Shown here: positions 1-57,950 of the stretch, one piece after another
Layout of the letters: each line of letters begins with the position of its first letter
Position numbering within the stretch: position 1 is the stretch's first letter
Source of the DNA: a virus
Length of the DNA: 57,950 nt
Virus record (IMG/VR): IMGVR_UViG_3300029787_000042
Span: 1 to 57,950 of that record
Strand: one strand, 5' to 3'
Program-made: the position numbers and the translations under genes
The notes under the pieces: generated by a model
Database searches by the model: none
What the model was told of the DNA's origin: nothing
Seen by the model: the letters and a program-made list of their open reading frames with translations, nothing else

Positions 1-1
1 T

Positions 2-232
2 GCAACAGACACCGATGGTGATCACACAGGCACAGTATCGGGCATGGAGTCCTATACACCTGACCCTAGCGATAGCGGTTATGTGGCTTGGGATTCGTTG
101 GATGAGGCTACAGTTTTATCTTGGGTACAAGCTACTCTAGGTTCTGATGGAGTATCAGAAGTTGAAACAAAAGCAACCGCCAAGTTGACGGAGGCGAAAA
201 CGCCATCCACTGCTTGGGGAGTGGCTTGGTAA
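2..232 (+). CDS. C-terminal part of a tail-fibre-associated protein (DUF7936-like), cut by the window edge
   Basis: The frame is open from base 2 to a TAA at 230-232, so only the last 76 residues are present and the true start lies left of the window. The visible part has acidic/Gly-rich sequence, then a conserved-looking block (DSLDEATVLSWVQ) and a Thr/Ala-rich end finishing in GVAW. From memory this matches the C-terminus of small proteins that follow tail fibres in marine phages (DUF7936). Its frame does not continue from the fibre frame that leaves the right edge, so it is probably a separate gene rather than the end of that fibre. An internal ATG at 44 is not a convincing start because coding sense continues upstream of it. 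Confidence 0.6.
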   Translation, partial: ATDTDGDHTGTVSGMESYTPDPSDSGYVAWDSLDEATVLSWVQATLGSDGVSEVETKATAKLTEAKTPSTAWGVAW

Positions 233-266
233 TAAGTTATTAATTTTTAACTAAAGGAGCAATAAA

Positions 267-494
267 ATGGGTAAAAAAGAAAAAACCCCAATTGTAATAA
301 ATGAAGTTGAGTATATGTTAGAAGATATGGCCCCAGAAGATAAAGTAATGGTAAATCATTGTGCTGATATTGAAAATAAAATGCAAAGGATGCAATTTAA
401 TATGGAACAATTAGCGGGCGGTAAAGAGTATTGGATTGCAAAATTAACGCAATCGTTAAGTGCAAAGTCTGAAAAAGAGGTTGAGGCAAGTTAA
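267..494 (+). CDS. small conserved phage protein, DUF6447-like
   Basis: 75 aa, soluble, charged and predicted helical. It has a good ribosome site (AAAGGAG, 7 nt before ATG). The central stretch ENKMQRMQFNMEQLAGGKE resembles a short family common beside tail fibres in marine phages, which I recall as DUF6447; this is recognition by eye, not a search. The next gene starts directly after its stop codon, so the two are probably cotranslated. No catalytic motif is visible and the function is unknown. A structural accessory or lysis-cassette role is possible from position only. Confidence 0.7.
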   Translation: MGKKEKTPIVINEVEYMLEDMAPEDKVMVNHCADIENKMQRMQFNMEQLAGGKEYWIAKLTQSLSAKSEKEVEAS

Positions 495-677
495 ATGGCT
501 ACAGTCAAAGAGGCGTTAATTCGTATAGAAGCGCATGAAAAAGAATGTTCAGTGCGTTACACCAATATTGAAAAACGCCTTGATGACGGTAAGGCTAAAA
601 TGGACAGGCTTGAGCTTATGTTATGGGGTATATATCCTTTTATTTTAGGTGCTATTTTTATATCAAAAATGTTTTAG
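495..677 (+). CDS. small membrane protein, XhlA-like topology
   Basis: 60 aa. The first 40 residues form an amphipathic/coiled-coil helix (EALIRIEAHEKECSVRYTN, then KRLDDGKAKMDRLE) and residues 42-60 form one hydrophobic C-terminal segment. That coiled coil plus tail-anchor layout is the one seen in hemolysin XhlA-type lysis accessory proteins. It starts directly behind the previous stop and sits in a run of membrane proteins that leads to the holin and peptidase. I infer a lysis or membrane-anchoring role; no enzymatic motif is present. Confidence 0.65.
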   Translation: MATVKEALIRIEAHEKECSVRYTNIEKRLDDGKAKMDRLELMLWGIYPFILGAIFISKMF

Positions 678-686
678 GAGACAATT

Positions 687-992
687 ATGTCAGAAAATAC
701 AATTAAAGTTCCTTCGTGGGCAGTACCCGTGGTAGCAGCAATTATACCTGCGGCTATTGCTTGGGGAAGCATGCAAGCTCAAGCTCAAGCAACAGATGAA
801 GAAGTTGCAAAGGTGTCAAAAGTAGTAGAAAAATTAGAAATTACTACTACAGATACTACAGTTCGTAGCAAATTAAACGAGCAAGCTATACAAACTATCG
901 CCGATGGACTTGCTGCTCAAACTGAAATTAGTAAAGCAACAGACCAAAAACTTGGAACGCTTATTGAGCTTATGCTTAAAGAAAGGCGATGA
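687..992 (+). CDS. membrane-anchored coiled-coil protein (possible spanin/lysis accessory)
   Basis: 101 aa with an AGGAG ribosome site. Residues 8-26 (SWAVPVVAAIIPAAIAWG) form one N-terminal membrane segment. The rest is a polar, Thr/Glu/Lys-rich helix likely to be a coiled coil, ending in basic residues. This is the shape of an inner-membrane spanin or a holin accessory. The stop overlaps the start of the next ORF by 4 nt (ATGA), as in many two-gene spanin pairs, but the downstream ORF has no lipobox, so a classical i-spanin/o-spanin pair is not shown. Confidence 0.6.
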   Translation: MSENTIKVPSWAVPVVAAIIPAAIAWGSMQAQAQATDEEVAKVSKVVEKLEITTTDTTVRSKLNEQAIQTIADGLAAQTEISKATDQKLGTLIELMLKERR

Positions 993-1237
993 ATTTAAAA
1001 CTAGTTATAGCATTAATCATTGTCATGGACGGGGCAGAGGTTAATGATGAAAGAAAAACTTTTTTTAAAAATCCACAACATTGCGAGTGGGTGGCTCAAG
1101 AATTAAGTAAAGACAGAAAACATTTTCAAGGGTTTGATCATGCTTTTTGCCGCCCAGAGTGGGTTGCAGCAGACACACCTATAACTAGTGTTAACGTCAT
1201 ACCTTTACCTGTACCTGAAGAAGGTGAGGTTCCATAA
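989..1237 (+). CDS. hypothetical small exported protein with two cysteines
   Basis: 82 aa, overlapping its neighbours by 4 nt upstream and 1 nt downstream. The N-terminus MNLKLVIALIIVMDG is hydrophobic and could be a signal peptide or anchor. The mature part contains two cysteines, about residues 32 and 54 (HCEW, FCRP), which could form a disulfide in the periplasm, and ends in an acidic Pro-rich tail. I do not recognise the family. From location it could be the periplasmic partner of the preceding coiled-coil membrane protein; that is inference. Confidence 0.55.
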   Translation: MNLKLVIALIIVMDGAEVNDERKTFFKNPQHCEWVAQELSKDRKHFQGFDHAFCRPEWVAADTPITSVNVIPLPVPEEGEVP

Positions 1238-1383
1238 TGGGATGGTTGCAAGATTATAATGGCGCAGAGACAAGCTGGTTGCATGTGGTTTTGTTGTTTT
1301 CAATTTTAGGGGGGTTATTTTTTTTAAGTTGGTTTTTTGGAGTAGATTCAACCCCCACCGTGGAGGTGCCTGATGAAGATTAG
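1237..1383 (+). CDS. very small single-pass membrane protein (48 aa)
   Basis: A 48-aa ORF starts at the ATG inside TAATG (stop of the previous gene at 1235-1237) and ends TAG at 1381-1383, overlapping the next start at 1373 by 11 nt. Residues 16-35 (LHVVLLFSILGGLFFLSWFF) form one strongly hydrophobic segment followed by an acidic tail. Start/stop coupling on both sides and the membrane character shared with its neighbours make it likely to be real despite its size. Function unknown, probably part of the lysis/membrane cassette. Confidence 0.6.
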   Translation: MGWLQDYNGAETSWLHVVLLFSILGGLFFLSWFFGVDSTPTVEVPDED

Positions 1384-1567
1384 AGATACAATAATTTTTA
1401 TGATAACAGCCGGTGTCCTAGCGTTATTGTTAGTCGTAATCATTGGGGATTATATTGTTGCTATGGAAGAAAACAGGCCACCACATGAATCAGTAATCAC
1501 CCTGATGAAAATGTCGATAACGGGGCTAATAGGCGTTATAGGCGGATATGTAGGCGCATCAAAATGA
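1373..1567 (+). CDS. small two-TM membrane protein
   Basis: 64 aa, overlapping the previous 48-aa ORF and, by 4 nt (ATGA), the next one. A GGAGG site (GTGGAGGTGCC) lies about 6 nt before the ATG. Two hydrophobic segments are visible (about residues 8-29 and 46-62, the second Gly-rich: GLIGVIGGYVGA), joined by a short charged loop. The topology fits a small holin-like or antiholin-like protein, but there is no family signature I can name. Confidence 0.6.
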   Translation: MKIRDTIIFMITAGVLALLLVVIIGDYIVAMEENRPPHESVITLMKMSITGLIGVIGGYVGASK

Positions 1568-1878
1568 CCCCAAAAAAATTAGAACCTAAATCTAAATATG
1601 CAGAGTATGATTTTGATGGAGATGGTACAGTTTCTGACGAGGAGATTGCAAGACATAATGAAATACTCAAACAAGAGTTAGCGGAAGAAAAAGCAGATAC
1701 ACAAAGAAGAATGGCGTGGGTTGCAATGGTCTCAATGATCTTATATCCGCTTGCATCATTAGTAATTGCTGAAGATAGACTAGATACATGGAGTGCAATG
1801 AGTGATATGATATTTTTGAGTCAAGCATCCGTGATTGGTTTATACTTTGGTGCTACGGCATATATGGCTAAGAAATAG
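1564..1878 (+). CDS. membrane protein with N-terminal EF-hand-like loop
   Basis: 104 aa. Residues about 17-28 read DFDGDGTVSDEE, a near-perfect 12-residue EF-hand calcium loop (D1, D3, D5, G6, V8, E12). A charged helix follows, then two hydrophobic segments (about 49-66 and 83-101). It resembles the preceding 64-aa protein in its C-terminal membrane pair and overlaps it by 4 nt. A Ca2+-sensing membrane protein in a lysis cassette is unusual; binding is predicted from the motif only. Function unknown. Confidence 0.65.
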   Translation: MTPKKLEPKSKYAEYDFDGDGTVSDEEIARHNEILKQELAEEKADTQRRMAWVAMVSMILYPLASLVIAEDRLDTWSAMSDMIFLSQASVIGLYFGATAYMAKK

Positions 1879-1886
1879 GAGGCAAT

Positions 1887-2285
1887 ATGTTACAAAATTT
1901 AATTGGTCCGGCTACACAGTTATTAGATAAGTTTATTGAAGACAAAGATCAGAAGATGGCCTTGGCGCATGAGATAAGCACAATGGCTGAACGCCACGCT
2001 CAAGAGCTTGCAAAAGGTCAGATTGAAGTAAATAAAATGGAAGCTGCAAGCAGTAATATGTTTGTCGCGGGTTGGAGGCCGGCAGTCGGTTGGATTTGTG
2101 CGCTTGGATTTTTATCAAACTTCATATTAATACCAATGGCAAACTTTGGTTTAGCTCTAGGGTCAGTAGACATACAGGTTCCAATGATCGACACCACCCA
2201 AATGATGCCCGTTTTGATGGGCATGCTTGGATTAGGAACTTTGAGAACCGTCGAAAAGGTTAGGAAAGTTAGTAGAGAAAAGTAA
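1887..2285 (+). CDS. holin, 3-TM GTA-type
   Basis: 132 aa with an AGGAGG ribosome site. Residues 1-50 form an amphipathic helical domain. Residues about 54-76 (the conserved GWRPAVGWICALGF motif) and 100-118 (MMPVLMGMLGLGTLRTVEK) are membrane segments, with a further hydrophobic stretch between them. The G-W-R-P-x-x-G-W signature is typical of the 'holin of 3TMs, for gene-transfer release' family. It should make pores in the inner membrane so that the M15 peptidase encoded 2 nt downstream reaches the cell wall. Family assignment is by recognition and fairly firm. Confidence 0.85.
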   Translation: MLQNLIGPATQLLDKFIEDKDQKMALAHEISTMAERHAQELAKGQIEVNKMEAASSNMFVAGWRPAVGWICALGFLSNFILIPMANFGLALGSVDIQVPMIDTTQMMPVLMGMLGLGTLRTVEKVRKVSREK

Positions 2286-2286
2286 G

Positions 2287-2634
2287 ATGAGTCAATTTAT
2301 ATATTTTAAAATAGAAGATTTTAATTGCCAAGAGACTGGCGAAAACTCTATGGATAAAGATTTTATTCACGCTTTAGACCGATTAAGGGCGGCATGTGGG
2401 TTTCCTTTTATTATAACAAGTGGCTTTAGATCTGAAGATCATAGTATAGAAAAAAAGAAAACAAAAGGAGGCACTCATACTAAAGGTATTGCTAGTGATA
2501 TAAAAGTGTCTGGTGGTTCTCAACGTGCAAAGATTGTAAAACATGCGTTAGCTATGGGCATGTCTGTTGGAGTCGCAAAAACATTCGTGCATGTAGATGT
2601 GCGTAAAACAGAACAAATGTGTTGGTGCTACTAA
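2287..2634 (+). CDS. endolysin: M15 family D-Ala-D-Ala carboxypeptidase-like peptidase
   Basis: 115 aa, the usual size for a stand-alone Peptidase_M15_3 endolysin. Zinc-ligand motifs are in the expected order: SGFR (45-48), H64 in GGTHTKG, D71 in ASDIKV, and H102-x-D104 near the C-terminus. It should cleave the peptide part of peptidoglycan. It has no signal peptide, consistent with release through the holin encoded just upstream. Three C-terminal cysteines/aromatics (MCWCY) are unremarkable. Start chosen at the ATG 2 nt after the holin stop. Confidence 0.88.
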   Translation: MSQFIYFKIEDFNCQETGENSMDKDFIHALDRLRAACGFPFIITSGFRSEDHSIEKKKTKGGTHTKGIASDIKVSGGSQRAKIVKHALAMGMSVGVAKTFVHVDVRKTEQMCWCY

Positions 2635-2652
2635 CTACAGGCTACCCAAGTA

Positions 2653-4509
2653 ATGGCACTTAAAAAATTAACATTAAAAGCAGGTATTAACCGAGAGAAC
2701 ACTAGATATACTAGTGAAGGTGGTTGGTATGACTGTGACAAAATACGGTTTCGCCAAGGTACGCCGGAAAAGATTGGTGGGTGGAGGCGTATATCTACAA
2801 ACACGTTTCAAGGTGTGTGTCGTTCTATATGGAATTGGGTAACTCTTGGTAGTCAAAATTTAGTTGGCGTAGGTACTAATTTAAAGTTTTATATAGAAAA
2901 TGGAGGAGTTTATTACGACATAACTCCTTTACGTAAACCAGCTAGTAATTTAACTAACCCTTTTGCAGTAACACAAGGTTCTACTACTGTGGTTGTTACT
3001 GATGCCAGTGGCGGATATCTTGCAGAAGATTTTGTTACTTTTAGTAACGCTTCTGCTGTAGGAGGGTTGACATTAGATGGCGAGTTTCAAATTGTAGAAA
3101 TTCTTACCACTACCACATATTCAATTACAGCTTCTTCTGCGGGACAATCTTCTGCTACAGGCGGTGGCACGGTATCCGCAGCATATCAAATTAATGTTGG
3201 CCCTGCATTCGCTATACCTTTAGTAGGTTGGGGTGCATCAGCTTGGGGTTTTGGTCAATGGGGTACAGGTTCAGAATCTGTAGAAGACCTTAGGCAGTGG
3301 AGTCAAGCTAATTTTGGTGAAGACCTTATATTTGGCCCTCGTGGAGGCACGTTATATTTTTGGGATGCTGATGCATCAGGGGGTTTAAACTCAAGAGGAG
3401 TAGCGTTATCTTCTGTTAGCGGCGCATCTAATGTACCTACTATACATAATTTAACTTTAGTATCAGACATAAGTAGATTTGTGTTTTGTTTTGGTAGTAA
3501 TGAGTTAGGCGGCACTACGTTAAATCCTATGCTTGTGCGGTGGTCAGACCAAGAAGACGCTACAAACTGGACTCCTTCTGCATCTAACCAAGCAGGTGAT
3601 TTAATACTATCTAACGGAACTGAAATTGTTGCTGCTAAACAAGCCCGTCAAGAAGTATTAGTTTGGACAAATTCTGCTTTGTATTCATTGCAATATGTTG
3701 GAGCACCTGCTGTATGGACTGCGCAGTTAGTTGGTGAAAATATATCTATTGCGTCTCAAAACGCTGTAGCCTATGCAAGCGGTAAAGCCTATTGGATGGG
3801 TAAAGACAAGTTTTATATGTATGATGGACGCACACAACCTCTACGTTGTGATTTACGTAAATTTATATTTAATGATTTTAACACCCTTCAGTATCCTCAA
3901 GTTTTTGCAGGTACAGTAGAGTCGTACCATGAAGTGTGGTGGTTTTATTGTTCTAGCGAGTCTACTGTAGCAGACAAATATGTAGTGTATAACTATTTAG
4001 ATGATATATGGTATTACGGAAACATGTCGCGTTCTGCATGGTTAGATTCTGGCCTTAGAAATAATCCTTTAGGAGCTACATATAATTACAATTTAGTTGA
4101 CCACGAAGAAGGTGTAGACGATGAAGAGACTGCAAACACAGCAGCTATAGCAGCGCACGTTGAGTCTGCACAATTTGATTTAGATGATGGGCATCAGTTT
4201 ATGTTTATATGGCGTGTTATGCCAGATATTAGTTTTGATGGGTCTACAATAAACTCTCCTAGTGCTTCTATGTCTCTATTACCTTTAGCCAATTCAGGTT
4301 CAGGATATAACGACCCCTTATCTGAAGGAGGATCAAACAACGCTACTGTTACAAGAACAGCTACAACACCTGTAGAGAAGTTTACAGGTGAAGTATTTAC
4401 CCGTGTACGTGGTAGACAAATGGCTATAAAGATAGAATCTAGCGCAACTGGTGTGACTTGGCAACTAGGTTCTCCACGAATTGACATGCGACCTGATGGT
4501 AGACGCTAA
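2653..4509 (+). CDS. large beta-rich tail hub / DNA-stabilisation-like structural protein
   Basis: 618 aa. The opening (LKAGINRENTRYTSEGGWYD, then FRQGTPEKIGGW) is a conserved start of a structural protein common in marine podoviruses. The remainder is Gly/Ser/Thr- and aromatic-rich with repeated short beta motifs (WGASAWGFGQWG, YWMGKDKFYMYDG), suggesting a beta-propeller like the P22 gp10 tail hub. It overlaps the next small gene by 1 nt. I infer a place in the tail hub below the portal. Other options are a baseplate or adhesin protein. No enzyme motif was seen. Confidence 0.7.
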   Translation: MALKKLTLKAGINRENTRYTSEGGWYDCDKIRFRQGTPEKIGGWRRISTNTFQGVCRSIWNWVTLGSQNLVGVGTNLKFYIENGGVYYDITPLRKPASNLTNPFAVTQGSTTVVVTDASGGYLAEDFVTFSNASAVGGLTLDGEFQIVEILTTTTYSITASSAGQSSATGGGTVSAAYQINVGPAFAIPLVGWGASAWGFGQWGTGSESVEDLRQWSQANFGEDLIFGPRGGTLYFWDADASGGLNSRGVALSSVSGASNVPTIHNLTLVSDISRFVFCFGSNELGGTTLNPMLVRWSDQEDATNWTPSASNQAGDLILSNGTEIVAAKQARQEVLVWTNSALYSLQYVGAPAVWTAQLVGENISIASQNAVAYASGKAYWMGKDKFYMYDGRTQPLRCDLRKFIFNDFNTLQYPQVFAGTVESYHEVWWFYCSSESTVADKYVVYNYLDDIWYYGNMSRSAWLDSGLRNNPLGATYNYNLVDHEEGVDDEETANTAAIAAHVESAQFDLDDGHQFMFIWRVMPDISFDGSTINSPSASMSLLPLANSGSGYNDPLSEGGSNNATVTRTATTPVEKFTGEVFTRVRGRQMAIKIESSATGVTWQLGSPRIDMRPDGRR

Positions 4510-4706
4510 TGCCTCCTGTAGATAATACTAGATATGAAGTGCCTTTCCGCGCCCCCGCTCTGCCGTATCCTCCGAAAGAGTATAATGCGTTAGATTTTGA
4601 AGAGTTTAATAAAATACTACGTATATACTTTAATCAGGTAGATAATGCATTACGAAATGCTTCGCTTAATCAACAAGCAGAAGCTAATACTTGGTTTATG
4701 GGATAA
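4509..4706 (+). CDS. hypothetical small virion-associated protein
   Basis: 65 aa, 1-nt overlap with both neighbours (TAATG), so it is translationally coupled. The N-terminus is Pro-rich (FRAPALPYPPKEYN) and is followed by one charged helix (DFEEFNKILRIYFNQVDNAL). Short proteins of this shape sit between the hub and head/tail fibre genes in marine phages. I do not recognise a named family. A linker or assembly role in the tail is inferred from position only. Confidence 0.65.
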   Translation: MPPVDNTRYEVPFRAPALPYPPKEYNALDFEEFNKILRIYFNQVDNALRNASLNQQAEANTWFMG

Positions 4707-5026
4707 TGGCTAATACTTATACAAATGCAAAAGCAGATCTAACTACTACTGACGTTACAACTTTATATACTGTAGCTAGTCTAACCACCAGTATAGTTAA
4801 ATCTATATTAGTTTCAGAAGATTCTGGTAATGCTGATACTATTACACTTACTATAACTAATGGCACTGATGTATACAGTTTATTTAAAACAAAAGCTGTG
4901 AGTGCTAATGCTACAGTAGAATTACTTACTGCTCCTTTAGTGTTACAACCAACCGAAATATTAAAAGTTACTGCTGCCACCGCTAATAGGTTACATGTAG
5001 TAGCAAGCATCTTAGAGATAACTTAA
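4706..5026 (+). CDS. small beta-rich virion protein
   Basis: 106 aa if started at the ATG in TAATG (4706-4708); a TTG 15 nt earlier is open but has no advantage. The sequence is Thr/Val/Ala-rich with alternating hydrophobic and polar residues, i.e. an all-beta domain of about 100 residues, as in phage decoration or fibre-cap proteins. A similar 98-aa protein lies at 51166-51462 and both may have related folds. No catalytic residues are visible. A structural role is inferred. Confidence 0.65.
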   Translation: MANTYTNAKADLTTTDVTTLYTVASLTTSIVKSILVSEDSGNADTITLTITNGTDVYSLFKTKAVSANATVELLTAPLVLQPTEILKVTAATANRLHVVASILEIT

Positions 5027-5028
5027 TT

Positions 5029-5499
5029 ATGAAAGTTGTAGACAGTAAAAAGAAAAAATTATCTTTAGCTGAAATAGTTATCATGCATATGGATAATGTA
5101 GGTACGGGTGATATCCCTATGGAAGCAGCTATGTTTTCTGTGTTTCAAGAGTTTCAAATGAAAAATGCTATGTCTGTACAGTATGGAAACACCGTATTTG
5201 GTGGTCACAGTGAGCCTAATGGTACTCAGATGTTAGGTAGAGTATTTAACGTAGACACCGCTGAAAACTACATAAATAACATGCTTAAATTTGCAGCAAA
5301 CATTCAAAAAAAGGGTATAACGCATTACCTTGTTACTTTTGACAAAGAGTATGGAAAACAAATTCTTCCTGTATTAGCTAAATTAAAAGAAGCTTTATCG
5401 CCTTTAGGAGGTAATGTAGGAGTAGGAATTAGTGAAGATGAAGAAGACTATATGGTATTTGTTTTAGTACCTAAAAAACCAATTAAGCGAGTCGCATAA
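5029..5499 (+). CDS. hypothetical protein, alpha/beta
   Basis: 156 aa between the small beta protein and the giant ORF, overlapping the latter by 1 nt. It begins with a basic patch (DSKKKKLSLAEIV) followed by a mixed helix/strand domain with a conserved-looking centre (GNTVFGGHSEPNGTQMLGRVF). There is no membrane segment or signal peptide and I recognise no family. Its position ahead of the ejection-protein block suggests a virion or assembly role. Confidence 0.65.
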   Translation: MKVVDSKKKKLSLAEIVIMHMDNVGTGDIPMEAAMFSVFQEFQMKNAMSVQYGNTVFGGHSEPNGTQMLGRVFNVDTAENYINNMLKFAANIQKKGITHYLVTFDKEYGKQILPVLAKLKEALSPLGGNVGVGISEDEEDYMVFVLVPKKPIKRVA

Positions 5500-8400
5500 T
5501 GTCTGGTGTAGTAAAAGCGATAAAAAAAGTTGGTCGTTGGATTGATGATAATATTTTTCAACCTATTAAAGACATAGGTAGTTGGATTAACGAAAAAATT
5601 TTTAAACCTGTAATTAAGTACGCAGAAGCACAAATACAAGCCATTCTTGACGATCCTATAAAAGCTATAGCTCAGGCAATTGCGGCTGCAAGTGGCAATC
5701 CTGCTGCATGGTTAGCGGTAGTAAATGGAGTAGATGCTGCTATTGCGGGTGAAGATATAGACGGTATTTTAAAAGCTGCCGCTAAAGGTTATGTTCAAGG
5801 TAAAGCAGCGGGGTATGCCGAAGAATTAGGAACAAAAGTAGGGACTAGAGCTGGAGATGTATTTGGAGATGTTGTAGGTGATGTGGTATCTAAGGTTGTA
5901 ACTTCAGGAACCGAACAAGCTATTAACGCTATAGCTGATGGTAGAGATCCACTAGAAGCCTTTAAAATGGGCGCTATATCTACTGGAGTTGGACTGACTT
6001 TAGGCAAAATAAATACCGAGTTAGGTGGTAAGTATGAAGAATTACCTGATGTAGTTAAAAATGTAATACAAGCTAGCATAACTGATTTAGTTATAAATGG
6101 TGAGGTTAGTGATCTAACCCTAGCTCGCGCTATAACTAATAGTGTAATAACTGCTGAAGCAGTAGATGAATTCTTAGATAAGATAGGTCTTGGGGACTGG
6201 ACACCCGAAGATGCAACTGATCGCATGAACGAAGGTACTCTAGGTACTATAACATCTGTAATACAAAACACCGTAGCTTACGCTGCCGCAGGAGAAAGCG
6301 GAAGTGATGCTTTTGGTAGAACTTTAGTAAATCGTATAGTTACCGAAGCGGTTAGATCTTATAAAGACGGAACCTTGTTTGAAGACATGCAAGACACCTT
6401 TGATCGTTTATCTGGTAAGTATACTGCGGCTAGAAAAGCAGCAGAGAATGTAGATGATTTTGCAACAAACCATGTTGCAAACGTTGAAGAATGGAATGAA
6501 ATAGGTAAAACAATAGGTGACGCTGCTACCGAAGTACAAGCTCTAGAAGATGCAAGAGATGCTGCAAGAGATGCATTTAGTAAAGCTATGGAAGATGCAA
6601 AAGATGCTATGAGAGAAGGTGGTGTTCCAGACGAGGATCTTTTAGAAACATTAAGAGAAGCCGGGGAAGCCGCGGAAGCAGCATTTAATGATGCTAGGGC
6701 AACTTTTGAAGATAACGTAACAAATGTTTGGGAACCACGTCTAACGGAGTTAGAGGAATCATTTGAGAATGCCGAGGCAGAGTATAACTCATTAGTAGAA
6801 ACCTATACTGAAGCATTAGATGAGTTAAATGAAGCTACTATAGAGAGTAACGAAGAGCTAGCGCCTCGCATAGCGTCTCTTAATGAGGCTGTAGCAACAC
6901 AAATAGCACCTGATGCAGATTGGGAGTTTTACCAAGAACAAAATGGTTTTGATACTAAAGAAGAAGCTATCCAACATTACCTATCTGAAGGTTTAGCATC
7001 TAACGCGCCTACTACACAAGCTGCTTTAGACTATAACAATAAAATAGAAACTCAAAATGCACAAAACCAAATAGTTCAAGACGTACTAGATAAAACTCTT
7101 GGCGATGGTGGAGAGCGTTTTGAGGATATGTCTCTTGCAGACAAACAAAACGCCTATAAAGCTTTAGCAGAGATGGCAGAAAAAGAAGGCGTACCTATAG
7201 AAGAATTAGATGTAAATAACGATAGTCAATTTGCTGGAATAATAGATGCGTTAGCATTAAATGGTTTTTTACAAGTAACTACAGATTCAGATGGAAATCA
7301 GACTATTACACAAATTATATCTACTGACCCTATTGAAATTAATTACACTGATGGACTTACTAATAGTGATTTAGCTAACGGCTCTGCAACTCTTGTATAC
7401 AATAATGAAACAGGTAAATACGACACGGTATTTGTACCTCAACAACCTAAAGTTTATAACGGCCAAATAATCGCGCAAGACAATAATGGCGAGTTTTATA
7501 TAGAGGAAGGTCTTACAGGAGAACAACGAAGGTATGTAGATGGTACTACTGGGGCGCTCTATACAAAAGATGAAAACGGTGTTCCTATACCTGTTACTAA
7601 CGAAGAAGGTGAAATCCTTAATATAAATAGCGGTATATTCCTAGACTCAGACCCTTCTGAAGACACAGATCCTGAAGCAGAGACAGAAACGTTTGGACAG
7701 TTTATTAATGACAATACTTTAGGAGATACACTACAAGATTTGGCAGAAAATAGCCCTCAAGACTTTGTTGATATTGTAAACGAAGGCAATCTTGCAGACA
7801 CAGACAACCCAGACTACACACCTCCCAGTTGGTTGCTAGAAGCTTTACAAGACGGCGCAAATTATTTAGCTGGAGAAGGAAAATGGGAAGTTAAAAATCC
7901 CGCTGCTGATTGGAAAAGAAATTTGTATGCTAATGGAGTTAGAGCGTTTGCGGGCATGATAGATTCTTTTGGTGGTTTAGTAGATAGATTTAACGAAGAT
8001 GACCCTACAAAAGGATCACTAAGAGACTTTGCTGCGGATATGGAAACTGTAGGAAAAGGCGCTCTCACTGAAGGTTTTAACGATTCTGTTACTAGGATGC
8101 GAGAGTTTCAAGAAAAACTAAAGTCAGATCGAGTAGATGATCCAAACACTCCTATAGAATATTATGAAGAAGATGTATATTACGAAAATCCTAAAACAGG
8201 AGAACGTGTATTACTATACGAAGCGGGTAGCTATAAGTCGGGAGATGAAAGTAAGGGTACGTTCTGGACAGGTATGCAGGACGTACTTAAAACTGCGGCT
8301 AATCACCCTTCTGCATTCTTTGGTGAATATATAGTAGTAGAGTTTATGCAAGAAGCTGCTCCTCTAGTAGTTGGAGGGTTAGGTACGTTAACCGCTAAAT

Positions 8401-11400
8401 TTGGATTAAGTGCGGCTAAAACTTTATCTCCAAACTTAGCTAAAAAATTATCTGAAGAAGTTACAGAAAGCATAACTAGAAAAGTAGGTTTGACATCTGC
8501 TGCGGCTACTGATGTAGGAGAAAGTGTAGGAGCCAACTATGCGCAAGCATATGAAGAAGCGTATGCAACTGCACTTAAAATGGCTAATCAAGAAGCTGAC
8601 ATTTTAGAACTTAGTGGACAAGCAAGAGAAAATTTCTTAGCAGAACAAGAACAAGGTATGCGAGAGTACGCTTTAGGTTTAGCTATAAATACTTCTAACA
8701 TAGCTGGGGTAGCTACTTTTGCTAGTTTATTTGTAGGAGGTATGGCAGCAGACAAGTTATTTGTTGGGGGAAAAGTACCAGAACAATTTCAAGGGGTATT
8801 TGACGAATTCGTAAAACGTATATCTGAAGGCGGTACTATTTTTCTTGGAGAAGGAGGTACTGAATACTTTGAAGAAGGCATTGTTACTGCTTATTTAAAA
8901 GGACAATTATACCTTATAGATCCTTCTATTAACGTTAGTGAGGAGGTCGGTGCCGCAGCTATGTTTGGAGCTTTAATAGGTAGTTCTGTAGCAGGTAGCG
9001 CCTACGGCTTTAGTAGCACAGGAGATTTTGTATCTAACATAGTTTTATACAACAATCCTGAAGCTAGAACAATATTAGATAGCGTTGGAGATTATGACGA
9101 ACAAGGCTTATATGACGCATTAAACGACGCAGGATTACAAGATACAGTATTAATTAATGTTATGAATACTGCGTACGATGCTGAGTATACAAGCTCTGCC
9201 GAAGCTACCGATGCATTTGCAGGTACAGGGTTAGTTCCTACACAAGAAGATATTAATGCGCTAGTAAATTCTGGTATAGGTAGTAGCGAGGGAAATACCG
9301 ATGCATTAATGGATGAATTAATAGAATACTGGACTCTTAATTTTGGTACTGAAGATGATACTGATGGAGATGGTATACCTAACAGCGAAGATGCTACTCC
9401 TAATGATCCTACAGCAACACAGCTTACTCCTGATGAATATGTTGACTATATAAACCAACAATCTCGTAACAATGCAGGTGTAGATGTAGATGGTAATCCC
9501 GCTCCTGTTGCTATTGTTTCTTATGACCCCGAAACAGGTATGTATATAATAGATTATGGCCCAATTGGCATAGATGGCGACCAACAGTTTCAAGTCCTTA
9601 CTCCTGAAGAATTTTTTGCCCAGTATGCAAATACTTTAGAAGGTATAGCTGATGAAGGTGATGTTGACGAAGGTGATGTTGACGAAGGTGATGTTGATGA
9701 AGAGAATGTTGATGAAGGTGATGTTGATGAAGAAAATGTTGATGAAGGTGATGTTGATGAAGAGAATGTTGATGAAGGTGATACTACCCCTCCTAGACCT
9801 TATTTAAACAATCAAGGGTACACAGTAACTACAAATCCTGATGGCACTCTTGTCATCACAGACAACGAAGGTAATACGATCCCACCTTATGAGGGTGGTT
9901 TTGATCGTGCTACTACATATAAACCACTTACTCTAATACCTCATCCAGATATAGAAGGTAAATACACATTAGTCGCGGCTGATGGAGAAACTTTGGGTGG
10001 TACTTATAACGAAGACGGCACTGCGTTTAAAAACCAGAGGGCACCTTGGGATGATAACCCTGATGGCGTTGCTCCTTATGATCCTTCTGATAATCCTGAC
10101 ATTGCTGAGGATACCGACCCTGATGTTGATGAAGGTGATGTTGATCCTGACCCTGTTGTTGATCCTGACCCTGACGCTGATCCCGTTGTTGATCCTGATG
10201 TTGATCCCGACCCTGTTGTTGATCCTGACCCTGATGTTGATCCTGATGTTGATCCTGATGTTGATCCTGATGTTGATCCTGACGTTGATACTGAAGGTTC
10301 TGAGTTTGTCACGCATCCAGAGTTAGATGCGGCATTGGTACCCATACTTGCGGCTATTGCAGATGTATTAGGTATTGGAGGCACACTAGAAGCAGCTATA
10401 GAAAGTGTAGCTACAGCTCTTGGCCTAGATATAGGAGATGTACAAGAAGCTGTTGATGATAATACAACTTTATTAGAAGACACTAAAGAAGCTGTTGACA
10501 ATTTAGTGGAGGCGGGTACAGCGCGAGATGAAGCTATTGCAGCTATTGCTACACAACAAGGCTTAGATTTAGCGGCGCTTATAAAACTTTTAGAAACAAA
10601 TGGCGAAGGGATTGTAGCTAATGCAACTGCTTTGTCAGAAATACAAACAGATGTAGATGATTTAATAGAAGCAGGTACAGCGCGAGATGAAGCTATAGCT
10701 GAGATTGCTAAACAACAAGACATAGATGTTGAAGCGTTAAAGAATTTATTAGGTGACAATGCAACTGCTATTAGCAGTATACAAGAAAGTGTAGATGATT
10801 TAATAGAAGCAGGTACAGCACGAGATGAAGCTATAGCTGCTATTGCTGAACAACAAGGTTTAGATGTAGAAGCATTAACTAAACTACTCAATGCAAATGC
10901 TAAATCTATTACGGGCATTCAAAACACACTAGACGCTATGATCGAAGATGACGTAGCTCGTGATGAAGCTATAGCTGCTATTGCTGAACAACAAGGTTTA
11001 GATGTAGAAGCATTAACTAAACTACTCAATGCAAATGCTAAATCTATTACGGGTATACAAACTACGTTAGACGGTATGCTCGAAGGTGACGTATCTCGTG
11101 ATGAAGCAATTGCAAGTTTAGCAGCTCAACTTGGCACAGATGTAGAGTCTTTAACTGAACTACTTAATGCAAATGCTACATCAATTTCAGGCATTCAAAC
11201 TACGTTAGATGGGATGATTGAAGATGGTGTTGAGCGAGATGAAGCTATTGCAGATTTAGCAGCTCAACTTGGTACAGATGTAGAGTCTTTAACTACTCTT
11301 TTAGAAAATAATGCAAATGCTATTGCTGACGTAGAGACCGCTGTTGGGCTAACTGCTGACGCTATTGCTGATGCGCAAGAAGACATTGATACATTAGTAG

Positions 11401-12764
11401 CGGCTGGATTAGATAGAGATGAAGCTATACAAGCGGTTGCTGACCAACTAGAAATAGATGTAGAAGATTTAACCACTGCTATTGGAAGTGTTGAGACTCA
11501 AGTAAGTGAACTAGAAACTACCATCCTAGACAGGATGAAAGAATACGAAGATGCAGGTATAGATAGAGACGATGCACTTGCACAAGCAATAGATGATGTA
11601 TCTGCCGAGTTAGGAACTACTAAAGATGATTTACTTACTCAGTTAGGAAAAACTGAAGAAAATATACGAGAGGACTTTGAAACTCGTTTTGAAGGTGTTG
11701 AAACCCAAGTTAGCGAGTTAGAAACCACCATCCTAGACAGGATGAAAGAATACGAAGATGCAGGTATAGATAGAGATGATGCACTTGCACAAGCAATAAA
11801 TGATGTATCAGATGATTTAGGCACCACTAAAGACGACTTGCTTACTCAGTTAGGAAAGACTGAAGAGGACATACGAGAAGATTTTAAAGCTCGTTTTGAG
11901 GGTGTTGAAACTCAAGTTAGTGAATTAGAAACTAACATATTAGAAAAATTACAAGAAAACGAAGCTGCGGGTATAGATCGTGATGAAGCTTTATCTAAAG
12001 CTATAGCTGATGTATCTGCTGAATTAGGCACTACAGAAGAAAATTTATTAAATGCATTAGGCACTACAGAAGAGAACCTACTAACTAGATTCGACGAAGG
12101 TTTGGCGGACTTAGGGCTTGATATAGAAACAGTAGCTAATTTTGTAGGTAAACCTGCTAGAGAAGTAACTGATTCAGATATAGATTTTGTAGCTTCTATA
12201 ATTGCAGAACAAGAAGTGCTTACTGACCCTACTTCTTTTGTTCCAACTGACCAACAATTACAGTATGATGTTAACAATGACGGCTTGATTGACATTAACG
12301 ATCAAATTATGCTAGAACAGTCTCTAGCAGGTCAAGATGTTGTGTTTGATCCTGACTCGCAGTTTGCAGCTACAGGATTATATGCATACAATGACGAGAT
12401 AGCTAGACAACAACGGGAACAAGAAACTAAAAGGCAAACTGATTTATTTACAAAAATAGATGAAGATAGAAATAAAGCCAATGCCCAAGCGTTATATAGA
12501 GATATTTTAGGGGCTTCTGATTTAGAAGGACGGACTGTGACTTCAACACCCGCAGCTCCCGCTAGAATAGACTATTTATATGATATAAGTGGTGATAGTA
12601 TATTTGCTACACCTCAACAAGAACAGTTGTTTGCTTCACCTTACGGAAGAAGGGCTGTCCAACAACCTACGCAGCAGCCTGTACAACCTACTAGGTTAGC
12701 AGCAGCAAAAGGTGGACTGCTTAGAAGAAACGATGAACTATTAAGATTACTTGGAGAAGACTAA
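5499..12764 (+). CDS. giant repeat-rich virion/ejection protein (2421 aa)
   Basis: 2421 aa. The N-terminal ~330 residues are Ala/Gly-rich and helical. Residues ~330-480 are coiled coil. A second hydrophobic Gly/Ala-rich part lies about 930-1180. A TSP3-like calcium motif (DTDGDGIPNSED) begins near 1287; nine DEGDV/DEENV pentapeptides run 1385-1429; an Asp-Pro-Val low-complexity stretch spans ~1540-1597. Seven ~46-residue helical repeats (~1666-1998, 'RDEAIA..A.Q...DVE.L') and three 69-residue coiled-coil repeats (from 2002) follow, then a dockerin-like loop near 2257 (DVNNDGLIDIND) and a C-terminal KGGLLRR. No enzymatic motif seen. Size, coiled coils and place before three other long proteins suggest an internal virion or injected protein; a stalk/fibre or tape-measure role remains possible. 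Confidence 0.8.
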   Translation: MSGVVKAIKKVGRWIDDNIFQPIKDIGSWINEKIFKPVIKYAEAQIQAILDDPIKAIAQAIAAASGNPAAWLAVVNGVDAAIAGEDIDGILKAAAKGYVQGKAAGYAEELGTKVGTRAGDVFGDVVGDVVSKVVTSGTEQAINAIADGRDPLEAFKMGAISTGVGLTLGKINTELGGKYEELPDVVKNVIQASITDLVINGEVSDLTLARAITNSVITAEAVDEFLDKIGLGDWTPEDATDRMNEGTLGTITSVIQNTVAYAAAGESGSDAFGRTLVNRIVTEAVRSYKDGTLFEDMQDTFDRLSGKYTAARKAAENVDDFATNHVANVEEWNEIGKTIGDAATEVQALEDARDAARDAFSKAMEDAKDAMREGGVPDEDLLETLREAGEAAEAAFNDARATFEDNVTNVWEPRLTELEESFENAEAEYNSLVETYTEALDELNEATIESNEELAPRIASLNEAVATQIAPDADWEFYQEQNGFDTKEEAIQHYLSEGLASNAPTTQAALDYNNKIETQNAQNQIVQDVLDKTLGDGGERFEDMSLADKQNAYKALAEMAEKEGVPIEELDVNNDSQFAGIIDALALNGFLQVTTDSDGNQTITQIISTDPIEINYTDGLTNSDLANGSATLVYNNETGKYDTVFVPQQPKVYNGQIIAQDNNGEFYIEEGLTGEQRRYVDGTTGALYTKDENGVPIPVTNEEGEILNINSGIFLDSDPSEDTDPEAETETFGQFINDNTLGDTLQDLAENSPQDFVDIVNEGNLADTDNPDYTPPSWLLEALQDGANYLAGEGKWEVKNPAADWKRNLYANGVRAFAGMIDSFGGLVDRFNEDDPTKGSLRDFAADMETVGKGALTEGFNDSVTRMREFQEKLKSDRVDDPNTPIEYYEEDVYYENPKTGERVLLYEAGSYKSGDESKGTFWTGMQDVLKTAANHPSAFFGEYIVVEFMQEAAPLVVGGLGTLTAKFGLSAAKTLSPNLAKKLSEEVTESITRKVGLTSAAATDVGESVGANYAQAYEEAYATALKMANQEADILELSGQARENFLAEQEQGMREYALGLAINTSNIAGVATFASLFVGGMAADKLFVGGKVPEQFQGVFDEFVKRISEGGTIFLGEGGTEYFEEGIVTAYLKGQLYLIDPSINVSEEVGAAAMFGALIGSSVAGSAYGFSSTGDFVSNIVLYNNPEARTILDSVGDYDEQGLYDALNDAGLQDTVLINVMNTAYDAEYTSSAEATDAFAGTGLVPTQEDINALVNSGIGSSEGNTDALMDELIEYWTLNFGTEDDTDGDGIPNSEDATPNDPTATQLTPDEYVDYINQQSRNNAGVDVDGNPAPVAIVSYDPETGMYIIDYGPIGIDGDQQFQVLTPEEFFAQYANTLEGIADEGDVDEGDVDEGDVDEENVDEGDVDEENVDEGDVDEENVDEGDTTPPRPYLNNQGYTVTTNPDGTLVITDNEGNTIPPYEGGFDRATTYKPLTLIPHPDIEGKYTLVAADGETLGGTYNEDGTAFKNQRAPWDDNPDGVAPYDPSDNPDIAEDTDPDVDEGDVDPDPVVDPDPDADPVVDPDVDPDPVVDPDPDVDPDVDPDVDPDVDPDVDTEGSEFVTHPELDAALVPILAAIADVLGIGGTLEAAIESVATALGLDIGDVQEAVDDNTTLLEDTKEAVDNLVEAGTARDEAIAAIATQQGLDLAALIKLLETNGEGIVANATALSEIQTDVDDLIEAGTARDEAIAEIAKQQDIDVEALKNLLGDNATAISSIQESVDDLIEAGTARDEAIAAIAEQQGLDVEALTKLLNANAKSITGIQNTLDAMIEDDVARDEAIAAIAEQQGLDVEALTKLLNANAKSITGIQTTLDGMLEGDVSRDEAIASLAAQLGTDVESLTELLNANATSISGIQTTLDGMIEDGVERDEAIADLAAQLGTDVESLTTLLENNANAIADVETAVGLTADAIADAQEDIDTLVAAGLDRDEAIQAVADQLEIDVEDLTTAIGSVETQVSELETTILDRMKEYEDAGIDRDDALAQAIDDVSAELGTTKDDLLTQLGKTEENIREDFETRFEGVETQVSELETTILDRMKEYEDAGIDRDDALAQAINDVSDDLGTTKDDLLTQLGKTEEDIREDFKARFEGVETQVSELETNILEKLQENEAAGIDRDEALSKAIADVSAELGTTEENLLNALGTTEENLLTRFDEGLADLGLDIETVANFVGKPAREVTDSDIDFVASIIAEQEVLTDPTSFVPTDQQLQYDVNNDGLIDINDQIMLEQSLAGQDVVFDPDSQFAATGLYAYNDEIARQQREQETKRQTDLFTKIDEDRNKANAQALYRDILGASDLEGRTVTSTPAAPARIDYLYDISGDSIFATPQQEQLFASPYGRRAVQQPTQQPVQPTRLAAAKGGLLRRNDELLRLLGED
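9651..9785 (+). repeat. 15-bp tandem repeat, 9 units, coding DEGDV/DEENV
   Basis: Nine consecutive 15-nt units inside the 2421-aa gene encode DEGDV three times, then alternate DEENV and DEGDV and end in DEGDT. The units differ by only a few synonymous or near-synonymous changes. The stretch is highly acidic and probably disordered, or Ca2+-binding. Such in-frame tandem repeats can change copy number by slippage. Confidence 0.9.
10116..10289 (+). repeat. Asp-Pro-Val low-complexity repeat
   Basis: Imperfect 6- to 12-nt units (gatcctgatgtt and variants with gaccct or gttgtt) encode alternating DPDV, DPDP and VVDPD for about 58 residues of the 2421-aa protein. It reads as a rigid acidic linker between the globular N-terminal part and the helical repeats. 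The same DNA gives long open frames in other phases, which are low-complexity artefacts. Confidence 0.9.
10494..11490 (+). repeat. seven ~46-codon helical repeats with a 92-bp perfect duplication
   Basis: Units share the pattern LIEAGTARDEAIAAIAEQQG..VEALTKLL.AN..SI..IQ. Bases 10824-10915 and 10962-11053 are identical over 92 bp at a spacing of 138 bp (46 codons), showing recent duplication, while flanking units have diverged. The sixth unit is extended by about 14 residues. The predicted structure is a repeated helical hairpin or coiled coil. Confidence 0.9.
11502..12104 (+). repeat. three 69-codon coiled-coil repeats
   Basis: Units begin at 11502, 11709 and 11916 (207-bp period) with VSELET, followed by a helical block containing AGIDRD and GTT. 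Units 1 and 2 share about 50 identical nucleotides around the DRMKEYEDAGIDRD coding segment. Unit 3 is more divergent and degenerates at its end. Confidence 0.9.
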
Positions 12765-14266
12765 TGAGTTGGTGGGAAACTTTTGTAGAAAATGCGAAAG
12801 CAGTTGGAGGAGATATAGCTGAGTTTGCTAGTTCTGAAAAAGGGATTGCTACACTTGGAGGTTTAGGTCTATCTTATGGCTTAGACAAACTAGGTTTAAC
12901 TACCCCTCAAACGCCTAAAATTGGATACCAAGGCAAAATACCTGAATATCAAGCTGTGCGTGAGCGTGTAGAAACAGATCCAAATCGTAGAGTGGGTGGG
13001 CAAAACCAAAGATATTTTAGTGATATGCAGTATGCAAAACGCCCTGACACTCCTCCACCTAGCGTAGCTGAAGCGCAAGCAAAAGCAAAGGCTCAAGCTG
13101 CTCAATTAGCACAACAAAATTTACCCCCTACAGGCATGGCTATGGGAGGTATTGCATCTGCTAACAAAGGTTATTTTTTAGGAGGTAAGACTGACGGAAT
13201 GGCTGATAAAGTTCCAGCACGTATTGATGGCACACAAGAAGCCCGTCTTAGTGATGGTGAGTTTGTTATACCTGCTGATGTTGTCAGTCATTTAGGTAAT
13301 GGTAACTCTGATGCAGGAGCACAACAATTGCACGGTATGATGAGTAACGTACGTGAAGCACGTACAGGAAACCCTAAACAAGGTAAACAAATAGACCCTA
13401 AGAAGTTTATGCCTAAAAAAGCGGGTGGCCCTATACAAAAATTTCAAGAAGGCGGTGAGACTGATCCTACAGTAGGTAAAGCAGCGGGCACAGAATCTTC
13501 ACTGTCTAACTGGGCAGGTGATTATGTAACTGACATGTTAGGTAAAGGTAAGGCTTTAGGTAGTGAAGCTTACCAAGCGTACCAAGGTCCATTGACAGCA
13601 GGCGCAACTGATTTACAAAACCAAGCATTTTCTGGTATTGGTTCTTTAACTACTCCTGAAAATATGGGTGCGTACACCCCTCAAACGTTTGGCGCAGAGC
13701 AAGCTCAACAATATATGAATCCTTATCTAATGGCTTCTCTTAATCCTCAATTAGATGAAGCTAGACGGCAAGCTGAAATAGACCGTGTGGCTAATGCAGG
13801 TAGAATGACACGGGCGGGCGCATTTGGTGGTTCTCGTCAAGCACTTATGGATATGGAAGGACAACGTAATTTACAAGCTAATTTAGCTAATATAACTGGA
13901 CAAGGCTATGCGCAAGCCTATGACAGGGCGCAACAACAATTTAACACTGAGCAAGGACGTAATATGGAAGCTCAAAATATGGCTAATCAATATGGATTTG
14001 ATGTACTAGGAGGCCAAGCTTCAGCAGGCGCTACTCAACGAGGTATTGCTAGTGAAGGTATAGCGGCGGATAGAGCTGCTTTTGAAGAAGAACGTGACTT
14101 CCCGTACAGACAAGTTCAATACATGCAGTCTCTATTACAAGGATTACCTTTAACAGCACAATCGTATTCTTATACCGAACCTAGTAAATTATCTAAACTT
14201 TTAGGAGGAGCCGCTGCTGGTGGTGGTTTAGCTGATTTATTTGCTGAATATGGAGTAGAAATATGA
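12764..14266 (+). CDS. virion/ejection-block protein with KGG-type motif (500 aa)
   Basis: 500 aa, 1-nt overlap with the giant gene and 4-nt overlap with the next. Residues ~120-190 contain a Gly-rich element (AMGGIASANKGYFLGGKTDG) followed by the conserved-looking ARIDGTQEARLSDGEFVIPA, which I have seen in pelagiphage virion proteins. A second KKAGGPIQKFQEGGE lies near 215. The C-terminal half is Gln/Ala-rich, helical and repetitive (AYDRAQQQFNTEQGRNMEA). No transmembrane segment or enzyme motif is visible. I infer an internal virion protein acting with its neighbours in genome ejection; this is positional. Confidence 0.75.
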   Translation: MSWWETFVENAKAVGGDIAEFASSEKGIATLGGLGLSYGLDKLGLTTPQTPKIGYQGKIPEYQAVRERVETDPNRRVGGQNQRYFSDMQYAKRPDTPPPSVAEAQAKAKAQAAQLAQQNLPPTGMAMGGIASANKGYFLGGKTDGMADKVPARIDGTQEARLSDGEFVIPADVVSHLGNGNSDAGAQQLHGMMSNVREARTGNPKQGKQIDPKKFMPKKAGGPIQKFQEGGETDPTVGKAAGTESSLSNWAGDYVTDMLGKGKALGSEAYQAYQGPLTAGATDLQNQAFSGIGSLTTPENMGAYTPQTFGAEQAQQYMNPYLMASLNPQLDEARRQAEIDRVANAGRMTRAGAFGGSRQALMDMEGQRNLQANLANITGQGYAQAYDRAQQQFNTEQGRNMEAQNMANQYGFDVLGGQASAGATQRGIASEGIAADRAAFEEERDFPYRQVQYMQSLLQGLPLTAQSYSYTEPSKLSKLLGGAAAGGGLADLFAEYGVEI

Positions 14267-16143
14267 TGTTACCACAAGGTCTAGGTACTTTAGATAACCG
14301 AATAAATAGTAAAGCTGACGCTCTTAGAGCTAATCCTAGAGCTATGCAGGGTGTACAACAAAAAGCAAATGCCGCTGCTAGTAAAGGGACAGTACCTCCT
14401 GATTTATTAGAAGTTCTTGCTTTACAAAAAGTAGCTTCTGAAAAAGCTATGGCAAAAAACCAACTTGCGTTATCTATGGAACAAAACCCTGCAACTGTAG
14501 CTGCGCAACTAGAACAAAATGTTATGTCTCTTACTAAAGATGATTTAGTAAAACAAACCGCAGGTATTATGGGCGAAAGAGATAAAAGAAGAAAACAACA
14601 AATGTCTATGGCAAAACCTCCACAACAAGGCAGACCTGCGGGACTACCTTCTGCTCCACGTCCTCCCATGCAAATGGCGGCCAAAGGAGGAATTATTGGT
14701 TATAATATAGGAGGAAAAGTAGATAAGATAAAAGCCTTACTAGCACAACTAGGCCGTAAATTTACTCAGCAAGAAATGGATGATATTGTTCTAGCAAGTG
14801 GAAATAGCCCAGAAATACTGGCTTTTCTAGAACAAAGCCAAGGGTATATTAGCCAAGCAGAAAACGCTCAGATAGATGCGGCGATAGATGCGGCTGCACC
14901 TAAACAAAAAGATACTCTTCCTGCTTCTATGGTTACTGCCCCTACCCCCACACCTAGTGCAGGTATATCTTCTGTTGCTCCTACTAAAACTCCTGTAGAC
15001 ACTACGGAAATGCCTGATGGGACCATTTTATTTAATAACCAACAGATGAGGGCAGCTAGTGCAAAAGCAGGACTACCTAACGCATCGGGATCAACATTAG
15101 GATCAAAAGCAGGGCTACCTCCAATAGGTCAACAAAACCAACAGGGTCAACAAGGCCAAAGTGGATTTAAAGTGCTAGGTAAAAAAGGAGCTGGAGGTCT
15201 AAGTTTAGACAGTGTTATGGGTAAAGACGGAGCAGGCTTGGCCGCAGTAGCTCCAAAAGATGTAAGCTCTACAAGAGTTAGTGATACTTTAGATCCTGCG
15301 GTTAAAGAAAACATAAACAAAGGTATAGCCTTAGATCCTGATAAAGGTAGAAAAGATGCCCAACGTGAATTTGATACTCGTTATGACGTTGAAGGTAATA
15401 AGAAAAGACGTGAGGCTAACTTAAAAGAACTTAGAGATATAACTGAAAGTGATTTTGACCCTAAAAAACGTAGGGATAGAAGGTTAAGTGCATTTTTACG
15501 TGGTGTTGCTAGAGGTGGCGCAGGACTAGGGTATGGAGCTGACGCTTTAGCAAGAGAAGAAGATAAGCAAAGAAAAGAACTTTATGATCGCAAAACAAAA
15601 GAACTTAATATTGATGACGCTAACATGAAAGCTACAGTAGTTGATTTAAAAGACTCAGATAATCAATCAGCCAAAATATATGAGGCTTTAGTTAAAGATA
15701 AACGTGATGCATTAGGGCTAGCTATTACTTTAGGTACATCTGATTTACAAGCTTACGATAGAGAATACCAACAAATAATAACTGCAAACAACAATGCAAT
15801 TAAAAATAAGTTAGAAGCTATTAAGATAAAAGGTAGCCAAGACTATAATAAAATACAAGCTGGAATAAAAGGTGAAATGTCTAGGACTAATACGCTGTCT
15901 ATTTATAACAAAATAGGTGAGTCTTTAGAAAAACAAGAGCAAGAAATAAGAAGAATATTTTTAGAAGAAGGAGGCGTGAGGCTAACGACTGCTATTAGTG
16001 CTGTAGACGGTGGAGGTAACGTAACAGATGAACAAGCAGAACTTGTTGCCTCATACAAAGCTAAAGTTAGAAACGCTCTGTTAGATGCAGGTATTGAAGA
16101 GAAAAGAAAAAGATTAATGGCTGATTATGAGGCTCTAAAGTAA
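14263..16143 (+). CDS. virion/ejection-block protein, coiled-coil rich (626 aa)
   Basis: 626 aa, 4-nt ATGA overlap with the preceding gene. It carries a helical N-terminus, then the recurrent Gly element AAKGGIIGYNIGGKVDKIK (residues ~145-163), a Pro/Thr/Gln-rich linker (~220-310), and a highly charged helical C-terminal half (from ~370; KKRRDRRLSAFLRGVARGG and long Lys/Glu/Asp helices). The Gly element is the same kind as in the 500-aa neighbour. Probably an internal head/ejection protein; no catalytic signature. Confidence 0.72.
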   Translation: MMLPQGLGTLDNRINSKADALRANPRAMQGVQQKANAAASKGTVPPDLLEVLALQKVASEKAMAKNQLALSMEQNPATVAAQLEQNVMSLTKDDLVKQTAGIMGERDKRRKQQMSMAKPPQQGRPAGLPSAPRPPMQMAAKGGIIGYNIGGKVDKIKALLAQLGRKFTQQEMDDIVLASGNSPEILAFLEQSQGYISQAENAQIDAAIDAAAPKQKDTLPASMVTAPTPTPSAGISSVAPTKTPVDTTEMPDGTILFNNQQMRAASAKAGLPNASGSTLGSKAGLPPIGQQNQQGQQGQSGFKVLGKKGAGGLSLDSVMGKDGAGLAAVAPKDVSSTRVSDTLDPAVKENINKGIALDPDKGRKDAQREFDTRYDVEGNKKRREANLKELRDITESDFDPKKRRDRRLSAFLRGVARGGAGLGYGADALAREEDKQRKELYDRKTKELNIDDANMKATVVDLKDSDNQSAKIYEALVKDKRDALGLAITLGTSDLQAYDREYQQIITANNNAIKNKLEAIKIKGSQDYNKIQAGIKGEMSRTNTLSIYNKIGESLEKQEQEIRRIFLEEGGVRLTTAISAVDGGGNVTDEQAELVASYKAKVRNALLDAGIEEKRKRLMADYEALK

Positions 16144-16145
16144 TA

Positions 16146-19100
16146 ATGGCCTTATATGAAGTACAGGGGCCAGATGGCGTTGTGTACGAAGTAGAGGGAC
16201 CAGAAGGCGCTTCAGATTCACAGCTTATAAATGCCCTACAAATGCATCTTGGTAGTACATCCGTGTCTCCTGTACCCACGCCTGTCTCCTCCCCTACTAG
16301 TAAACGAAAGACCTTTGAAGAACTTAAACAAGAAGAGTTAGACAAAATAAGGTCAAGAAGAATAATTGAACCTGAAGACACCGGATTTTTTGAAAACTTA
16401 GCTCTTGGTACAGGTGCAGGTTTTGTCGGTACAGGAGAAAGCATAGCATTAGGTGCAGCTACTGTCTTAGAGGAAGAGGCGGAGACAGAGGCCCGTAAAA
16501 AAATACAAGAGGCGTTTGAACAATATACTCCAGAAGGTGGAGATAAAGATTCTTTTGCCTATGGACTTGGAAGTGCGCTAGGATCTATAGGAGGTTTTGG
16601 TCTTGGCTCCGCAGCAATTGCAGGTACGGCAGGGTTAGCGGGATTGTCTGCCCCCGCAGCGGCGGTTGCAGGTGGTCTTGGTGTAGCAGCATTAGGCGTA
16701 GGTGCTTCTAGAGGCGAACAAAGTGAACGTGCGCGAGCCGCAGGAGCCTCTGTAGAAGAACGAGAAGATGCAGTAAACTCAGTGCTTATAAACATAGCAG
16801 GAGCCTCAGAAGCAATACCTTTAACACGATTGTTTAGAACTGTAGACATACCTATGTTAGGTAAAGTCATAGACAACATTGGTCCTAAAAAAACTGAAGG
16901 TATAGGGGCTACACTATATAACGCAGGGCTAACAGGTGGTATAGAAGGCATTCAAGAAGTAGGTCAACAAATAGCGCAAAATTTAACTGAACAAGAATAC
17001 AATGCCCTTGCTAAAACCTTTGAAGGCACAGGAGAGTCTTTTACTTATGCTTCTATTGCCGCAGGTTTACTTGACTTATTCTTTGGTAGAAGAAAACGAG
17101 CTGACATAACTAGAGATGACGCAAGTACAGATCCTTTAAGTTCTTTTACTAAAGATGAAGACATTGAAGGGCTATTACCTGCGCCATCTGATGATATATT
17201 AGTAAGTCCTACTGGAGAAGCCTTTACACGCGAACAAGAAGAAGAAGTTAGAAGATCGCAAGAAAGATCCAGAAGAGAACAAGAAGCAGAAGATGAAATA
17301 ACATTAGGAGACATGCCTAGTGCCGCAGTGCGCATACCTAGAGAACAACGCGATTTATTTCCCGAAGAACTAGAACAAGCAGAAAGAACAAGCCCTACTG
17401 AAATTAGTGATGTTGAAATAGCTGACGCTATGGCGGAACGTGCTGCTGAAGAAGAAAGAACAAGACGTATAGAAGACGATGATCAGATAAAAGAACAACC
17501 TGACGTAATAGACGAGGTTAGATACTCTGATTTTCAAGATCGTACAATAGCAGAAAGAACCGCTGCTGAAGATATTGAATTAGCAGAAATGCAACGTCAA
17601 GAGGATGCGGCTAAAGAAGCTGACGATTTAGAAATACAACGCATGGTTATTGCTGATGAAGATAAGGCAGGTTTGCAAGATATAGAAGCGCAAATAAAAG
17701 AACGTAGACCAAGTGACCCGCAACAACCTGCACTTAAAGATGTACAAAGAAAACAAAGAACTAGACGTAGACCTCAAACATTAGCTGACACCGTTGCTGA
17801 ACCTAGGACATTAGACAGTGCGCCTGAAATAGCAGACGTAGGAAAGATATTAAAAGATGCTAACATATCAGAAGCAACGCAAGCCCTAATACCTGACTCT
17901 TTAAAAACTAAACCTAAACAAAGACTCAACGCAACTGATACTGGAGACGTTTTTACACCGCCCCGGAAAACTCCAAAGAAAGCTACTACACCTAAACAAG
18001 TTAAGACTGAAGTAGAAGCTCCTGTTGATATTAGTTCTGACATAAGGGGAAGTATAGAGTTTCCCACTGCCGTACCTCGTGGCGCAGAGTTTACTAACCC
18101 TAATGATGTGACAGCTATAAATACATTACTTAATAAGAAAATACCTCGTGATGAAAAAGGCGTTGAACAAACTGCCCAAACATACCTTAAAAGATTTAAA
18201 CGCCCTGCTGACGCTTTTACAGCTATAGCTTTTGAAATTGCAGAAAACACACCTAAGTTTAGAGCACAAAAAGACACTCCTACTTCTGAAAAAGCTAAGT
18301 TTGCTGGTACAGGTGGCTTTAATACTAAGGCTACATTGCAGTGGATAGAAAATAATTTAAGTCCTGACGCTAAAACTGAAATAGATAGACGTATTGTAGA
18401 ACAACAAAAAGAATCAACTAAAGTAGAAAAAGATGTTACAACGCGAGCTAAACAAGAACAAGAAGGTACTAAGATAAAACAACGTGATACTAAAACTGCT
18501 ATAGCAGTAGACAGTGCTACAGATGGTAAAGCAAAAGTTGTTGGTACGTCCAAACCTAAAAAGAAAGCTGAAAGAGTAGTTAAAGAAACTCCTAGAGCAG
18601 AGAGAAAACTAAGTAAAGAAGAGCAAGAATTAGCGCGTGTAGCTGAGATAGTAGAAAGGGTACAGGGTAAAAGAGGTAAAAATGCAAAGCCTGCATTAGA
18701 TAGAACCATGCCCCCTGCAAAGCTAAAAGAAAAGCTTGCTACGGATACACAAAAGTTTTTGGATGCAGGGGGAGAGATAGACGTACTTAATTTAAAAGTT
18801 ACTCCCGAAACCATTGTGGAGTTAGACTCAGACATACCTAAATCAGTAATAACTTTATTACGTAGTGGAGATATTAAAGGCGCTTTAGAAGAATTAGCTA
18901 AAGTGTCCACAGACAAACGTGTTAAGCAAATAGCTAAAGCACTAGCGAATAACATGGGTACAACTAAGATTAAAATAGGTAAGTTGGGAGAGGACACATT
19001 AGGACAGTTTGACCCTAAGAATAATACTATAACCCTAGATTCTACTAATGGTATGACTATTCATACCTTACTGCATGAGGCTACTCACGCGGCTACTATG

Positions 19101-22100
19101 TCTGTGTTATCTAACAAAGGTCACCCTGTCACTAAACAACTACAGAAGCTATACGACTCGGTATTACCTTTACTTGATACTACTTATGGAGCTACAAATT
19201 TAGAAGAGTTTGTAGCGGAGGTGTTTAGTAACCCTACTTTTCAGCATAGGTTGTCTCAAATAACTACTAAAGGCGAGTCTATATCAGCGTTACAAAAGTT
19301 TTTACGTGTTATAACTAACTTTATTCGTAGCCTTATAGGCATGGATACTAAACCTGTAGATTCTGCATTGGATTCCGCTGATGCATCAATAGAAGCTATA
19401 TTATACCCATCTCCTGAAACTCGTAACATAGGCGCATTTTATAACCTTACTCCTAAAGGAATACAGAAAATATTAGATAAGGTGGTAGAAGGAGGAAGAT
19501 CTTTAAGTAAAAATATAAAAGAACGTAAAGAACTTAGTGCTTCAGGAAAAAGAAGTTTTTTTAATCAGTTTTTAGATTTTTTAAGTGGTACGTCTCCTGA
19601 CATAGCTAAAAACCTACTATTAGGTTTTAGTAATACCTTGGTATTAGGGGAAGTAGCAAGAGAAGCAGGGTTTAAAAATTTAGTTATAGATATGCATGAA
19701 GCATTTCTTAGGGGTAGAAGGCGCATTGCCAAAAGTAATGAGGAAGTATACAAACTTCTAGAGAAGGTAGATGGACTACTAGCCTCAGAAAACAAACTTA
19801 AAGGACTGCTAAATAAAATAGCTTTAAGCACTGAGTATGGAGCTACTATATATCAAGTAGACCCTAGACTAACGGAAACTGAAGCTACAAAACGTTATGG
19901 TAAAGACCCAGAAAAAATGCGTGTGTGGAAAGCACAACGTGGAGATTGGAACGCTTTAGGTGAAAAAGGGCAAGAAGCTTACATATTATTACAAGAACAC
20001 TACAAAAAGAAGTATGAAGAACTTAAAGCCACTATTAATGGCGAGCTAGAGAACTTAATGCTTGCATCTGAAAGTAAAGATAGCACTCCTACCGAACAAC
20101 AAAAAGCCAACGTTAAGGCTGCGACAGATTCATTAAAGACGCAAGTTTACAATAAGTTATTTGAGTCGGCAGAGTTAGAAGTATACTTTCCTTTAGTGCG
20201 TGAAGGCGACTACAAGCTATCCTATAGGGTCAAAGAACCTGCGATTAAAGGTGGTACTGATTACGTAGTGTTAATGTTCGGATCTGAGAAAGAACGTAAA
20301 GTAGCAGAAGCGGCACTTAAAAAAGAATCTAATGTAATAAATTCTAGTATAGAGAAACAAGACCCTGAAACCCAATTATATAAGGCTTTTGACAAAGCTC
20401 CTTCTAGTTCTTTTGTAGCCCAAACGCTGCAAATACTAAATGCTAACAACATAAGTAAAGACACGCAAAGCCAAGTATTAAAATTATTTGTTGAGTCTTT
20501 ACCTCAAACATCTTTTGCTAAGTCTTTACAAAAACGTCAGAATATTGAAGGGTTTATACCTGATGTGTTTGATGGTGTGCGTATAAAAGGAATTTCTTTA
20601 GGACACCAAATAGCTCGTTTACAAACGAACAATGAATTAAAGCGTATATACCAAAGTATAGAAGATACCGCTTGGCAAGAAAGTAATCCTGTACCGGAAA
20701 AGGAATTTAATAGATTGAAGCTTGAAGTTGGTAGGCGTGTAAACTTTGCTATCATGGGAGCTAAAAACAAAAACATAGAAAATTATGCTAGGTTGGCTAA
20801 TCAAATAGCTTTCTTATATACAATAGCTACTAACCCCTCATCCGCAATAATCCAAACTGCTCAAGTGCCCATGATAGTATACCCGTTGTTGGGCGCTAGG
20901 TATGGGTATGGTAAGGCAGAAGAGGCGGTACGTGAAGGCGCAAGACTAGCTATGGGATCTGCGGATTATATATCTCCTAAGATGGATGATAACTATAATG
21001 TTAGCGACACAGGTGAATTTACTGTAAAGAAAGAAGTTATAGAAAAAATTAGAAAAGCCTTTAAGGGCAGACCTAAAAAAGCAGATAGAATAATAGCAGA
21101 GATAGAAAACTTAATTCCTTTAGTAAAAGCTTCTTTAGAGTATTCTGCGTTACATAGAGGGTACGTGGCTGACCAGTTAAATTTAGATGAATATGTCAGT
21201 AAACCTTCTCCTAAGGGGCTAGCTTTAAAAGAAAGAGGTGAAAGTACTTTAAATTACATAACTTCTAAAGGAGCTATACCTTTTACTGCGGCGGACAAAT
21301 TTAATAGGCAAACCACATTAATAGCTACATACAATTTAGTATTAAAAGATATGAACGATAGCAAAGCCGCAGGGAAAAAATACTATAGTCATAGAGAAGG
21401 AAAGATGATGACTGTCCCTGCGACTAGAAGTGAAGCTATGCGGCAAGCGGCTAGGGATGCTAACCATTTTGCGGACAGGTCAAACGGAGGAACTGTTATA
21501 GAAACAGGGGCAAGGTATGCCCAACAAGATCTTAGACGTGTAGCTATGATGTATAAAAACTACGGTTTAGCCATGAACTACCTAATGATACGTTCTATAT
21601 TTAGGTCTTTAGATGGGCAGGTTGACGCTAAAGCTAGACGAGTAGCGGCAAAACAAATATTAGGAATAACTTTAGCTTCTATATTCTTTGCAGGCGTAAG
21701 AGGCGCTCCTTTTATTGGAATGGCTATACTTATAGCAGACCAATTCTTAGAACCTGATGAGGAAGATGCCGAAACGATAATGCGTAAGACTTTAGGAGAG
21801 ATGGCTTATAAAGGGCCAGTGTCTTATATAACAGGTGTGGATGTTAGTACAAGGTTAAAGTTAAATGATTTATTTATACAAGAGAACAGATTTTCTCAAG
21901 ATGATTCTTTAGAAGAGCAAGCATTTCGGTATGTGGGTGGCCCTGCGTGGAGTACAGCTAAAAGATTTTACCGAGCAGGTCAAGATGCTCGTGCTGGAAA
22001 CTATGTAAGAGCTATAGAAGGAACAGTTCCTCAAGGCATAACTAATCTAGTAACTGTATTTAGACAACGCTTCTTAGAAGATGGAATGAAGACTAGAAGA

Positions 22101-22481
22101 GGAGATGTCATTTTAGAAGATGTAACTTGGGGAGAGGATTTTGCAAAGATAATAGGGTTTCCTTCTACCAGATATACCTTCCAACAAGATTTTGCTAGAG
22201 TAGAGAAAGGCATGCAGAAAGCCATAAAAGAAAAAAAATCAAAATTACAAAAAAGGTATTTTGTTGCGGAGAGATTTGGAGATTGGGATGAACTATCAAA
22301 GGTTGTGGATGAGATGGATGAATTTAATATTAAACATCCTAGTGTAGCTATAACTCTAGAATCTCTTGAAAGGTCATTAAAATCTCACGAAAGAACTTCA
22401 GGAGTTATGCAAGGAGGAGTTTTGTATAACCCTAAACTGGAAGAAGAAAGACAACGCAGACTAGATGAATATAAGAAATAA
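16146..22481 (+). CDS. giant polyvalent-type ejected protein with zinc-metallopeptidase domain (2111 aa)
   Basis: 2111 aa, starting 3 nt after the 626-aa gene. Residues 1-35 form a compact domain (YEVQGPDGVVYEVEGPEG). Residues ~130-190 are hydrophobic and Gly/Ala-rich, possibly membrane-active. Residues ~350-860 are charged and mostly disordered or coiled. A zincin motif HEATH occupies 977-981, with a downstream E-E-F-V-A-E (E1020/E1021/E1025) able to give the third ligand. The C-terminal third (~1700-2030; NHFADRSNGG, then RVAMMYKNYGLAMNY) resembles the LPD38-type domain of phage polyvalent proteins. Such proteins are packaged and injected with DNA, so I infer entry into the host and proteolysis of a host target or self-processing. 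Target unknown. It ends just before a terminator. Confidence 0.78.
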   Translation: MALYEVQGPDGVVYEVEGPEGASDSQLINALQMHLGSTSVSPVPTPVSSPTSKRKTFEELKQEELDKIRSRRIIEPEDTGFFENLALGTGAGFVGTGESIALGAATVLEEEAETEARKKIQEAFEQYTPEGGDKDSFAYGLGSALGSIGGFGLGSAAIAGTAGLAGLSAPAAAVAGGLGVAALGVGASRGEQSERARAAGASVEEREDAVNSVLINIAGASEAIPLTRLFRTVDIPMLGKVIDNIGPKKTEGIGATLYNAGLTGGIEGIQEVGQQIAQNLTEQEYNALAKTFEGTGESFTYASIAAGLLDLFFGRRKRADITRDDASTDPLSSFTKDEDIEGLLPAPSDDILVSPTGEAFTREQEEEVRRSQERSRREQEAEDEITLGDMPSAAVRIPREQRDLFPEELEQAERTSPTEISDVEIADAMAERAAEEERTRRIEDDDQIKEQPDVIDEVRYSDFQDRTIAERTAAEDIELAEMQRQEDAAKEADDLEIQRMVIADEDKAGLQDIEAQIKERRPSDPQQPALKDVQRKQRTRRRPQTLADTVAEPRTLDSAPEIADVGKILKDANISEATQALIPDSLKTKPKQRLNATDTGDVFTPPRKTPKKATTPKQVKTEVEAPVDISSDIRGSIEFPTAVPRGAEFTNPNDVTAINTLLNKKIPRDEKGVEQTAQTYLKRFKRPADAFTAIAFEIAENTPKFRAQKDTPTSEKAKFAGTGGFNTKATLQWIENNLSPDAKTEIDRRIVEQQKESTKVEKDVTTRAKQEQEGTKIKQRDTKTAIAVDSATDGKAKVVGTSKPKKKAERVVKETPRAERKLSKEEQELARVAEIVERVQGKRGKNAKPALDRTMPPAKLKEKLATDTQKFLDAGGEIDVLNLKVTPETIVELDSDIPKSVITLLRSGDIKGALEELAKVSTDKRVKQIAKALANNMGTTKIKIGKLGEDTLGQFDPKNNTITLDSTNGMTIHTLLHEATHAATMSVLSNKGHPVTKQLQKLYDSVLPLLDTTYGATNLEEFVAEVFSNPTFQHRLSQITTKGESISALQKFLRVITNFIRSLIGMDTKPVDSALDSADASIEAILYPSPETRNIGAFYNLTPKGIQKILDKVVEGGRSLSKNIKERKELSASGKRSFFNQFLDFLSGTSPDIAKNLLLGFSNTLVLGEVAREAGFKNLVIDMHEAFLRGRRRIAKSNEEVYKLLEKVDGLLASENKLKGLLNKIALSTEYGATIYQVDPRLTETEATKRYGKDPEKMRVWKAQRGDWNALGEKGQEAYILLQEHYKKKYEELKATINGELENLMLASESKDSTPTEQQKANVKAATDSLKTQVYNKLFESAELEVYFPLVREGDYKLSYRVKEPAIKGGTDYVVLMFGSEKERKVAEAALKKESNVINSSIEKQDPETQLYKAFDKAPSSSFVAQTLQILNANNISKDTQSQVLKLFVESLPQTSFAKSLQKRQNIEGFIPDVFDGVRIKGISLGHQIARLQTNNELKRIYQSIEDTAWQESNPVPEKEFNRLKLEVGRRVNFAIMGAKNKNIENYARLANQIAFLYTIATNPSSAIIQTAQVPMIVYPLLGARYGYGKAEEAVREGARLAMGSADYISPKMDDNYNVSDTGEFTVKKEVIEKIRKAFKGRPKKADRIIAEIENLIPLVKASLEYSALHRGYVADQLNLDEYVSKPSPKGLALKERGESTLNYITSKGAIPFTAADKFNRQTTLIATYNLVLKDMNDSKAAGKKYYSHREGKMMTVPATRSEAMRQAARDANHFADRSNGGTVIETGARYAQQDLRRVAMMYKNYGLAMNYLMIRSIFRSLDGQVDAKARRVAAKQILGITLASIFFAGVRGAPFIGMAILIADQFLEPDEEDAETIMRKTLGEMAYKGPVSYITGVDVSTRLKLNDLFIQENRFSQDDSLEEQAFRYVGGPAWSTAKRFYRAGQDARAGNYVRAIEGTVPQGITNLVTVFRQRFLEDGMKTRRGDVILEDVTWGEDFAKIIGFPSTRYTFQQDFARVEKGMQKAIKEKKSKLQKRYFVAERFGDWDELSKVVDEMDEFNIKHPSVAITLESLERSLKSHERTSGVMQGGVLYNPKLEEERQRRLDEYKK

Positions 22482-22515
22482 AAAACCCCCTACCGTCTCG
22501 GCAACGAATAGGGGG
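22481..22515 (-). terminator. rho-independent terminator of the leftward early operon
   Basis: CCCCCTA (22486-22492) pairs with TAGGGGG (22509-22515) across a 16-nt loop. Read on the - strand the stem is followed by TTTTTTATT, so it terminates leftward transcription just after the 22550-22777 gene. The + strand side lacks a T-run. It lies between the converging early and late blocks. Confidence 0.8.
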
Positions 22516-22549
22516 CAACGGGGAGTAAATCTGAACTATAGAAACTATA

Positions 22550-22777
22550 TCATAGAGTACGCCACACACGCACACCTAATTTCTCGTTTTCAGTTCTTAC
22601 TCTAAACTCCCCGGTCCAAGACTTATTCTTGAATATCTCCTTAACTTGTTTTAGTGTCTTATCTGTATTTACACAAGGTACAAAGACAGAAGCACCTATT
22701 ACCATGTTATCCCAATTAACGACTATCTTTACACCATCAGGATTGAGGTCGTCAATCTTCAGCATGCTCTGGCCCAT
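22550..22777 (-). CDS. hypothetical small protein, last gene of the early operon
   Basis: 75 aa, alpha/beta, with conserved-looking blocks DDLNPDGVKIVVNWDNMVIG and SWTGEFRVRTENEK. It overlaps the end of the primase-helicase gene by 26 nt; an internal Met at codon 5 would still overlap. Translational coupling to the primase suggests a DNA-replication accessory role, but I recognise no family. Followed by the terminator at 22481-22515. Confidence 0.7.
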   Translation of the reverse strand: MGQSMLKIDDLNPDGVKIVVNWDNMVIGASVFVPCVNTDKTLKQVKEIFKNKSWTGEFRVRTENEKLGVRVWRTL

Positions 22778-25571
22778 CTATACTTACACCAGAACAGTCT
22801 ATAGCTATGACCCTAGTAGCAGGTAGTTGAGTAGACGTGCCTTTAGTAAGTCTTATTACTACTGGTTTGGCATTCATCTTTTCTTTAAGGTCTTGAATAA
22901 AAGACCCGTAGTTTATCTGTTGTTTGCCGCACCATTTCTTTAATTGTTTTGGTACTAGGTATGCCATCTTAGTATCTGTTTCATACCTACCTACTAACCT
23001 AACTTTAGGATCTAACTCAGGTATGATTAATCCATCAAGACCGTTATCCTGACCTTTACGTAAATCGTCAGTGCTTTGGATTTTTAGTATGCTACCCCAA
23101 TGCTCGTGGATATAACTATTTAAAGTATCGTGCACAGGAGTGTTCATATCGCTAACGGCCCTCATATTTTCTGCTAATAACTTTAACACGTAGGCTTTTA
23201 GCTTTTTCATATTGTAGTTAACAAGCCCTAGACGTTTAGCTATTATCAATCCTGTAAGCGTAGCCGCTACCCCTGCTGACCAAAATCTATTCTCAGAAGT
23301 TAAGTTAGCTTCCTTATCAATCTTTATTTGTACTCTTTGTAGTAGAGCTTTTACTTCATCTAAATTATTAATTATAAACTGTATATATATCTTACCTGCT
23401 ACACCATGCACTTTCTTGATCCTTGCTTGGTGTGCATCTGTTTCTTGCTTAGTCTCTGACTTTTTAAACAACTTAACAGCTTTGGTCTCTAATATCCTCT
23501 GTGCCTCTGCCCTCGGTATGGTTTTAAACATACTTACCCTCTCTATAAAACTTGTATTACCAGTGCTCACAGATAACAGGTTCCACGGCTTACCACGAAA
23601 CCTTTCTACATTACTACCACCTGACATTCTGGCACGTTGTTTACCTCCTGATAATTGGTAAGCTAACTGAGATAACACTTCACCACTAGCGTTAGTTAAC
23701 TCGTCAAGGTATAAAGGTAAGTTGTGGTAGACCTCCCCCCTGTTCATTGTAGAGTTATTAGTGTCCTTCTCCTGCATAACAAACCCATCTGGCTCTGCCC
23801 ATACCGATGCCCCTACGAACATGGCGGTAGTCTTACCTTCTCCACCTGTACCATGTATGTGAAACCCTGCGCAAGCTATAGGGGAGAACTCCATCAAAGG
23901 AGCACCGAAAGAAGTCCCTACTATGTATTGGTGTAATTCAAATCCTTCTCTATCGTAGAAGTTAGCCAATAACTTCCATTCATCTAAAGTTCCCTTAGGT
24001 TTAAACAAATCAAACAAACCTGCTGTAGCAGTAGAAGGGGGATTAGATCCTACCCTATCTCCAAATACTTCTTTATCCCCAATAACAAATGATTTGTATG
24101 TATCGTCTGTCCAACCAAATTGTCTGCGGGCCTCATCAGCTACATTAGTAGCCTGTAACTCGTTTACCCATGCTGTTGTATAAGCCATAAGATCGTCCAT
24201 TTTAGTCACTGCCACCCCCTGCATAGACATTTGTTTTCTAAATTCATCACGGGAAGTGACTGCTGTTAAAGGTATTGTAAACTCTCGCACACCATCTACA
24301 GGCAAATGTAAACGCATGACTATAGACTCGCCTACTTCTTGATCGCGTATACGTTTTGTAACATATAAATCGTTATGATATATAAGTCTTTCGTCTATCT
24401 CGCCGTCAGAAGTTTTAGTTCGTAGGTATATACCTCCGTTAGCCCCTCTAAAATAAGGTTTAGGGTATGTAGGTATAGAGTACGTAGCCGTATCACCAAA
24501 CTCATCTTCAGAATCTACAAGAACTTCTACCATATTATCTTCTTTGCTAGCCTCTACCACAGTGCGACCTAGCAATATGGGGGACTTAATTTTGCCCCAA
24601 TGTTTACAATCAGTACATACCTCAGGGTTGAATTCATCAAAAGAAGTACAAAGATACGGCCCTTTTATGTTTTCTAACTTGTCTGCGGTAGCTTCTGGAG
24701 AATAATTAGGATGTTTTTGAGATATAAACTTAGCTCCACTGACGCCGTCAGAACAAAACTTTGCTATTGATAACCCTGCCCTCCACAAAGGCTCACTGCA
24801 ATTTTCTTGGTCAGTGGCTATTATTTTTATCTGCTCACACCCTACACCTGCTATAGTTTTTTCAATGATAGTCTTAAATTTATTATCGTTGTTTTTTATT
24901 AACGCCTCCCTAAACGCGCTAACCCCACCTTCTATCTTTGTAGGAACTGGTATCATATCCATACCAAGTAACTCAGCAAACGCGTCAAAGTCTACAGGCT
25001 TGGGTACATCCCCTACAAAGTAGTCAACAGGAGAAGGAGGGCTAGTCTTATAGTTATGTGTCTTAGGCACTCGTAGTATTCTAGCGGCATCAGCAGTCAC
25101 TGCGGGATCTGCCAAGAGTTTGTGAGTACCACATAACTTCTTTAGGTGTTCTGCTACAGGAACCCAATCAAGTGGAGATACATCTTCAGAGAGAAACCAA
25201 TAAGCATGTACGCCTCGTCCTGAGTTTATAAGCATAGGCTTTGGTAAAGAAAGAGTATTACAAAATTGAGATAATGCTTTTATTGCTTGGTCTTGGTCGG
25301 GGTAGTCTTTGGTAACACCGCAGTCAAGATCAAGGAAAAAAGATTTAAGTTTGTTTACGTTGTTAACTTTACGTGAGTTATCTTCGTTGAATGTTGCTAA
25401 GGCAAAGTAAGTATCATAGCCTTGAGAGTCTAATTTTTGTGCCGCGTCTACCACATGATCTATAGAAGAATAAAACTTTTGAACTCTCCTATCATCTTCT
25501 GTGCGAAATGCAAACACACAGTAGCGACCTTCACTACTAAGAGTATTCTGCAAAAAAGTTTTAGTATCCAT
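22752..25571 (-). CDS. bifunctional AEP-type primase / DUF927 helicase
   Basis: 939 aa. N-terminal primase-polymerase (archaeo-eukaryotic primase) signatures: hDhD at FFLDLDCG (D81, D83), the SxH-like block NSGRGVHAYW (116-125), and DAARILRVP (161-169). A Cys cluster (C308, C319, C322) may bind zinc. C-terminal helicase with Walker A GTGGEGKT (574-581), Walker B YLDE (D623/E624) and a sensor-like STGN (669-672), typical of DUF927. It should lay primers and unwind DNA at the fork, working with the family A polymerase and SSB encoded upstream. The two activities are fused in one chain, a common economy in phages and plasmids. Start at 25571 ATG. Confidence 0.88.
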   Translation of the reverse strand: MDTKTFLQNTLSSEGRYCVFAFRTEDDRRVQKFYSSIDHVVDAAQKLDSQGYDTYFALATFNEDNSRKVNNVNKLKSFFLDLDCGVTKDYPDQDQAIKALSQFCNTLSLPKPMLINSGRGVHAYWFLSEDVSPLDWVPVAEHLKKLCGTHKLLADPAVTADAARILRVPKTHNYKTSPPSPVDYFVGDVPKPVDFDAFAELLGMDMIPVPTKIEGGVSAFREALIKNNDNKFKTIIEKTIAGVGCEQIKIIATDQENCSEPLWRAGLSIAKFCSDGVSGAKFISQKHPNYSPEATADKLENIKGPYLCTSFDEFNPEVCTDCKHWGKIKSPILLGRTVVEASKEDNMVEVLVDSEDEFGDTATYSIPTYPKPYFRGANGGIYLRTKTSDGEIDERLIYHNDLYVTKRIRDQEVGESIVMRLHLPVDGVREFTIPLTAVTSRDEFRKQMSMQGVAVTKMDDLMAYTTAWVNELQATNVADEARRQFGWTDDTYKSFVIGDKEVFGDRVGSNPPSTATAGLFDLFKPKGTLDEWKLLANFYDREGFELHQYIVGTSFGAPLMEFSPIACAGFHIHGTGGEGKTTAMFVGASVWAEPDGFVMQEKDTNNSTMNRGEVYHNLPLYLDELTNASGEVLSQLAYQLSGGKQRARMSGGSNVERFRGKPWNLLSVSTGNTSFIERVSMFKTIPRAEAQRILETKAVKLFKKSETKQETDAHQARIKKVHGVAGKIYIQFIINNLDEVKALLQRVQIKIDKEANLTSENRFWSAGVAATLTGLIIAKRLGLVNYNMKKLKAYVLKLLAENMRAVSDMNTPVHDTLNSYIHEHWGSILKIQSTDDLRKGQDNGLDGLIIPELDPKVRLVGRYETDTKMAYLVPKQLKKWCGKQQINYGSFIQDLKEKMNAKPVVIRLTKGTSTQLPATRVIAIDCSGVSIDGPEHAED

Positions 25572-25606
25572 TATTCACTACCTAAGTCCGAGAGATAGTG
25601 TAGCAG

Positions 25607-25622
25607 GGGTGCCGTCGCACCC
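25607..25622. other. GC hairpin in the primase leader
   Basis: GGGTGC-CGTC-GCACCC forms a perfect 6-bp stem with a 4-nt loop in the 91-nt gap between the SSB-like gene and the primase start. On the + strand it is followed by TTTT, but no + gene precedes it. On the - strand there is no T-run, so it may be a processing or stability element of the early transcript. Confidence 0.5.
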
Positions 25623-25662
25623 TTTTCGGAAGTTCCTAGCTACGTGAAGTGTTGATAAAAGG

Positions 25663-26361
25663 TTAGTCGTCCCACTCATCAACGATTGAGGCCAAGTCCT
25701 TGTCGGCTTCTTTTGGCGCTACTGTTTTTGTTTTAGCGACCTTTTTTGGCTCTTTTACTGGAGCAGGTTCATCTTCAAAAACATCGTCACTTACTTTAGG
25801 TGTAGGTTTAACAGTTTTAAATGGATTATCACTTGCCTCCATTTCAAATCCATCTACTGCACTAAACGGTGATGCAGACTCCAATGGTACATACTTAACA
25901 ACCTGTACTGCGCGTAATCGGATAGATACACCTGCTTCACGCATATAATACGGATAAAATGTTACCGCTACATTGCCTGTACTGCCAGTAGTCAGTTTAA
26001 AATCTTCAGGCAGTTCGGTGCTCTTAGCATCATACTGTTTAGGCCGTGCTGTAGCATCTTTACCATACGCCGCTTTAAGCACGGCTTTACCTACATAAGT
26101 TCCATCTTCTTGTTTATCAAATGGAAAGTCAATCTTATCAGGCCAATTTTTTTCTTTAGCCGCTAAATAAGATTCTGTCATCTTCGCATACAAAGCTTTG
26201 GCTTGATCTTTCTCCATGCGAAACTTTGTTTCATACTTTGCCCCATCATCAAATGGATCACACGGCACACTTTTACCGTTCTCTCCTGCCGCAGAATCAA
26301 ACTTATACGGCTGATTAATACGTGGATAAAGTATTTCTACATTTTCAATAATATAACTCAT
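25663..26361 (-). CDS. single-stranded DNA-binding protein, DUF2815 / gp2.5-like
   Basis: 232 aa. An OB-fold-sized N-terminal domain (~1-165; LYPRINQPYKFDSAAGENGK near the start, VAVTFYPYYMREAGVSIRLR near the end) matches the DUF2815 ssDNA-binding family by recognition. A flexible Lys/Pro/Thr tail (~175-220) ends in the acidic SIVDEWDD, the kind of C-terminus that SSBs such as T7 gp2.5 use to bind polymerase and helicase. It sits beside the primase-helicase gene. It contains SPFSAVDGFE near 165-175, a motif shared with the next upstream gene product. Confidence 0.82.
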   Translation of the reverse strand: MSYIIENVEILYPRINQPYKFDSAAGENGKSVPCDPFDDGAKYETKFRMEKDQAKALYAKMTESYLAAKEKNWPDKIDFPFDKQEDGTYVGKAVLKAAYGKDATARPKQYDAKSTELPEDFKLTTGSTGNVAVTFYPYYMREAGVSIRLRAVQVVKYVPLESASPFSAVDGFEMEASDNPFKTVKPTPKVSDDVFEDEPAPVKEPKKVAKTKTVAPKEADKDLASIVDEWDD

Positions 26362-26379
26362 AACATAAATCCTTAGTTT

Positions 26380-27063
26380 TTAGTTTGCATCTACTTCAAA
26401 ACCATCTACTACTCCAAACGGAGACACAGAGTTGTTTACTGGTGATACATCTAAAGTAATAGCTTTTAATGTATCTGAATGATTAATCATTTTTCGCACA
26501 GTATCTAACTCCATAGCCCCAAGAGAACGCACAGGCTTGAAATAAAGTTTTGGTACAACACTTCTCTCGTCAAAATACATTCTCGTAAGAACGTTTGTAG
26601 CTACAGCGTTACGCCCTGACAAGAACTTGACGTAACCCTGCATGGTCATGTGCCCACCATGCCCTTTACCATATATAGAAGTAGCAGGTAATTGGAGTTG
26701 ATATACTTCATCTAACTTATCCTCAAACGCTACTGCTAGGCGTTGCGAAAACCTACACGCACGTCCTCCATTACTACCCGAACCGCGTATATTTTTTGCA
26801 CAATCTAGACAACGATTAGATTGTTTTTGTTCTTTGGGGACATCTACAGACGGCCTCTGTGTATCTGCTGACCAACATAAAGGAAACGCAACCTTGTTAG
26901 GGTCGTATGCATCCTTATAGTAAGTACGAGACACGGGAGCCGCATTCATAATAACAATATCCCTAAAGCTATCTATATTCGTGTTAACTTCTTTACCGCT
27001 AATAATCTCACTAAATCTGCTACCACGAATACTAATTCGACGTAGGCCAGAGCCTTCATCCAC
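26380..27063 (-). CDS. SSB-like companion protein with Cys cluster
   Basis: 227 aa, overlapping the HTH gene upstream by 1 nt. A region with spaced cysteines (about residues 63, 85, 88 and 103; RCLDCAKN, then GGRACRFSQ) could be a zinc ribbon. It ends SPFGVVDGFEVDAN, nearly the same as SPFSAVDGFEMEAS in the neighbouring SSB, suggesting the two share a fold or a common partner. Similar proteins lie next to DUF2815 in marine phages. I infer a ssDNA-binding or recombination-mediator role, unproven. Confidence 0.72.
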   Translation of the reverse strand: MDEGSGLRRISIRGSRFSEIISGKEVNTNIDSFRDIVIMNAAPVSRTYYKDAYDPNKVAFPLCWSADTQRPSVDVPKEQKQSNRCLDCAKNIRGSGSNGGRACRFSQRLAVAFEDKLDEVYQLQLPATSIYGKGHGGHMTMQGYVKFLSGRNAVATNVLTRMYFDERSVVPKLYFKPVRSLGAMELDTVRKMINHSDTLKAITLDVSPVNNSVSPFGVVDGFEVDAN

Positions 27064-27320
27064 TAGATGTCCTCGTCAGTAAATGCTTCGGTAACTAAAT
27101 CCGCAGTATTTTCTGAGGCATCAAGACTTTCAAAATCCACACTTTCTTCTTCAGGTTTCAACGCATTGGTGACATCACTTATCCTAAATCTATAGGTGTT
27201 ACCAACTTTTAAGTAAGCACTTTTAGGTATATGCTGTTGCCGTATCCAAGCGCGAATGGTTGATATTGATACTGAGAAGTGCTTTGACACTTCTTCAATA
27301 GGTACAAATTGTTCACTCAT
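27063..27320 (-). CDS. excisionase/MerR-type helix-turn-helix protein
   Basis: 85 aa. Residues 5-55 (FVPIEEVSKHFSVSISTIRAW, then IPKSAYLKVGNTYRF) form a winged HTH of the excisionase (HTH_17) type: recognition helix in STIRAWI, then a wing. The C-terminus is acidic (SVDFESLDASENTADLV). It overlaps both neighbours by 1 nt, so it is part of the replication operon rather than a lysogeny module; no integrase was found. It may regulate early transcription or assist DNA bending at replication sites. It is one candidate binder for the 18-bp palindromes. Confidence 0.75.
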   Translation of the reverse strand: MSEQFVPIEEVSKHFSVSISTIRAWIRQQHIPKSAYLKVGNTYRFRISDVTNALKPEEESVDFESLDASENTADLVTEAFTDEDI

Positions 27321-27727
27321 TACTTTTTCCTTACCGCTATCGCGTATTCTGAATCTACATTAAGACCTTTAGGTACAAGGTCAGGGTTATCTTCTAAGAA
27401 CTGTCGCACATTAGCTTGATTTAGCCTCTTATCAAAAAACTCAGGTACTTCATTATCTAAAATAAATTCATACATAGATTGCCAATCACTAGTCCAGTAT
27501 CGAGTCTTAACAGACCTATAAAATAACCCTGCTGAAGTCCTAACACTTTCTAGTCCCTGATCTTCACAGTATGCAAGTAACGCCTTCTTTACTTTGTTCA
27601 ACTGCTTCACTAGTACATCATCTTCTTCTTTAAATGACGCGGATAACTCCGCACGTTTTGCCTTTATTTTAAGATAGACCTCGGTAAGCTTCTCTGCGTT
27701 AGGTTCATCTACAATCTCTTCGCTCAT
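27320..27727 (-). CDS. hypothetical coiled-coil protein, Gp157/Gam-like shape
   Basis: 135 aa. An N-terminal coiled coil (residues ~10-50; KLTEVYLKIKAKRAELSASF) is followed by a small alpha/beta domain with conserved-looking RTSAGLFYRSVKTRYW and a C-terminal FDKRLNQANVRQFLEDNPD. The layout resembles Gam-like DNA-end-binding proteins and Siphovirus Gp157, both linked to protection from or modulation of host nucleases. This is a resemblance by architecture only. Good ribosome site; overlaps the HTH gene by 1 nt. Confidence 0.6.
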   Translation of the reverse strand: MSEEIVDEPNAEKLTEVYLKIKAKRAELSASFKEEDDVLVKQLNKVKKALLAYCEDQGLESVRTSAGLFYRSVKTRYWTSDWQSMYEFILDNEVPEFFDKRLNQANVRQFLEDNPDLVPKGLNVDSEYAIAVRKK

Positions 27728-27778
27728 TTATTACCTCCACTAAGTGACGAGATCTTAACTTTAATAGCGTTTATTGCT

Positions 27779-29314
27779 TTAGTCAAGTATTTCTTTGTAA
27801 AGGTCAATCATTTTTGTGTGTACGTCAATTCTGTTATCTAACAATGAGTAAACACGTTTCTCTGCATGAGAACCTTGTAGCTGCACAACGGTACATTTAT
27901 GATCTTGTCCTGACCTGTGTACACGAGCGTTAGCTTGAGCATATGTTTCAAGAGAACTAGTTGGCCCCCACCACACCACAGTGTTTGCGGCTGTTAAAGT
28001 GACCCCATGCGCGGCGGCTTGCGGCTGTATAACTAACACTTTAGGATTGTCTTGTTCTTGAAACCTTTTAAATATGTCAGTACGTTTTGGTGCTGATACG
28101 TCCCCACGTATGATTTCTGTTGTTATACCTTCGCTACGTAATTTATCTGTCAGTATGTCGATTACATGTTTAAAAGGTACAAATATTAATACTTTTTTAC
28201 TAGACTCATCCATTACTTCTTTTAATACTTTATAGCGGTGTTTTATATCAAACTCTAATGCATCTCCTTTGTCGGTGTACACTGCACCTGCTGATATTTG
28301 TAATAATTTATTCATGTTAACAGCCGCATTTGCCGCTGATATTTGTTCTCCTGCCGCTTGCATTACCATCTTACTTTTTAGTTCTTTGTAGTATTTATTT
28401 TGTTGCCGAGTCATTTCTACTTGACGTTTGACATATACCATAGGAGGTAGGTCTAAACATTCTTCTTTAGTAAACCTTATAGCAGGTTGCAATACTCTAT
28501 GTACGGTCTCGGTAGCTGTATCTTTGGGAACCCATTTGAAGTTAGTTACTTTACGCATTACTTGATCACGAAATGACCCTAAAAATCTAGGTACTTTGTT
28601 AGGGTTTACTAACTTAGCTAAACCGTACGCGTCTATAGGACTCTGCGCCGCAGGAGTACCTGTCATCATCCACAACCAAGTGTTAGAATTTATAACCCTA
28701 TTAAGAGTTTTCCACCTGTTAGTTTGTGGATTTTTGTAATGCGTAGCTTCGTCTACTATTATTAAGTCAAAGCCTCCATTTATTATAGTTTTCTCTACTA
28801 TGGCTAATCCATCATAATTTATTATTACATACTCAGAACCGTTGTTTATAATCTCCTCACGTTTTTTAGCAGATCCATAAGCTACATCTACCGTACGGTG
28901 CATAGCAAATGTAAATAAATCATTACGCCATGCTGAATCCATAATTGATAATGGACATATCACTAACACTCTGTTTATTAAACCTTTGTCTAATAAAAAA
29001 TCAGATGCCCATATAGCACTAGCTGTTTTGCCTGTACCCTGTTCGTTAAAACAAAAAGACTTTCGGTTAAGTGTTAAAAATGAGGACGTTGTTTTTTGGT
29101 GATCAAATGGCGCGTGTTGTCCTGTCCATTGGTATGTGCGTTCTATGGGAGAGGGCGCTTTTATATTTAAGTTCCTAAGTACGTGCGCTTCTTCTATACC
29201 CCAATTAACTAATACTTTATTATTTTCTAATTCCTTGCTTTTAGGTATTACTGTGGTAACTTGTTTTGGACTACGTAATCTTAACAATAACGCCTTGTTA
29301 TCTACTATTTTCAT
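27779..29314 (-). CDS. SNF2/DEAD-like helicase
   Basis: 511 aa, short for SNF2 but with the core complete. Motif I is EQGTGKTAS (GTGKT 93-97), motif II VDEATHYKN (DEAT 188-191), motif III TGTP (218-221), and motif VI RVHRSGQ (464-470). It is a superfamily 2 ATPase that translocates on duplex DNA, probably in replication, recombination or remodelling of protein-DNA complexes. VRR-NUC and RecB-like nucleases in the same operon may be partners. A GGAG ribosome site precedes the ATG, immediately after a hairpin-rich leader. Confidence 0.9.
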   Translation of the reverse strand: MKIVDNKALLLRLRSPKQVTTVIPKSKELENNKVLVNWGIEEAHVLRNLNIKAPSPIERTYQWTGQHAPFDHQKTTSSFLTLNRKSFCFNEQGTGKTASAIWASDFLLDKGLINRVLVICPLSIMDSAWRNDLFTFAMHRTVDVAYGSAKKREEIINNGSEYVIINYDGLAIVEKTIINGGFDLIIVDEATHYKNPQTNRWKTLNRVINSNTWLWMMTGTPAAQSPIDAYGLAKLVNPNKVPRFLGSFRDQVMRKVTNFKWVPKDTATETVHRVLQPAIRFTKEECLDLPPMVYVKRQVEMTRQQNKYYKELKSKMVMQAAGEQISAANAAVNMNKLLQISAGAVYTDKGDALEFDIKHRYKVLKEVMDESSKKVLIFVPFKHVIDILTDKLRSEGITTEIIRGDVSAPKRTDIFKRFQEQDNPKVLVIQPQAAAHGVTLTAANTVVWWGPTSSLETYAQANARVHRSGQDHKCTVVQLQGSHAEKRVYSLLDNRIDVHTKMIDLYKEILD

Positions 29315-29335
29315 TTATTTCTCCGATGCAAAAAA

Positions 29336-29400
29336 GTGTGAAATGGGTGTCCACGTCACACGAAAAGTTAATAGCCCTGCTTCGCTTCCCGATAGGGCTA
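29336..29400 (-). promoter_or_regulatory. structured leader with two hairpins upstream of the SNF2 helicase
   Basis: The 229-nt gap 29315-29543 is long for this operon. On the - strand it carries AGCCCTA-type stem arms at 29394-29400 and 29372-29378 (15-nt loop), then GTGTGA/TCACAC arms at 29356-29361 and 29336-29341 (14-nt loop) followed directly by a T-run, just before the helicase ribosome site. The second resembles a weak intrinsic terminator or attenuator. No small ORF was convincing here. Confidence 0.45.
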
Positions 29401-29543
29401 GGTCGGGATGATAGGATAAGCACCTCAAGCTACCTGATTTTGTTGGGTTAAAGGAGAGAATATATAAGCTCCAAAACAATCTAGGGGTAGAGATCGTCCC
29501 AAACTATTTATTGACGCATCTAGGTAAGCGTCCACACAAAAAA

Positions 29544-29813
29544 TTATTTTTTCTTTTTGTAATTACGACTTCGATTAGCTGATCTACTTTCTACTCTAAC
29601 ACCATCTTTATTACTACCCCCACGACTCAAAGCTTTGTTATGGCTTACATCTTTACCTTCACGCTTATCAGCCTTACCGTTCTTGTTAACATCTTTACCT
29701 TTCTTATCCATCTTGCGCCTAGCTCGTTGTCTTTCCATACGAGCCTTATGCTCTTTAGTACCCTTAGGAGCATTGGTTTGTTTCTTGCGATCTGCTTTAT
29801 TTTTGTACGGCAT
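29544..29813 (-). CDS. small highly basic protein with HNH-like C-terminus
   Basis: 89 aa, very rich in Lys/Arg. The C-terminal part (DVSHNKALSRGGSNKDG, then RSANRSRNYKKKK) resembles the DH...GG.N...N half of HNH nucleases, while the N-terminal half is a basic tail. A DVNKNGKADKRE segment looks like a degenerate calcium loop. It overlaps the RecB-like gene by 1 nt. It could be a minimal HNH protein or a DNA-binding basic protein; the N-terminal HNH cysteines are absent. Both readings are tentative. Confidence 0.65.
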   Translation of the reverse strand: MPYKNKADRKKQTNAPKGTKEHKARMERQRARRKMDKKGKDVNKNGKADKREGKDVSHNKALSRGGSNKDGVRVESRSANRSRNYKKKK

Positions 29814-30484
29814 TAGTTCCTCCCGTTATATACACACTCAGTCACCACACAGTGACGTTTACACAGGCCACTTTGGTTTGCATTCCATACATTCTTTTCT
29901 TGCGCTTTCTCCATACGACTATAATCGGTTAGCCACTTAGTCCACAGGCTCGATGCAACTGTATGTTCATACTCTTCTTTAACTAACTCATCACACACTA
30001 CAAATACTAAGCCACCACGCACTGTCTCTATATTAGGAAAATGTTTAAACAATGCCATAGCCATTAATTCTAACTGACCTTTATCTGCATACCTAGTGCT
30101 CTTACTTGTTTTATAATCTATAGCCCATGCTACCTTATCTTCTTCGTTTAATATAACTAAATCTGCTATGCCTCTCCACCATACATTATCATCAAAGAAT
30201 CCGCATGGTTCTAAATTTTCTGTAAGCCCCATCTTTAACTCACATAGCTTATCACCTTTTTTGGCGGCAAGAGAATCAAGCACTGCTTTACCATACATAA
30301 ACTTCTTAGGGAGTGGTATACCATCACGTATGTATTCTTCGGCGGCTAAATGAAAAGCTGTGCCGTAATACATAGCCTCAGTCTCAGGCTCCTTGTAATC
30401 TTTTAATATTTTAAGGTGATAAAACTTTTTAGGGCATTGCTCAAAAGATTTTATTTTAGAGAATGACCAAGGTTTTATACTCAC
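29813..30484 (-). CDS. RecB/Cas4-like PD-(D/E)XK nuclease
   Basis: 223 aa. Core motifs in order: N-terminal FEQCPKKFYH (C17), GTAFH (H45), GIADLV (D108), AIDYKT (D123, K125) and Q137. This is the PDDEXK_1 fold of RecB, AddB and Cas4 exonucleases. Three further cysteines at 208, 212 and 217 (C-x3-C-x4-C) with C17 could hold a 4Fe-4S cluster as in AddB/Cas4, though the spacing is not the classic one. Likely role: processing DNA ends during replication-recombination or host DNA degradation. 4-nt overlap with the upstream 92-aa gene. Confidence 0.85.
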   Translation of the reverse strand: MSIKPWSFSKIKSFEQCPKKFYHLKILKDYKEPETEAMYYGTAFHLAAEEYIRDGIPLPKKFMYGKAVLDSLAAKKGDKLCELKMGLTENLEPCGFFDDNVWWRGIADLVILNEEDKVAWAIDYKTSKSTRYADKGQLELMAMALFKHFPNIETVRGGLVFVVCDELVKEEYEHTVASSLWTKWLTDYSRMEKAQEKNVWNANQSGLCKRHCVVTECVYNGRN

Positions 30485-30759
30485 TCCTTACTCTCCTCCG
30501 TAAGCCTTAATACTTCTTTAGTGGCGCTAAGTATGTTAGGCAATACTTGCCTTAAATTCTCATAAGGTATTACAATTTCTTGTGTATCAATCTCTTTGCC
30601 ATCTAAAAATCTAGACTGTTCAAAGACTAAAGCATAATCACAATCGCTACTTTGAGCTATAAATATTTTAGTAGACACACCATCTTTATCAAAATCATCA
30701 ATATCATCTTGTATATAAGGAGTTCTATCTATGTTAATAACTTTACCCATCAGGTTCAC
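30481..30759 (-). CDS. hypothetical small acidic protein
   Basis: 92 aa (89 if the Met at codon 4, MGKVINIDRTP, is used). It overlaps the DNA polymerase end by 17 nt and the nuclease start by 4 nt. Acidic, with a short beta-type core (TKIFIAQSSDCDYALVFEQS) and a C-terminal helix. No family recognised. Its place between polymerase and nuclease suggests a replication accessory. Confidence 0.65.
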   Translation of the reverse strand: MNLMGKVINIDRTPYIQDDIDDFDKDGVSTKIFIAQSSDCDYALVFEQSRFLDGKEIDTQEIVIPYENLRQVLPNILSATKEVLRLTEESKE

Positions 30760-32587
30760 AATCTCCGTAGGCTTTAGCTACACCAGACTCGCAATCTAAA
30801 GGTAGCCCTTCTGCCCAAGTAGGGGTTTTTCGCATACACGCTTCAATATATATTTGCGCTTCCTTTGCTTCTTCTATTGGCACACAACACGCTATCGAAT
30901 CGTGTACTGTTAAGACAGGACGGTACTTCTTAGCAATAGCTAACATCTGTTCAGCAATCACACATCGGGCTATGCCTTGACATACATTCTCTACTACCTT
31001 GCCACCGTATATCCTAGTTCGGCCTCGTCTTGTTTTATAAGTAAACTCTACGCCCTTTTCATTTTGTTGCCACCGTAAGTCACCATACTTCATAATGAGT
31101 CCAGAGGGTAATCTTATCCCACCATACTGATTCGTGACAACAGGCTTTATTATATCATTAGTTCCAAAATTCTGTGTCCGAGCACGAACCAACTCCAGTA
31201 GCATGTTCTGACAGTTACGCCATAACACGTTTATCTTCCAATTAGTCTTGCGGTATATTTTTATTACCCTACGAGCCTCGGCAATGTCCATGTGAACTCC
31301 CATACCTTTTAACTGCTCAGTAAATCTCACTGCGCCCATACCATATCCTGCGCCAAGTATGGTGGTCTTACCAACAAATCTTTGTTCTTTTGTTACCTCG
31401 TCCTCAGGTACGCCATAGATAATAGATGCCATTTTTATATATACATCTTCTTTGTTTGCAAACGCCGCTACTAAATCGTCTTGCCCTGCTAACCATGCAA
31501 GCACACGAGCCTCGATCTGAGATGAATCGCAATCTATTATTGTATAGCCTTCTGGAGCAACTATACTCTTCTTTAACTTCTTACCATGTGGTCCTCTACT
31601 AGGTAAGTTCTGTAAGTTAATCTTATCATCTCCACCCCATCTACCAGTGTGTGCGGCGTAATACCTTACAGGTACAGGTAGTAGTCCTCGCTTACATATA
31701 TCTATAAACCTTTGTGTACGAGTTTCTTCCAACGTACTTTTATTACCTAACCGTGCATTTGCTAACGCTTGAACCTTATAATTAGGATGATCAAGTAATT
31801 GTTTAAACCCATCATCTGACTTGGCAAAGGCGAATGTACTCTTACCTGTAGTAGGGCTTATCTTCATAGGAGGTGCTACATCCAAGCCTTCTAGCAACTC
31901 AGCAAACTTAGGATTGCTCATCAGTTCTGACTTATCTACACCACAAGAAGTTATCAGGTCATCCTTAACTGCCTTAATACTTTCAAGATGTTGTTCTAAC
32001 AACCCTAAGTCTAGGTCTAGCATAGGTTCAATAAACATACGCAACGTAGTATCAATAACTCTAAGTTCTTGTCTAGGGAAGTTCTTACCCATGATCTTAA
32101 ACAGTTTGTAGGTCAGCTCTACATCATTAACGCAATAATCGCCGTACTTGTCTAAGGCTTCTTCTGAAAAGGAGTCACGTCTTTTTCCGATAGCGTCGAG
32201 TACCTCTGTTCCCTTAAGTCCAATGTCATACCTTTGAGATAACGCATGGAGACTGCCCCCAACTTCGACCCCATGTAAAGCACGGGCAATGCAAAGAGTA
32301 TCGGTATAGCGGCGAGGATGAACATCGAAACGCCAATTAAGAATGGCACCATCAAACATAGTGTTGTGAGCGAGTAAGACACTATCCGCCCAATTAAAAG
32401 TGTGTAAGTACCGCTTAAGTTCTTCATGTGATCCACTGGCCCACTCCGTATTTTCGTTGTTTACTTTTACTCCTACACCCACCACCTCAAATCTAGGGTC
32501 GCGTATGTAAGATTCGGTTGTCATTTTTCGTAATGAATATTCTTTATCATAATAAGTTTCAAAATCTACTGTTATTAAATCCATCAA
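30743..32587 (-). CDS. family A DNA polymerase with 3'-5' exonuclease
   Basis: 614 aa. Exonuclease motifs: Exo I VDFET (D8, E10), Exo II HNTMFDG (N75, D79), Exo III YCVNDVE (Y151, D155). Polymerase motifs: A = DSSQIEAR (D354, E359), B = KTTILGAGYG (K407 to G416), C = VHDS (H562-D563-S564). There is no 5'-3' exonuclease domain, as in T7-type replicases. L411 aligns with E. coli Pol I F762, and motif C has Ser where Pol I has Glu. This is the replicative polymerase, acting with the primase-helicase and SSBs of the same operon. Confidence 0.93.
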   Translation of the reverse strand: MMDLITVDFETYYDKEYSLRKMTTESYIRDPRFEVVGVGVKVNNENTEWASGSHEELKRYLHTFNWADSVLLAHNTMFDGAILNWRFDVHPRRYTDTLCIARALHGVEVGGSLHALSQRYDIGLKGTEVLDAIGKRRDSFSEEALDKYGDYCVNDVELTYKLFKIMGKNFPRQELRVIDTTLRMFIEPMLDLDLGLLEQHLESIKAVKDDLITSCGVDKSELMSNPKFAELLEGLDVAPPMKISPTTGKSTFAFAKSDDGFKQLLDHPNYKVQALANARLGNKSTLEETRTQRFIDICKRGLLPVPVRYYAAHTGRWGGDDKINLQNLPSRGPHGKKLKKSIVAPEGYTIIDCDSSQIEARVLAWLAGQDDLVAAFANKEDVYIKMASIIYGVPEDEVTKEQRFVGKTTILGAGYGMGAVRFTEQLKGMGVHMDIAEARRVIKIYRKTNWKINVLWRNCQNMLLELVRARTQNFGTNDIIKPVVTNQYGGIRLPSGLIMKYGDLRWQQNEKGVEFTYKTRRGRTRIYGGKVVENVCQGIARCVIAEQMLAIAKKYRPVLTVHDSIACCVPIEEAKEAQIYIEACMRKTPTWAEGLPLDCESGVAKAYGDCEPDG

Positions 32588-32892
32588 CCCCCCACTTTAG
32601 TCATCAGCTTATTTAAGTACCACCTAGCCTTTTTCAAATCTTCTAACGACTTACCCTTGTGCTCATACCTCCACAAGTATTTCATACATGCCCCTTTGCA
32701 ATACCCTTTAAACGCTTCGGGTGTCATTGATGCTTCTATAGCGTCAATACACTCAATACTCCCTGCCGTATAGTGGCTAGGACTGTTTACCATATCCTTA
32801 GGACTGTGATCTATGATTGTAGTCTTTATATCTTTAGACATTCTCATATAGTCTTTATCCCAATCATCAGGGTTTGCTTCATCTATGCTCAT
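32584..32892 (-). CDS. DUF3310 protein
   Basis: 102 aa. Residues ~34-98 carry the DUF3310 signature: VNSPSHYTAGSIECIDAIE, then GYCKGACMKYLWRYEHKG and KARWYLNKL. The family is widespread in phages and sometimes annotated as a nucleotide-kinase-like protein; no kinase motif is visible here. The N-terminal 33 residues are an acidic extension. Overlaps both neighbours by 4 nt (ATGA), directly upstream of the polymerase, so nucleotide metabolism or a replication role is likely. Confidence 0.82.
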   Translation of the reverse strand: MSIDEANPDDWDKDYMRMSKDIKTTIIDHSPKDMVNSPSHYTAGSIECIDAIEASMTPEAFKGYCKGACMKYLWRYEHKGKSLEDLKKARWYLNKLMTKVGG

Positions 32893-33239
32893 TGCATATC
32901 CTCAAAGTCAAATTCTAATTGTTCCCAACCACCACTACTTGAGATTAGTTCCTTGTTTACAAGAATGTCAGGCACAGTGTGCACGTTGTCCTCGTTTATT
33001 ATGGAAGCAATGCCTCCTGCTTGTGTTATTTCTGATAAGTTCTTTAGTTGTAATGCAGTAGCTTTGTTATTTCCTGCTTTGCATTCAATACCAAAAAACA
33101 AACCATCGTAACACCCAACTATGTCAGGCACTCCGCTCTTACCATAACCACCAGTAGCAGGGAAAAAGTAGTATGCCCCCATGTTTTTTAAGTGCTTAAC
33201 TACTTTGCTTTTTACTTTCGCTTCGGGAGTCATTGCCAT
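32889..33239 (-). CDS. VRR-NUC domain nuclease
   Basis: 116 aa if started at the ATG with an AGAGGT ribosome site (33239); an open extension upstream to 33284 lacks a site. Core: MTPEAKVKSKVVKHLK (E6), SGVPDIVG (D39), FGIECKAGNNK (E52, K54) and ALQLKNL (Q64). This is the stand-alone VRR-NUC form (FAN1-like fold), usually a structure-selective or Holliday-junction nuclease. The SNF2 helicase encoded in the same operon is a frequent partner. The C-terminus is acidic. Overlaps the small membrane protein gene upstream by 44 nt. Confidence 0.87.
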   Translation of the reverse strand: MAMTPEAKVKSKVVKHLKNMGAYYFFPATGGYGKSGVPDIVGCYDGLFFGIECKAGNNKATALQLKNLSEITQAGGIASIINEDNVHTVPDILVNKELISSSGGWEQLEFDFEDMQ

Positions 33240-33372
33240 AATAGTTACCTCTTTGTTTTTGTTCCCAAATTTTTTGCTTGTCATTTATTACGAGCACCGC
33301 GCCATGACAGATAAAACCCAAAAAACCTAAAAATACTATGCTAAATATTATATTTATTATTTCCTCTAACAT
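33196..33372 (-). CDS. small single-pass membrane protein
   Basis: 58 aa with the ATG at 33372 (GAGAGGG ribosome site). Residues 4-27 (EIINIIFSIVFLGFLGFICH) form one membrane helix; the rest is a basic/polar cytoplasmic tail. Overlaps the VRR-NUC gene in another frame, but the ribosome site and membrane composition support it. Early small membrane proteins in phages often alter host membrane functions or superinfection; here that is only a possibility. Confidence 0.55.
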   Translation of the reverse strand: MLEEIINIIFSIVFLGFLGFICHGAVLVINDKQKIWEQKQRGNYYGNDSRSESKKQSS

Positions 33373-33389
33373 AATTAACCCTCTCTTAT

Positions 33390-33668
33390 TTATTTGTTTA
33401 TCCAAAAAACATTAGCGTCAATCCTCCTTCCTATACCACCTACCTCTTTAGTAGGAGGATTTGGGTCGCATAAAAACAACACCGCTAACCTATCTTGTAT
33501 CCAATCAGGTAATTTGTCTATAGAATCGTACACACCATTGTCTGGTGAGTCAACACAATCCATACCTAAACATGATATTTCAACGGTATTGTTGTCACTA
33601 TGTATACACACGCGATGTACAGTAACATTAGAACCATATTTATATGTAAAGCTGTCACTGTGTAACAT
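33390..33668 (-). CDS. hypothetical protein
   Basis: 92 aa with the ATG at 33668, chosen because AAAGG precedes it by about 7 nt; the frame is open further upstream into the preceding gene. Mixed beta-rich sequence with several cysteines (RVCIHSDNN, then ISCLGMDCVDS) and a C-terminal GGIGRRIDANVFW. Overlaps the 320-aa gene by 14 nt. No family recognised. Lies in a run of unrecognised early ORFs, which is where host-takeover and anti-defence genes usually sit. Confidence 0.6.
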   Translation of the reverse strand: MLHSDSFTYKYGSNVTVHRVCIHSDNNTVEISCLGMDCVDSPDNGVYDSIDKLPDWIQDRLAVLFLCDPNPPTKEVGGIGRRIDANVFWINK

Positions 33669-34617
33669 AAAATATACCTTTGCTGTAACGATAACCAACA
33701 TTGTGTACATACTCACCTAGATCGGTTATAGAAAGCACAGATAATTTACCCTTAATATCTATTGGCAAAGTATCATCTGTATAAGTAGTAAGATCTCCAT
33801 CTAGGTTATTGGCATTTGAATCCCACGGACTAGCATTAAGATCTCTGGTAGGTGTTACATCAAATAATTGCTTCCCCCTGCGCTCATGGATACATACACA
33901 GTAAAAAGTTACAGGGTTTTTATGGTGCTCCATGTACGGTTCGTAGACGTTACGCATAGTGCTTAGTTGGTTAGAAAACTCTTCCGATAAAAACTGATAT
34001 TCAGAATCAGCTAAATGAAACAACTCAGTAAATAATTGAGGTAGGTTTTTATAGTGCCCAACACTTTCCGTAAACGGTTTCGTTGCTTCGTGTAAAGCAC
34101 GTCTGAGAGTATCCTCATGGCTTTTAACACCCTCCGTCACTCCCTCCTTACTGAAGTCTATTATCTCTTTGGCATTGAATGGTGACAAATATCGCTTGGC
34201 ATTACGCACCGCTATGTCTAGCTTACTTGTCATAGCTATATAATGTTGTTCTCTGAGATAATCATACTTGTTGTTTCGTATTTTGCGTGAATAAACGCAA
34301 TACATATTTTTGCCATCACCATCTACTTTGTAATCTCCATAGGCTATCCAACCCCAACACCATTCATCTGTGTCTGTATACACATATATCCTATCGGGAC
34401 GTAGGTTATTCTTTGCGTAGGTCACACCATCTCGTGGATTAAAAACCTTCCCTGCAAACTTGATATAAGGAAATGCTTTACGTACCTCTTTCATAAACAT
34501 AATAACGTATTGGTTGTTACCGTCTTGGCTTAGTTCATCCTCAGTAAACTCACGTATACCCCTACCATCAACCATATCACCTATCTCACTCACCCTTACT
34601 TGTTTTCTCTGATTCAT
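33655..34617 (-). CDS. hypothetical early protein (320 aa)
   Basis: Start at ATG 34617, 7 nt after AGGAG (a GTG one codon earlier is less well spaced). It is aromatic-rich alpha/beta in the first half (FPYIKFAGKVFNPRDGVTYA; DEWCWGWIAYGDYKVDGDGK) and helical in the middle (~155-225). Residues ~45-120 look like a compact globular domain. No catalytic motif identified. Proteins of this look occur upstream of CobS/CobT-like genes in other marine phages as far as I recall, but no function is known to me. Confidence 0.7.
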   Translation of the reverse strand: MNQRKQVRVSEIGDMVDGRGIREFTEDELSQDGNNQYVIMFMKEVRKAFPYIKFAGKVFNPRDGVTYAKNNLRPDRIYVYTDTDEWCWGWIAYGDYKVDGDGKNMYCVYSRKIRNNKYDYLREQHYIAMTSKLDIAVRNAKRYLSPFNAKEIIDFSKEGVTEGVKSHEDTLRRALHEATKPFTESVGHYKNLPQLFTELFHLADSEYQFLSEEFSNQLSTMRNVYEPYMEHHKNPVTFYCVCIHERRGKQLFDVTPTRDLNASPWDSNANNLDGDLTTYTDDTLPIDIKGKLSVLSITDLGEYVHNVGYRYSKGIFYVTQ

Positions 34618-34627
34618 CACTACTCTC

Positions 34628-35551
34628 CTAGTAATCTGTTGTTATAGTAGTAAACCCACCATGCTTATTGACTAACGTATTTACCTTTCTCCTAAAAGCC
34701 TTCGCATCATCGCTTAACTTATGCTCCACCCAAGTATGTGTTTCGTAATCATAAGTTCGTTGACCGTTATCTTGAAGTTGCGCTATACACTCAATGGCTA
34801 AATCAACATACAGAGGGTCATCGGGGGTGTGCAATAACTTCAAAAAGTTTGTTTGAGCAGCTTTTTGAGTCTTTAAGTCTTGCCAATATGAATGGTGTGG
34901 CGCACTTATACCCAAAATCACACACTTATCCCTGCGCTCTTGCCAATTAGTCGGGGTGTTATCCTCTAACAAAGGCAACATATTCCACATCCACTCACAA
35001 AAGTTATTAATAGCTTCTTTGTGTGCTTTTTTGGCTTCTTTATCCACTCTTGGTCGCGGTATGGTATGTTCATCGCCCACCCAAATCCAATCATGTAAAG
35101 GGCTAGGTCTAGTTATCTGTATACCACGTTCATCCTTCAAGTCTGTGCGTTTAGGTAAATATCTTTCTACCCATTCAAAGGGTTTTACATCTCTGTTCGG
35201 TATTTCAATAAACTGCTTGCCTGATTTACCTACAAAGCCTACATTTTGCGGTAAAAACCTATCTAAGAATGAATATATGGATGTGTGCGCCCACTGACCT
35301 ACACCATTTTTAATAGTCACAACTTCATAACCTGAGACCAGTTCCCATGTGATACAGTCCTCACATCTGTCACCCCAATCGGTTATGTTTAAAGAATAGC
35401 AAGTATCTGATAACTTACTAATGCGCTCGAAAGTTCTAGCGCGGTCTGCCATAGGTCGCACATCTTCTTTCCTACCACGTATAGGTTTTATGCTTTCCCA
35501 ATGCGCTTCTACATGTTTAAAACTTTTTAACTTAACATCATACATAGCCAT
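34628..35551 (-). CDS. hypothetical early protein (307 aa)
   Basis: 307 aa with a strong ribosome site (AAGGAG, 8 nt spacing). Trp-rich (HWESIK, WGDRCEDCITWEL, VERYLP) with one C-x2-C pair (RCEDCI) near residue 62-65 and a long helical second half. The start shares a pattern with other phage proteins that open with a short beta strand (AMYDVKLKSFKHV). I do not recognise the family and see no catalytic signature. Cotranscribed with the MoxR/VWA genes upstream. Confidence 0.7.
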   Translation of the reverse strand: MAMYDVKLKSFKHVEAHWESIKPIRGRKEDVRPMADRARTFERISKLSDTCYSLNITDWGDRCEDCITWELVSGYEVVTIKNGVGQWAHTSIYSFLDRFLPQNVGFVGKSGKQFIEIPNRDVKPFEWVERYLPKRTDLKDERGIQITRPSPLHDWIWVGDEHTIPRPRVDKEAKKAHKEAINNFCEWMWNMLPLLEDNTPTNWQERRDKCVILGISAPHHSYWQDLKTQKAAQTNFLKLLHTPDDPLYVDLAIECIAQLQDNGQRTYDYETHTWVEHKLSDDAKAFRRKVNTLVNKHGGFTTITTDY

Positions 35552-35563
35552 ATCTTTATCTCC

Positions 35564-35767
35564 TTATCCTTGTAATATTCTTGCCCACGCTTGCGCTAGG
35601 CGTTCTCTGTCATCGTCTATCCAAGCAAATTGCTTTCGAGCTTCTGCACTAGCATGTGAGGCTCCAGAGTTCATACTGTCTAGTTTGTACTTCACAGCTT
35701 TCTCCACTTCCTCTACTGCTGTATCCCACTCCATTCGGCGTTTCAAAAAACTATCAAAGTCATCCAT
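35564..35767 (-). CDS. hypothetical small helical protein
   Basis: 67 aa starting at the ATG in TGATG shared with the stop of the VWA gene, so translation is coupled to it. Highly charged and helical (FLKRRMEWDTAVEEVEKAVKY; WIDDDRERLAQAWARILQG). No family recognised. The coupling suggests it works with the VWA protein. Confidence 0.65.
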   Translation of the reverse strand: MDDFDSFLKRRMEWDTAVEEVEKAVKYKLDSMNSGASHASAEARKQFAWIDDDRERLAQAWARILQG

Positions 35768-36987
35768 CACATATCCTCCAGTCTTATGTGTACTGCTTTA
35801 CCTGTGCTTGGCACAGCTTCCTTGTGATCTAAGATTGCCCACAATACTGGACATTCCCAATCACCCCAACTACCAAACAAGTAACCGTCTGTCAATACAA
35901 TGGTCGCTTGTGGTTTGATGTTGTTCTCTTTCATGTATTCGGTAACACATACAACGTCCGTGCCACCACCTCCACGCGGCTTGGTAGACTGCATTAGCTG
36001 ATCTAGTTCGTGCATACCGTACACTTCATCGCGTACTACCGTACAACCCCAATACAGTATGCGCACCTTGTCGGGTCTTACCGTGTCACATATACATTTG
36101 ACCTCAGTAAGCATGGCTGTCAGAGCGCGTTGCTCCACCGAACCTGATGTATCAATAGCTAGTACCAACTCATTGACCTTTTCACTAACACCACTTGGCA
36201 TGTAGATACCCTGACTCATTAGCCTACGGTTAGGTCGAGAGTATGTAGAGTAGTCATTACCCACACACGTAGCATAAATAAACTCACGCAACACCTCACG
36301 CCAATCGACTTGAGGCTGTAACAGTTCATCGAGTGACCTTGCTTGATTTGCGCCCATCTTACCTGCTGACATAGCACCCTGACGTATAGCCTCGTCAATA
36401 TCTCTAGCTAGATCACGCTGTTCATCAGCGGATAGTTCTTGCGCACCTTCAAAATCGTGCTCATCAAAACCACCATTGGTATCTAAAACACCGCTGTCGG
36501 TGTCACCTCCTGACTCGTTATCCTGTTTCTTCTTGCGTAGTATCTTGAACACTTGAGCTGTATCCATACCTCGGTACTGCTCATCGACTAGCCCACCTTC
36601 GGGTAGTTCGGCAAACCGTACACCCCTTTCATCGGGTGGGTTCTCGTCTAAGATTTCAAGGTTGATAACATAGTCCATAGCCATGTTTGCAAGTTGAGCG
36701 TCAATCTCCCATAAGTGTTTCCACGTATGAAGATGTCGATACATCTTGTGTTTGTTCTCGTGAAGAGCCAAACCACGTAACTTAGCATCATTGATACCCT
36801 TGACAAACTCACGTCCATACTTCTCATCACGTCCATTGGTACATGCGGTAGGTATACTCTCATCAATAACCTTGTCACCGATCATCAGCACCCCTGCTAA
36901 CGCTGTGTACTTTTGTTCGCTGATAATAGCGACTATAGCTTTCTCTAGCCGTTGCTCCTCAGTCAACACTCCATTAAGTGTAAGCAT
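35767..36987 (-). CDS. VWA-domain protein with N-terminal HEXXH (DUF2201/CobT-like)
   Basis: 406 aa. Residues 76-80 read HENKH, a zinc-peptidase HEXXH in the N-terminal domain. An acidic linker follows (~155-190). The C-terminal von Willebrand A domain has a complete MIDAS: DTSGS (279-283), T343 in GGGGTD, and D367 in LTDGY. This is the VWA-like metallopeptidase arrangement of DUF2201 families. The gene lies 11 nt downstream of a MoxR-type AAA+ gene; such AAA+/VWA pairs form chaperone- or chelatase-like machines (CobS/CobT, RavA/ViaA). I infer one complex here; its substrate is unknown. Confidence 0.85.
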   Translation of the reverse strand: MLTLNGVLTEEQRLEKAIVAIISEQKYTALAGVLMIGDKVIDESIPTACTNGRDEKYGREFVKGINDAKLRGLALHENKHKMYRHLHTWKHLWEIDAQLANMAMDYVINLEILDENPPDERGVRFAELPEGGLVDEQYRGMDTAQVFKILRKKKQDNESGGDTDSGVLDTNGGFDEHDFEGAQELSADEQRDLARDIDEAIRQGAMSAGKMGANQARSLDELLQPQVDWREVLREFIYATCVGNDYSTYSRPNRRLMSQGIYMPSGVSEKVNELVLAIDTSGSVEQRALTAMLTEVKCICDTVRPDKVRILYWGCTVVRDEVYGMHELDQLMQSTKPRGGGGTDVVCVTEYMKENNIKPQATIVLTDGYLFGSWGDWECPVLWAILDHKEAVPSTGKAVHIRLEDM

Positions 36988-36998
36988 TGTTACTCTCC

Positions 36999-38081
36999 TT
37001 ACTTGTCAGCAGAAAACATGTAATTGTTTTGCATAGCCCATTCGGTGAATAGTTTGTTACTCATCACCAGTGACCGATGCGCGTAGGTATTAGCACGTAC
37101 ACCGTTGGCAAACATACCTTGCGCTTCCTTACTTAGTCGGGGTAGGTATTGCATGAATGGTGTGATCGTATCTTTAGCCATGTTACCTAGCGCACGATAC
37201 ACCACCATACATACTGCCGAGGCAGAGTCAGGTACTTTGGCGTTGGTTGGATCTTGCTTGATAGATTCCCATGATGGTAGTTGATCAGCCAACTTGACGA
37301 ATGCCACCAAGTCCATAGCACCACGATCACCGATAGTACCCATGAGTAAAGCTGTTAGGCTGTGATCATCAAACATGTGCCTCTCCTTGAGTATGTCACT
37401 AGCGGCTTCCAATGATCTTGGCGTAACAAAAGCTGTACGCTGTGCTAGGGGGTGGTTGATGTATGGATTGTCATCGGGGTTCTTCACATCCTCAAAGCCC
37501 TGTAGTATCTGAGGGAACTCACGTACGAATCCCAATACACTAGGCTCCCATTCGTGATTGATACCATACTCAATCAACTCGTCACTGGTAGACTTACGCG
37601 CACGTAGTATGACCATGCGATTACGTGCATGAGGTGGAATAGTATCGCCAACACCCTCTCCACCGAGGTTAGCCGTAGCAAACTGTATGCTACCTTCTGG
37701 CAATTTCTTCGTGCCCACTGTGCGCTCTAGCATAGTAACAAGTGTACCGTTCTTGACTGATTGGTTAGCCTTTGACCATTCATCCCACATAATAATCAAC
37801 GGCTTGCCGTGGTGAATACCGAACTCTTCATTGGGTAAGTATGTGACGTACCCCTCGGTGGTGTTGAGTGATGGTATGCTCAAGTCACCCAGATCTTTGG
37901 TAACACAGTTGAAGTAACAGGGTACATGGTTAGGGAACTTATCCGATAACATCTTTAGTAGTGATGTCTTACCATTACCCATATGCCCTTCGACTAGCAC
38001 ACATCGCTTGTGACCTACCGCACCAATAGCTTGAGCTATCTGGGTAAGCCCCATTTCATACATTTTACTTGCTTTCATCAT
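36999..38081 (-). CDS. MoxR/CobS-like AAA+ ATPase
   Basis: 360 aa. Walker A GHMGNGKTS (32-40), Walker B IIMWDEW (D100/E101), sensor-1 N138 in FATANLGG, and arginine residues in PPHARNRM (149-156). This is the MoxR branch; cyanophage and T4-like phages carry related 'CobS' genes. Two adjacent ATGs (38081, 38078) follow AAGGAG; the second is better spaced. An 18-bp perfect palindrome lies 18 nt upstream. With the VWA protein downstream and DUF3150 upstream it completes the usual three-gene set. Likely remodels a protein complex in the infected cell. Confidence 0.88.
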   Translation of the reverse strand: MMKASKMYEMGLTQIAQAIGAVGHKRCVLVEGHMGNGKTSLLKMLSDKFPNHVPCYFNCVTKDLGDLSIPSLNTTEGYVTYLPNEEFGIHHGKPLIIMWDEWSKANQSVKNGTLVTMLERTVGTKKLPEGSIQFATANLGGEGVGDTIPPHARNRMVILRARKSTSDELIEYGINHEWEPSVLGFVREFPQILQGFEDVKNPDDNPYINHPLAQRTAFVTPRSLEAASDILKERHMFDDHSLTALLMGTIGDRGAMDLVAFVKLADQLPSWESIKQDPTNAKVPDSASAVCMVVYRALGNMAKDTITPFMQYLPRLSKEAQGMFANGVRANTYAHRSLVMSNKLFTEWAMQNNYMFSADK

Positions 38082-38098
38082 TTACTCCTTATCGTTTT

Positions 38099-38116
38099 GT
38101 TATAACATGTTATAAC
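38099..38116. promoter_or_regulatory. 18-bp palindromic regulatory site, copy 1
   Basis: GTTATAACATGTTATAAC is a perfect palindrome made of two GTTATAAC octamers separated by AT. It sits 17 nt upstream of the MoxR start. On the - strand it is followed by AAAACGATAAGGA, closely matching copy 2. It could be an operator, or two overlapping -10-like TATAAC boxes. Confidence 0.65.
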
Positions 38117-38258
38117 TTTCTAATATGCGACCCTTGCGAGTCACGACTTGGTAATACGCTACGCGAGGGGTTCGACCCTTCGGTATCCGCATTTCTTTGT
38201 AGTGTTTGGTGCGCTTGTAGTTGCGCACACGTAACACCGCTTGACCGTAACTATTCAC
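38100..38258 (-). CDS. hypothetical small basic protein
   Basis: 52 aa with a GTG start at 38258, chosen because AAGGAG lies 7 nt upstream and it then begins after the previous gene's stop; the frame is open further upstream. Very basic (RVRNYKRTKHYKEMRIPKGR). The C-terminus is encoded by DNA that includes the 18-bp palindrome (its stop lies inside the site). No family recognised; a nucleic-acid-binding role is possible. Confidence 0.5.
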   Translation of the reverse strand: MNSYGQAVLRVRNYKRTKHYKEMRIPKGRTPRVAYYQVVTRKGRILESYNML

Positions 38259-38269
38259 CGACTCTCTCC

Positions 38270-38473
38270 TTAGTCTTGACAATCGACACATCCCTTACGT
38301 GTCCAGTCAAAAGTACACTGTTCAGTTAGTGGCGTTTCTTCTTCACACTCCACCCACTCTGTATCCATAATATCTGGGTGGTCGAAATCATAGACAGCCT
38401 CACCCATTATGCACTCTGTATCGGCACTATCTTTTACAGTCAGCTTTACTCTCGCGTACATTATCTTAGCCAT
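38270..38473 (-). CDS. hypothetical small acidic protein with Cys-rich end
   Basis: 67 aa from ATG 38473, which has GAGGAG 7 nt upstream; the open frame extends further but without a site. Acidic (YDFDHPDIMDTEWVECEEET) and ending in three cysteines (EQCTFDW, KGCVDCQD) that could bind metal. Overlaps the upstream gene by 8 nt. No family recognised. Confidence 0.55.
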   Translation of the reverse strand: MAKIMYARVKLTVKDSADTECIMGEAVYDFDHPDIMDTEWVECEEETPLTEQCTFDWTRKGCVDCQD

Positions 38474-38780
38474 GATTAATCTCCTCATATTTTCTGAGAG
38501 CTTCTTGAACAATAATAAACATTTTTATATCCATCCACGCATTTTGGATATCATCTGTTGGCTCATCTGCAAACTCAACCTCTCTTGTTATGACATCGTC
38601 TATTATTTTAACTTGATCAGAAATAGCCATCGAACATATACTTATTACTTCATCTTTGTTTTGGGCGTATCCTTTATAGTAAGCAAACTCAACTATCTTA
38701 AGTAATGCGTCAGATAGCCCGATACCTTCTTCGTTTTCACGCATAACGTTGCATTCTAAGAGTACTTCTTCAATGTCCAT
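38466..38780 (-). CDS. hypothetical acidic helical protein
   Basis: 104 aa, acidic and almost entirely helical by composition (EEVLLECNVMRENEEG; VKIIDDVITREVEFADEP). It begins 2 nt after the DUF3150 gene stop with a GGAGAT site. No family recognised. Part of the palindrome-led small-gene operon. Confidence 0.62.
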   Translation of the reverse strand: MDIEEVLLECNVMRENEEGIGLSDALLKIVEFAYYKGYAQNKDEVISICSMAISDQVKIIDDVITREVEFADEPTDDIQNAWMDIKMFIIVQEALRKYEEINHG

Positions 38781-38782
38781 GA

Positions 38783-39679
38783 TTACATCTCCAGTGATGG
38801 TAGTGTTGCGATAACTTTGTCCACCGCACGTTTGGTTTCGGCACGGAGAAACGCATCTTCACGCAATGCGTCAGGCGTTATTCCACGTAGCGTATCCTCT
38901 AGCTTCATAGCCATCGCAGTCATCTGCCGGTCATTTGTAACATTACACACGTTAAGTAGTTCTACTATGTCGGTCACGTTGTCAACCAAAGTATCACGAA
39001 AGATCTTCTTAGTATCACCCTTGGCGTAGTCTAAACGCTCAGACATATTACTCAGCACTTTGTAAGTGCGTTGCCATACGTCATTCATAGCAGAGTGCAG
39101 TTGCCTGTTGTAATACTCATTGTAATGATCTTCGAGTACTTGCTTCTGGTCGTTGCCTACATCCACACGAAAGTCACCCGCATCTGGCAATGGTATGTAA
39201 GATATGTTGAACGCGAACTTGCGAGAGATAGATTCTGTGGTCGGGTAATCGTCACGTACAAACAGATTACCTAGTCGTGCTTGCGCCCTGCTGATCTCCC
39301 AATCATAGTTGCTGATAAATGACTGTGCCATACCCTCGAACTCGTTTTGTAGCTCAGTCATCTGTTGGTGATATTTGAAATATGACTCTGTCGGTAGTAA
39401 CCGCATACCTGTATCGCTCCACGGCATTGTGGATTTGTAGTGTGTGTTGCGCGCGTTGGCGGTGAATTTGTGTATGGCAGTCAGCTCGTCACAGTTACCT
39501 AGTAACTTCTTATTGACTGATGCCGTACCTTTCTCTGCCCAGTTTTGATCAGTCACTTCGACTGATGCTGTCTTGTCCTTCTTGCGACCTGTCCATTGGC
39601 TAACCTGTAACTCTACTAGCATGGCGCTAGACCCGATAGATGGTGCTTCGACTTTAGGTGTTACGCTTGTATTGTTCAT
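38783..39679 (-). CDS. DUF3150 protein
   Basis: 298 aa. The N-terminal strand-like LVELQVSQWTGRKKDK followed by a long helical body fits the DUF3150 family, which is typically found next to CobS/MoxR ATPase and VWA genes in phages and plasmids. Residues ~60-230 are strongly helical (NEFEGMAQSFISNYDWEISR). AAGGAG site before the ATG. It is likely a structural or adaptor component of the MoxR-VWA machine. Assignment is by recognition plus the conserved neighbourhood. Confidence 0.75.
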   Translation of the reverse strand: MNNTSVTPKVEAPSIGSSAMLVELQVSQWTGRKKDKTASVEVTDQNWAEKGTASVNKKLLGNCDELTAIHKFTANARNTHYKSTMPWSDTGMRLLPTESYFKYHQQMTELQNEFEGMAQSFISNYDWEISRAQARLGNLFVRDDYPTTESISRKFAFNISYIPLPDAGDFRVDVGNDQKQVLEDHYNEYYNRQLHSAMNDVWQRTYKVLSNMSERLDYAKGDTKKIFRDTLVDNVTDIVELLNVCNVTNDRQMTAMAMKLEDTLRGITPDALREDAFLRAETKRAVDKVIATLPSLEM

Positions 39680-39689
39680 CTTCTTCTCC

Positions 39690-39857
39690 TTATCGTGTTA
39701 GTAAAAGGTATATGATTGCCCATAGGCTAGTAACGCAACCTAGTATTACAATCAACTCAGTGCCCACTTGTTTAAAGGCTCGCCAAAACTCTACCTTACG
39801 CATCTCGCGCTTGGTTACTATCTTGGCTTGTCTGTCCCACAGTCTGATGTCTCTCAC
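39690..39857 (-). CDS. small C-tail-anchored membrane protein
   Basis: 55 aa from GTG 39857, which overlaps the upstream stop as GTGA and has AAGGAG 7 nt before it; a longer upstream extension in this frame lacks a site and overlaps a better ORF. Basic N-terminus (LWDRQAKIVTKREMRK) and a C-terminal membrane helix (TELIVILGCVTSLWAIIYLL). Unknown function, probably an inner-membrane protein made early. Confidence 0.6.
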   Translation of the reverse strand: MRDIRLWDRQAKIVTKREMRKVEFWRAFKQVGTELIVILGCVTSLWAIIYLLLTR

Positions 39858-40036
39858 TTCTCTTCTCCTTGCGTTTGTCTCCAGTAGTGTTTGAGTTGAG
39901 CGTCTAGCCCTGAGGTGATGGTATTTATCTTCTTGGCGCAATCTCTCAAGTTGTGATATCCATATGGGACTTCTTCTTTTTCCATAGCGAGTTCTCGCGC
40001 TCGTTCTTCTACAAAGGTTTGCCATTCATTGCTCAT
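39854..40036 (-). CDS. hypothetical small protein, first gene of the palindrome-led operon
   Basis: 60 aa with AAGGA about 8 nt before ATG. Charged and helical (WQTFVEERARELAMEKEEVP). It is the first ORF after the 18-bp site at 40058-40075, 21 nt upstream, and is coupled to the next gene by a 4-nt overlap. No family recognised. Confidence 0.62.
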   Translation of the reverse strand: MSNEWQTFVEERARELAMEKEEVPYGYHNLRDCAKKINTITSGLDAQLKHYWRQTQGEEK

Positions 40037-40057
40037 GTCTATATTCCTTGTCGTTTT

Positions 40058-40075
40058 GTTATAACACGTTATAAC
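40058..40075. promoter_or_regulatory. 18-bp regulatory site, copy 2
   Basis: GTTATAACACGTTATAAC: the two octamers are exact, with spacer AC. It lies 21 nt upstream of the 40036 start. On the - strand a TTGTTA hexamer precedes the first TATAAC by 16 nt, so it could contain a promoter -10 as well as an operator. Its downstream context (AAAACGACAAGGA) matches that of copy 1. Confidence 0.65.
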
Positions 40076-40200
40076 ATTTTGAGTTGTGGTAACAAGTTAC
40101 CGTGTAAAAGTGGACAGGATAAATCTCTCAGCCACATTACCATTATACAGGAGTGACAGCTTATGTCAAGTTATGGGTATACGTGTCAGGGAGTGGGGAG

Positions 40201-40600
40201 AAGTGTATTGTAATGTATTGTAATGTAATGTTACATAGTTGTGGTCGGTAAGTCATTGATATATCTACAATGTTACAAAGTTACATTTTACAGGGGAAAA
40301 TAGGTCGCTCGATCACCCCCAAATAAATTTGTAACAATGTAGAAAATTCTATGAGAGTTAAATACTATTTTGAAAATGTAACATTATAAGTATGTATTAA
40401 TAAAAACATATAAATAGATAAGATCTGATACTTTGACTATGGCAAACCTGCACAAACCTGCACATTATCTGATACGATAACGCACTAAAATATAATGTTA
40501 CATTTTGCCCTTAAATTTTGTAACATTATGTAACATTAGGGGGGGTATTTTGTAACATTGTATATTTATCAACGACTTACGTTGTAACAAAAGGCTCAAC
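40201..40600. other. non-coding AT-rich zone with TGTWACA cluster, candidate replication origin
   Basis: The 40037-40730 gap holds no convincing gene. TGTTACA/TGTAACA heptamers occur at 40229, 40271, 40330, 40378, 40496, 40519, 40529, 40551 and 40583, with a related AGTTACA at 40279. An exact 10-bp tandem, AAACCTGCAC, lies at 40444-40453 and 40454-40463. Dense short repeats in AT-rich DNA at the point where early and late transcription diverge resemble an iteron-type origin. The role is inferred. Confidence 0.5.
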
Positions 40601-40620
40601 GCGAAGCTGGAACTGGTATC
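40585..40620 (+). repeat. 36-bp direct repeat, copy A
   Basis: Begins TAACAAAAGGCTCAACGCG and ends AACTGGTATC. It matches copy B (40640-40675) at all but about four positions in the middle. The start-to-start distance is 55 bp. Only two copies exist, so it is not a CRISPR array. Confidence 0.85.
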
Positions 40621-40625
40621 ACAAT

Positions 40626-40643
40626 GTTATAACGTGTTATAAC
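40626..40643. promoter_or_regulatory. 18-bp regulatory site, copy 3
   Basis: GTTATAACGTGTTATAAC, octamers exact, spacer GT. It lies between the two 36-bp repeats and its last four bases (TAAC) form the beginning of copy B. It is not immediately upstream of a gene: the next leftward start is at 40036, and the nearest rightward gene starts at 41669. Confidence 0.6.
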
Positions 40644-40675
40644 AAAAGGCTCAACGCGGACTAGGAACTGGTATC
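40640..40675 (+). repeat. 36-bp direct repeat, copy B
   Basis: TAACAAAAGGCTCAACGCG, a variable seven-base middle, then AACTGGTATC. It abuts palindrome copy 3 and lies just left of the 40697-40722 terminator. Confidence 0.85.
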
Positions 40676-40696
40676 GTAGGTACTTTTTGATGGGCG

Positions 40697-40722
40697 AAAA
40701 AAAAGCCCCACCGAAGTGGGGC
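40697..40722 (-). terminator. strong rho-independent terminator after the 200-aa gene
   Basis: On the - strand GCCCCA-CTTCGG-TGGGGC (40705-40722) forms a stable stem whose loop closes as a UUCG-type tetraloop, followed by eight T. It separates the 40731-41333 gene from the origin-like zone and the operon further left, so those genes need their own promoter. Confidence 0.9.
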
Positions 40723-40730
40723 ATATTTGG

Positions 40731-41333
40731 TTAGTGAATTGGATCTGGTTGAAGTAGTGCGACAATCTTAGCTCTTAACTTGCTAATCTCCAGAGCGGTA
40801 TCTTCTGGCAGATTGTTAAGACACCAATTCTGGAGGTCGGTCTCTTTCTTGATTGCCTTCATCGCTAGTGCATTCGCCTCATCAACTACCTTATCGCCAG
40901 TCTTTGGCATAGATGGTTGCTGTGGTGCTCTCTCTGTTTTGGGCTTTGGAATCTGCCTATTCTTTAGATCGCGTTTAAACGCTGACATATAAGCACCGAT
41001 GGATTGTTGAACCTCGCGTTTGTCTATCTTACCTTGATCACTTAGCGCCTTAGTAGATGCGCCCAATAGATTGCGTTTAGTAGCACTAAACCCTGACACC
41101 ACGGCATCTTTCAATGCGTCATATAGTTCGGTGGTAGCTGTAGATTCGCCAGATTTACCATTGGGACTAATAAAGTCTGTCCAAAACATACCATCAGCAA
41201 TCAACTGATCAACTGCCTTGGTCTGTATACCTTCAGACTTGATAGCTAATTTAACTGCGTTACTTATTGATTCCTTGCCTTTGTTAGTCAGGCGCGTAGG
41301 TACTGCTCTTACTTCATTTATATATGTACTCAT
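40731..41333 (-). CDS. hypothetical protein, monocistronic, beside the origin-like zone
   Basis: 200 aa. Helical N-terminal domain (~1-120; NKGKESISNAVKLAIKSEGI; KDAVVSGFSATKRNLLGAST), basic Pro-rich linker (~122-145; RQIPKPKTERAPQQPSMPK) and a C-terminal helix pair (~146-200). It has its own terminator and an 18-bp palindrome 100 nt upstream. No family recognised. Its isolated unit next to repeats makes a replication-initiator or regulatory role plausible, for instance binding the palindromes, but no HTH is clear. Composition is close to that of its neighbours. Confidence 0.7.
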   Translation of the reverse strand: MSTYINEVRAVPTRLTNKGKESISNAVKLAIKSEGIQTKAVDQLIADGMFWTDFISPNGKSGESTATTELYDALKDAVVSGFSATKRNLLGASTKALSDQGKIDKREVQQSIGAYMSAFKRDLKNRQIPKPKTERAPQQPSMPKTGDKVVDEANALAMKAIKKETDLQNWCLNNLPEDTALEISKLRAKIVALLQPDPIH

Positions 41334-41668
41334 GTTTATATACTCTTTAGTTATTTACACTTCAACGTTATTGCTGAAGATGGTCACATAATAACAAGTT
41401 TACACATAAATACAATAGATAGCTTACAGAAAGTTATAACATGTTATAACAATCGACAATCTGACACTATTCGATACCTACCCCCTCCCCACCCCCCGCG
41501 CGACACATATGGGACTCTGTCAGTCTATATATTACTAATTCACACAAACAAATCGTATTTTTATGAGTTCAGACCCCCACCCCCTCTATATAAGAAACCC
41601 CCCACCTTGTTTTTGAAACACAATTGTAAAAAATTTTTTGTACAGTTATTCTGGGTTTAGGAGCTGCT
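41334..41668. promoter_or_regulatory. divergent intergenic control region
   Basis: 335 bp between the leftward 200-aa gene and the rightward late genes, with no gene seen. It holds palindrome copy 4 (41433-41450), two C-rich clusters (41481-41497 and 41574-41603), a TATATAAG element between C-runs (about 41587), and a good ribosome site (TTTAGGAG) for the 41669 gene. Promoters in both directions are expected here, but no single -35/-10 pair is convincing. Confidence 0.5.
41433..41450. promoter_or_regulatory. 18-bp palindromic regulatory site, copy 4
   Basis: GTTATAACATGTTATAAC, identical to copy 1. Copy 1 read on + and this copy read on - also share the next five bases (TTTCT), so the site is present in inverted orientation relative to copy 1. 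It is 100 nt upstream of the 41333 start. Confidence 0.65.
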
Positions 41669-42088
41669 ATGAACGGTATTGATAGAACTAGTAACTCTAG
41701 CCATGTAGGACGTATAGGCGAGTTTTTTGCCATGTACATACTAGAAAAAAATGGTATAGAGTGTCACCATGTCGATAGATCCGGCATAGATTTGTGGTGT
41801 CAGTCTTATAACGATGCTATGTTTACAGTACAAGTGAAAGCAGCTAACGTATGTATTATGAGCACTAATAAAGGTAACAAACTTAGATACGTGTACAATT
41901 TACGATCTAAAAAAATAGCCGACTTTTATGTGTTTGTAGCTTTAGATATAGAAAGATTACTAGTTAGAAGTACAGAAGAACTAGGATGTAAAAAGTCTAT
42001 TCAACTACACCCAAACCTATTTAATGCAGAGTCCCAAGCAGGTGGTATGGAAACTCTTTGGAACTTTACAAAGGAAAATGCTCGCTAA
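41669..42088 (+). CDS. PD-(D/E)XK nuclease, Holliday-junction-resolvase-like
   Basis: 139 aa. Motifs: GRIGEFFAMYILEKNGI (E18), SGIDLWC (D41), TVQVKAA (Q55, K57). This is the E...D...QxK pattern of the restriction-endonuclease-like fold in small resolvases. It is the first gene of the rightward late block, ahead of terminase, where phages often keep a nuclease that debranches DNA before packaging. The catalytic residues appear complete. Ribosome site AGGAG, 5 nt before ATG. Confidence 0.75.
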   Translation: MNGIDRTSNSSHVGRIGEFFAMYILEKNGIECHHVDRSGIDLWCQSYNDAMFTVQVKAANVCIMSTNKGNKLRYVYNLRSKKIADFYVFVALDIERLLVRSTEELGCKKSIQLHPNLFNAESQAGGMETLWNFTKENAR

Positions 42089-42142
42089 GTATAAAAGGAT
42101 ATGGTACAAATGCGCTTACGGTGAATAACCTGCAAATAAAAT

Positions 42143-42748
42143 ATGACTTTACAACTAGAACCAGAGTTAGGTGTACCTATTTCAGATAAAATTTTACGTG
42201 TCGATCTAAAAGAACGCGTAAAATCAGCGGCTAACACCTCTTTAGAACTAGCAGAACACGATTTAGATCTAGAACCTACTAAGGATGATAAAGATGTAGC
42301 TGCTAAATTAGCTATAGCTTATGCAGACGACCCCGAAACTACCTCTAAAAAGGTAAACAATACCCGTGCTTCTACCCTAACACCTGCCTCATTGGTGTTA
42401 ACTAACAATATTTTGCAAGAGTTTGGGCAATCAGTGGTAGATAGTGCCCTACAAGTACGCCATTTAGTGACTAATAAGTTGTTATTAGAGACAGAAAACC
42501 CTGATCCACGGGTAAGAATCCGCGCATTAGAGCTTTTAGGTAAAGTTTCTGATGTTGGTTTGTTTGCAGAGAAGTCAGAAATGGTAATAACACACCAATC
42601 AACGGATGATTTAAAGGCAAAGTTACGTGATAAGTTAGAAAAGTTAGTAAACCCTCCTGAAGAAATAGAGGAAGCTATAATTATTGATGGTGAACCTCTT
42701 GACGTAGACACGGAATTAGATTCTAACGGCGAAGAATACGATGACTAA
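42143..42748 (+). CDS. terminase small subunit (putative)
   Basis: 201 aa, overlapping the large terminase by 8 nt, the standard order. The acidic N-terminal third is followed by a helical region and a conserved-looking block RIRALELLGKVSDVGLFAEK, then THQSTDDLKAKLRDKLEKL, patterns I associate with small-terminase-like proteins. The C-terminus is acidic. It should recognise packaging sites on the phage DNA. Assignment rests on position and this block; no clear N-terminal HTH was seen. Confidence 0.7.
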   Translation: MTLQLEPELGVPISDKILRVDLKERVKSAANTSLELAEHDLDLEPTKDDKDVAAKLAIAYADDPETTSKKVNNTRASTLTPASLVLTNNILQEFGQSVVDSALQVRHLVTNKLLLETENPDPRVRIRALELLGKVSDVGLFAEKSEMVITHQSTDDLKAKLRDKLEKLVNPPEEIEEAIIIDGEPLDVDTELDSNGEEYDD

Positions 42749-44294
42749 ACATAGTAAAGAATTTTCTGAAGAAGAAATACAAAGAATGTTAGACAATCTG
42801 GATGCTTTTAGCCAAGAAGAGGTAATAGAGATTAACCGCTTGGTAGATGAACTAGCTATTCGCAGAGAAAACGCTTTGGCATACAATGATTTAATTGAAT
42901 TTTGTAAAAGAATGATGCCAGAATTCTTAGTAGGCAAGCACCACAGGATATTAGCTAACATGTTAATGTCTATAGAACAGGGAAACAAAGACAGGGTATG
43001 TGTAAACATACCACCACGTCATGGCAAGTCTCAATTAGTATCTATTTTCTTTCCTGCATGGTATTTAGGCAGAAATCCCGACAAAAAAGTGATGATGGTG
43101 TCTCACACAACAGATTTAGCTGTAGATTTTGGACGAAAAGTGCGTAATCTTATCTCTACCGCTGATTATAAGACCATATTTCCTACTGTAGCCCTTGCTG
43201 TAGACTCTAAATCAGCAGGAAGGTGGAATACAAACTCAGGTGGAGAGTATTATGCCTGTGGTGTTGGCTCTGCGCTAGCTGGTAGGGGAGCAGATTTATT
43301 ACTTGTAGATGATCCGCACTCTGAGCAAGACGTGATTAACGGAAACTTTTCGGTATTTGAGAAAGCATACGAGTGGTACACGTTCGGTGCTCGGACACGA
43401 CTAATGCCCGCAGGTAAAGTAGCAATAATACAAACTCGTTGGCATATGGACGACCTGACGGGACGTGTTGTTAAAGATATGGCGCAAAATGAGAGATCTG
43501 ATCAGTTTGAAGTAATTGAATTTCCTGCTATATTAGAAGTAGAAGACAAAAAAACTAAAAAACCTGTGGAGAAACCGTTATGGCCTGAGTTTTTTGATTT
43601 AGAGGCACTAAAACGCACAAAAGCGTCAATGCCTGTATTTCAATGGAACGCACAATACCAACAGCAACCCACCGCCGAAGAGGCTGCTTTAGTAAAAAGA
43701 GAGTGGTGGAATATATGGGAACAAGATAGGCCACCGTCTTGTGAATATATTATAATGTCTTTAGATGCGGCGGCAGAAAAACACAACCGAGCGGATTATA
43801 CAGCATTAACTACGTGGGGGGTATTCCTAAATGAGGAGACTTCTGCGTATAATATAATATTGCTAAACAGTATAAAAGAGCGTATAGAGTTCCATGAGCT
43901 AAAAGAACTGGCTATGCAAGAGTATACAGATTGGGAACCAGACTCGTTTATAGTAGAAAAAAAGAGTTCTGGTGTTGCATTGTATCAAGAAATGCGACGA
44001 ATGGGATTACCTGTGTCGGAGTACACTCCTCATAGAGGGTCGGGGGATAAGTTAGCACGTTTAAACTCCGTATCTGACATGGTGCAATCAGGGTTAGTTT
44101 GGGTTCCGCCCTCTAGATGGGCAGAAGAAGTGGTAGAAGAGATAGCGGGGTTTCCGTTTATGAGTCACGATGACTTGGTAGATTCTACTGTAATGGCATT
44201 AATGAGGTTTAGACAAGGTGGGTTTGTACGTTTACCTACGGATGAGCCAGAAGATATTCAATATTTTAAGCAGCGAAGAGGCGGCTACTATTAA
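42741..44294 (+). CDS. terminase large subunit
   Basis: 517 aa. ATPase: Walker A PPRHGKS (91-97), Walker B LLLVDDP (D190/D191), and the coupling-type motif QTRWHMDDL (231-239). Nuclease: SLDAA (D342), FIVEKKSSG (E406), and SHDDLVD (D477, D478, D481), an RNase-H-like triad. It drives DNA into the procapsid and cuts the concatemer. Size is typical. The packaging mode (headful or cos) cannot be read from the sequence alone. Confidence 0.93.
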   Translation: MTKHSKEFSEEEIQRMLDNLDAFSQEEVIEINRLVDELAIRRENALAYNDLIEFCKRMMPEFLVGKHHRILANMLMSIEQGNKDRVCVNIPPRHGKSQLVSIFFPAWYLGRNPDKKVMMVSHTTDLAVDFGRKVRNLISTADYKTIFPTVALAVDSKSAGRWNTNSGGEYYACGVGSALAGRGADLLLVDDPHSEQDVINGNFSVFEKAYEWYTFGARTRLMPAGKVAIIQTRWHMDDLTGRVVKDMAQNERSDQFEVIEFPAILEVEDKKTKKPVEKPLWPEFFDLEALKRTKASMPVFQWNAQYQQQPTAEEAALVKREWWNIWEQDRPPSCEYIIMSLDAAAEKHNRADYTALTTWGVFLNEETSAYNIILLNSIKERIEFHELKELAMQEYTDWEPDSFIVEKKSSGVALYQEMRRMGLPVSEYTPHRGSGDKLARLNSVSDMVQSGLVWVPPSRWAEEVVEEIAGFPFMSHDDLVDSTVMALMRFRQGGFVRLPTDEPEDIQYFKQRRGGYY

Positions 44295-44305
44295 GAGGCT
44301 AGGTC

Positions 44306-46768
44306 ATGGCGATTGAAAAAGGTATATATTCTGCTCCCAAAGGAATAGAAGAAGAAATAGATATAGCATCGGCAGATAAAACAGTCGATCAAGAACTAGA
44401 AATTGAAATTGTAAATCCCGACATGGTTACTTTAGATGATGGTTCTGTAGAAATTACTATTTTACCTACAAATAACATCATGGGAAGTTTTAGTAGTAAT
44501 ATTGCTGAAGAGTTAGATGAAGATGTACTAGCTGTGTTAGCTGATGATTTATCAGGAATGGTATCTTCTGATGTAGATAGTCGAAAAGATTGGGCTGACA
44601 CATACGTCAAAGGGTTGGATATTGTAGGATTTAAGTACGAAGAGCGTACTGAACCTTGGGATGGTGCTTGTGGAGTAAACTCTACTGTGCTATCTGAAGC
44701 AGTTATCCGTTTTCAAGCGGAGACTATGAGTGAGACATTTCCCTCATCTGGCCCTGTAAGAGTAAAAATACTAGGCGAAGAAACAAAAGAAAAAGAAGAA
44801 GCTGCTAACCGCGTTAAAGCTGACATGAATTACCAACTAACTGAAGAAATGGTTGAGTATCGTCCTGAACATGAGCGTATGTTGTATAGTCTAGGACTTG
44901 CAGGATCAGCGTTTAAGAAGGTTTATTTTGACCCTAACATTGGTAGGCAAGTAGCTGTATACGTTCCAGCAGAAGACGTTATTGTGCCTTATGGGGCTTC
45001 TAATATAGAGTCTGCCGAACGTGTAACTCATGTCATGCGTAAGACTAAAAACGACATACGTAAGCTACAATTAAGTGGTTTTTACCGCGATATAGATTTA
45101 GGTGAACCAGAATCATTTCATACTGACATTGAAGAAAAGAAAGCTGAAGACGGTGGTTTTTCTTTAACAGATGATGATCGTTATTCTTTATATGAGATAC
45201 ATGCAGATTTAACTATTGATGGGTTAGATGATGGCGATGATGTAGCTAAACCTTACATTGTTACTATGGAGCGTGGATCTAACGAAATATTGTCTATAAG
45301 ACGTAATTGGAACGAAGATGACGAGTTGATGTTAAAGCGTCAACACTTTGTACATTATGTATATATTCCCGGATTTGGTTTCTACGGTCTTGGTCTGATC
45401 CACATAATTGGTGGGTATGCTAGAGCAGGAACCTCGCTCATACGACAGCTAGTAGATGCTGGTACATTGTCAAATCTTCCGGGGGGTCTGAAGGCTCGCG
45501 GACTACGAATTAAAGGCGATGATACTCCTATAGAGCCGGGAGAGTGGAAAGATGTAGACGTACCATCTGGCAGCATTAGAGAGAATATAATGCCGCTTCC
45601 ATACAAAGAACCAAGCCAAACATTACTTGCGTTACTTAATCAAATAACTACTGAAGGCCGCCGTCTAGGTGCTATTAGTGATATGGACATATCTGATATG
45701 TCTGCTAATGCTCCTGTGGGAACTACACTAGCGTTGTTAGAAAGAACTCTAAAACCTATGGCTGCGGTACAAGCTCGTGTCCATTATGCCATGAAGCAAG
45801 AGTTTAAAATGCTTAAAAATATAATGGCGGAATACGCTCCTGAAGAATATGATTACCAGCCTTCACGAGGTGAAATATCTGCGCGTCAAGCAGACTATAT
45901 GATGGTTGATGTAATACCTGTTAGTGATCCTAACAGCTCTACTATGGCTCAACGTGTAGTACAGTATCAAGCTGTATTGCAGATGTCTCAACAAGCTCCG
46001 CAGATATATAATCTGCCGCAACTGCATCGTCAAATGATAGAAGTCATGGGTATAAAGAACGCAGACAAACTTGTACCTACAAAAGACGATACAGCACCTA
46101 CAGATCCTGTAAGCGAAAATATGAACGCGCTAACTGGTACCCCCATAAAAGCGTTCTTATATCAAGACCACGAAGCACACATTGCTACGCACCAAGCGTT
46201 TATGCAAGACCCTATGGTTGCACAAACTATTGGACAAAACCCACAAGCACAACAGATTATGGCATCTCTAAATGCGCATATCGCAGAGCATCTTGGGTTT
46301 AGATACCGTAAACAAATGGAAGAAAAGTTAGGCGCTACATTACCACCACCAAACGAAGAGTTGCCAGAAGAAATTGAGATTCAATTAGCACGGCTCGTTG
46401 CCGAAGGTGGCAAGCAGCTTACTCAACAACATCAACAAGAAGCAGCGCAAAAACAAGCGCAAGCACAACAGCAAGATCCTATGTTCCAGCTACAACAAGC
46501 AGAACTACAGGTTAAGCAACAAGAAGTACAACGTAAGGCTCAGAAAGATCAAGCCGATACGCAAGTTAAACAAGCAGAACTTCAGCGAAAGACCCAAAAG
46601 GATCAAGCTGATGCAACTATAGATCTAGAACAACTCAAGCTTGATAGGCAAGAGTTGGAAATAGATGCCCAGAAAGCGGGCGCAAAACTAGCTGCGGACA
46701 GAAGAGTGGCTAGCAATAAACTTGACCTTGATCTTATGAGAGAGGTTACTAACAAACGTAAGGAATAA
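44306..46768 (+). CDS. portal protein
   Basis: 820 aa, long like podoviral portals. It follows terminase directly. Diagnostic-looking segments: DSRKDWADTYVKGLDIVGFK, then EPWDGACGVNSTVLSEAVIR, SGPVRVKILG, and YVPAEDVIVPYGASN, which I know from marine podovirus portals. The C-terminal ~120 residues are a Gln/Lys-rich helix with repeats (VKQAELQRKTQKDQADA), probably a barrel- or coil-forming tail projecting into the head. It forms the dodecameric vertex for packaging and ejection. Confidence 0.88.
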   Translation: MAIEKGIYSAPKGIEEEIDIASADKTVDQELEIEIVNPDMVTLDDGSVEITILPTNNIMGSFSSNIAEELDEDVLAVLADDLSGMVSSDVDSRKDWADTYVKGLDIVGFKYEERTEPWDGACGVNSTVLSEAVIRFQAETMSETFPSSGPVRVKILGEETKEKEEAANRVKADMNYQLTEEMVEYRPEHERMLYSLGLAGSAFKKVYFDPNIGRQVAVYVPAEDVIVPYGASNIESAERVTHVMRKTKNDIRKLQLSGFYRDIDLGEPESFHTDIEEKKAEDGGFSLTDDDRYSLYEIHADLTIDGLDDGDDVAKPYIVTMERGSNEILSIRRNWNEDDELMLKRQHFVHYVYIPGFGFYGLGLIHIIGGYARAGTSLIRQLVDAGTLSNLPGGLKARGLRIKGDDTPIEPGEWKDVDVPSGSIRENIMPLPYKEPSQTLLALLNQITTEGRRLGAISDMDISDMSANAPVGTTLALLERTLKPMAAVQARVHYAMKQEFKMLKNIMAEYAPEEYDYQPSRGEISARQADYMMVDVIPVSDPNSSTMAQRVVQYQAVLQMSQQAPQIYNLPQLHRQMIEVMGIKNADKLVPTKDDTAPTDPVSENMNALTGTPIKAFLYQDHEAHIATHQAFMQDPMVAQTIGQNPQAQQIMASLNAHIAEHLGFRYRKQMEEKLGATLPPPNEELPEEIEIQLARLVAEGGKQLTQQHQQEAAQKQAQAQQQDPMFQLQQAELQVKQQEVQRKAQKDQADTQVKQAELQRKTQKDQADATIDLEQLKLDRQELEIDAQKAGAKLAADRRVASNKLDLDLMREVTNKRKE

Positions 46769-46770
46769 GT

Positions 46771-46968
46771 ATGGCTACTACCGTCTTTGACGTGCTAACA
46801 AAACAAATCGAGGATGCTACATTCTCAGCAAAAGAGTTTCTTGAAAATGGTTCGGCTACAGATTACGCGAACTATCGAGAAGTGGTTGGTTTGATACGAG
46901 GTCTTCAAACTAGCTTATCTTTCGTAAAAGACCTTTCGCGAAATTATATGGATGATGACAATGACTGA
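46771..46968 (+). CDS. hypothetical small protein
   Basis: 65 aa, 2 nt after the portal stop, overlapping the GroES-like gene by 17 nt. Mostly helical (TKQIEDATFSAKEFLENGSA; YREVVGLIRGLQTSLSFVKD) and ending in MDDDND. Small helical ORFs of this kind commonly follow the portal in marine podoviruses. A role in head assembly is plausible; no motif shows it. Confidence 0.7.
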   Translation: MATTVFDVLTKQIEDATFSAKEFLENGSATDYANYREVVGLIRGLQTSLSFVKDLSRNYMDDDND

Positions 46969-47341
46969 TTTAACACCAAACCCCGAAGTAATTGAAGAAG
47001 AGTTAGAACATCAAATACCTATTCCTGTAGGTTATAGGATTTTGATAGCAATGCCTGAAGTAGAAGATACTTACGGCGATAGCGGAATTATCAAATCAAG
47101 TAAGGAAATGCATCACGATTATATTATGTCTACTATTGGACTTGTATTAGATATAGGTGGACAAGCTTATTCGGATAAAGACCGTTTCCCTGATGGCCCT
47201 TGGTGCAAGGTAGGAGATTATGTCATGTTTCGTGCTAACACAGGAACAAGATTTAAAGTAGGTGGTGTCGAGTATCGGTTAATGAATGATGACTCGGTTG
47301 AAGCAATAGTTAACGATCCTCGTGGCGTTACACGAGTGTAA
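46952..47341 (+). CDS. GroES-like co-chaperonin
   Basis: 129 aa. The Cpn10 fold is recognisable: PVGYRILIAMPE near the start, a mobile-loop-like segment with YGDSGIIK, STIGLVLDIGG, then the KVGDYVMFRANTGT, VGGVEYRLM and EAIV strands. The loop carries GII as the hydrophobic GroEL-binding tripeptide (IVL in E. coli). It likely redirects host GroEL to fold the capsid protein, as T4 gp31 does. Encoded between portal and capsid, in keeping with that job. The N-terminal ~20 residues are an extra acidic extension. Confidence 0.82.
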   Translation: MMTMTDLTPNPEVIEEELEHQIPIPVGYRILIAMPEVEDTYGDSGIIKSSKEMHHDYIMSTIGLVLDIGGQAYSDKDRFPDGPWCKVGDYVMFRANTGTRFKVGGVEYRLMNDDSVEAIVNDPRGVTRV

Positions 47342-47351
47342 GGAGAATAAC

Positions 47352-48356
47352 ATGGGATTTCAAAAAGTTGAGTATAGTTTTCCTGATGAAATTGAGGATA
47401 AGAAACCAGAAATTGAAGTAGAAAAATCTACTGCGGTAGAGATTGATTTATCTGGTAAACAACCTAAAGAAAAACTTGTCGAAAAAACACCTAAGGAAGA
47501 AGAGTTGGAAATTGAAGTTGTAGATGATACTCCGAAAGCAGATAGAAATCGTACACCTTCTAAACCTCCTGAAGATGTTACGGACGAAGAGTTAGAAGAT
47601 TATTCTGAAAAAGTTCAAAATCGTATTAAACATTTTAGCAAAGGTTATCACGATGAACGTAGGGCTAAAGAACAGGCTTTACGTGAACGACAAGAGCTAG
47701 AAAGTTTTGCTAAAAAGTTAGTTGATGAAAACAAAAACCTAAAAAGCAATGTAGAAAAAAATCAGGAAGCGTTGCTTGAACAAGCTAAGAAAAACTCAGC
47801 TATAGAAATGCTTTCTGCCAAACGTTCATACAAACAAGCGTATGAAGCTGGAGACGCAGATAAATTAATAGAGGCGCAAGAAAAACTAACTAATGCCAAA
47901 ATAAAAGCAGATAAGTTATCTAATTTTAAAGCTGAGCCTTTACAAGAAGAAAAGAATGAGGTACAAATACCTACACAAGAGTCCGCCCCCAAGACTGTTG
48001 TTGACTCTAGAGCCTCAGAATGGGCAGAAAATAACCCGTGGTTTGGTTCTGATAAAGAAATGACAGGTTTTGCTATGGGGCTGCATGAACGACTTGTTGA
48101 AGAGGGTGTAGACCCTGCTAGTGATGAATACTACGAGACTATTAATACTCGTATGCAGAAAGTGTTTCCCGAAAATTTCGGGGATGAGCCAGTAACAAAG
48201 ACGAAACGGCAAGCAAATGTGGTTGCACCCGCTACGCGGAGCACCTCACCTAAAAAGGTGAAATTAACGCAGACACAAGTAGCTATTGCTAAAAAACTTG
48301 GAGTTCCACTGGATTTATACGCCAAAAAGGTTGCTGAAGAGATGAGGAAAATATAA
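47352..48356 (+). CDS. scaffold-like protein
   Basis: 334 aa from ATG 47352 (AAGGAG, 6 nt); an upstream in-frame ATG at 47322 is inside the GroES gene and lacks a site. Acidic, largely disordered N-terminus (~1-75), long charged coiled coil (~85-200; FAKKLVDENKNLKSNVEKN) and a basic C-terminal segment (VAPATRSTSPKKVKLTQTQV). Position before the capsid gene and the charge layout fit a scaffolding protein that guides procapsid assembly and is removed. No protease gene was identified. Confidence 0.72.
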   Translation: MGFQKVEYSFPDEIEDKKPEIEVEKSTAVEIDLSGKQPKEKLVEKTPKEEELEIEVVDDTPKADRNRTPSKPPEDVTDEELEDYSEKVQNRIKHFSKGYHDERRAKEQALRERQELESFAKKLVDENKNLKSNVEKNQEALLEQAKKNSAIEMLSAKRSYKQAYEAGDADKLIEAQEKLTNAKIKADKLSNFKAEPLQEEKNEVQIPTQESAPKTVVDSRASEWAENNPWFGSDKEMTGFAMGLHERLVEEGVDPASDEYYETINTRMQKVFPENFGDEPVTKTKRQANVVAPATRSTSPKKVKLTQTQVAIAKKLGVPLDLYAKKVAEEMRKI

Positions 48357-48805
48357 TGGCTGAGAACAGATTAAACCGTGAATTAGAAACCCGTGAAAAA
48401 ACAACGCGTAAACAAGCTTGGAGTAGACCAGAAGTATTACCTTCCCCTACACCTGAAGCTGGATACGCTTACCGTTGGATTCGAGTAGCTACACAAGGCA
48501 GTGTCGATGCCACTAATGTTTCTTCAAAGTTACGTGAAGGTTGGGAGCCTGTAAAAGCGTCAAACCACCCAGAAATTACTTTAGTTACAATTGAAAATGA
48601 TCGATTTAAAGATAATGTAATTATTGGTGGATTAATGTTATGTAAAGCTCCTAGCGAAATGGTTGACGAACGTACAGAATATTATGAGGGACAAGCTAAG
48701 TCTCAAATAGAATCTGTAGATAACAACCTTATGCGAGAGAGTGATGCTCGTATGCCGCTGTTTAATGAGCGGAAAACGAAAGTTACCTTTGGTAAAGGAA
48801 CTTAA
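48356..48805 (+). CDS. hypothetical head-assembly protein
   Basis: 149 aa, 1-nt overlap with the scaffold-like gene. The N-terminal basic helix is followed by a compact domain (AYRWIRVATQGSVDATNVSS, then LREGWEPVKASNHPEI) seen, to my recollection, in marine podoviruses between scaffold and capsid. Function unknown; probably a minor head protein. Confidence 0.72.
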   Translation: MAENRLNRELETREKTTRKQAWSRPEVLPSPTPEAGYAYRWIRVATQGSVDATNVSSKLREGWEPVKASNHPEITLVTIENDRFKDNVIIGGLMLCKAPSEMVDERTEYYEGQAKSQIESVDNNLMRESDARMPLFNERKTKVTFGKGT

Positions 48806-48831
48806 TTTAATTTTTATAAAGGATAGATATT

Positions 48832-49446
48832 ATGGCTGCTACAGCTTCCCCATACGGGCTTGTTCCCGTACGTAAAGCTGACGGTACACCTTATGCAGGT
48901 GCCCGTGATGCTTTTCTTATTACTCCTGCTGGTGTAGCTCAGAACATTGGCTACGGTTCTATTGTTGAAATAAATGCAGGATATGTGCAACTCGCTTCTG
49001 GTACTGGCGCAGATGCAACTACTAACAATTTGGGGGGCAGCAGTATTGGCGCTCTAGGTGTGTTTGTTGGTTGTGAATACGTCAATTCTGAAGGGCAGTT
49101 GATTTTTGCTCAGTATTACCCTTCAGGCACTGCTAATGCTACTGCTTACGTGGTAACTGACCCCGGTGTAACCTTCCAAGTACAGGCTGATGGAGCTATT
49201 GCTCAGACTGCTTTGGGACATAACGCCCCTTTGACTGGCGCACAGCATGCAACTACTTCTGTAAATACGACTACTGGTAAGTCTAATGTTGCATTGGATG
49301 CTACTACTGCTACCGCTACTAAGGCGTTTAAAGTAATTGGTTTTGTAACCAAGACTGGTTCTGCCATTGGAGACGCTAAGACTGATGTTTTAGTTAAATT
49401 TAACCTACCGTACCATCAAATGGGTACCGGCATTGTAGGAGAATAA
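48832..49446 (+). CDS. head decoration-type structural protein
   Basis: 204 aa, immediately ahead of the capsid gene. Gly/Ala/Thr-rich beta sequence: it opens ATASPYGLVPVRKADGTPYA and continues with GALGVFVGCEYVNSEG, typical of abundant virion proteins next to the major capsid in pelagiphage-like genomes. Good AGGAT ribosome site. Likely a decoration or minor capsid protein; no enzymatic motif. Confidence 0.75.
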   Translation: MAATASPYGLVPVRKADGTPYAGARDAFLITPAGVAQNIGYGSIVEINAGYVQLASGTGADATTNNLGGSSIGALGVFVGCEYVNSEGQLIFAQYYPSGTANATAYVVTDPGVTFQVQADGAIAQTALGHNAPLTGAQHATTSVNTTTGKSNVALDATTATATKAFKVIGFVTKTGSAIGDAKTDVLVKFNLPYHQMGTGIVGE

Positions 49447-49450
49447 TTAT

Positions 49451-50356
49451 ATGGCTATTTCGAGAAGTCAATTACTTAAAGAGCTACTCCCCGGATTAAA
49501 CGCATTGTTTGGTTTGGAGTACGCTAAATATGGCGAAGAGCACAAAGAGATTTTCGAGACTGAAAGCTCTGACCGTTCTTTTGAAGAAGAAACTAAACTG
49601 TCTGGTTTTGGCTCTGCCCCAACCAAGTCAGAAGGTTCTGCAATTGAGTACGATAACGCGCAAGAAGCTTTCACTGCACGATACACGCATGAAACTGTTG
49701 CTATGGGTTTCGCAATTACTGAGGAAGCAATCGAAGATAATTTGTATGACTCCTTATCTGCTCGTTACACTAAAGCATTAGCTCGCGCTATGGCTTACAC
49801 CAAGCAAGTTAAAGCGGCTACAGTTCTAAATAATGCTTTTGCTACTACTACCTATGGAGACGGAAAAGTACTTTGTGCTACCGATCACCCTCTAGTTAGC
49901 GGCGGAACTAACTCAAACCGTCCAACGGTTGCATCTGACCTTAACGAAACTTCTTTAGAAGCTTCTGTTATTCAGATTGGCGCTTGGACTGATGAGCGTG
50001 GTTTGAAGATCGCTGCACAGCCTAAAAAACTCATTATCCCATCAAACTTGCAATTTGTTGCAACTCGTTTGCTTGAGACTGAGGGGCGTGTTGCCACTGC
50101 GGACAACGACATCAATGCTCTACGCAACAACGGCGCTATTCCACAAGGATATGCGATTAATCATTATCTAACCGATACTGATGCGTGGTTCTTGATGACT
50201 GACGTACCTAACGGCTTAAAGCACTTTACTCGTTCCCCAATGGCTACATCTATGGATGCAGACTTTGACACTGGTAACAGTCGTTATAAAGCTCGTGAGC
50301 GTTATTCATTTGGCGTTTCTGATCCACTGGGTATCTTCGGATCTCCGGGGGCGTAA
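49451..50356 (+). CDS. major capsid protein, Mu gpT-like (HK97 fold)
   Basis: 301 aa. The opening AISRSQLLKELLPGLNALFG and the downstream TARYTHETVAMGFAITEEAI, then RALAMAYTK-like and GKVLCATDHPLVSGG blocks match Mu-type head subunit gpT-family proteins by recognition. This size is normal for an HK97-fold capsid without a delta domain extension. Codon use is more GC-rich than its neighbours, as expected for a very highly expressed gene. A terminator follows 16 nt downstream. Confidence 0.85.
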   Translation: MAISRSQLLKELLPGLNALFGLEYAKYGEEHKEIFETESSDRSFEEETKLSGFGSAPTKSEGSAIEYDNAQEAFTARYTHETVAMGFAITEEAIEDNLYDSLSARYTKALARAMAYTKQVKAATVLNNAFATTTYGDGKVLCATDHPLVSGGTNSNRPTVASDLNETSLEASVIQIGAWTDERGLKIAAQPKKLIIPSNLQFVATRLLETEGRVATADNDINALRNNGAIPQGYAINHYLTDTDAWFLMTDVPNGLKHFTRSPMATSMDADFDTGNSRYKARERYSFGVSDPLGIFGSPGA

Positions 50357-50372
50357 GGTAACGTGTTTTACT

Positions 50373-50396
50373 AAGGGAGCTTCGGCTCCCTTTTTT
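50373..50396 (+). terminator. rho-independent terminator after the capsid gene
   Basis: GGGAGC-TTCG-GCTCCC (50375-50390) followed by six T: a 6-bp GC stem with a UUCG tetraloop. It limits read-through from the highly expressed capsid gene. Confidence 0.92.
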
Positions 50397-50400
50397 ATGT

Positions 50401-50430
50401 TTGACGTAAAGACAGATACTGTGATATGTT
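50401..50430 (+). promoter_or_regulatory. candidate sigma70-type promoter
   Basis: TTGACG (50401-50406) and TATGTT (50425-50430) are separated by 18 bp, starting 5 nt after the capsid terminator and about 95 nt before the next start codon. The placement suggests a restart promoter for the decoration/tail genes. A CTCACATGTGAG palindrome at 50503-50514 lies just before the start. Confidence 0.4.
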
Positions 50431-50523
50431 CTTTTTATATCGGGAAACAATCCGGTGAATCTGACAGGCCCGACTGACGACATGTAGACAGATTTGCTTT
50501 AACTCACATGTGAGAACTATATT

Positions 50524-51153
50524 ATGGCTAATACTACATTTAATGGAGCAGTACGCTCCGAAAACGGTTTCCAAGTAATTTCTAAAGCCGCTGATACTGG
50601 CGTGGAGACTACAAAATCAACTATTGACTCTAGCGGTAACTTTACTACTGATGGCGCAGTCGCTGACCATAAACAAGTAATTCGTCAAACAACCTACACT
50701 GACTGGAACGATGCTGCTCTTACACTTACTACTTCTGCAAACGGAGCAGTAATTTTATTTGATAAAGATGAGGCTACTACAGTCACACTACCAGCAGTTA
50801 CTGCTTCTGACATCGGTGTGCAATTTATTTTTGTTGAAACTGTGGCTTCTGACAACCTAAGGTCTGTTGTTACTGCTTATGACAATGATTATCTTGTTGG
50901 TGGTGTGCAACTAGGTACTACAGCCGCAGAAAATGGAGCTAAAGGTTTTATTCCAACAGGTGGAACTGACACAACTATTAAGTTTGATGATAATCTAGCT
51001 AACGGTGCAGGTTCTTTAGGCTCTACTGTAACTCTAACAGCCGTGCTTACAGGTAATACTGGCGCAGGTGGTGGAGCTAAGTTGGCTTGGTTAGTAACAG
51101 GTTCTATGGGTACAGCAGACGACAATTCTACTGGCGCAGCAATCTTTGCATAA
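50524..51153 (+). CDS. head fibre/decoration-type structural protein
   Basis: 209 aa, all-beta and Thr/Ala/Gly-rich. N-terminal NTTFNGAVRSENGFQVISKA resembles the base of head or tail fibre proteins that present a Gly-rich beta domain. Lies downstream of the capsid gene, behind its own candidate promoter. No enzyme motif; a surface virion role is inferred. Confidence 0.7.
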   Translation: MANTTFNGAVRSENGFQVISKAADTGVETTKSTIDSSGNFTTDGAVADHKQVIRQTTYTDWNDAALTLTTSANGAVILFDKDEATTVTLPAVTASDIGVQFIFVETVASDNLRSVVTAYDNDYLVGGVQLGTTAAENGAKGFIPTGGTDTTIKFDDNLANGAGSLGSTVTLTAVLTGNTGAGGGAKLAWLVTGSMGTADDNSTGAAIFA

Positions 51154-51165
51154 TAGGAGACTATC

Positions 51166-51462
51166 ATGGGATCATTTAGCTCCGATGTACAGGCTATAAC
51201 AAAAGCTGGAAACCAAACTGTAGTGTTGGGTGTAGGCCCCGCTCGTATACGTCAGATACAGATAGTTGGCGCTGCTAGCGGTACAGGAAGTCTTGTTGTT
51301 AAAGATGGCGCAGGTGGTTCTACTGTTCTTACTATGACAATTCCTACATCCGCAGCCACAGTGCATTCTATTAACATACCCGCAGATGGTATACGTTGTA
51401 CAGACGATCCACAGTTAGTTTTGGGTGATGGAATAACTCAAGTAACTGTGTTTTATGCGTAA
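51166..51462 (+). CDS. small beta-rich virion protein
   Basis: 98 aa, beta-rich (QTVVLGVGPARIRQIQIVG; LVVKDGAGGSTVLTMTIPT), with an AGGAG site. Overlaps the next ORF by 8 nt. Overall pattern is similar to the 106-aa protein at 4706-5026. Likely a small decoration or spike-base domain; unproven. Confidence 0.7.
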   Translation: MGSFSSDVQAITKAGNQTVVLGVGPARIRQIQIVGAASGTGSLVVKDGAGGSTVLTMTIPTSAATVHSINIPADGIRCTDDPQLVLGDGITQVTVFYA

Positions 51463-51757
51463 GTATTATAGAAAAGGTGGCGGAGTGGGCATGAAAGGTA
51501 TGTCCATTAAAAGTGGTGATAAGCGCCCCACTAAATCTGGCGCGGGTATGACCAAAAAAGGCGTAGCTAAGTATAGAAGGAACAACCCCGGATCTAAGTT
51601 ACAAACCGCGGTTACTGAAGACAAACCAACTGGCAAGCGAGCAAGTAGACGAAAGTCTTATTGCGCTCGTTCTGCTGGACAAATGAAAAAGTTTCCTAAA
51701 GCAGCTAAAAACCCTAATTCAAGGTTGCGGCAAGCTAGGAGACGGTGGAAATGCTAG
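51455..51757 (+). CDS. small basic protein, DUF6321-like
   Basis: 100 aa, very basic. It begins MRKYYRKGGGVGMKG and contains AGMTKKGVAKYRRNNPGSKL, the signature I associate with DUF6321, then RKSYCARSAGQMKKF and a KC end. Overlaps the previous gene by 8 nt. First of a run of small basic proteins; it may be packaged and bind DNA inside the head. That role is inferred from charge and position. Confidence 0.75.
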   Translation: MRKYYRKGGGVGMKGMSIKSGDKRPTKSGAGMTKKGVAKYRRNNPGSKLQTAVTEDKPTGKRASRRKSYCARSAGQMKKFPKAAKNPNSRLRQARRRWKC

Positions 51758-51766
51758 GAGAATATC

Positions 51767-52309
51767 GTGGCTAATAGTAGAAGTGCAATGTCAAAACAAG
51801 TGAGTACTGGTAAAAAATCAAAAGATTATTCAAAAATGACCCCTGAAGAACAGGCTAAATTTGAATTTGATATTATGACTCAAAACTTAAACCTCAGCCC
51901 TAAAGAAAAAGCGGCTAAAAAGAAACAGGAGCAAGAAATGAAAATGAAAGACAAAAAAATGCCCAAGGCTATGCCTAAGTATCAACGAGGGATGATGGTC
52001 GGAGGAAGAAAAGAGATTAGGGAAGCTGACGCACCAGAGTCTGGCCCTATTAGAGGTTTGGGAGTACCTCGAAGGAAAAACCCTAAAGGGCCAGCTCCTT
52101 ATGATGACTCTGGAATTGGATTAGGTACAGGGCCAAAGCCTCCAACGGGTGGCCCAATGCCCCCAAAGAAAAAACGCGCTCCTATGGGTAAAGGTAGAGG
52201 CCGAGGTAGCAAGATGCCTATGATGAAGCACGGCGGTAAAGTTCGCGGATGTGGTATAGCAAAACAAGGTGTCCGTAAGGCTAAAATGGTAACAATGAAG
52301 GGTTCATAA
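51767..52309 (+). CDS. basic protein with Gly/Lys motifs (GTG start)
   Basis: 180 aa from GTG 51767 (AGGAG, 6 nt before). Charged helix at the N-terminus (PEEQAKFEFDIMTQNLNLSP), then basic Gly/Pro-rich linker with YQRGMMVGGRKE, and MKHGGKVRGCGIAKQGVRKA at the C-terminus. The latter two are the same KGG/HGG-type elements as in the large ejection-block proteins. Stop and next start share TAATG. Probably a virion-internal basic protein. Confidence 0.7.
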   Translation: MANSRSAMSKQVSTGKKSKDYSKMTPEEQAKFEFDIMTQNLNLSPKEKAAKKKQEQEMKMKDKKMPKAMPKYQRGMMVGGRKEIREADAPESGPIRGLGVPRRKNPKGPAPYDDSGIGLGTGPKPPTGGPMPPKKKRAPMGKGRGRGSKMPMMKHGGKVRGCGIAKQGVRKAKMVTMKGS

Positions 52310-52467
52310 TGCGTAGGTATTATAAATCTGGCGGAAAAATATGTGCTAAAGGTAAGGCTTGGGCTAAACGAACTTTTGATACATATCCTTCTGCATATGC
52401 AAACATGGCGGCTTCAAAATACTGTAAAGATCCTAATTATGCAAAGGGATCAAAAGGTAAGAAGTAA
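52309..52467 (+). CDS. tiny basic protein (52 aa)
   Basis: 52 aa in an ORF with TAATG overlaps at both ends. Basic, starting MRRYYKSGGKICAKGKAWAK with a second part containing TYPSAYANMAASKYCKD. The opening is like that of the 100-aa protein at 51455 (MRKYYRKGGG), so the two probably share a short N-terminal element. Two cysteines. Coupled translation and shared motif support a real gene. Confidence 0.65.
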   Translation: MRRYYKSGGKICAKGKAWAKRTFDTYPSAYANMAASKYCKDPNYAKGSKGKK

Positions 52468-52796
52468 TGGGCGACCTTAAAAAATGGGTAGACCAAGACT
52501 GGGTTAGAATCGGTACAGACGGTAATATTAAAGGTAAGTGTGGTACGTCTAAAGATAAAAAAAACCCAGACAGATGTTTACCTAGAAGTAAAGCACAATC
52601 GCTTAGTAAAGGTGAAAGAGCGTCTACAGCCAAAAAAAAGAAACGCGCAGGAGCAAAAGGAAAAACGGTAGTAAAAAATACAAAACCCGCTACTGTCAAA
52701 TTGCGCGAAGGTGGGCTTGCTAGAGGCAAACGGTCTATTGCTAAAGGGTGTGGACAAGTAATGAGCAATAGACGTAAAAAAACACTTTATGTTTAA
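52467..52796 (+). CDS. small basic protein, DUF5872-like
   Basis: 109 aa. N-terminal KKWVDQDWVRIGTDGNIKGK, then CGTSKDKKNPDRCLPRSKAQ and LSKGERASTAKKKKR form the DUF5872-type pattern by recognition. The tail contains another KGG-like element (KLREGGLARGKRSIAKGCG). Starts within TAATG of the previous ORF. Function unknown; likely a DNA-associated small protein in the virion or early infection. Confidence 0.72.
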   Translation: MGDLKKWVDQDWVRIGTDGNIKGKCGTSKDKKNPDRCLPRSKAQSLSKGERASTAKKKKRAGAKGKTVVKNTKPATVKLREGGLARGKRSIAKGCGQVMSNRRKKTLYV

Positions 52797-52806
52797 GGTA
52801 TAAACA

Positions 52807-52980
52807 ATGCGTAAAAAATACGGTAAGACTAAAGAAATAACTAAACGGCAGAAAGAAACACTTAAAAAACATTCTGTACGTCATAGCAAAAAACATATGT
52901 CTAAAATGAAAAAAGCTATGCAATTAGGAAAGACTTTTAATCAAGCCCACAAAGACGCTATGAAAAAAGTAGGTAAATAA
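52807..52980 (+). CDS. tiny lysine-rich protein (57 aa)
   Basis: 57 aa; the stop overlaps the start of the connector gene (TAATG). About a third Lys/Arg plus several His (KKHSVRHSKKHMSKMKKAM), helical. Composition resembles DNA-condensing or nucleoid-like proteins. Same operon and charge as its neighbours. Confidence 0.62.
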   Translation: MRKKYGKTKEITKRQKETLKKHSVRHSKKHMSKMKKAMQLGKTFNQAHKDAMKKVGK

Positions 52981-53669
52981 TGACTACATCAGGTACTACT
53001 GCATTTAACATGGAGTTTACAGAAATTGCTGAAGAGGCATTTGAACGCGCAGGGCGTGAAATGCGTTCAGGGTATGATCTAAGAACTGCTAGAAGGTCTA
53101 TGAATTTGTTAACTATAGAGTGGCAAAATCGTGGAATTAATATGTGGACTATAGATAATGGAACTGTAGATCTTGTAAAAGGCCAAACTACTGCTTATGA
53201 CCTTCCTACAGATACAGTGGATTTGTTAGAACACCAAATACGAACTAATCAAGGCAATACAGCTACTCAGTCTGATCTTACTATAAGTCGTATAAGTGTA
53301 AGTACATACGCTTCAATTCCTAACAAGTTAACACAAGGTAGACCAATTCAAATTTATATAGAGAGGCTTCGTGATCGTCCTAAGTTTCATGTATGGCCTT
53401 TACCAGACAATAATGACTACAAACTATATTATTGGAGAATGAGGCGTATTGAAGATGCCGGTAGTGGTGTGCAAACCGCAGACATGAATTTTAGGTTTTT
53501 TCCTTGTTTAGTAGCAGGGTTAGCTTACTATATATCTCTTAAACTGCCTGAAGCTGTAGAGCGCGTACCTATGCTAAAAGCAATGTATGAAGAACAATTT
53601 GAATTAGCCGCAGCGGAAGACAGAGAAAAAACTTCTGCTAGGTTTGTACCTCGTATGAGTTATCAATAA
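52980..53669 (+). CDS. head-tail connector, P22 gp4-like
   Basis: 229 aa. It begins with a helical pair (FTEIAEEAFERAGREMRSGY, DLRTARRSMNLLTIEWQNRG) followed by a beta region (GQTTAYDLPTDTVDLLEHQ) and a C-terminal helix (MYEEQFELAAAEDREKT). This arrangement is typical of gp4/tail-accessory-factor-like connectors in marine podoviruses. It should form the ring below the portal. Single-nt overlap with both neighbours. Confidence 0.82.
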   Translation: MTTSGTTAFNMEFTEIAEEAFERAGREMRSGYDLRTARRSMNLLTIEWQNRGINMWTIDNGTVDLVKGQTTAYDLPTDTVDLLEHQIRTNQGNTATQSDLTISRISVSTYASIPNKLTQGRPIQIYIERLRDRPKFHVWPLPDNNDYKLYYWRMRRIEDAGSGVQTADMNFRFFPCLVAGLAYYISLKLPEAVERVPMLKAMYEEQFELAAAEDREKTSARFVPRMSYQ

Positions 53670-54034
53670 TGAGTAACAGATTTGCTTCTAATAAAATAGC
53701 CATAGCTGAATGTGATATTTGTGGATTTCAGTACAAATTACGAGAATTACGTAATTTAATTGTTAAAGATAGAGATACAAACTTAAAAGCGTGTATTGAA
53801 TGTTGGGAGCCTGACCACCCCCAATTAAAGTTAGGAGAATTTCCAGTAGATGATCCGCAAGCAATACGTGATCCTAGACCAGACCGAAGTTTAGGAGCAT
53901 CGGGAGATAATAGTAGTAGAGACATATATTGGGGTTGGAACCCTGTTGGTGGGGGCGCAAATCCTTATAATTTAACACCTAACCCTCTTCAAGCTGTTGG
54001 AGCTGTAGGGGACGTAACTGTAACAACTTCATAA
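53669..54034 (+). CDS. zinc-ribbon-like small tail/head protein
   Basis: 121 aa with two CxxC pairs, ECDICGF near residue 14 and ACIECWE near 44, that likely bind one zinc ion. A Pro/Arg-rich stretch (DPQAIRDPRPDRSLGA) and a Gly/Asn-rich C-terminus follow. Found next to gp4-like connectors in related marine phages as I recall. Structural role in the neck is inferred. Confidence 0.75.
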   Translation: MSNRFASNKIAIAECDICGFQYKLRELRNLIVKDRDTNLKACIECWEPDHPQLKLGEFPVDDPQAIRDPRPDRSLGASGDNSSRDIYWGWNPVGGGANPYNLTPNPLQAVGAVGDVTVTTS

Positions 54035-54045
54035 GGAAGAACAAT

Positions 54046-54234
54046 ATGGCACTTAAAGGTAAACAATATAAGCTAGATAAAAATAAAGACGGTAAAATTT
54101 CTGGTGAGGATTTTAAAAAAATGTCTAAATACAAAAACGGTGGCCCAGTTAAAGCGGCTACTAACCGTAAAGTTAAAATGCGTGGCGTTGGAGCAGCAAC
54201 TAAAGGTATTTTTTCTAGAGGGCCAATGGGCTAA
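54046..54234 (+). CDS. small basic protein with EF-hand-like loop
   Basis: 62 aa. DKNKDGKISGED (about residues 11-22) is a 12-residue calcium loop like that of EF-hands, though it ends in Asp rather than Glu. It is followed by KYKNGGPVKAA and a C-terminal KMRGVGAATKG element that recurs in small phage proteins. Basic overall. Unknown role; between neck genes, so probably virion-associated. Confidence 0.68.
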   Translation: MALKGKQYKLDKNKDGKISGEDFKKMSKYKNGGPVKAATNRKVKMRGVGAATKGIFSRGPMG

Positions 54235-54237
54235 CGT

Positions 54238-54870
54238 ATGAATTACACTGAGTTAAAAACTAACATTCAAGATATTTGTGAGACTAGTTTTACAAACGAC
54301 CAGCTTGCTATGTTTACTCAACAGGCGGAACAAAAAATATATAGCGGTGTGCAACTACCCGCACTTCGTAAAGTAGATGAAGGGCCAGTGGTTCAAACAA
54401 ATAAGTTATATACTTTACCTAGCGATTATTTGTATACATACAGCCTAGCTATTATAAGTAGTAGTACTTATACCTATTTACTAAACAAAGATGTTAATTT
54501 TTTACGCGAAGCATACCCAATCAATACCAATGCTCATTACGGAACACCCAAATTTTATGCTTATTATAGTGATACTAAATTAGAATTTGCTCCAACACCC
54601 GATGCTAATTATGAAATAGAACATGTTTACGGATATTATCCTACATCTATAGTTACAGCTAGCACTACTTGGTTAGGCACAAACTTTGACTCTGCGCTAT
54701 TAAATGGGGCGTTAGTAGAAGCTATAAGATTTATGAAAGGTGAGCCAGATATAATAGCTAACTACGAAAAAATGTATGCTTTATCTATGGGACTACTTAA
54801 AAATATGGGTGATGGCAAACTACGAGAAGATGTGTATCGTTCTGGACAATACAGAGTTTCTCCAACATAA
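54238..54870 (+). CDS. tail adaptor protein (SU10 adaptor-like)
   Basis: 210 aa. Helical start (YTELKTNIQDICETSFTNDQ), then beta segments typical of the adaptor family (VDEGPVVQTNKLYTLPSDYL; GTPKFYAYYSDTKLEFAPTP) and a C-terminal helical segment. It fits the second ring of the short tail, after the gp4-like connector. Identification is by pattern and order. Confidence 0.75.
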   Translation: MNYTELKTNIQDICETSFTNDQLAMFTQQAEQKIYSGVQLPALRKVDEGPVVQTNKLYTLPSDYLYTYSLAIISSSTYTYLLNKDVNFLREAYPINTNAHYGTPKFYAYYSDTKLEFAPTPDANYEIEHVYGYYPTSIVTASTTWLGTNFDSALLNGALVEAIRFMKGEPDIIANYEKMYALSMGLLKNMGDGKLREDVYRSGQYRVSPT

Positions 54871-54880
54871 GGCAGTATAG

Positions 54881-55315
54881 ATGGCATTAACGCAAACATT
54901 ATGTACTTCGTTTAAAGTATCCCTTTTTGATGGGGAAATGGACTTTAGTGCTGATACAAATAATGTATTTAAAATAGCTTTGTTTACTTCTACCGCGTCT
55001 CTAGACGCTACCACCACTGCATATTCCAGTGCTAATGAGGTTTCGGGTACAGGGTATACAGCAGGTGGAAAAACACTTAGTATAGATACTAACCCTACAT
55101 CTACAGACACAACAGCGTATATAGGGTTTTCAACAGTATCATGGCCTAGTTCAACTATAACTGCGCGAGGCGCGTTAATATATAGGTCATCAGGTACTGG
55201 TAATAATGCTGTGGCAGTATTAGATTTTGGGGTCGATAAACAAACTAATAATAGTACTTTTACAATAACTTTTCCTACGGCGGATAAAAATACCGCTATT
55301 ATACGGATAGCTTGA
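54881..55315 (+). CDS. beta-rich tail structural protein
   Basis: 144 aa, Thr/Ser/Ala-rich beta sequence: N-terminal LTQTLCTSFKVSLFDGEMDF, followed by KIALFTSTASLDA and a strand-rich body. Common just ahead of the tail fibre gene in marine podoviruses. Likely a tail-tip or fibre-base protein. No catalytic motif. Confidence 0.72.
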   Translation: MALTQTLCTSFKVSLFDGEMDFSADTNNVFKIALFTSTASLDATTTAYSSANEVSGTGYTAGGKTLSIDTNPTSTDTTAYIGFSTVSWPSSTITARGALIYRSSGTGNNAVAVLDFGVDKQTNNSTFTITFPTADKNTAIIRIA

Positions 55316-55325
55316 GGTTAATTAA

Positions 55326-57950
55326 ATGGCAACTGGATTCACTACAATATTAAAACTAGCCTTACCTGTACAGGGCGAACTTAGCGGAACATGGGGCACA
55401 GTAGTAAACGACAACATTACTCAGATGGTTGAAGAGTCTATCGCTGGCCTAGCTACTATTAATAGTTGGTCAACTAACGCTCACACATTAACTACCGCTA
55501 ACGGCACTACTTCTGAATCGCGTTGCGCAATGCTGTCTTTAACTGACACAGGAAGCTCATTAAGCGGAGCAGCTTCTGTAGTATGCCCCGCAGCTACTAA
55601 AACTTACATTGTAAAAAATTCTTGTGGTCAAGCAGCAACGTTAAAAACAGCAAGTGGAACTGGTATCGCCGTACCTAACGGTAAAACTATGTTGTTATTT
55701 TGTGATGGAACTAACGTAGTTGAGGCTGTAGATCATGTAGTTACTATGTCTGCGGGTACTCTTACCATAACTGGACTTACTACATTTGCTTCTTTAAAAG
55801 GAGCCGATTCGACTACAGTAACAGGTATACTCGACGAAGATAATATGGCAAGCAACAGTAATGTTAAACTTGCTACTCAACAATCAATTAAGGCTTATGT
55901 AGACTCACAGGTTGCTACTTCAGATACTTTACCTGAAGTCCTTGCTAATGGTAATACTACTGGTGGGACAGATGTAGCGGTTTCTACAGATGACAAAGTA
56001 CAGTTTCGTGACTCAGCTATCTATATAAACTCTAGCACTGATGGACAACTAGATATTGTTGCAGATACAGAAATTCAAATAGCCGCTACAACCATTGATA
56101 TTAATGGCGCAATTAACGCTAGTGGTGAAATTATTGCAGCTAGTTTAGATATTAGTGGGGATATAGATGTTGATGGTACTACTAATCTTGATGTTGTAGA
56201 CATTGATGGTGCTGTGGATATGGCTTCTACGCTAACTTTAGCGGGGAATGCAGACTTTAATGGTGATTTAGATGTTGACGGCACTACAAATCTTGATGTT
56301 GTAGATATAGATGGCGCTGTTGACATGGCTTCTACACTTACTGTTGCAAGTAATATTGTAGTAGGCGGCACAGTAGATGGTCGTGATGTAGCTACTGATG
56401 GTACTAAGCTTGATGGTATTGAAGCAAGTGCAGATGTAACGGACACAGCTAATGTCACCGCCGCAGGTGCACTAATGGATAGTGAGTTGACTTCTATCGG
56501 GTCTGTTAAGGCTTTAAACCAAGGTGTTGCTACAGGTGATAGTCCAACTTTCGTGGCTCTAACTTTATCAGGCAATGCAGACTTTAATGGTGATTTAGAT
56601 GTTGACGGAACAATAGAGTTTGATGCTCTATCTGGTACAGGATCTGTTGCGGTTACAGATATTGCTGATGAAGATAACATGTCTTCTAACAGCGCAACTA
56701 AACTTGCTACTCAGCAGTCTATTAAAGCTTATGTAGACTCACAGGTTGGAACGGTTGATACCCTAGCTGAGGTTTTGGCTAATGGTAATACTACAGGTGG
56801 TTCAAACATAGTGTTTGGAGATAGTTCAGGTGCTACTGATGATAGATTACAGTTTGGTGATTCGCAAGATTTATCTATCTTTCATAATGGAAGTACTAGC
56901 TTTATTTCTGAGCAAGGCACTGGGGATTTATACATTGGTGCAAGTAACAACATAGCATTAATGAATGCCGCCTTTAGTGAAAATAAATTGTTAGCAACAA
57001 CTGATGGCGCTTTAAAGCTTTATTTTAACGGGACAGAAAAACTCGCAACAACATCTAGCGGTATTTCGGTCACGGGCGAGGTAGCGGCAACATCCCTAGA
57101 CATTTCAGGCGATATAGACGTAGACGGCACTACAAATCTTGATGTCGTGGACATTGATGGTGCTGTGGATATGGCAAGCACTCTAGCGGTTGGTGGCGTG
57201 GTAACAGTAAGTGACGGTTCAACCTCCGCACCTTCTATTACAAATGCAGGTGATACTAATACAGGTATGTATTTTGATGGAGCAGATAGCGTTGCATTTA
57301 CTGCGGGTGGAACGACTAGAGGTGCTTTTAACAGTGGCGGCCTTCAGGTAGTGGGTGCTTTATCTGCCACTGGAGTCCTCACAGCCAACGCAGGTGTAGT
57401 GGTTGATAATATTACAATAGATGGCACTGAAATAGATTTAAGTTCTGGTGACTTAACACTAGACGTTGCAGGAGACATTATCCTCGATGCTGATGGCGCA
57501 GATATTAAATTATTAAATGGTGGGACACATTGGGGTTCTATATATACTAATGCAACACCTGCTAATTTATACATACAAAGTATGATATCTGATGGCGATA
57601 TTTATTTATCAGGTAGTGATGGGGGTTCAAATATAAATGCCCTTGTTCTAGACATGAGTGCCGCAGGAGCCGCTACGTTTAATGATTTAGTTAATATTGG
57701 TGGTAGCAGTTTAAATTTTACTAAGACTGACGGGGTTGGAATTACTGCGAAAGAAAGTTTTTCTATTACGATTGATTCTGACAACAACGATTCATCAAGA
57801 GCTTTTTCTGTTTTAGATGGAGATGGCACAACACTAATGCAAGTTATTGATACAGGTGCGGCTACATTCGCAGGAGCAGTCACAGCCAACGCAGGTGTAG
57901 TAGTAGACAACATTACAATAGATGGCACTGAAATAGATTTATCTTCTGGT
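55326..57950 (+). CDS. tail fibre protein, C-terminus cut by the window edge
   Basis: 875 codons are open to the last base. The conserved start (ALPVQGELSGTWGTVVNDNI) is the virion-attachment end of marine podoviral fibres. The shaft is built of repeats: TNLDVVDIDGAVDMAST occurs three times (from about 56180, 56285 and 57130), GNADFNGDLDVDGT twice, and KLATQQSIKAYVDSQV twice. These are triple-beta-helix-like units. The receptor-binding tip lies beyond the edge, so host range cannot be inferred. The window stops within a 69-bp near-duplicate (57381-57449 and 57882-57950). Confidence 0.85.
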   Translation, partial: MATGFTTILKLALPVQGELSGTWGTVVNDNITQMVEESIAGLATINSWSTNAHTLTTANGTTSESRCAMLSLTDTGSSLSGAASVVCPAATKTYIVKNSCGQAATLKTASGTGIAVPNGKTMLLFCDGTNVVEAVDHVVTMSAGTLTITGLTTFASLKGADSTTVTGILDEDNMASNSNVKLATQQSIKAYVDSQVATSDTLPEVLANGNTTGGTDVAVSTDDKVQFRDSAIYINSSTDGQLDIVADTEIQIAATTIDINGAINASGEIIAASLDISGDIDVDGTTNLDVVDIDGAVDMASTLTLAGNADFNGDLDVDGTTNLDVVDIDGAVDMASTLTVASNIVVGGTVDGRDVATDGTKLDGIEASADVTDTANVTAAGALMDSELTSIGSVKALNQGVATGDSPTFVALTLSGNADFNGDLDVDGTIEFDALSGTGSVAVTDIADEDNMSSNSATKLATQQSIKAYVDSQVGTVDTLAEVLANGNTTGGSNIVFGDSSGATDDRLQFGDSQDLSIFHNGSTSFISEQGTGDLYIGASNNIALMNAAFSENKLLATTDGALKLYFNGTEKLATTSSGISVTGEVAATSLDISGDIDVDGTTNLDVVDIDGAVDMASTLAVGGVVTVSDGSTSAPSITNAGDTNTGMYFDGADSVAFTAGGTTRGAFNSGGLQVVGALSATGVLTANAGVVVDNITIDGTEIDLSSGDLTLDVAGDIILDADGADIKLLNGGTHWGSIYTNATPANLYIQSMISDGDIYLSGSDGGSNINALVLDMSAAGAATFNDLVNIGGSSLNFTKTDGVGITAKESFSITIDSDNNDSSRAFSVLDGDGTTLMQVIDTGAATFAGAVTANAGVVVDNITIDGTEIDLSSG

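What the first reader, a model, noticed from the sequence alone, without database searches (positions are those of the whole stretch)
35564..39679. Phage-encoded DUF3150 / MoxR AAA+ / VWA-HEXXH machine under a shared regulatory site
A MoxR-type ATPase (intact Walker A/B), a VWA protein with full MIDAS and an additional HENKH zinc motif, a coupled 67-aa protein and a DUF3150 protein form one module. MoxR-VWA pairs are known chaperone/chelatase-like machines, and CobS-like genes are known in cyanophages, but their phage role is unsolved. Both halves here start behind the same 18-bp site, and the HEXXH raises the possibility that the VWA partner is a protease loaded by the ATPase.
Basis: partly seen in the sequence, partly recalled or inferred. 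Interest (0 to 1): 0.65.

Follow-up and report, generated by a model that had tools for sequence, protein, structure and literature searches.

The report
Phage-plasmid ATPase module with protease-like arm
A marine phage carries three neighbouring genes for an ATP-driven protein machine with a zinc-protease-like arm; the ATPase and arm were already known in phages, but the third protein, shared with conjugative plasmids, and the absence of the set from phages with the same heads suggest that it serves genome establishment or host takeover, not head building.

Summary
35564-39679 encodes a MoxR-clade AAA+ ATPase, a DUF2201 protein (N-terminal zincin-like domain with HENKH, C-terminal VWA with MIDAS) and a DUF3150 protein. 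HExxH and MIDAS occur in 53/53 full-length viral relatives and in 9/9 distant phages sampled, including N4. All three genes lie together in 37 of 55 related viral loci, in two gene orders, under purifying selection. The 18-bp site is real, but has four copies and is lineage-specific.

The ATPase/VWA pair is not new: it is N4 gp24/gp25, and a metallopeptidase-VWA plus MoxR was described in jumbo phages (PMC7824862), with a virion-assembly proposal.

What I add: DUF3150 is a recurrent third partner. The same trio sits on conjugative plasmids (Burkholderia, Simplicispira, IncHI1/IncHI2), there also with a CobT/CoxE-like VWA that again has HExxH, whereas cobaltochelatase CobT lacks it (0/15). Four phages sharing this phage's capsid and/or terminase lack the whole module. 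Plasmids make no virions, so a head-assembly role is unlikely.

Best reading: an ATP-driven substrate-remodelling machine of the replication/takeover stage, whose zincin arm clips the client. Proteolysis is inferred, not shown; a non-catalytic metal site is a serious rival (chromosomal relatives can have HHxxH).

The parts
35767..36987 (-). 406-aa protein: N-terminal zincin-like domain (DUF2201_N; H76-E77-x-x-H80, D105xxxN109) and C-terminal VWA domain (DUF2201; MIDAS D279xSxS, T343, D367)
   Evidence: Pfam; conservation; AlphaFold model; VWA fold Z 12.9; M48/minigluzincin profile matches
36999..38081 (-). 360-aa MoxR-clade AAA+ ATPase (Walker A G35xG37K38, Walker B D100E101, N138, R222)
   Evidence: phrog_1297 1e-42; invariant motifs; hhalign 97.8% to AAA_5/CobS-like plasmid ATPases; AAA_5 in 17/31 members
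38783..39679 (-). 298-aa DUF3150 protein, the recurrent third partner
   Evidence: Pfam 1.4e-10; near MoxR/VWA in 37/55 related viral loci, in two gene orders; hhalign 97.5% to IncHI-type DUF3150
35564..35770 (-). 67/68-aa ORF overlapping the VWA stop codon; lineage-specific accessory
   Evidence: only in window, L002, L003
38100..38780 (-). three small ORFs (63, 80, 104 aa) between DUF3150 and MoxR; the 80- and 104-aa ones found in none of the 55 other loci, the 63-aa one in seven
38099..38116 (.). 18-bp site GTTATAACATGTTATAAC, 17 nt ahead of the MoxR start
   Evidence: same place in L002/L003
40058..40075 (.). 18-bp site GTTATAACACGTTATAAC, ahead of the first small gene upstream of DUF3150
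   Evidence: same place in L002/L003
40626..40643 (.). third copy of the 18-bp site, in a non-coding stretch
41433..41450 (.). fourth copy of the 18-bp site, ahead of the 200-aa ORF 40731-41333(-)
   Evidence: L002 has one ahead of the same gene
40142..40169 (-). perfect sigma-70-type promoter TTGACA-16-TATAAT reading toward DUF3150
34628..35551 (-). 307-aa protein of unknown family, conserved downstream of the module in 26 related viral loci
33655..34620 (-). 321-aa protein of unknown family, conserved downstream of the module in 29 related viral loci

Best explanation
A three-protein ATP-driven remodelling machine used during DNA replication or host takeover. The MoxR AAA+ ring supplies force; the VWA domain, through its MIDAS metal, holds an acidic residue of a client or adaptor (as Midasin does); DUF3150 is the adaptor or scaffold that chooses the client; and the N-terminal zincin arm, with Zn held by H76, H80 and probably D105 and water activated by E77, clips the client once presented. 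Shown: the genes, motifs, co-conservation, selection, sharing with plasmids, and absence from head-sharing phages. Inferred: complex formation, zinc binding, proteolysis, the client, and the timing.
For: HExxH and MIDAS invariant in 53/53 viral homologues, and HExxH plus MIDAS beside or near a MoxR gene in 9/9 distant phages, N4 included. DUF3150 close by in 38 of 56 loci incl. window, staying linked after a rearrangement (order D-M-V 35, M-V-D 3). Same trio on plasmids; in 299 Pseudomonadota genomes the six with DUF3150 all have a CobT-like VWA gene near it, and five of six also a MoxR-like ATPase, one of these on a separate short contig; 5/6 of those VWA proteins have HExxH although they belong to a different VWA lineage. 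N-domain profile matches M48 peptidases and MJ1213. A functionally telling fold neighbour of the VWA part is the Midasin MIDAS domain (Foldseek E 1.3e-5). The module lies in the leftward replication arm with primase/helicase, SSB, SNF2 helicase, nucleases and DNA polymerase A; N4 gp24/25 are middle genes (PMC4193335). Four phages sharing terminase, and three of them also capsid and portal, lack all three genes in whole records.
Against: No activity, structure of the complex or client is known. Chromosomal DUF2201 relatives can lose the catalytic Glu (HHxxH in 4/20) and B12 CobT lacks HExxH (0/15), so the scaffold can work without catalysis. N4-type phages have the pair without a detectable DUF3150, so DUF3150 is not obligatory. 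The third zinc ligand is inferred from conservation only. The tail genes of the window phage are unlike those of the module-less relatives, so a tail role is not excluded.
Confidence: 0.5

Rival explanations
1. A remodelling or chaperone machine in which the HExxH site binds metal for structure or regulation and does not cut: the work is done by MoxR and VWA alone.
For: Chromosomal DUF2201 proteins next to MoxR with HHxxH keep both His but not the Glu (4/20); true CobT works with no HExxH at all; the well-studied MoxR/VWA systems, such as RavA-ViaA and CbbQO, are remodellers, not proteases (general knowledge; PMC3893208 and PMC4660213 abstracts).
Against: The Glu is retained in every phage homologue tested (53/53, 9/9) and on all plasmids sampled, across two VWA lineages, which a merely structural site would not require.
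Confidence: 0.3
2. A virion-assembly chaperone with peptidolytic processing of structural proteins, as Iyer et al. 2021 proposed for jumbo phages.
For: PMC7824862; MoxR-VWA p618/p892 is assigned to tail development of archaeal virus ATV (PMC4124505).
Against: Plasmids with no virion carry the trio; phages sharing capsid (63-67% identity), portal and terminase lack it, and DSL-LC04 shares the terminase and lacks it; the genes lie in the replication arm on the strand opposite to head genes; N4 gp24/25 are middle, not late, genes.
Confidence: 0.1
3. A metal chelatase (CobST-like) that serves cofactor synthesis.
For: Distant similarity of the ATPase to CobS (plasmid homologue, TIGR01650 35.6 bits) and of plasmid VWA partners to CobT (PF06213 1.3e-11).
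Against: The TIGR01650 score is far below its cut-off of 558; the window VWA protein does not match CobT; the CobT-like plasmid proteins differ from B12 CobT by HExxH.
Confidence: 0.04
4. A counter-defence or conflict device related to MoxR-vWA ternary systems.
For: Presence on phages and conjugative plasmids, patchy distribution, a MoxR-vWA-third-protein layout like that in PMC7159879.
Against: No PADLOC match to the window proteins; the third protein is DUF3150, not VMAP or iSTAND; core-gene status of the pair in N4-like phages is unlike optional counter-defence genes.
Confidence: 0.06

Closest known systems
N4 gp24/gp25 pair (Schitoviridae core genes)
   Same: MoxR-type ATPase next to a DUF2201 protein with HExxH and MIDAS; function unknown
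   Different: No DUF3150 gene detectable in N4; the window phage's nearest terminase relatives are pelagiphages and related phages, not N4
MoxR plus metallopeptidase-VWA pair of group 2.2 jumbo phages (Iyer et al. 2021, PMC7824862)
   Same: Same two-protein design and the same idea of a peptidase arm
   Different: Here with DUF3150 and in a 58-kb phage; evidence here points away from the virion role proposed there
MoxR-DUF3150-VWA cluster of IncHI1/IncHI2 plasmids and pALVIN02
   Same: Same three parts, homologous ATPase and DUF3150 (hhalign 97.8% and 97.5%), HExxH at the N-terminus of the VWA protein
   Different: VWA protein is a 600-670-aa CobT/CoxE-like lineage, alignable only over the VWA domain (82.9%)
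Cobaltochelatase CobS/CobT
   Same: AAA+ MoxR-clade ATPase and VWA partner; the CobT N-domain family (PF06213) matches the pALVIN02 partner
   Different: CobT lacks HExxH in 15/15; no CobT match for the window protein
RavA-ViaA and CbbQO
   Same: MoxR ATPase with VWA partner that remodels a client
   Different: No HExxH domain (from general knowledge); no sequence match of the window ATPase in the PDB
FtsH
   Same: AAA+ motor coupled to an HExxH zinc protease
   Different: One polypeptide and a different AAA+ clade; analogy only, from general knowledge

Membership tests
MoxR-clade AAA+ ATPase | Walker A and Walker B, sensor-1 Asn | tested here: met
   G35, G37, K38, D100, N138 invariant and E101 above 90% in 31 sequences
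MoxR-clade AAA+ ATPase | Similarity to AAA_5/AAA_3 or CobS-like profiles | tested here: met
   Window protein alone gives no Pfam match over cut-off, but 17/31 family members hit AAA_5 and 7 AAA_3; hhalign to plasmid AAA_5 proteins 97.8%, E 1.1e-12
MoxR-clade AAA+ ATPase | Helix-2 insert | not tested
   No structure of the ATPase was predicted
DUF2201 (PF13203 + PF09967) | Both Pfam domains over the curated cut-off | tested here: met
   78.1 bits (cut-off 23.2) and 57.4 bits (cut-off 26.4)
DUF3150 (PF11348) | Pfam score over cut-off | tested here: met
   41.4 bits, cut-off 24.9, but only profile positions 4-158 of 257
Zincin metallopeptidase | HExxH motif, conserved | tested here: met
   53/53 viral homologues, 9/9 distant phages
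Zincin metallopeptidase | Zincin fold (strands, active-site helix, third-ligand helix) | tested here: inconclusive
   Predicted secondary structure fits (strands 39-58, helix 67-82 with HExxH, helix 97-115 with D105/N109); weak profile matches to M48 and MJ1213; fold search covered mainly the VWA part
Zincin metallopeptidase | Proteolytic activity | not testable with these tools
   Needs purified protein
Cobaltochelatase CobST | CobT family match of the VWA subunit | tested here: not met
   No PF06213 or PF11775 match for the window protein at E 0.1
Cobaltochelatase CobST | CobN catalytic subunit in the same genome | not tested
   No search with a CobN model was made
MoxR-vWA ternary conflict systems (VMAP, iSTAND, FtsH, beta-propeller) | Third component of one of those four types | tested here: not met
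   The third protein matches DUF3150 over cut-off and no VMAP/iSTAND-type model; no PADLOC match
RavA-ViaA | RavA-type ATPase with LARA domain, ViaA partner | tested here: inconclusive
   No PDB sequence match of the ATPase at E 0.1; absence at sequence level only

The most novel reading that the evidence does not exclude
Phages and conjugative plasmids share a split, three-part ATP-dependent metalloprotease (MoxR motor, DUF3150 adaptor, zincin-VWA blade), built with two far-diverged VWA lineages; the cobaltochelatase subunit CobT descends from such a blade whose active site has died.
Probability: 0.3. Interest if true: 0.78.

Novelty: new variant of a known kind. Interest (0 to 1): 0.52.

Why it matters
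This ATPase/VWA pair is a core gene pair of N4-like phages and occurs in hundreds of phage records, yet its job is unknown and its VWA member is widely labelled an HNH endonuclease, apparently in error. Finding DUF3150 as a third partner shared with IncHI and other conjugative plasmids, and finding phages with the same heads but no module, moves the question from virion assembly to genome establishment or host takeover. It also makes it testable in E. coli, with N4 or a laboratory IncHI plasmid. If the CobT comparison holds, it links a vitamin B12 enzyme subunit to a protease-like ancestor.

Tried and rejected
DUF3150 model: no PDB match below E 0.35; among viral models mainly other DUF3150-like or unnamed proteins; fold and function open. 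The D175/H177 pair, invariant in the first viral alignment, is not kept in N4 or plasmid members, so it was dropped as a zinc-ligand candidate. Searching cellular genomes with a DUF3150 alignment failed for lack of conserved blocks. DUF3150 and DUF2201 literature: 0 and 4 open papers; the four were judged by title only and none is on function. The CRISPRi-ART phage screen paper does not mention N4, MoxR or von Willebrand proteins in its main text. The two conserved downstream genes matched no family. An early regular expression wrongly suggested loss of MIDAS in some chromosomal relatives; they have DTSSS.
Full report
What is there. The window is a virus record of 57,950 bases. On the minus strand, in reading order, lie a DUF3150 gene (38783-39679), three small ORFs, a MoxR-type ATPase (36999-38081), a 406-aa VWA protein (35767-36987) and an overlapping 67/68-aa ORF. 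Pfam assigns DUF2201_N plus DUF2201 to the VWA protein and DUF3150 to the upstream protein, all over the curated cut-offs. PHROGs places the pair in phrog_1314 and phrog_1297. The three large genes evolve under purifying selection (dN/dS 0.09-0.18 to the closest relative).

Conservation of the motifs. A scan of viral contigs gave 55 relatives. Among full-length proteins, window included, HExxH is present in 53/53 and the MIDAS motif DxSxS in 53/53; composition would give 0.017 HExxH per protein. H76, E77, H80, D105, N109 and the MIDAS residues are invariant in the alignment. Nine distant reference phages (N4, Presley, FV3, Bacillus phage G, Thermus phiFa, Callisto, a Rhizobium phage, a roseophage, an Erwinia jumbo phage) all have HExxH, MIDAS and a MoxR gene within 8 kb.

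Co-occurrence. With the window counted, 38 of 56 loci have all three genes: 35 in the order DUF3150-MoxR-VWA and 3 with DUF3150 moved behind VWA. Twelve have the pair without a detectable DUF3150; ten of these (L044-L055) are divergent and N4-like in this respect. Six have the VWA gene alone, most of them next to a contig end. The pair is therefore the core and DUF3150 a frequent third partner.

Plasmids. DUF3150 finds 770 plasmids, 715 of them predicted conjugative; 39 matches cover at least 80% of the query, and the many Enterobacteriaceae matches are weak by BLAST (E 0.06-0.5), though annotated as DUF3150 and confirmed by profile. Opening six plasmids shows the trio each time: Simplicispira, Rhodovastum and Burkholderia with DUF2201 partners, and IncHI1 pMAK1, an IncHI2 plasmid and pALVIN02 with a 600-670-aa partner. 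Profile comparison supports homology of the IncHI-type ATPase and DUF3150 with those of the window (97.8% and 97.5%), while the VWA proteins align only over the VWA domain (82.9%). The long partner still starts with a domain that carries HEAGH. In 299 Pseudomonadota genomes DUF3150 occurs in six, always near a long VWA protein and, in all but one (L107, where none was matched), with a MoxR-like ATPase; five of the six VWA proteins have HExxH, and the sixth reads HEIVCH. Linkage is looser in some: G148 is spread over two short contigs, in G272 the ATPase lies about 4.5 kb from DUF3150, and in G245 the VWA gene lies about 5 kb away.

CobT. The long partners match the CobT family in part (pALVIN02, PF06213 1.3e-11). 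Fifteen of fifteen chromosomal CobT proteins have no HExxH; the aligned place reads like DSxALK or DALALR. The mobile-element proteins also keep an ED-x-R-x-E stretch downstream. The simplest reading, which is inference, is that the CobT N-domain is a zincin whose active site was lost; gain in the mobile-element proteins is not excluded without a tree. Conversely, one lineage of chromosomal DUF2201 proteins has HHxxH (4 of 20), which keeps the two His ligands but not the catalytic Glu. This is the main reason not to call the phage protein a protease outright.

Is it a zincin? A profile of the N-domain finds M48 peptidases (3c37, E 3.9e-4), BepA (about 4e-3) and the minigluzincin MJ1213 (8e-3) in the PDB sequences, aligned over the HExxH helix and, for the M48 proteins, the region before it (that MJ1213 is a minigluzincin is from general knowledge). 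The AlphaFold model (mean pLDDT 78) has strands at 39-58, the HExxH helix at 67-82 and a second helix at 97-115 bearing D105 and N109. D105 as third ligand is inferred from conservation and position. The C-terminal domain is a VWA fold (Z 12.9, rmsd 2.6 over 138 residues), and Midasin MIDAS domains are among the best Foldseek matches (E 1.3e-5), which suggests client holding through the MIDAS metal.

Where it acts. The module lies in the leftward arm together with a primase/helicase-like protein, an ssDNA-binding protein, an SNF2 helicase, a PD-(D/E)XK exonuclease, DNA polymerase A and an endonuclease, while terminase, portal and capsid read rightward. In N4 the same pair is transcribed with the middle genes and belongs to the 14-gene core (PMC4193335; also PMC7650795). 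Pelagiphages HTVC023P and HTVC027P and phage 023Pt_psg01 share capsid (63-67% identity), portal and terminase with the window phage, and DSL-LC04 shares its terminase; none of the four has any of the three genes in its whole record. Plasmids with the trio make no virions. These facts speak against head assembly and for a role in replication, establishment or takeover. The large proteins that are probably tail genes of the window phage (5499-22481) are mostly not shared with those relatives, so a tail role remains possible.

The 18-bp site. GTTATAACNNGTTATAAC has four perfect copies, all between 38.1 and 41.5 kb, against 0.04 expected. The same places carry it in L002 and L003, and no other relative has it. 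The half-site is itself a palindrome repeated at a 10-bp step, which resembles tandem operator boxes; this is a local regulatory feature, not a mark of the module.

What is known and what is new. The pair is known: N4 gp24/gp25, and Iyer et al. 2021 describe a MoxR with a metallopeptidase-VWA in jumbo phages and propose virion assembly with proteolysis (PMC7824862). The only viral MoxR-VWA system with experimental data that I found is ATV p618/p892, assigned to tail development (PMC4124505). What I did not find described in the open literature is DUF3150 as a third partner (0 papers), its sharing with plasmids, the retention of HExxH in two VWA lineages next to DUF3150, and the contrast with CobT. 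The library searched lacks most subscription papers, so priority cannot be claimed firmly.

Verdict. Observation confirmed; interpretation partly supported. The module is a new variant of a known kind, with an unsolved function that now has a sharper, testable hypothesis.

Noticed in passing
window 35767-36987; N4 gp25 (L082:3165-4307): phrog_1314 is labelled 'HNH endonuclease', and the label sits on N4 gp25 and many other phage records; Pfam shows no HNH in the window member, only DUF2201_N and a VWA-like domain. It looks like a widely propagated misannotation.
   Followed up: partly
window 38099, 40058, 40626, 41433: Site GTTATAACNNGTTATAAC is a tandem of an 8-bp palindrome at a 10-bp step; four perfect copies, with copies ahead of the same genes in L002/L003. 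The regulator is unknown.
   Followed up: partly
window 40080-40730: About 650 non-coding bases with short A/T-rich repeats, a perfect TTGACA-16-TATAAT promoter (40169-40142, minus) and a hairpin terminator (40705-40722): possible regulatory or origin region between the two gene arms.
   Followed up: no
L091-L105 versus L060, L061, L064, L106-L111: B12-pathway CobT lacks HExxH (0/15) while CobT-like proteins next to DUF3150 mostly have it; the CobT N-domain may be a dead zincin.
   Followed up: partly
L113, L114, L115, L117: A chromosomal DUF2201 lineage next to MoxR has HHxxH instead of HExxH, with MIDAS intact.
   Followed up: partly
window 33655-35551: Two proteins of unknown family (321 and 307 aa) are conserved downstream of the module in most relatives of the window clade, but were not found on the plasmids or in MinM2.
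   Followed up: partly
window 33390-33716: A 108-aa ORF matches the profile of the neighbouring 321-aa protein family (E about 1e-18) and overlaps its end; a similar second ORF follows in most relatives.
   Followed up: no
window 42741-54870: Terminase, portal and capsid genes resemble pelagiphages HTVC023P/HTVC027P (capsid up to 67% identity), while most of the replication arm does not: a mosaic genome.
   Followed up: partly

What the first reader, a model, noticed from the sequence alone, without database searches (positions are those of the whole stretch)
40201..40600. Iteron-like TGTWACA cluster: candidate replication origin
At least nine TGTTACA/TGTAACA heptamers fall in about 360 bp of non-coding AT-rich DNA located where leftward early and rightward late transcription diverge. 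Density, both orientations and the neighbouring repeats resemble plasmid/phage origins with iterons. No known initiator is encoded next door, so a 200-aa unknown protein (40731-41333) or the primase-helicase would be the initiator.
Basis: partly seen in the sequence, partly recalled or inferred. Interest (0 to 1): 0.7.

Follow-up and report, generated by a model that had tools for sequence, protein, structure and literature searches.

The report
Satellite-type replication origin in marine phages
A short non-coding stretch of this marine bacterial-virus genome carries ordered repeats that are conserved in more than 40 related viruses and is very probably the place where the virus starts copying its DNA, apparently using a starter protein related to that of staphylococcal satellite elements.

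Summary
The cluster is real: nine TGTWACA in 361 bp (40229-40589), 0 of 5000 shuffles reach nine. The heptamer is its own reverse complement as a pattern, so "both orientations" says nothing; the true unit is the directional octamer AATGTT-N-Y/G. More than 40 related marine-phage contigs have the same element at the same place. Left copies point right and right copies point left around an AT-rich centre; the variable base is A here and usually C elsewhere (also T or G). A box AAGTNNTTGA lies beside the left array, phage-specific palindromes lie outside both arrays, and a consensus sigma-70 promoter drives the leftward operon. The element is 92% identical between the window and its nearest relative, where the adjacent genes are 73-77%.

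Best reading: replication origin. Most likely initiator: the 939-aa PrimPol-DUF927 helicase (22752-25571), a homologue of the SaPIbov1 Rep initiator (PDB 8TCH) and of Cch. Two iteron sets flanking an AT-rich region is the published layout of SaPI/PICI origins. The 200-aa neighbour is disfavoured: it is undetected in relatives with the same iterons and present in ones with different iterons. The initiator-iteron match is inferred; covariation was only suggestive. GC skew is not independent evidence.

The parts
40201..40600 (.). Core of the element: two opposed iteron arrays around an AT-rich centre (putative origin)
40212..40234 (+). Left array, pointing right: AATGTATT 40212, AATGTAAT 40222, AATGTTAC 40227
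40250..40260 (+). Left box AAGTCATTGAT, conserved beside the left array in most relatives
40269..40276 (+). Iteron AATGTTAC directly after the left box
40248..40279 (.). Left arm of a 32-nt inverted repeat, 91% complementary to 40549-40580
40378..40385 (-). Lone reverse iteron at the left edge of the centre
40386..40493 (.). AT-rich centre (71% A+T), likely melting region
40444..40463 (+). Two 10-bp tandem repeats AAACCTGCAC in the centre; relatives have other 10-bp repeats there
40494..40501 (+). Lone forward iteron before the right array
40520..40559 (-). Right array, pointing left: AATGTTAC at 40520, 40530 and 40552
40568..40578 (-). Right copy of the AAGTNNTTGA box, inverted
40583..40589 (+). 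Outermost TGTAACA
40142..40169 (-). Consensus sigma-70 promoter TTGACA-16-TATAAT for the leftward operon; same promoter type in several relatives
40057..40076 (.). Outer left palindrome TGTTATAACACGTTATAACA (operator-like)
40625..40644 (.). Outer right palindrome TGTTATAACGTGTTATAACA (operator-like)
40593..40620 (+). Direct repeat GGCTCAACGCG-n5-GGAACTGGTATC, copy 1; function unknown
40648..40675 (+). Direct repeat, copy 2
40698..40722 (-). Intrinsic terminator of 40731-41333(-)
22752..25571 (-). PrimPol (AEP) + DUF927 AAA+ helicase, 939 aa: proposed initiator and replicative helicase
27063..27320 (-). 85-aa HTH_17/excisionase-family protein: rival iteron binder
30743..32587 (-). Family A DNA polymerase
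25663..26361 (-). Gp2.5-like single-stranded DNA-binding protein

Best explanation
The element is the phage's replication origin. Hexamers of the 939-aa PrimPol-DUF927 helicase bind the two opposed iteron arrays (AATGTTAC units) through a C-terminal DNA-binding domain, melt the AT-rich centre, load on the two strands, prime with the N-terminal PrimPol domain, and hand over to the phage's family A polymerase and SSB for replication in both directions. Shown: the repeats, their order and orientation, conservation and synteny across relatives, and homology of the protein to the SaPIbov1 Rep initiator helicase. Inferred: that this protein binds these iterons, that the centre melts, that forks start here, and that replication is bidirectional.
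For: Enrichment far above chance. The same element in more than 40 related contigs at the same place; in 45 elements 186 of 222 left-half iterons point right and 212 of 259 right-half ones point left. The element is 91.7% identical over 591 bp between the window and L058, against 77% and 73% for the flanking genes and 90% for TerL. The protein matches 8TCH (SaPIbov1 Rep) at 8.8e-19 and 5DGK (Cch) at 1.1e-12 by profile; its model's best PDB matches are the same two, followed by PrimPol domains. Literature: DUF927 Cch is related to SaPIbov1 Rep, and SaPI Rep recognises an iteron origin with its C-terminal domain (PMC7581432); PICI origins always have two iteron sets flanking an AT-rich region (PMC6092414). 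Distant cultured phage Rollin has a 29%-identical protein and a like element with TATGCAA iterons, one AAGTNNTTGA box and outer palindromes.
Against: No origin activity, binding or read depth was measured. The iteron base type does not track the initiator as a whole (partial r 0.03, p 0.38); only its residues 871-930 do (0.30, p 0.010, one of about 50 windows, uncorrected), and the exonuclease 29813-30484 does as well (0.31, p 0.009). The C-terminal domain model is weak (mean pLDDT 57) and has no significant fold match. The gene lies about 15 kb from the element, unlike SaPI/PICI, where ori is directly 3' of rep. Rhizobium phage RHph_TM29, with a 23%-identical protein, showed no clear cluster.
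Confidence: 0.66

Rival explanations
1. It is the replication origin, but the iterons are bound by another protein of the operon (the 85-aa HTH_17/excisionase-like protein, the 227-aa Cys-rich protein or the 135-aa Gam-like protein), which then recruits the DUF927 helicase, in the way lambda O recruits a helicase.
For: The 85-aa protein is a DNA-binding HTH of the excisionase/MerR type found in the relatives whose operon could be read; spacing of about 10 bp between iterons suits a cooperative dimer filament. The 227-aa protein has six columns that separate A-type from C-type phages.
Against: HTH and 135-aa proteins show no covariation with iteron type (partial r -0.20 and -0.14). No HTH_17 orthologue was found in Rollin, which has a like element, though one ORF there has a weak HTH_36 hit. 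SaPI-type Rep helicases bind iterons themselves.
Confidence: 0.2
2. It is a transcription control region for the leftward early operon: iterons are sites for an activator or repressor, not an origin.
For: A 12/12 sigma-70 promoter adjoins the left array and operator-like palindromes flank the element.
Against: About 380 bp of opposed arrays around an AT-rich centre is far more than one promoter needs; the right array lies over 300 bp upstream; the palindromes, not the iterons, recur at other gene starts (38099, 41433), and the iterons cluster only here.
Confidence: 0.08
3. It is a packaging, partition or recombination site.
For: It lies 2-3 kb from terS/terL in all relatives; clustered repeats are also seen in centromeres.
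Against: No ParA/ParB or integrase was recognised among the proteins scanned; packaging sites usually lie in or beside terS, and none of the known kinds (from general knowledge) has opposed arrays around an AT-rich centre.
Confidence: 0.05

Closest known systems
SaPI / PICI replicons (SaPIbov1 Rep and its origin)
   Same: Initiator helicase of the DUF927/Cch/SaPIbov1 Rep family; [quoted passage not shown] iteron sequence changes between relatives while layout is kept
   Different: Full-size tailed phage rather than satellite; primase fused to the helicase; origin about 15 kb from the initiator gene; extra AAGTNNTTGA box, centre 10-bp repeats and outer phage-specific palindromes
SCCmec Cch/Cch2 modules
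   Same: Same helicase family (Cch); family A polymerase accompanies the helicase in the Cch2 operon; repeats at the putative origin
   Different: No PrimPol is fused to the SCC helicases; origin lies beside the operon there
Phage P4 alpha and ori/crr
   Same: Primase-helicase fusion that recognises iterons (from memory, not tested here)
   Different: P4 needs two separated cis sites; different helicase family (from memory)
Theta iteron plasmids (RepA/RepE class)
   Same: Repeats plus AT-rich melting region
   Different: Typically one direct array, DnaA boxes and a winged-helix Rep without helicase activity (general knowledge); DnaA boxes are not a constant feature here

Membership tests
SaPI/PICI-type replicon | Initiator helicase homologous to SaPIbov1 Rep | tested here: met
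   8TCH profile E 8.8e-19; Foldseek E 2.2e-14
SaPI/PICI-type replicon | Two iteron sets flanking an AT-rich region | tested here: met
   layout described in PMC6092414
SaPI/PICI-type replicon | Origin directly 3' of the rep gene | tested here: not met
   rep homologue at 22752-25571, element at 40201-40600
SaPI/PICI-type replicon | Integrated satellite that depends on a helper phage | tested here: not met
   Window encodes its own terminase, portal and structural proteins
SaPI/PICI-type replicon | Rep C-terminal domain binds the iterons | tested here: inconclusive
   Covariation p 0.010 uncorrected; fold model weak
Iteron replication origin (general) | Clustered short repeats above chance in AT-rich non-coding DNA | tested here: met
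Iteron replication origin (general) | Conserved at the same place in relatives | tested here: met
Iteron replication origin (general) | Replication starts there | not testable with these tools
   needs read depth or plasmid assay; GC skew is confounded by gene direction

The most novel reading that the evidence does not exclude
A whole family of tailed marine phages runs on a SaPI-type replicon whose origin has moved away from its initiator gene, with iteron specificity that switches between close relatives, and whose origin is bracketed by fast-changing operators so that a phage-specific repressor can switch early transcription and replication together, possibly allowing a plasmid-like dormant state without integrase.
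Probability: 0.15. Interest if true: 0.75.

Novelty: new variant of a known kind. Interest (0 to 1): 0.55.

Why it matters
[quoted passage not shown] Finding it in a widespread marine phage family, together with a homologue of the SaPIbov1 Rep helicase, suggests that satellites and phages share replicons. The many natural iteron variants on a constant layout make the recognition code of this initiator family directly testable, and offer a small self-contained replicon for further work.

Tried and rejected
The 200-aa protein 40731-41333 as initiator: rejected by its distribution. The 135-aa protein as iteron binder: with 10 genomes it stood out (identity among A-type 17 points above A-to-C), but with more genomes and control for overall relatedness the signal vanished. 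GC skew as evidence: confounded by gene direction; replichores from this point would also be unequal. GGAACTGGTATC as a genome-wide phage promoter: the other exact copies (24943, 55656) lie in reading frames. RNA element: no Rfam family. Direct DNA match to known phages: none. Host through bacterial genomes: two scans of genome contigs gave nothing. Isolates with related TerL (023Pt_psg01, HTVC027P, DSL-LC04) showed no match to the DUF927 protein; 023Pt_psg01 has an unrelated TGGCACA cluster. Rhizobium phage RHph_TM29 has a similar early operon but no clear cluster. DnaA boxes: sporadic only.

Full report
What is there. The window is a 57,950-base IMG/VR virus record without end repeats. Leftward genes 22752-41333 hold the replication module: PrimPol-DUF927 helicase, Gp2.5-like SSB, a Cys-rich 227-aa protein, an 85-aa HTH protein, a 135-aa Gam-like protein, an SNF2 helicase, an exonuclease and PolA, then an ATPase and a VWA/metallopeptidase pair. 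Rightward genes from 41669 hold terminase, portal and structural proteins. The nine TGTWACA lie at 40229-40589 in 665 bp of non-coding DNA between a terminator and the leftward operon. Nine is far above chance (0 of 5000 shuffles).

What the unit is. Relatives were fetched with TerL, the primase-helicase and the VWA protein. The densest AATGTT/AATGTA cluster of each contig, sought without a positional prior, was taken as the element; the independent upstream-only scans place it in the same intergenic region. The heptamer is only the window's version of a directional unit, AATGTT-N-Y/G: AATGTTAC in the window, L058, L064, L124 and L183, AATGTTCC/CG/CT in most others, AATGTTTC in L239 and AATGTTGC in L248. 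In 45 elements 84% of left-half units point right and 82% of right-half units point left, often with one lone reverse and one lone forward unit bordering the centre. Neighbouring units are most often 9-11 bp apart, then near 20-22, 32 and 42; many of these contigs are related, so the phase statistic is descriptive. The centre is AT-rich and carries 10-bp tandem repeats whose sequence differs among phages (autocorrelation at lag 10, z 10.2). A box AAGTNNTTGA stands about 10 bp before an inner left unit in most elements and in inverted form on the right in the window.

Surroundings. A 12/12 sigma-70 promoter reads leftward just outside the left array and recurs in several relatives. Palindromes of 18-24 bp, different in each phage group, stand outside both arrays in many relatives (TGTTATAACRYGTTATAACA here; TTGTATACATATGTATACAA, TGTTAGGGATCTCCCTAACA, CAGTATGGAATTCCATACTG and others elsewhere). 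In the window two further copies sit at 38099 and 41433, before leftward genes. Two or three copies of a repeat ending CTGGTATC follow on the right in most relatives; their role is unknown. Between the window and L058 the element is 91.7% identical, more than its neighbour genes (77% and 73%) and about as much as TerL, which indicates selection on the non-coding sequence.

What it does. The layout is that of a replication origin. The candidate initiator is the 939-aa protein: an N-terminal PrimPol (motifs visible in the sequence; fold match to S-2L PrimPol and RepB') and a DUF927 AAA+ helicase whose nearest solved relatives are SaPIbov1 Rep (8TCH) and Cch (5DGK) by sequence profile and fold; NCBIfam's Cch1 model matches weakly, far below its own cut-off. 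SaPI Rep recognises its iteron origin through its C-terminal domain (PMC7581432), and PICI origins consist of two iteron sets flanking an AT-rich region (PMC6092414). The same protein family and a like element (eight TATGCAA, the box, outer palindromes AAAAGGTAG...CTACCTTTT) occur together in Pseudomonas phage Rollin. Rollin's 7-mer count is less extreme when any 7-mer is allowed (15 of 2000 controls reach it).

Tests of the initiator. The 200-aa neighbour is undetected in G002 and G015, which have AATGTTAC iterons, and present in C-type relatives, so it is unlikely to be the iteron binder. A partial Mantel test over 15-19 genomes found no protein that clearly tracks iteron type; the 135-aa and HTH proteins show none, and the C-terminal 871-930 of the helicase shows the strongest signal within that protein (p 0.010, uncorrected). 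This agrees with the SaPI precedent but does not prove it; the fold of the C-terminal domain could not be settled.

Skew. Skew turns near the element in the window and within about 3 kb of it in G002, G004, G008 and G014 (in the linear records of the window and G015 the absolute cumulative minimum is at the record's start). The turn coincides with the change of gene direction and cannot be separated from it, so it neither supports nor refutes.

Verdict. Origin of replication: about 0.86 in my estimate, taking the best explanation and the first rival together. Initiator is the DUF927 protein: about 0.66. New variant of a known kind: it works like a SaPI/PICI origin but fails two of that group's defining features (origin next to rep; helper-dependent satellite), so it is not filed as a member.

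Noticed in passing
38099-38116, 40058-40075, 40626-40643, 41433-41450: Four copies of an 18-20 bp palindrome GTTATAACRYGTTATAAC, only in the early region near gene starts; relatives carry other palindromes at the like places. Looks like operators of a phage-specific repressor, although no integrase was recognised.
   Followed up: partly
40731-41333: The 200-aa protein of unknown family has its closest relatives mostly in phages that share the GTTATAAC operator (L058 73%, L059 69%, L072 54%, L083 43%); it may be the operator-binding regulator.
   Followed up: partly
40593-40620 and 40648-40675: Two (in relatives up to three or four) direct repeats GGCTCAACGCG-n5-GGAACTGGTATC between the element and the terminator, conserved across the family; function unknown.
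   Followed up: partly
40444-40463: 10-bp tandem repeats in the centre of the element, of different sequence in each phage group but constant period; could be primase start sites or a second binding site.
   Followed up: partly
L279:1-720: Cultured Pseudomonas phage Rollin has an unannotated iteron element with outer palindromes; experimentally accessible relative.
   Followed up: partly
L275:7450-7950: Phage 023Pt_psg01 has a non-coding cluster of seven TGGCACA, possibly its own origin, with a different replication module.
   Followed up: no
5499-12764 and 16146-22481: Two giant rightward genes (2421 and 2111 aa) with no confident family match; likely virion proteins.
   Followed up: no
27320-27727: 135-aa protein called 'minor head protein' by PHROGs sits in the replication operon and weakly resembles the Mu Gam/Gp157 domain; the head annotation is probably wrong.
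   Followed up: partly
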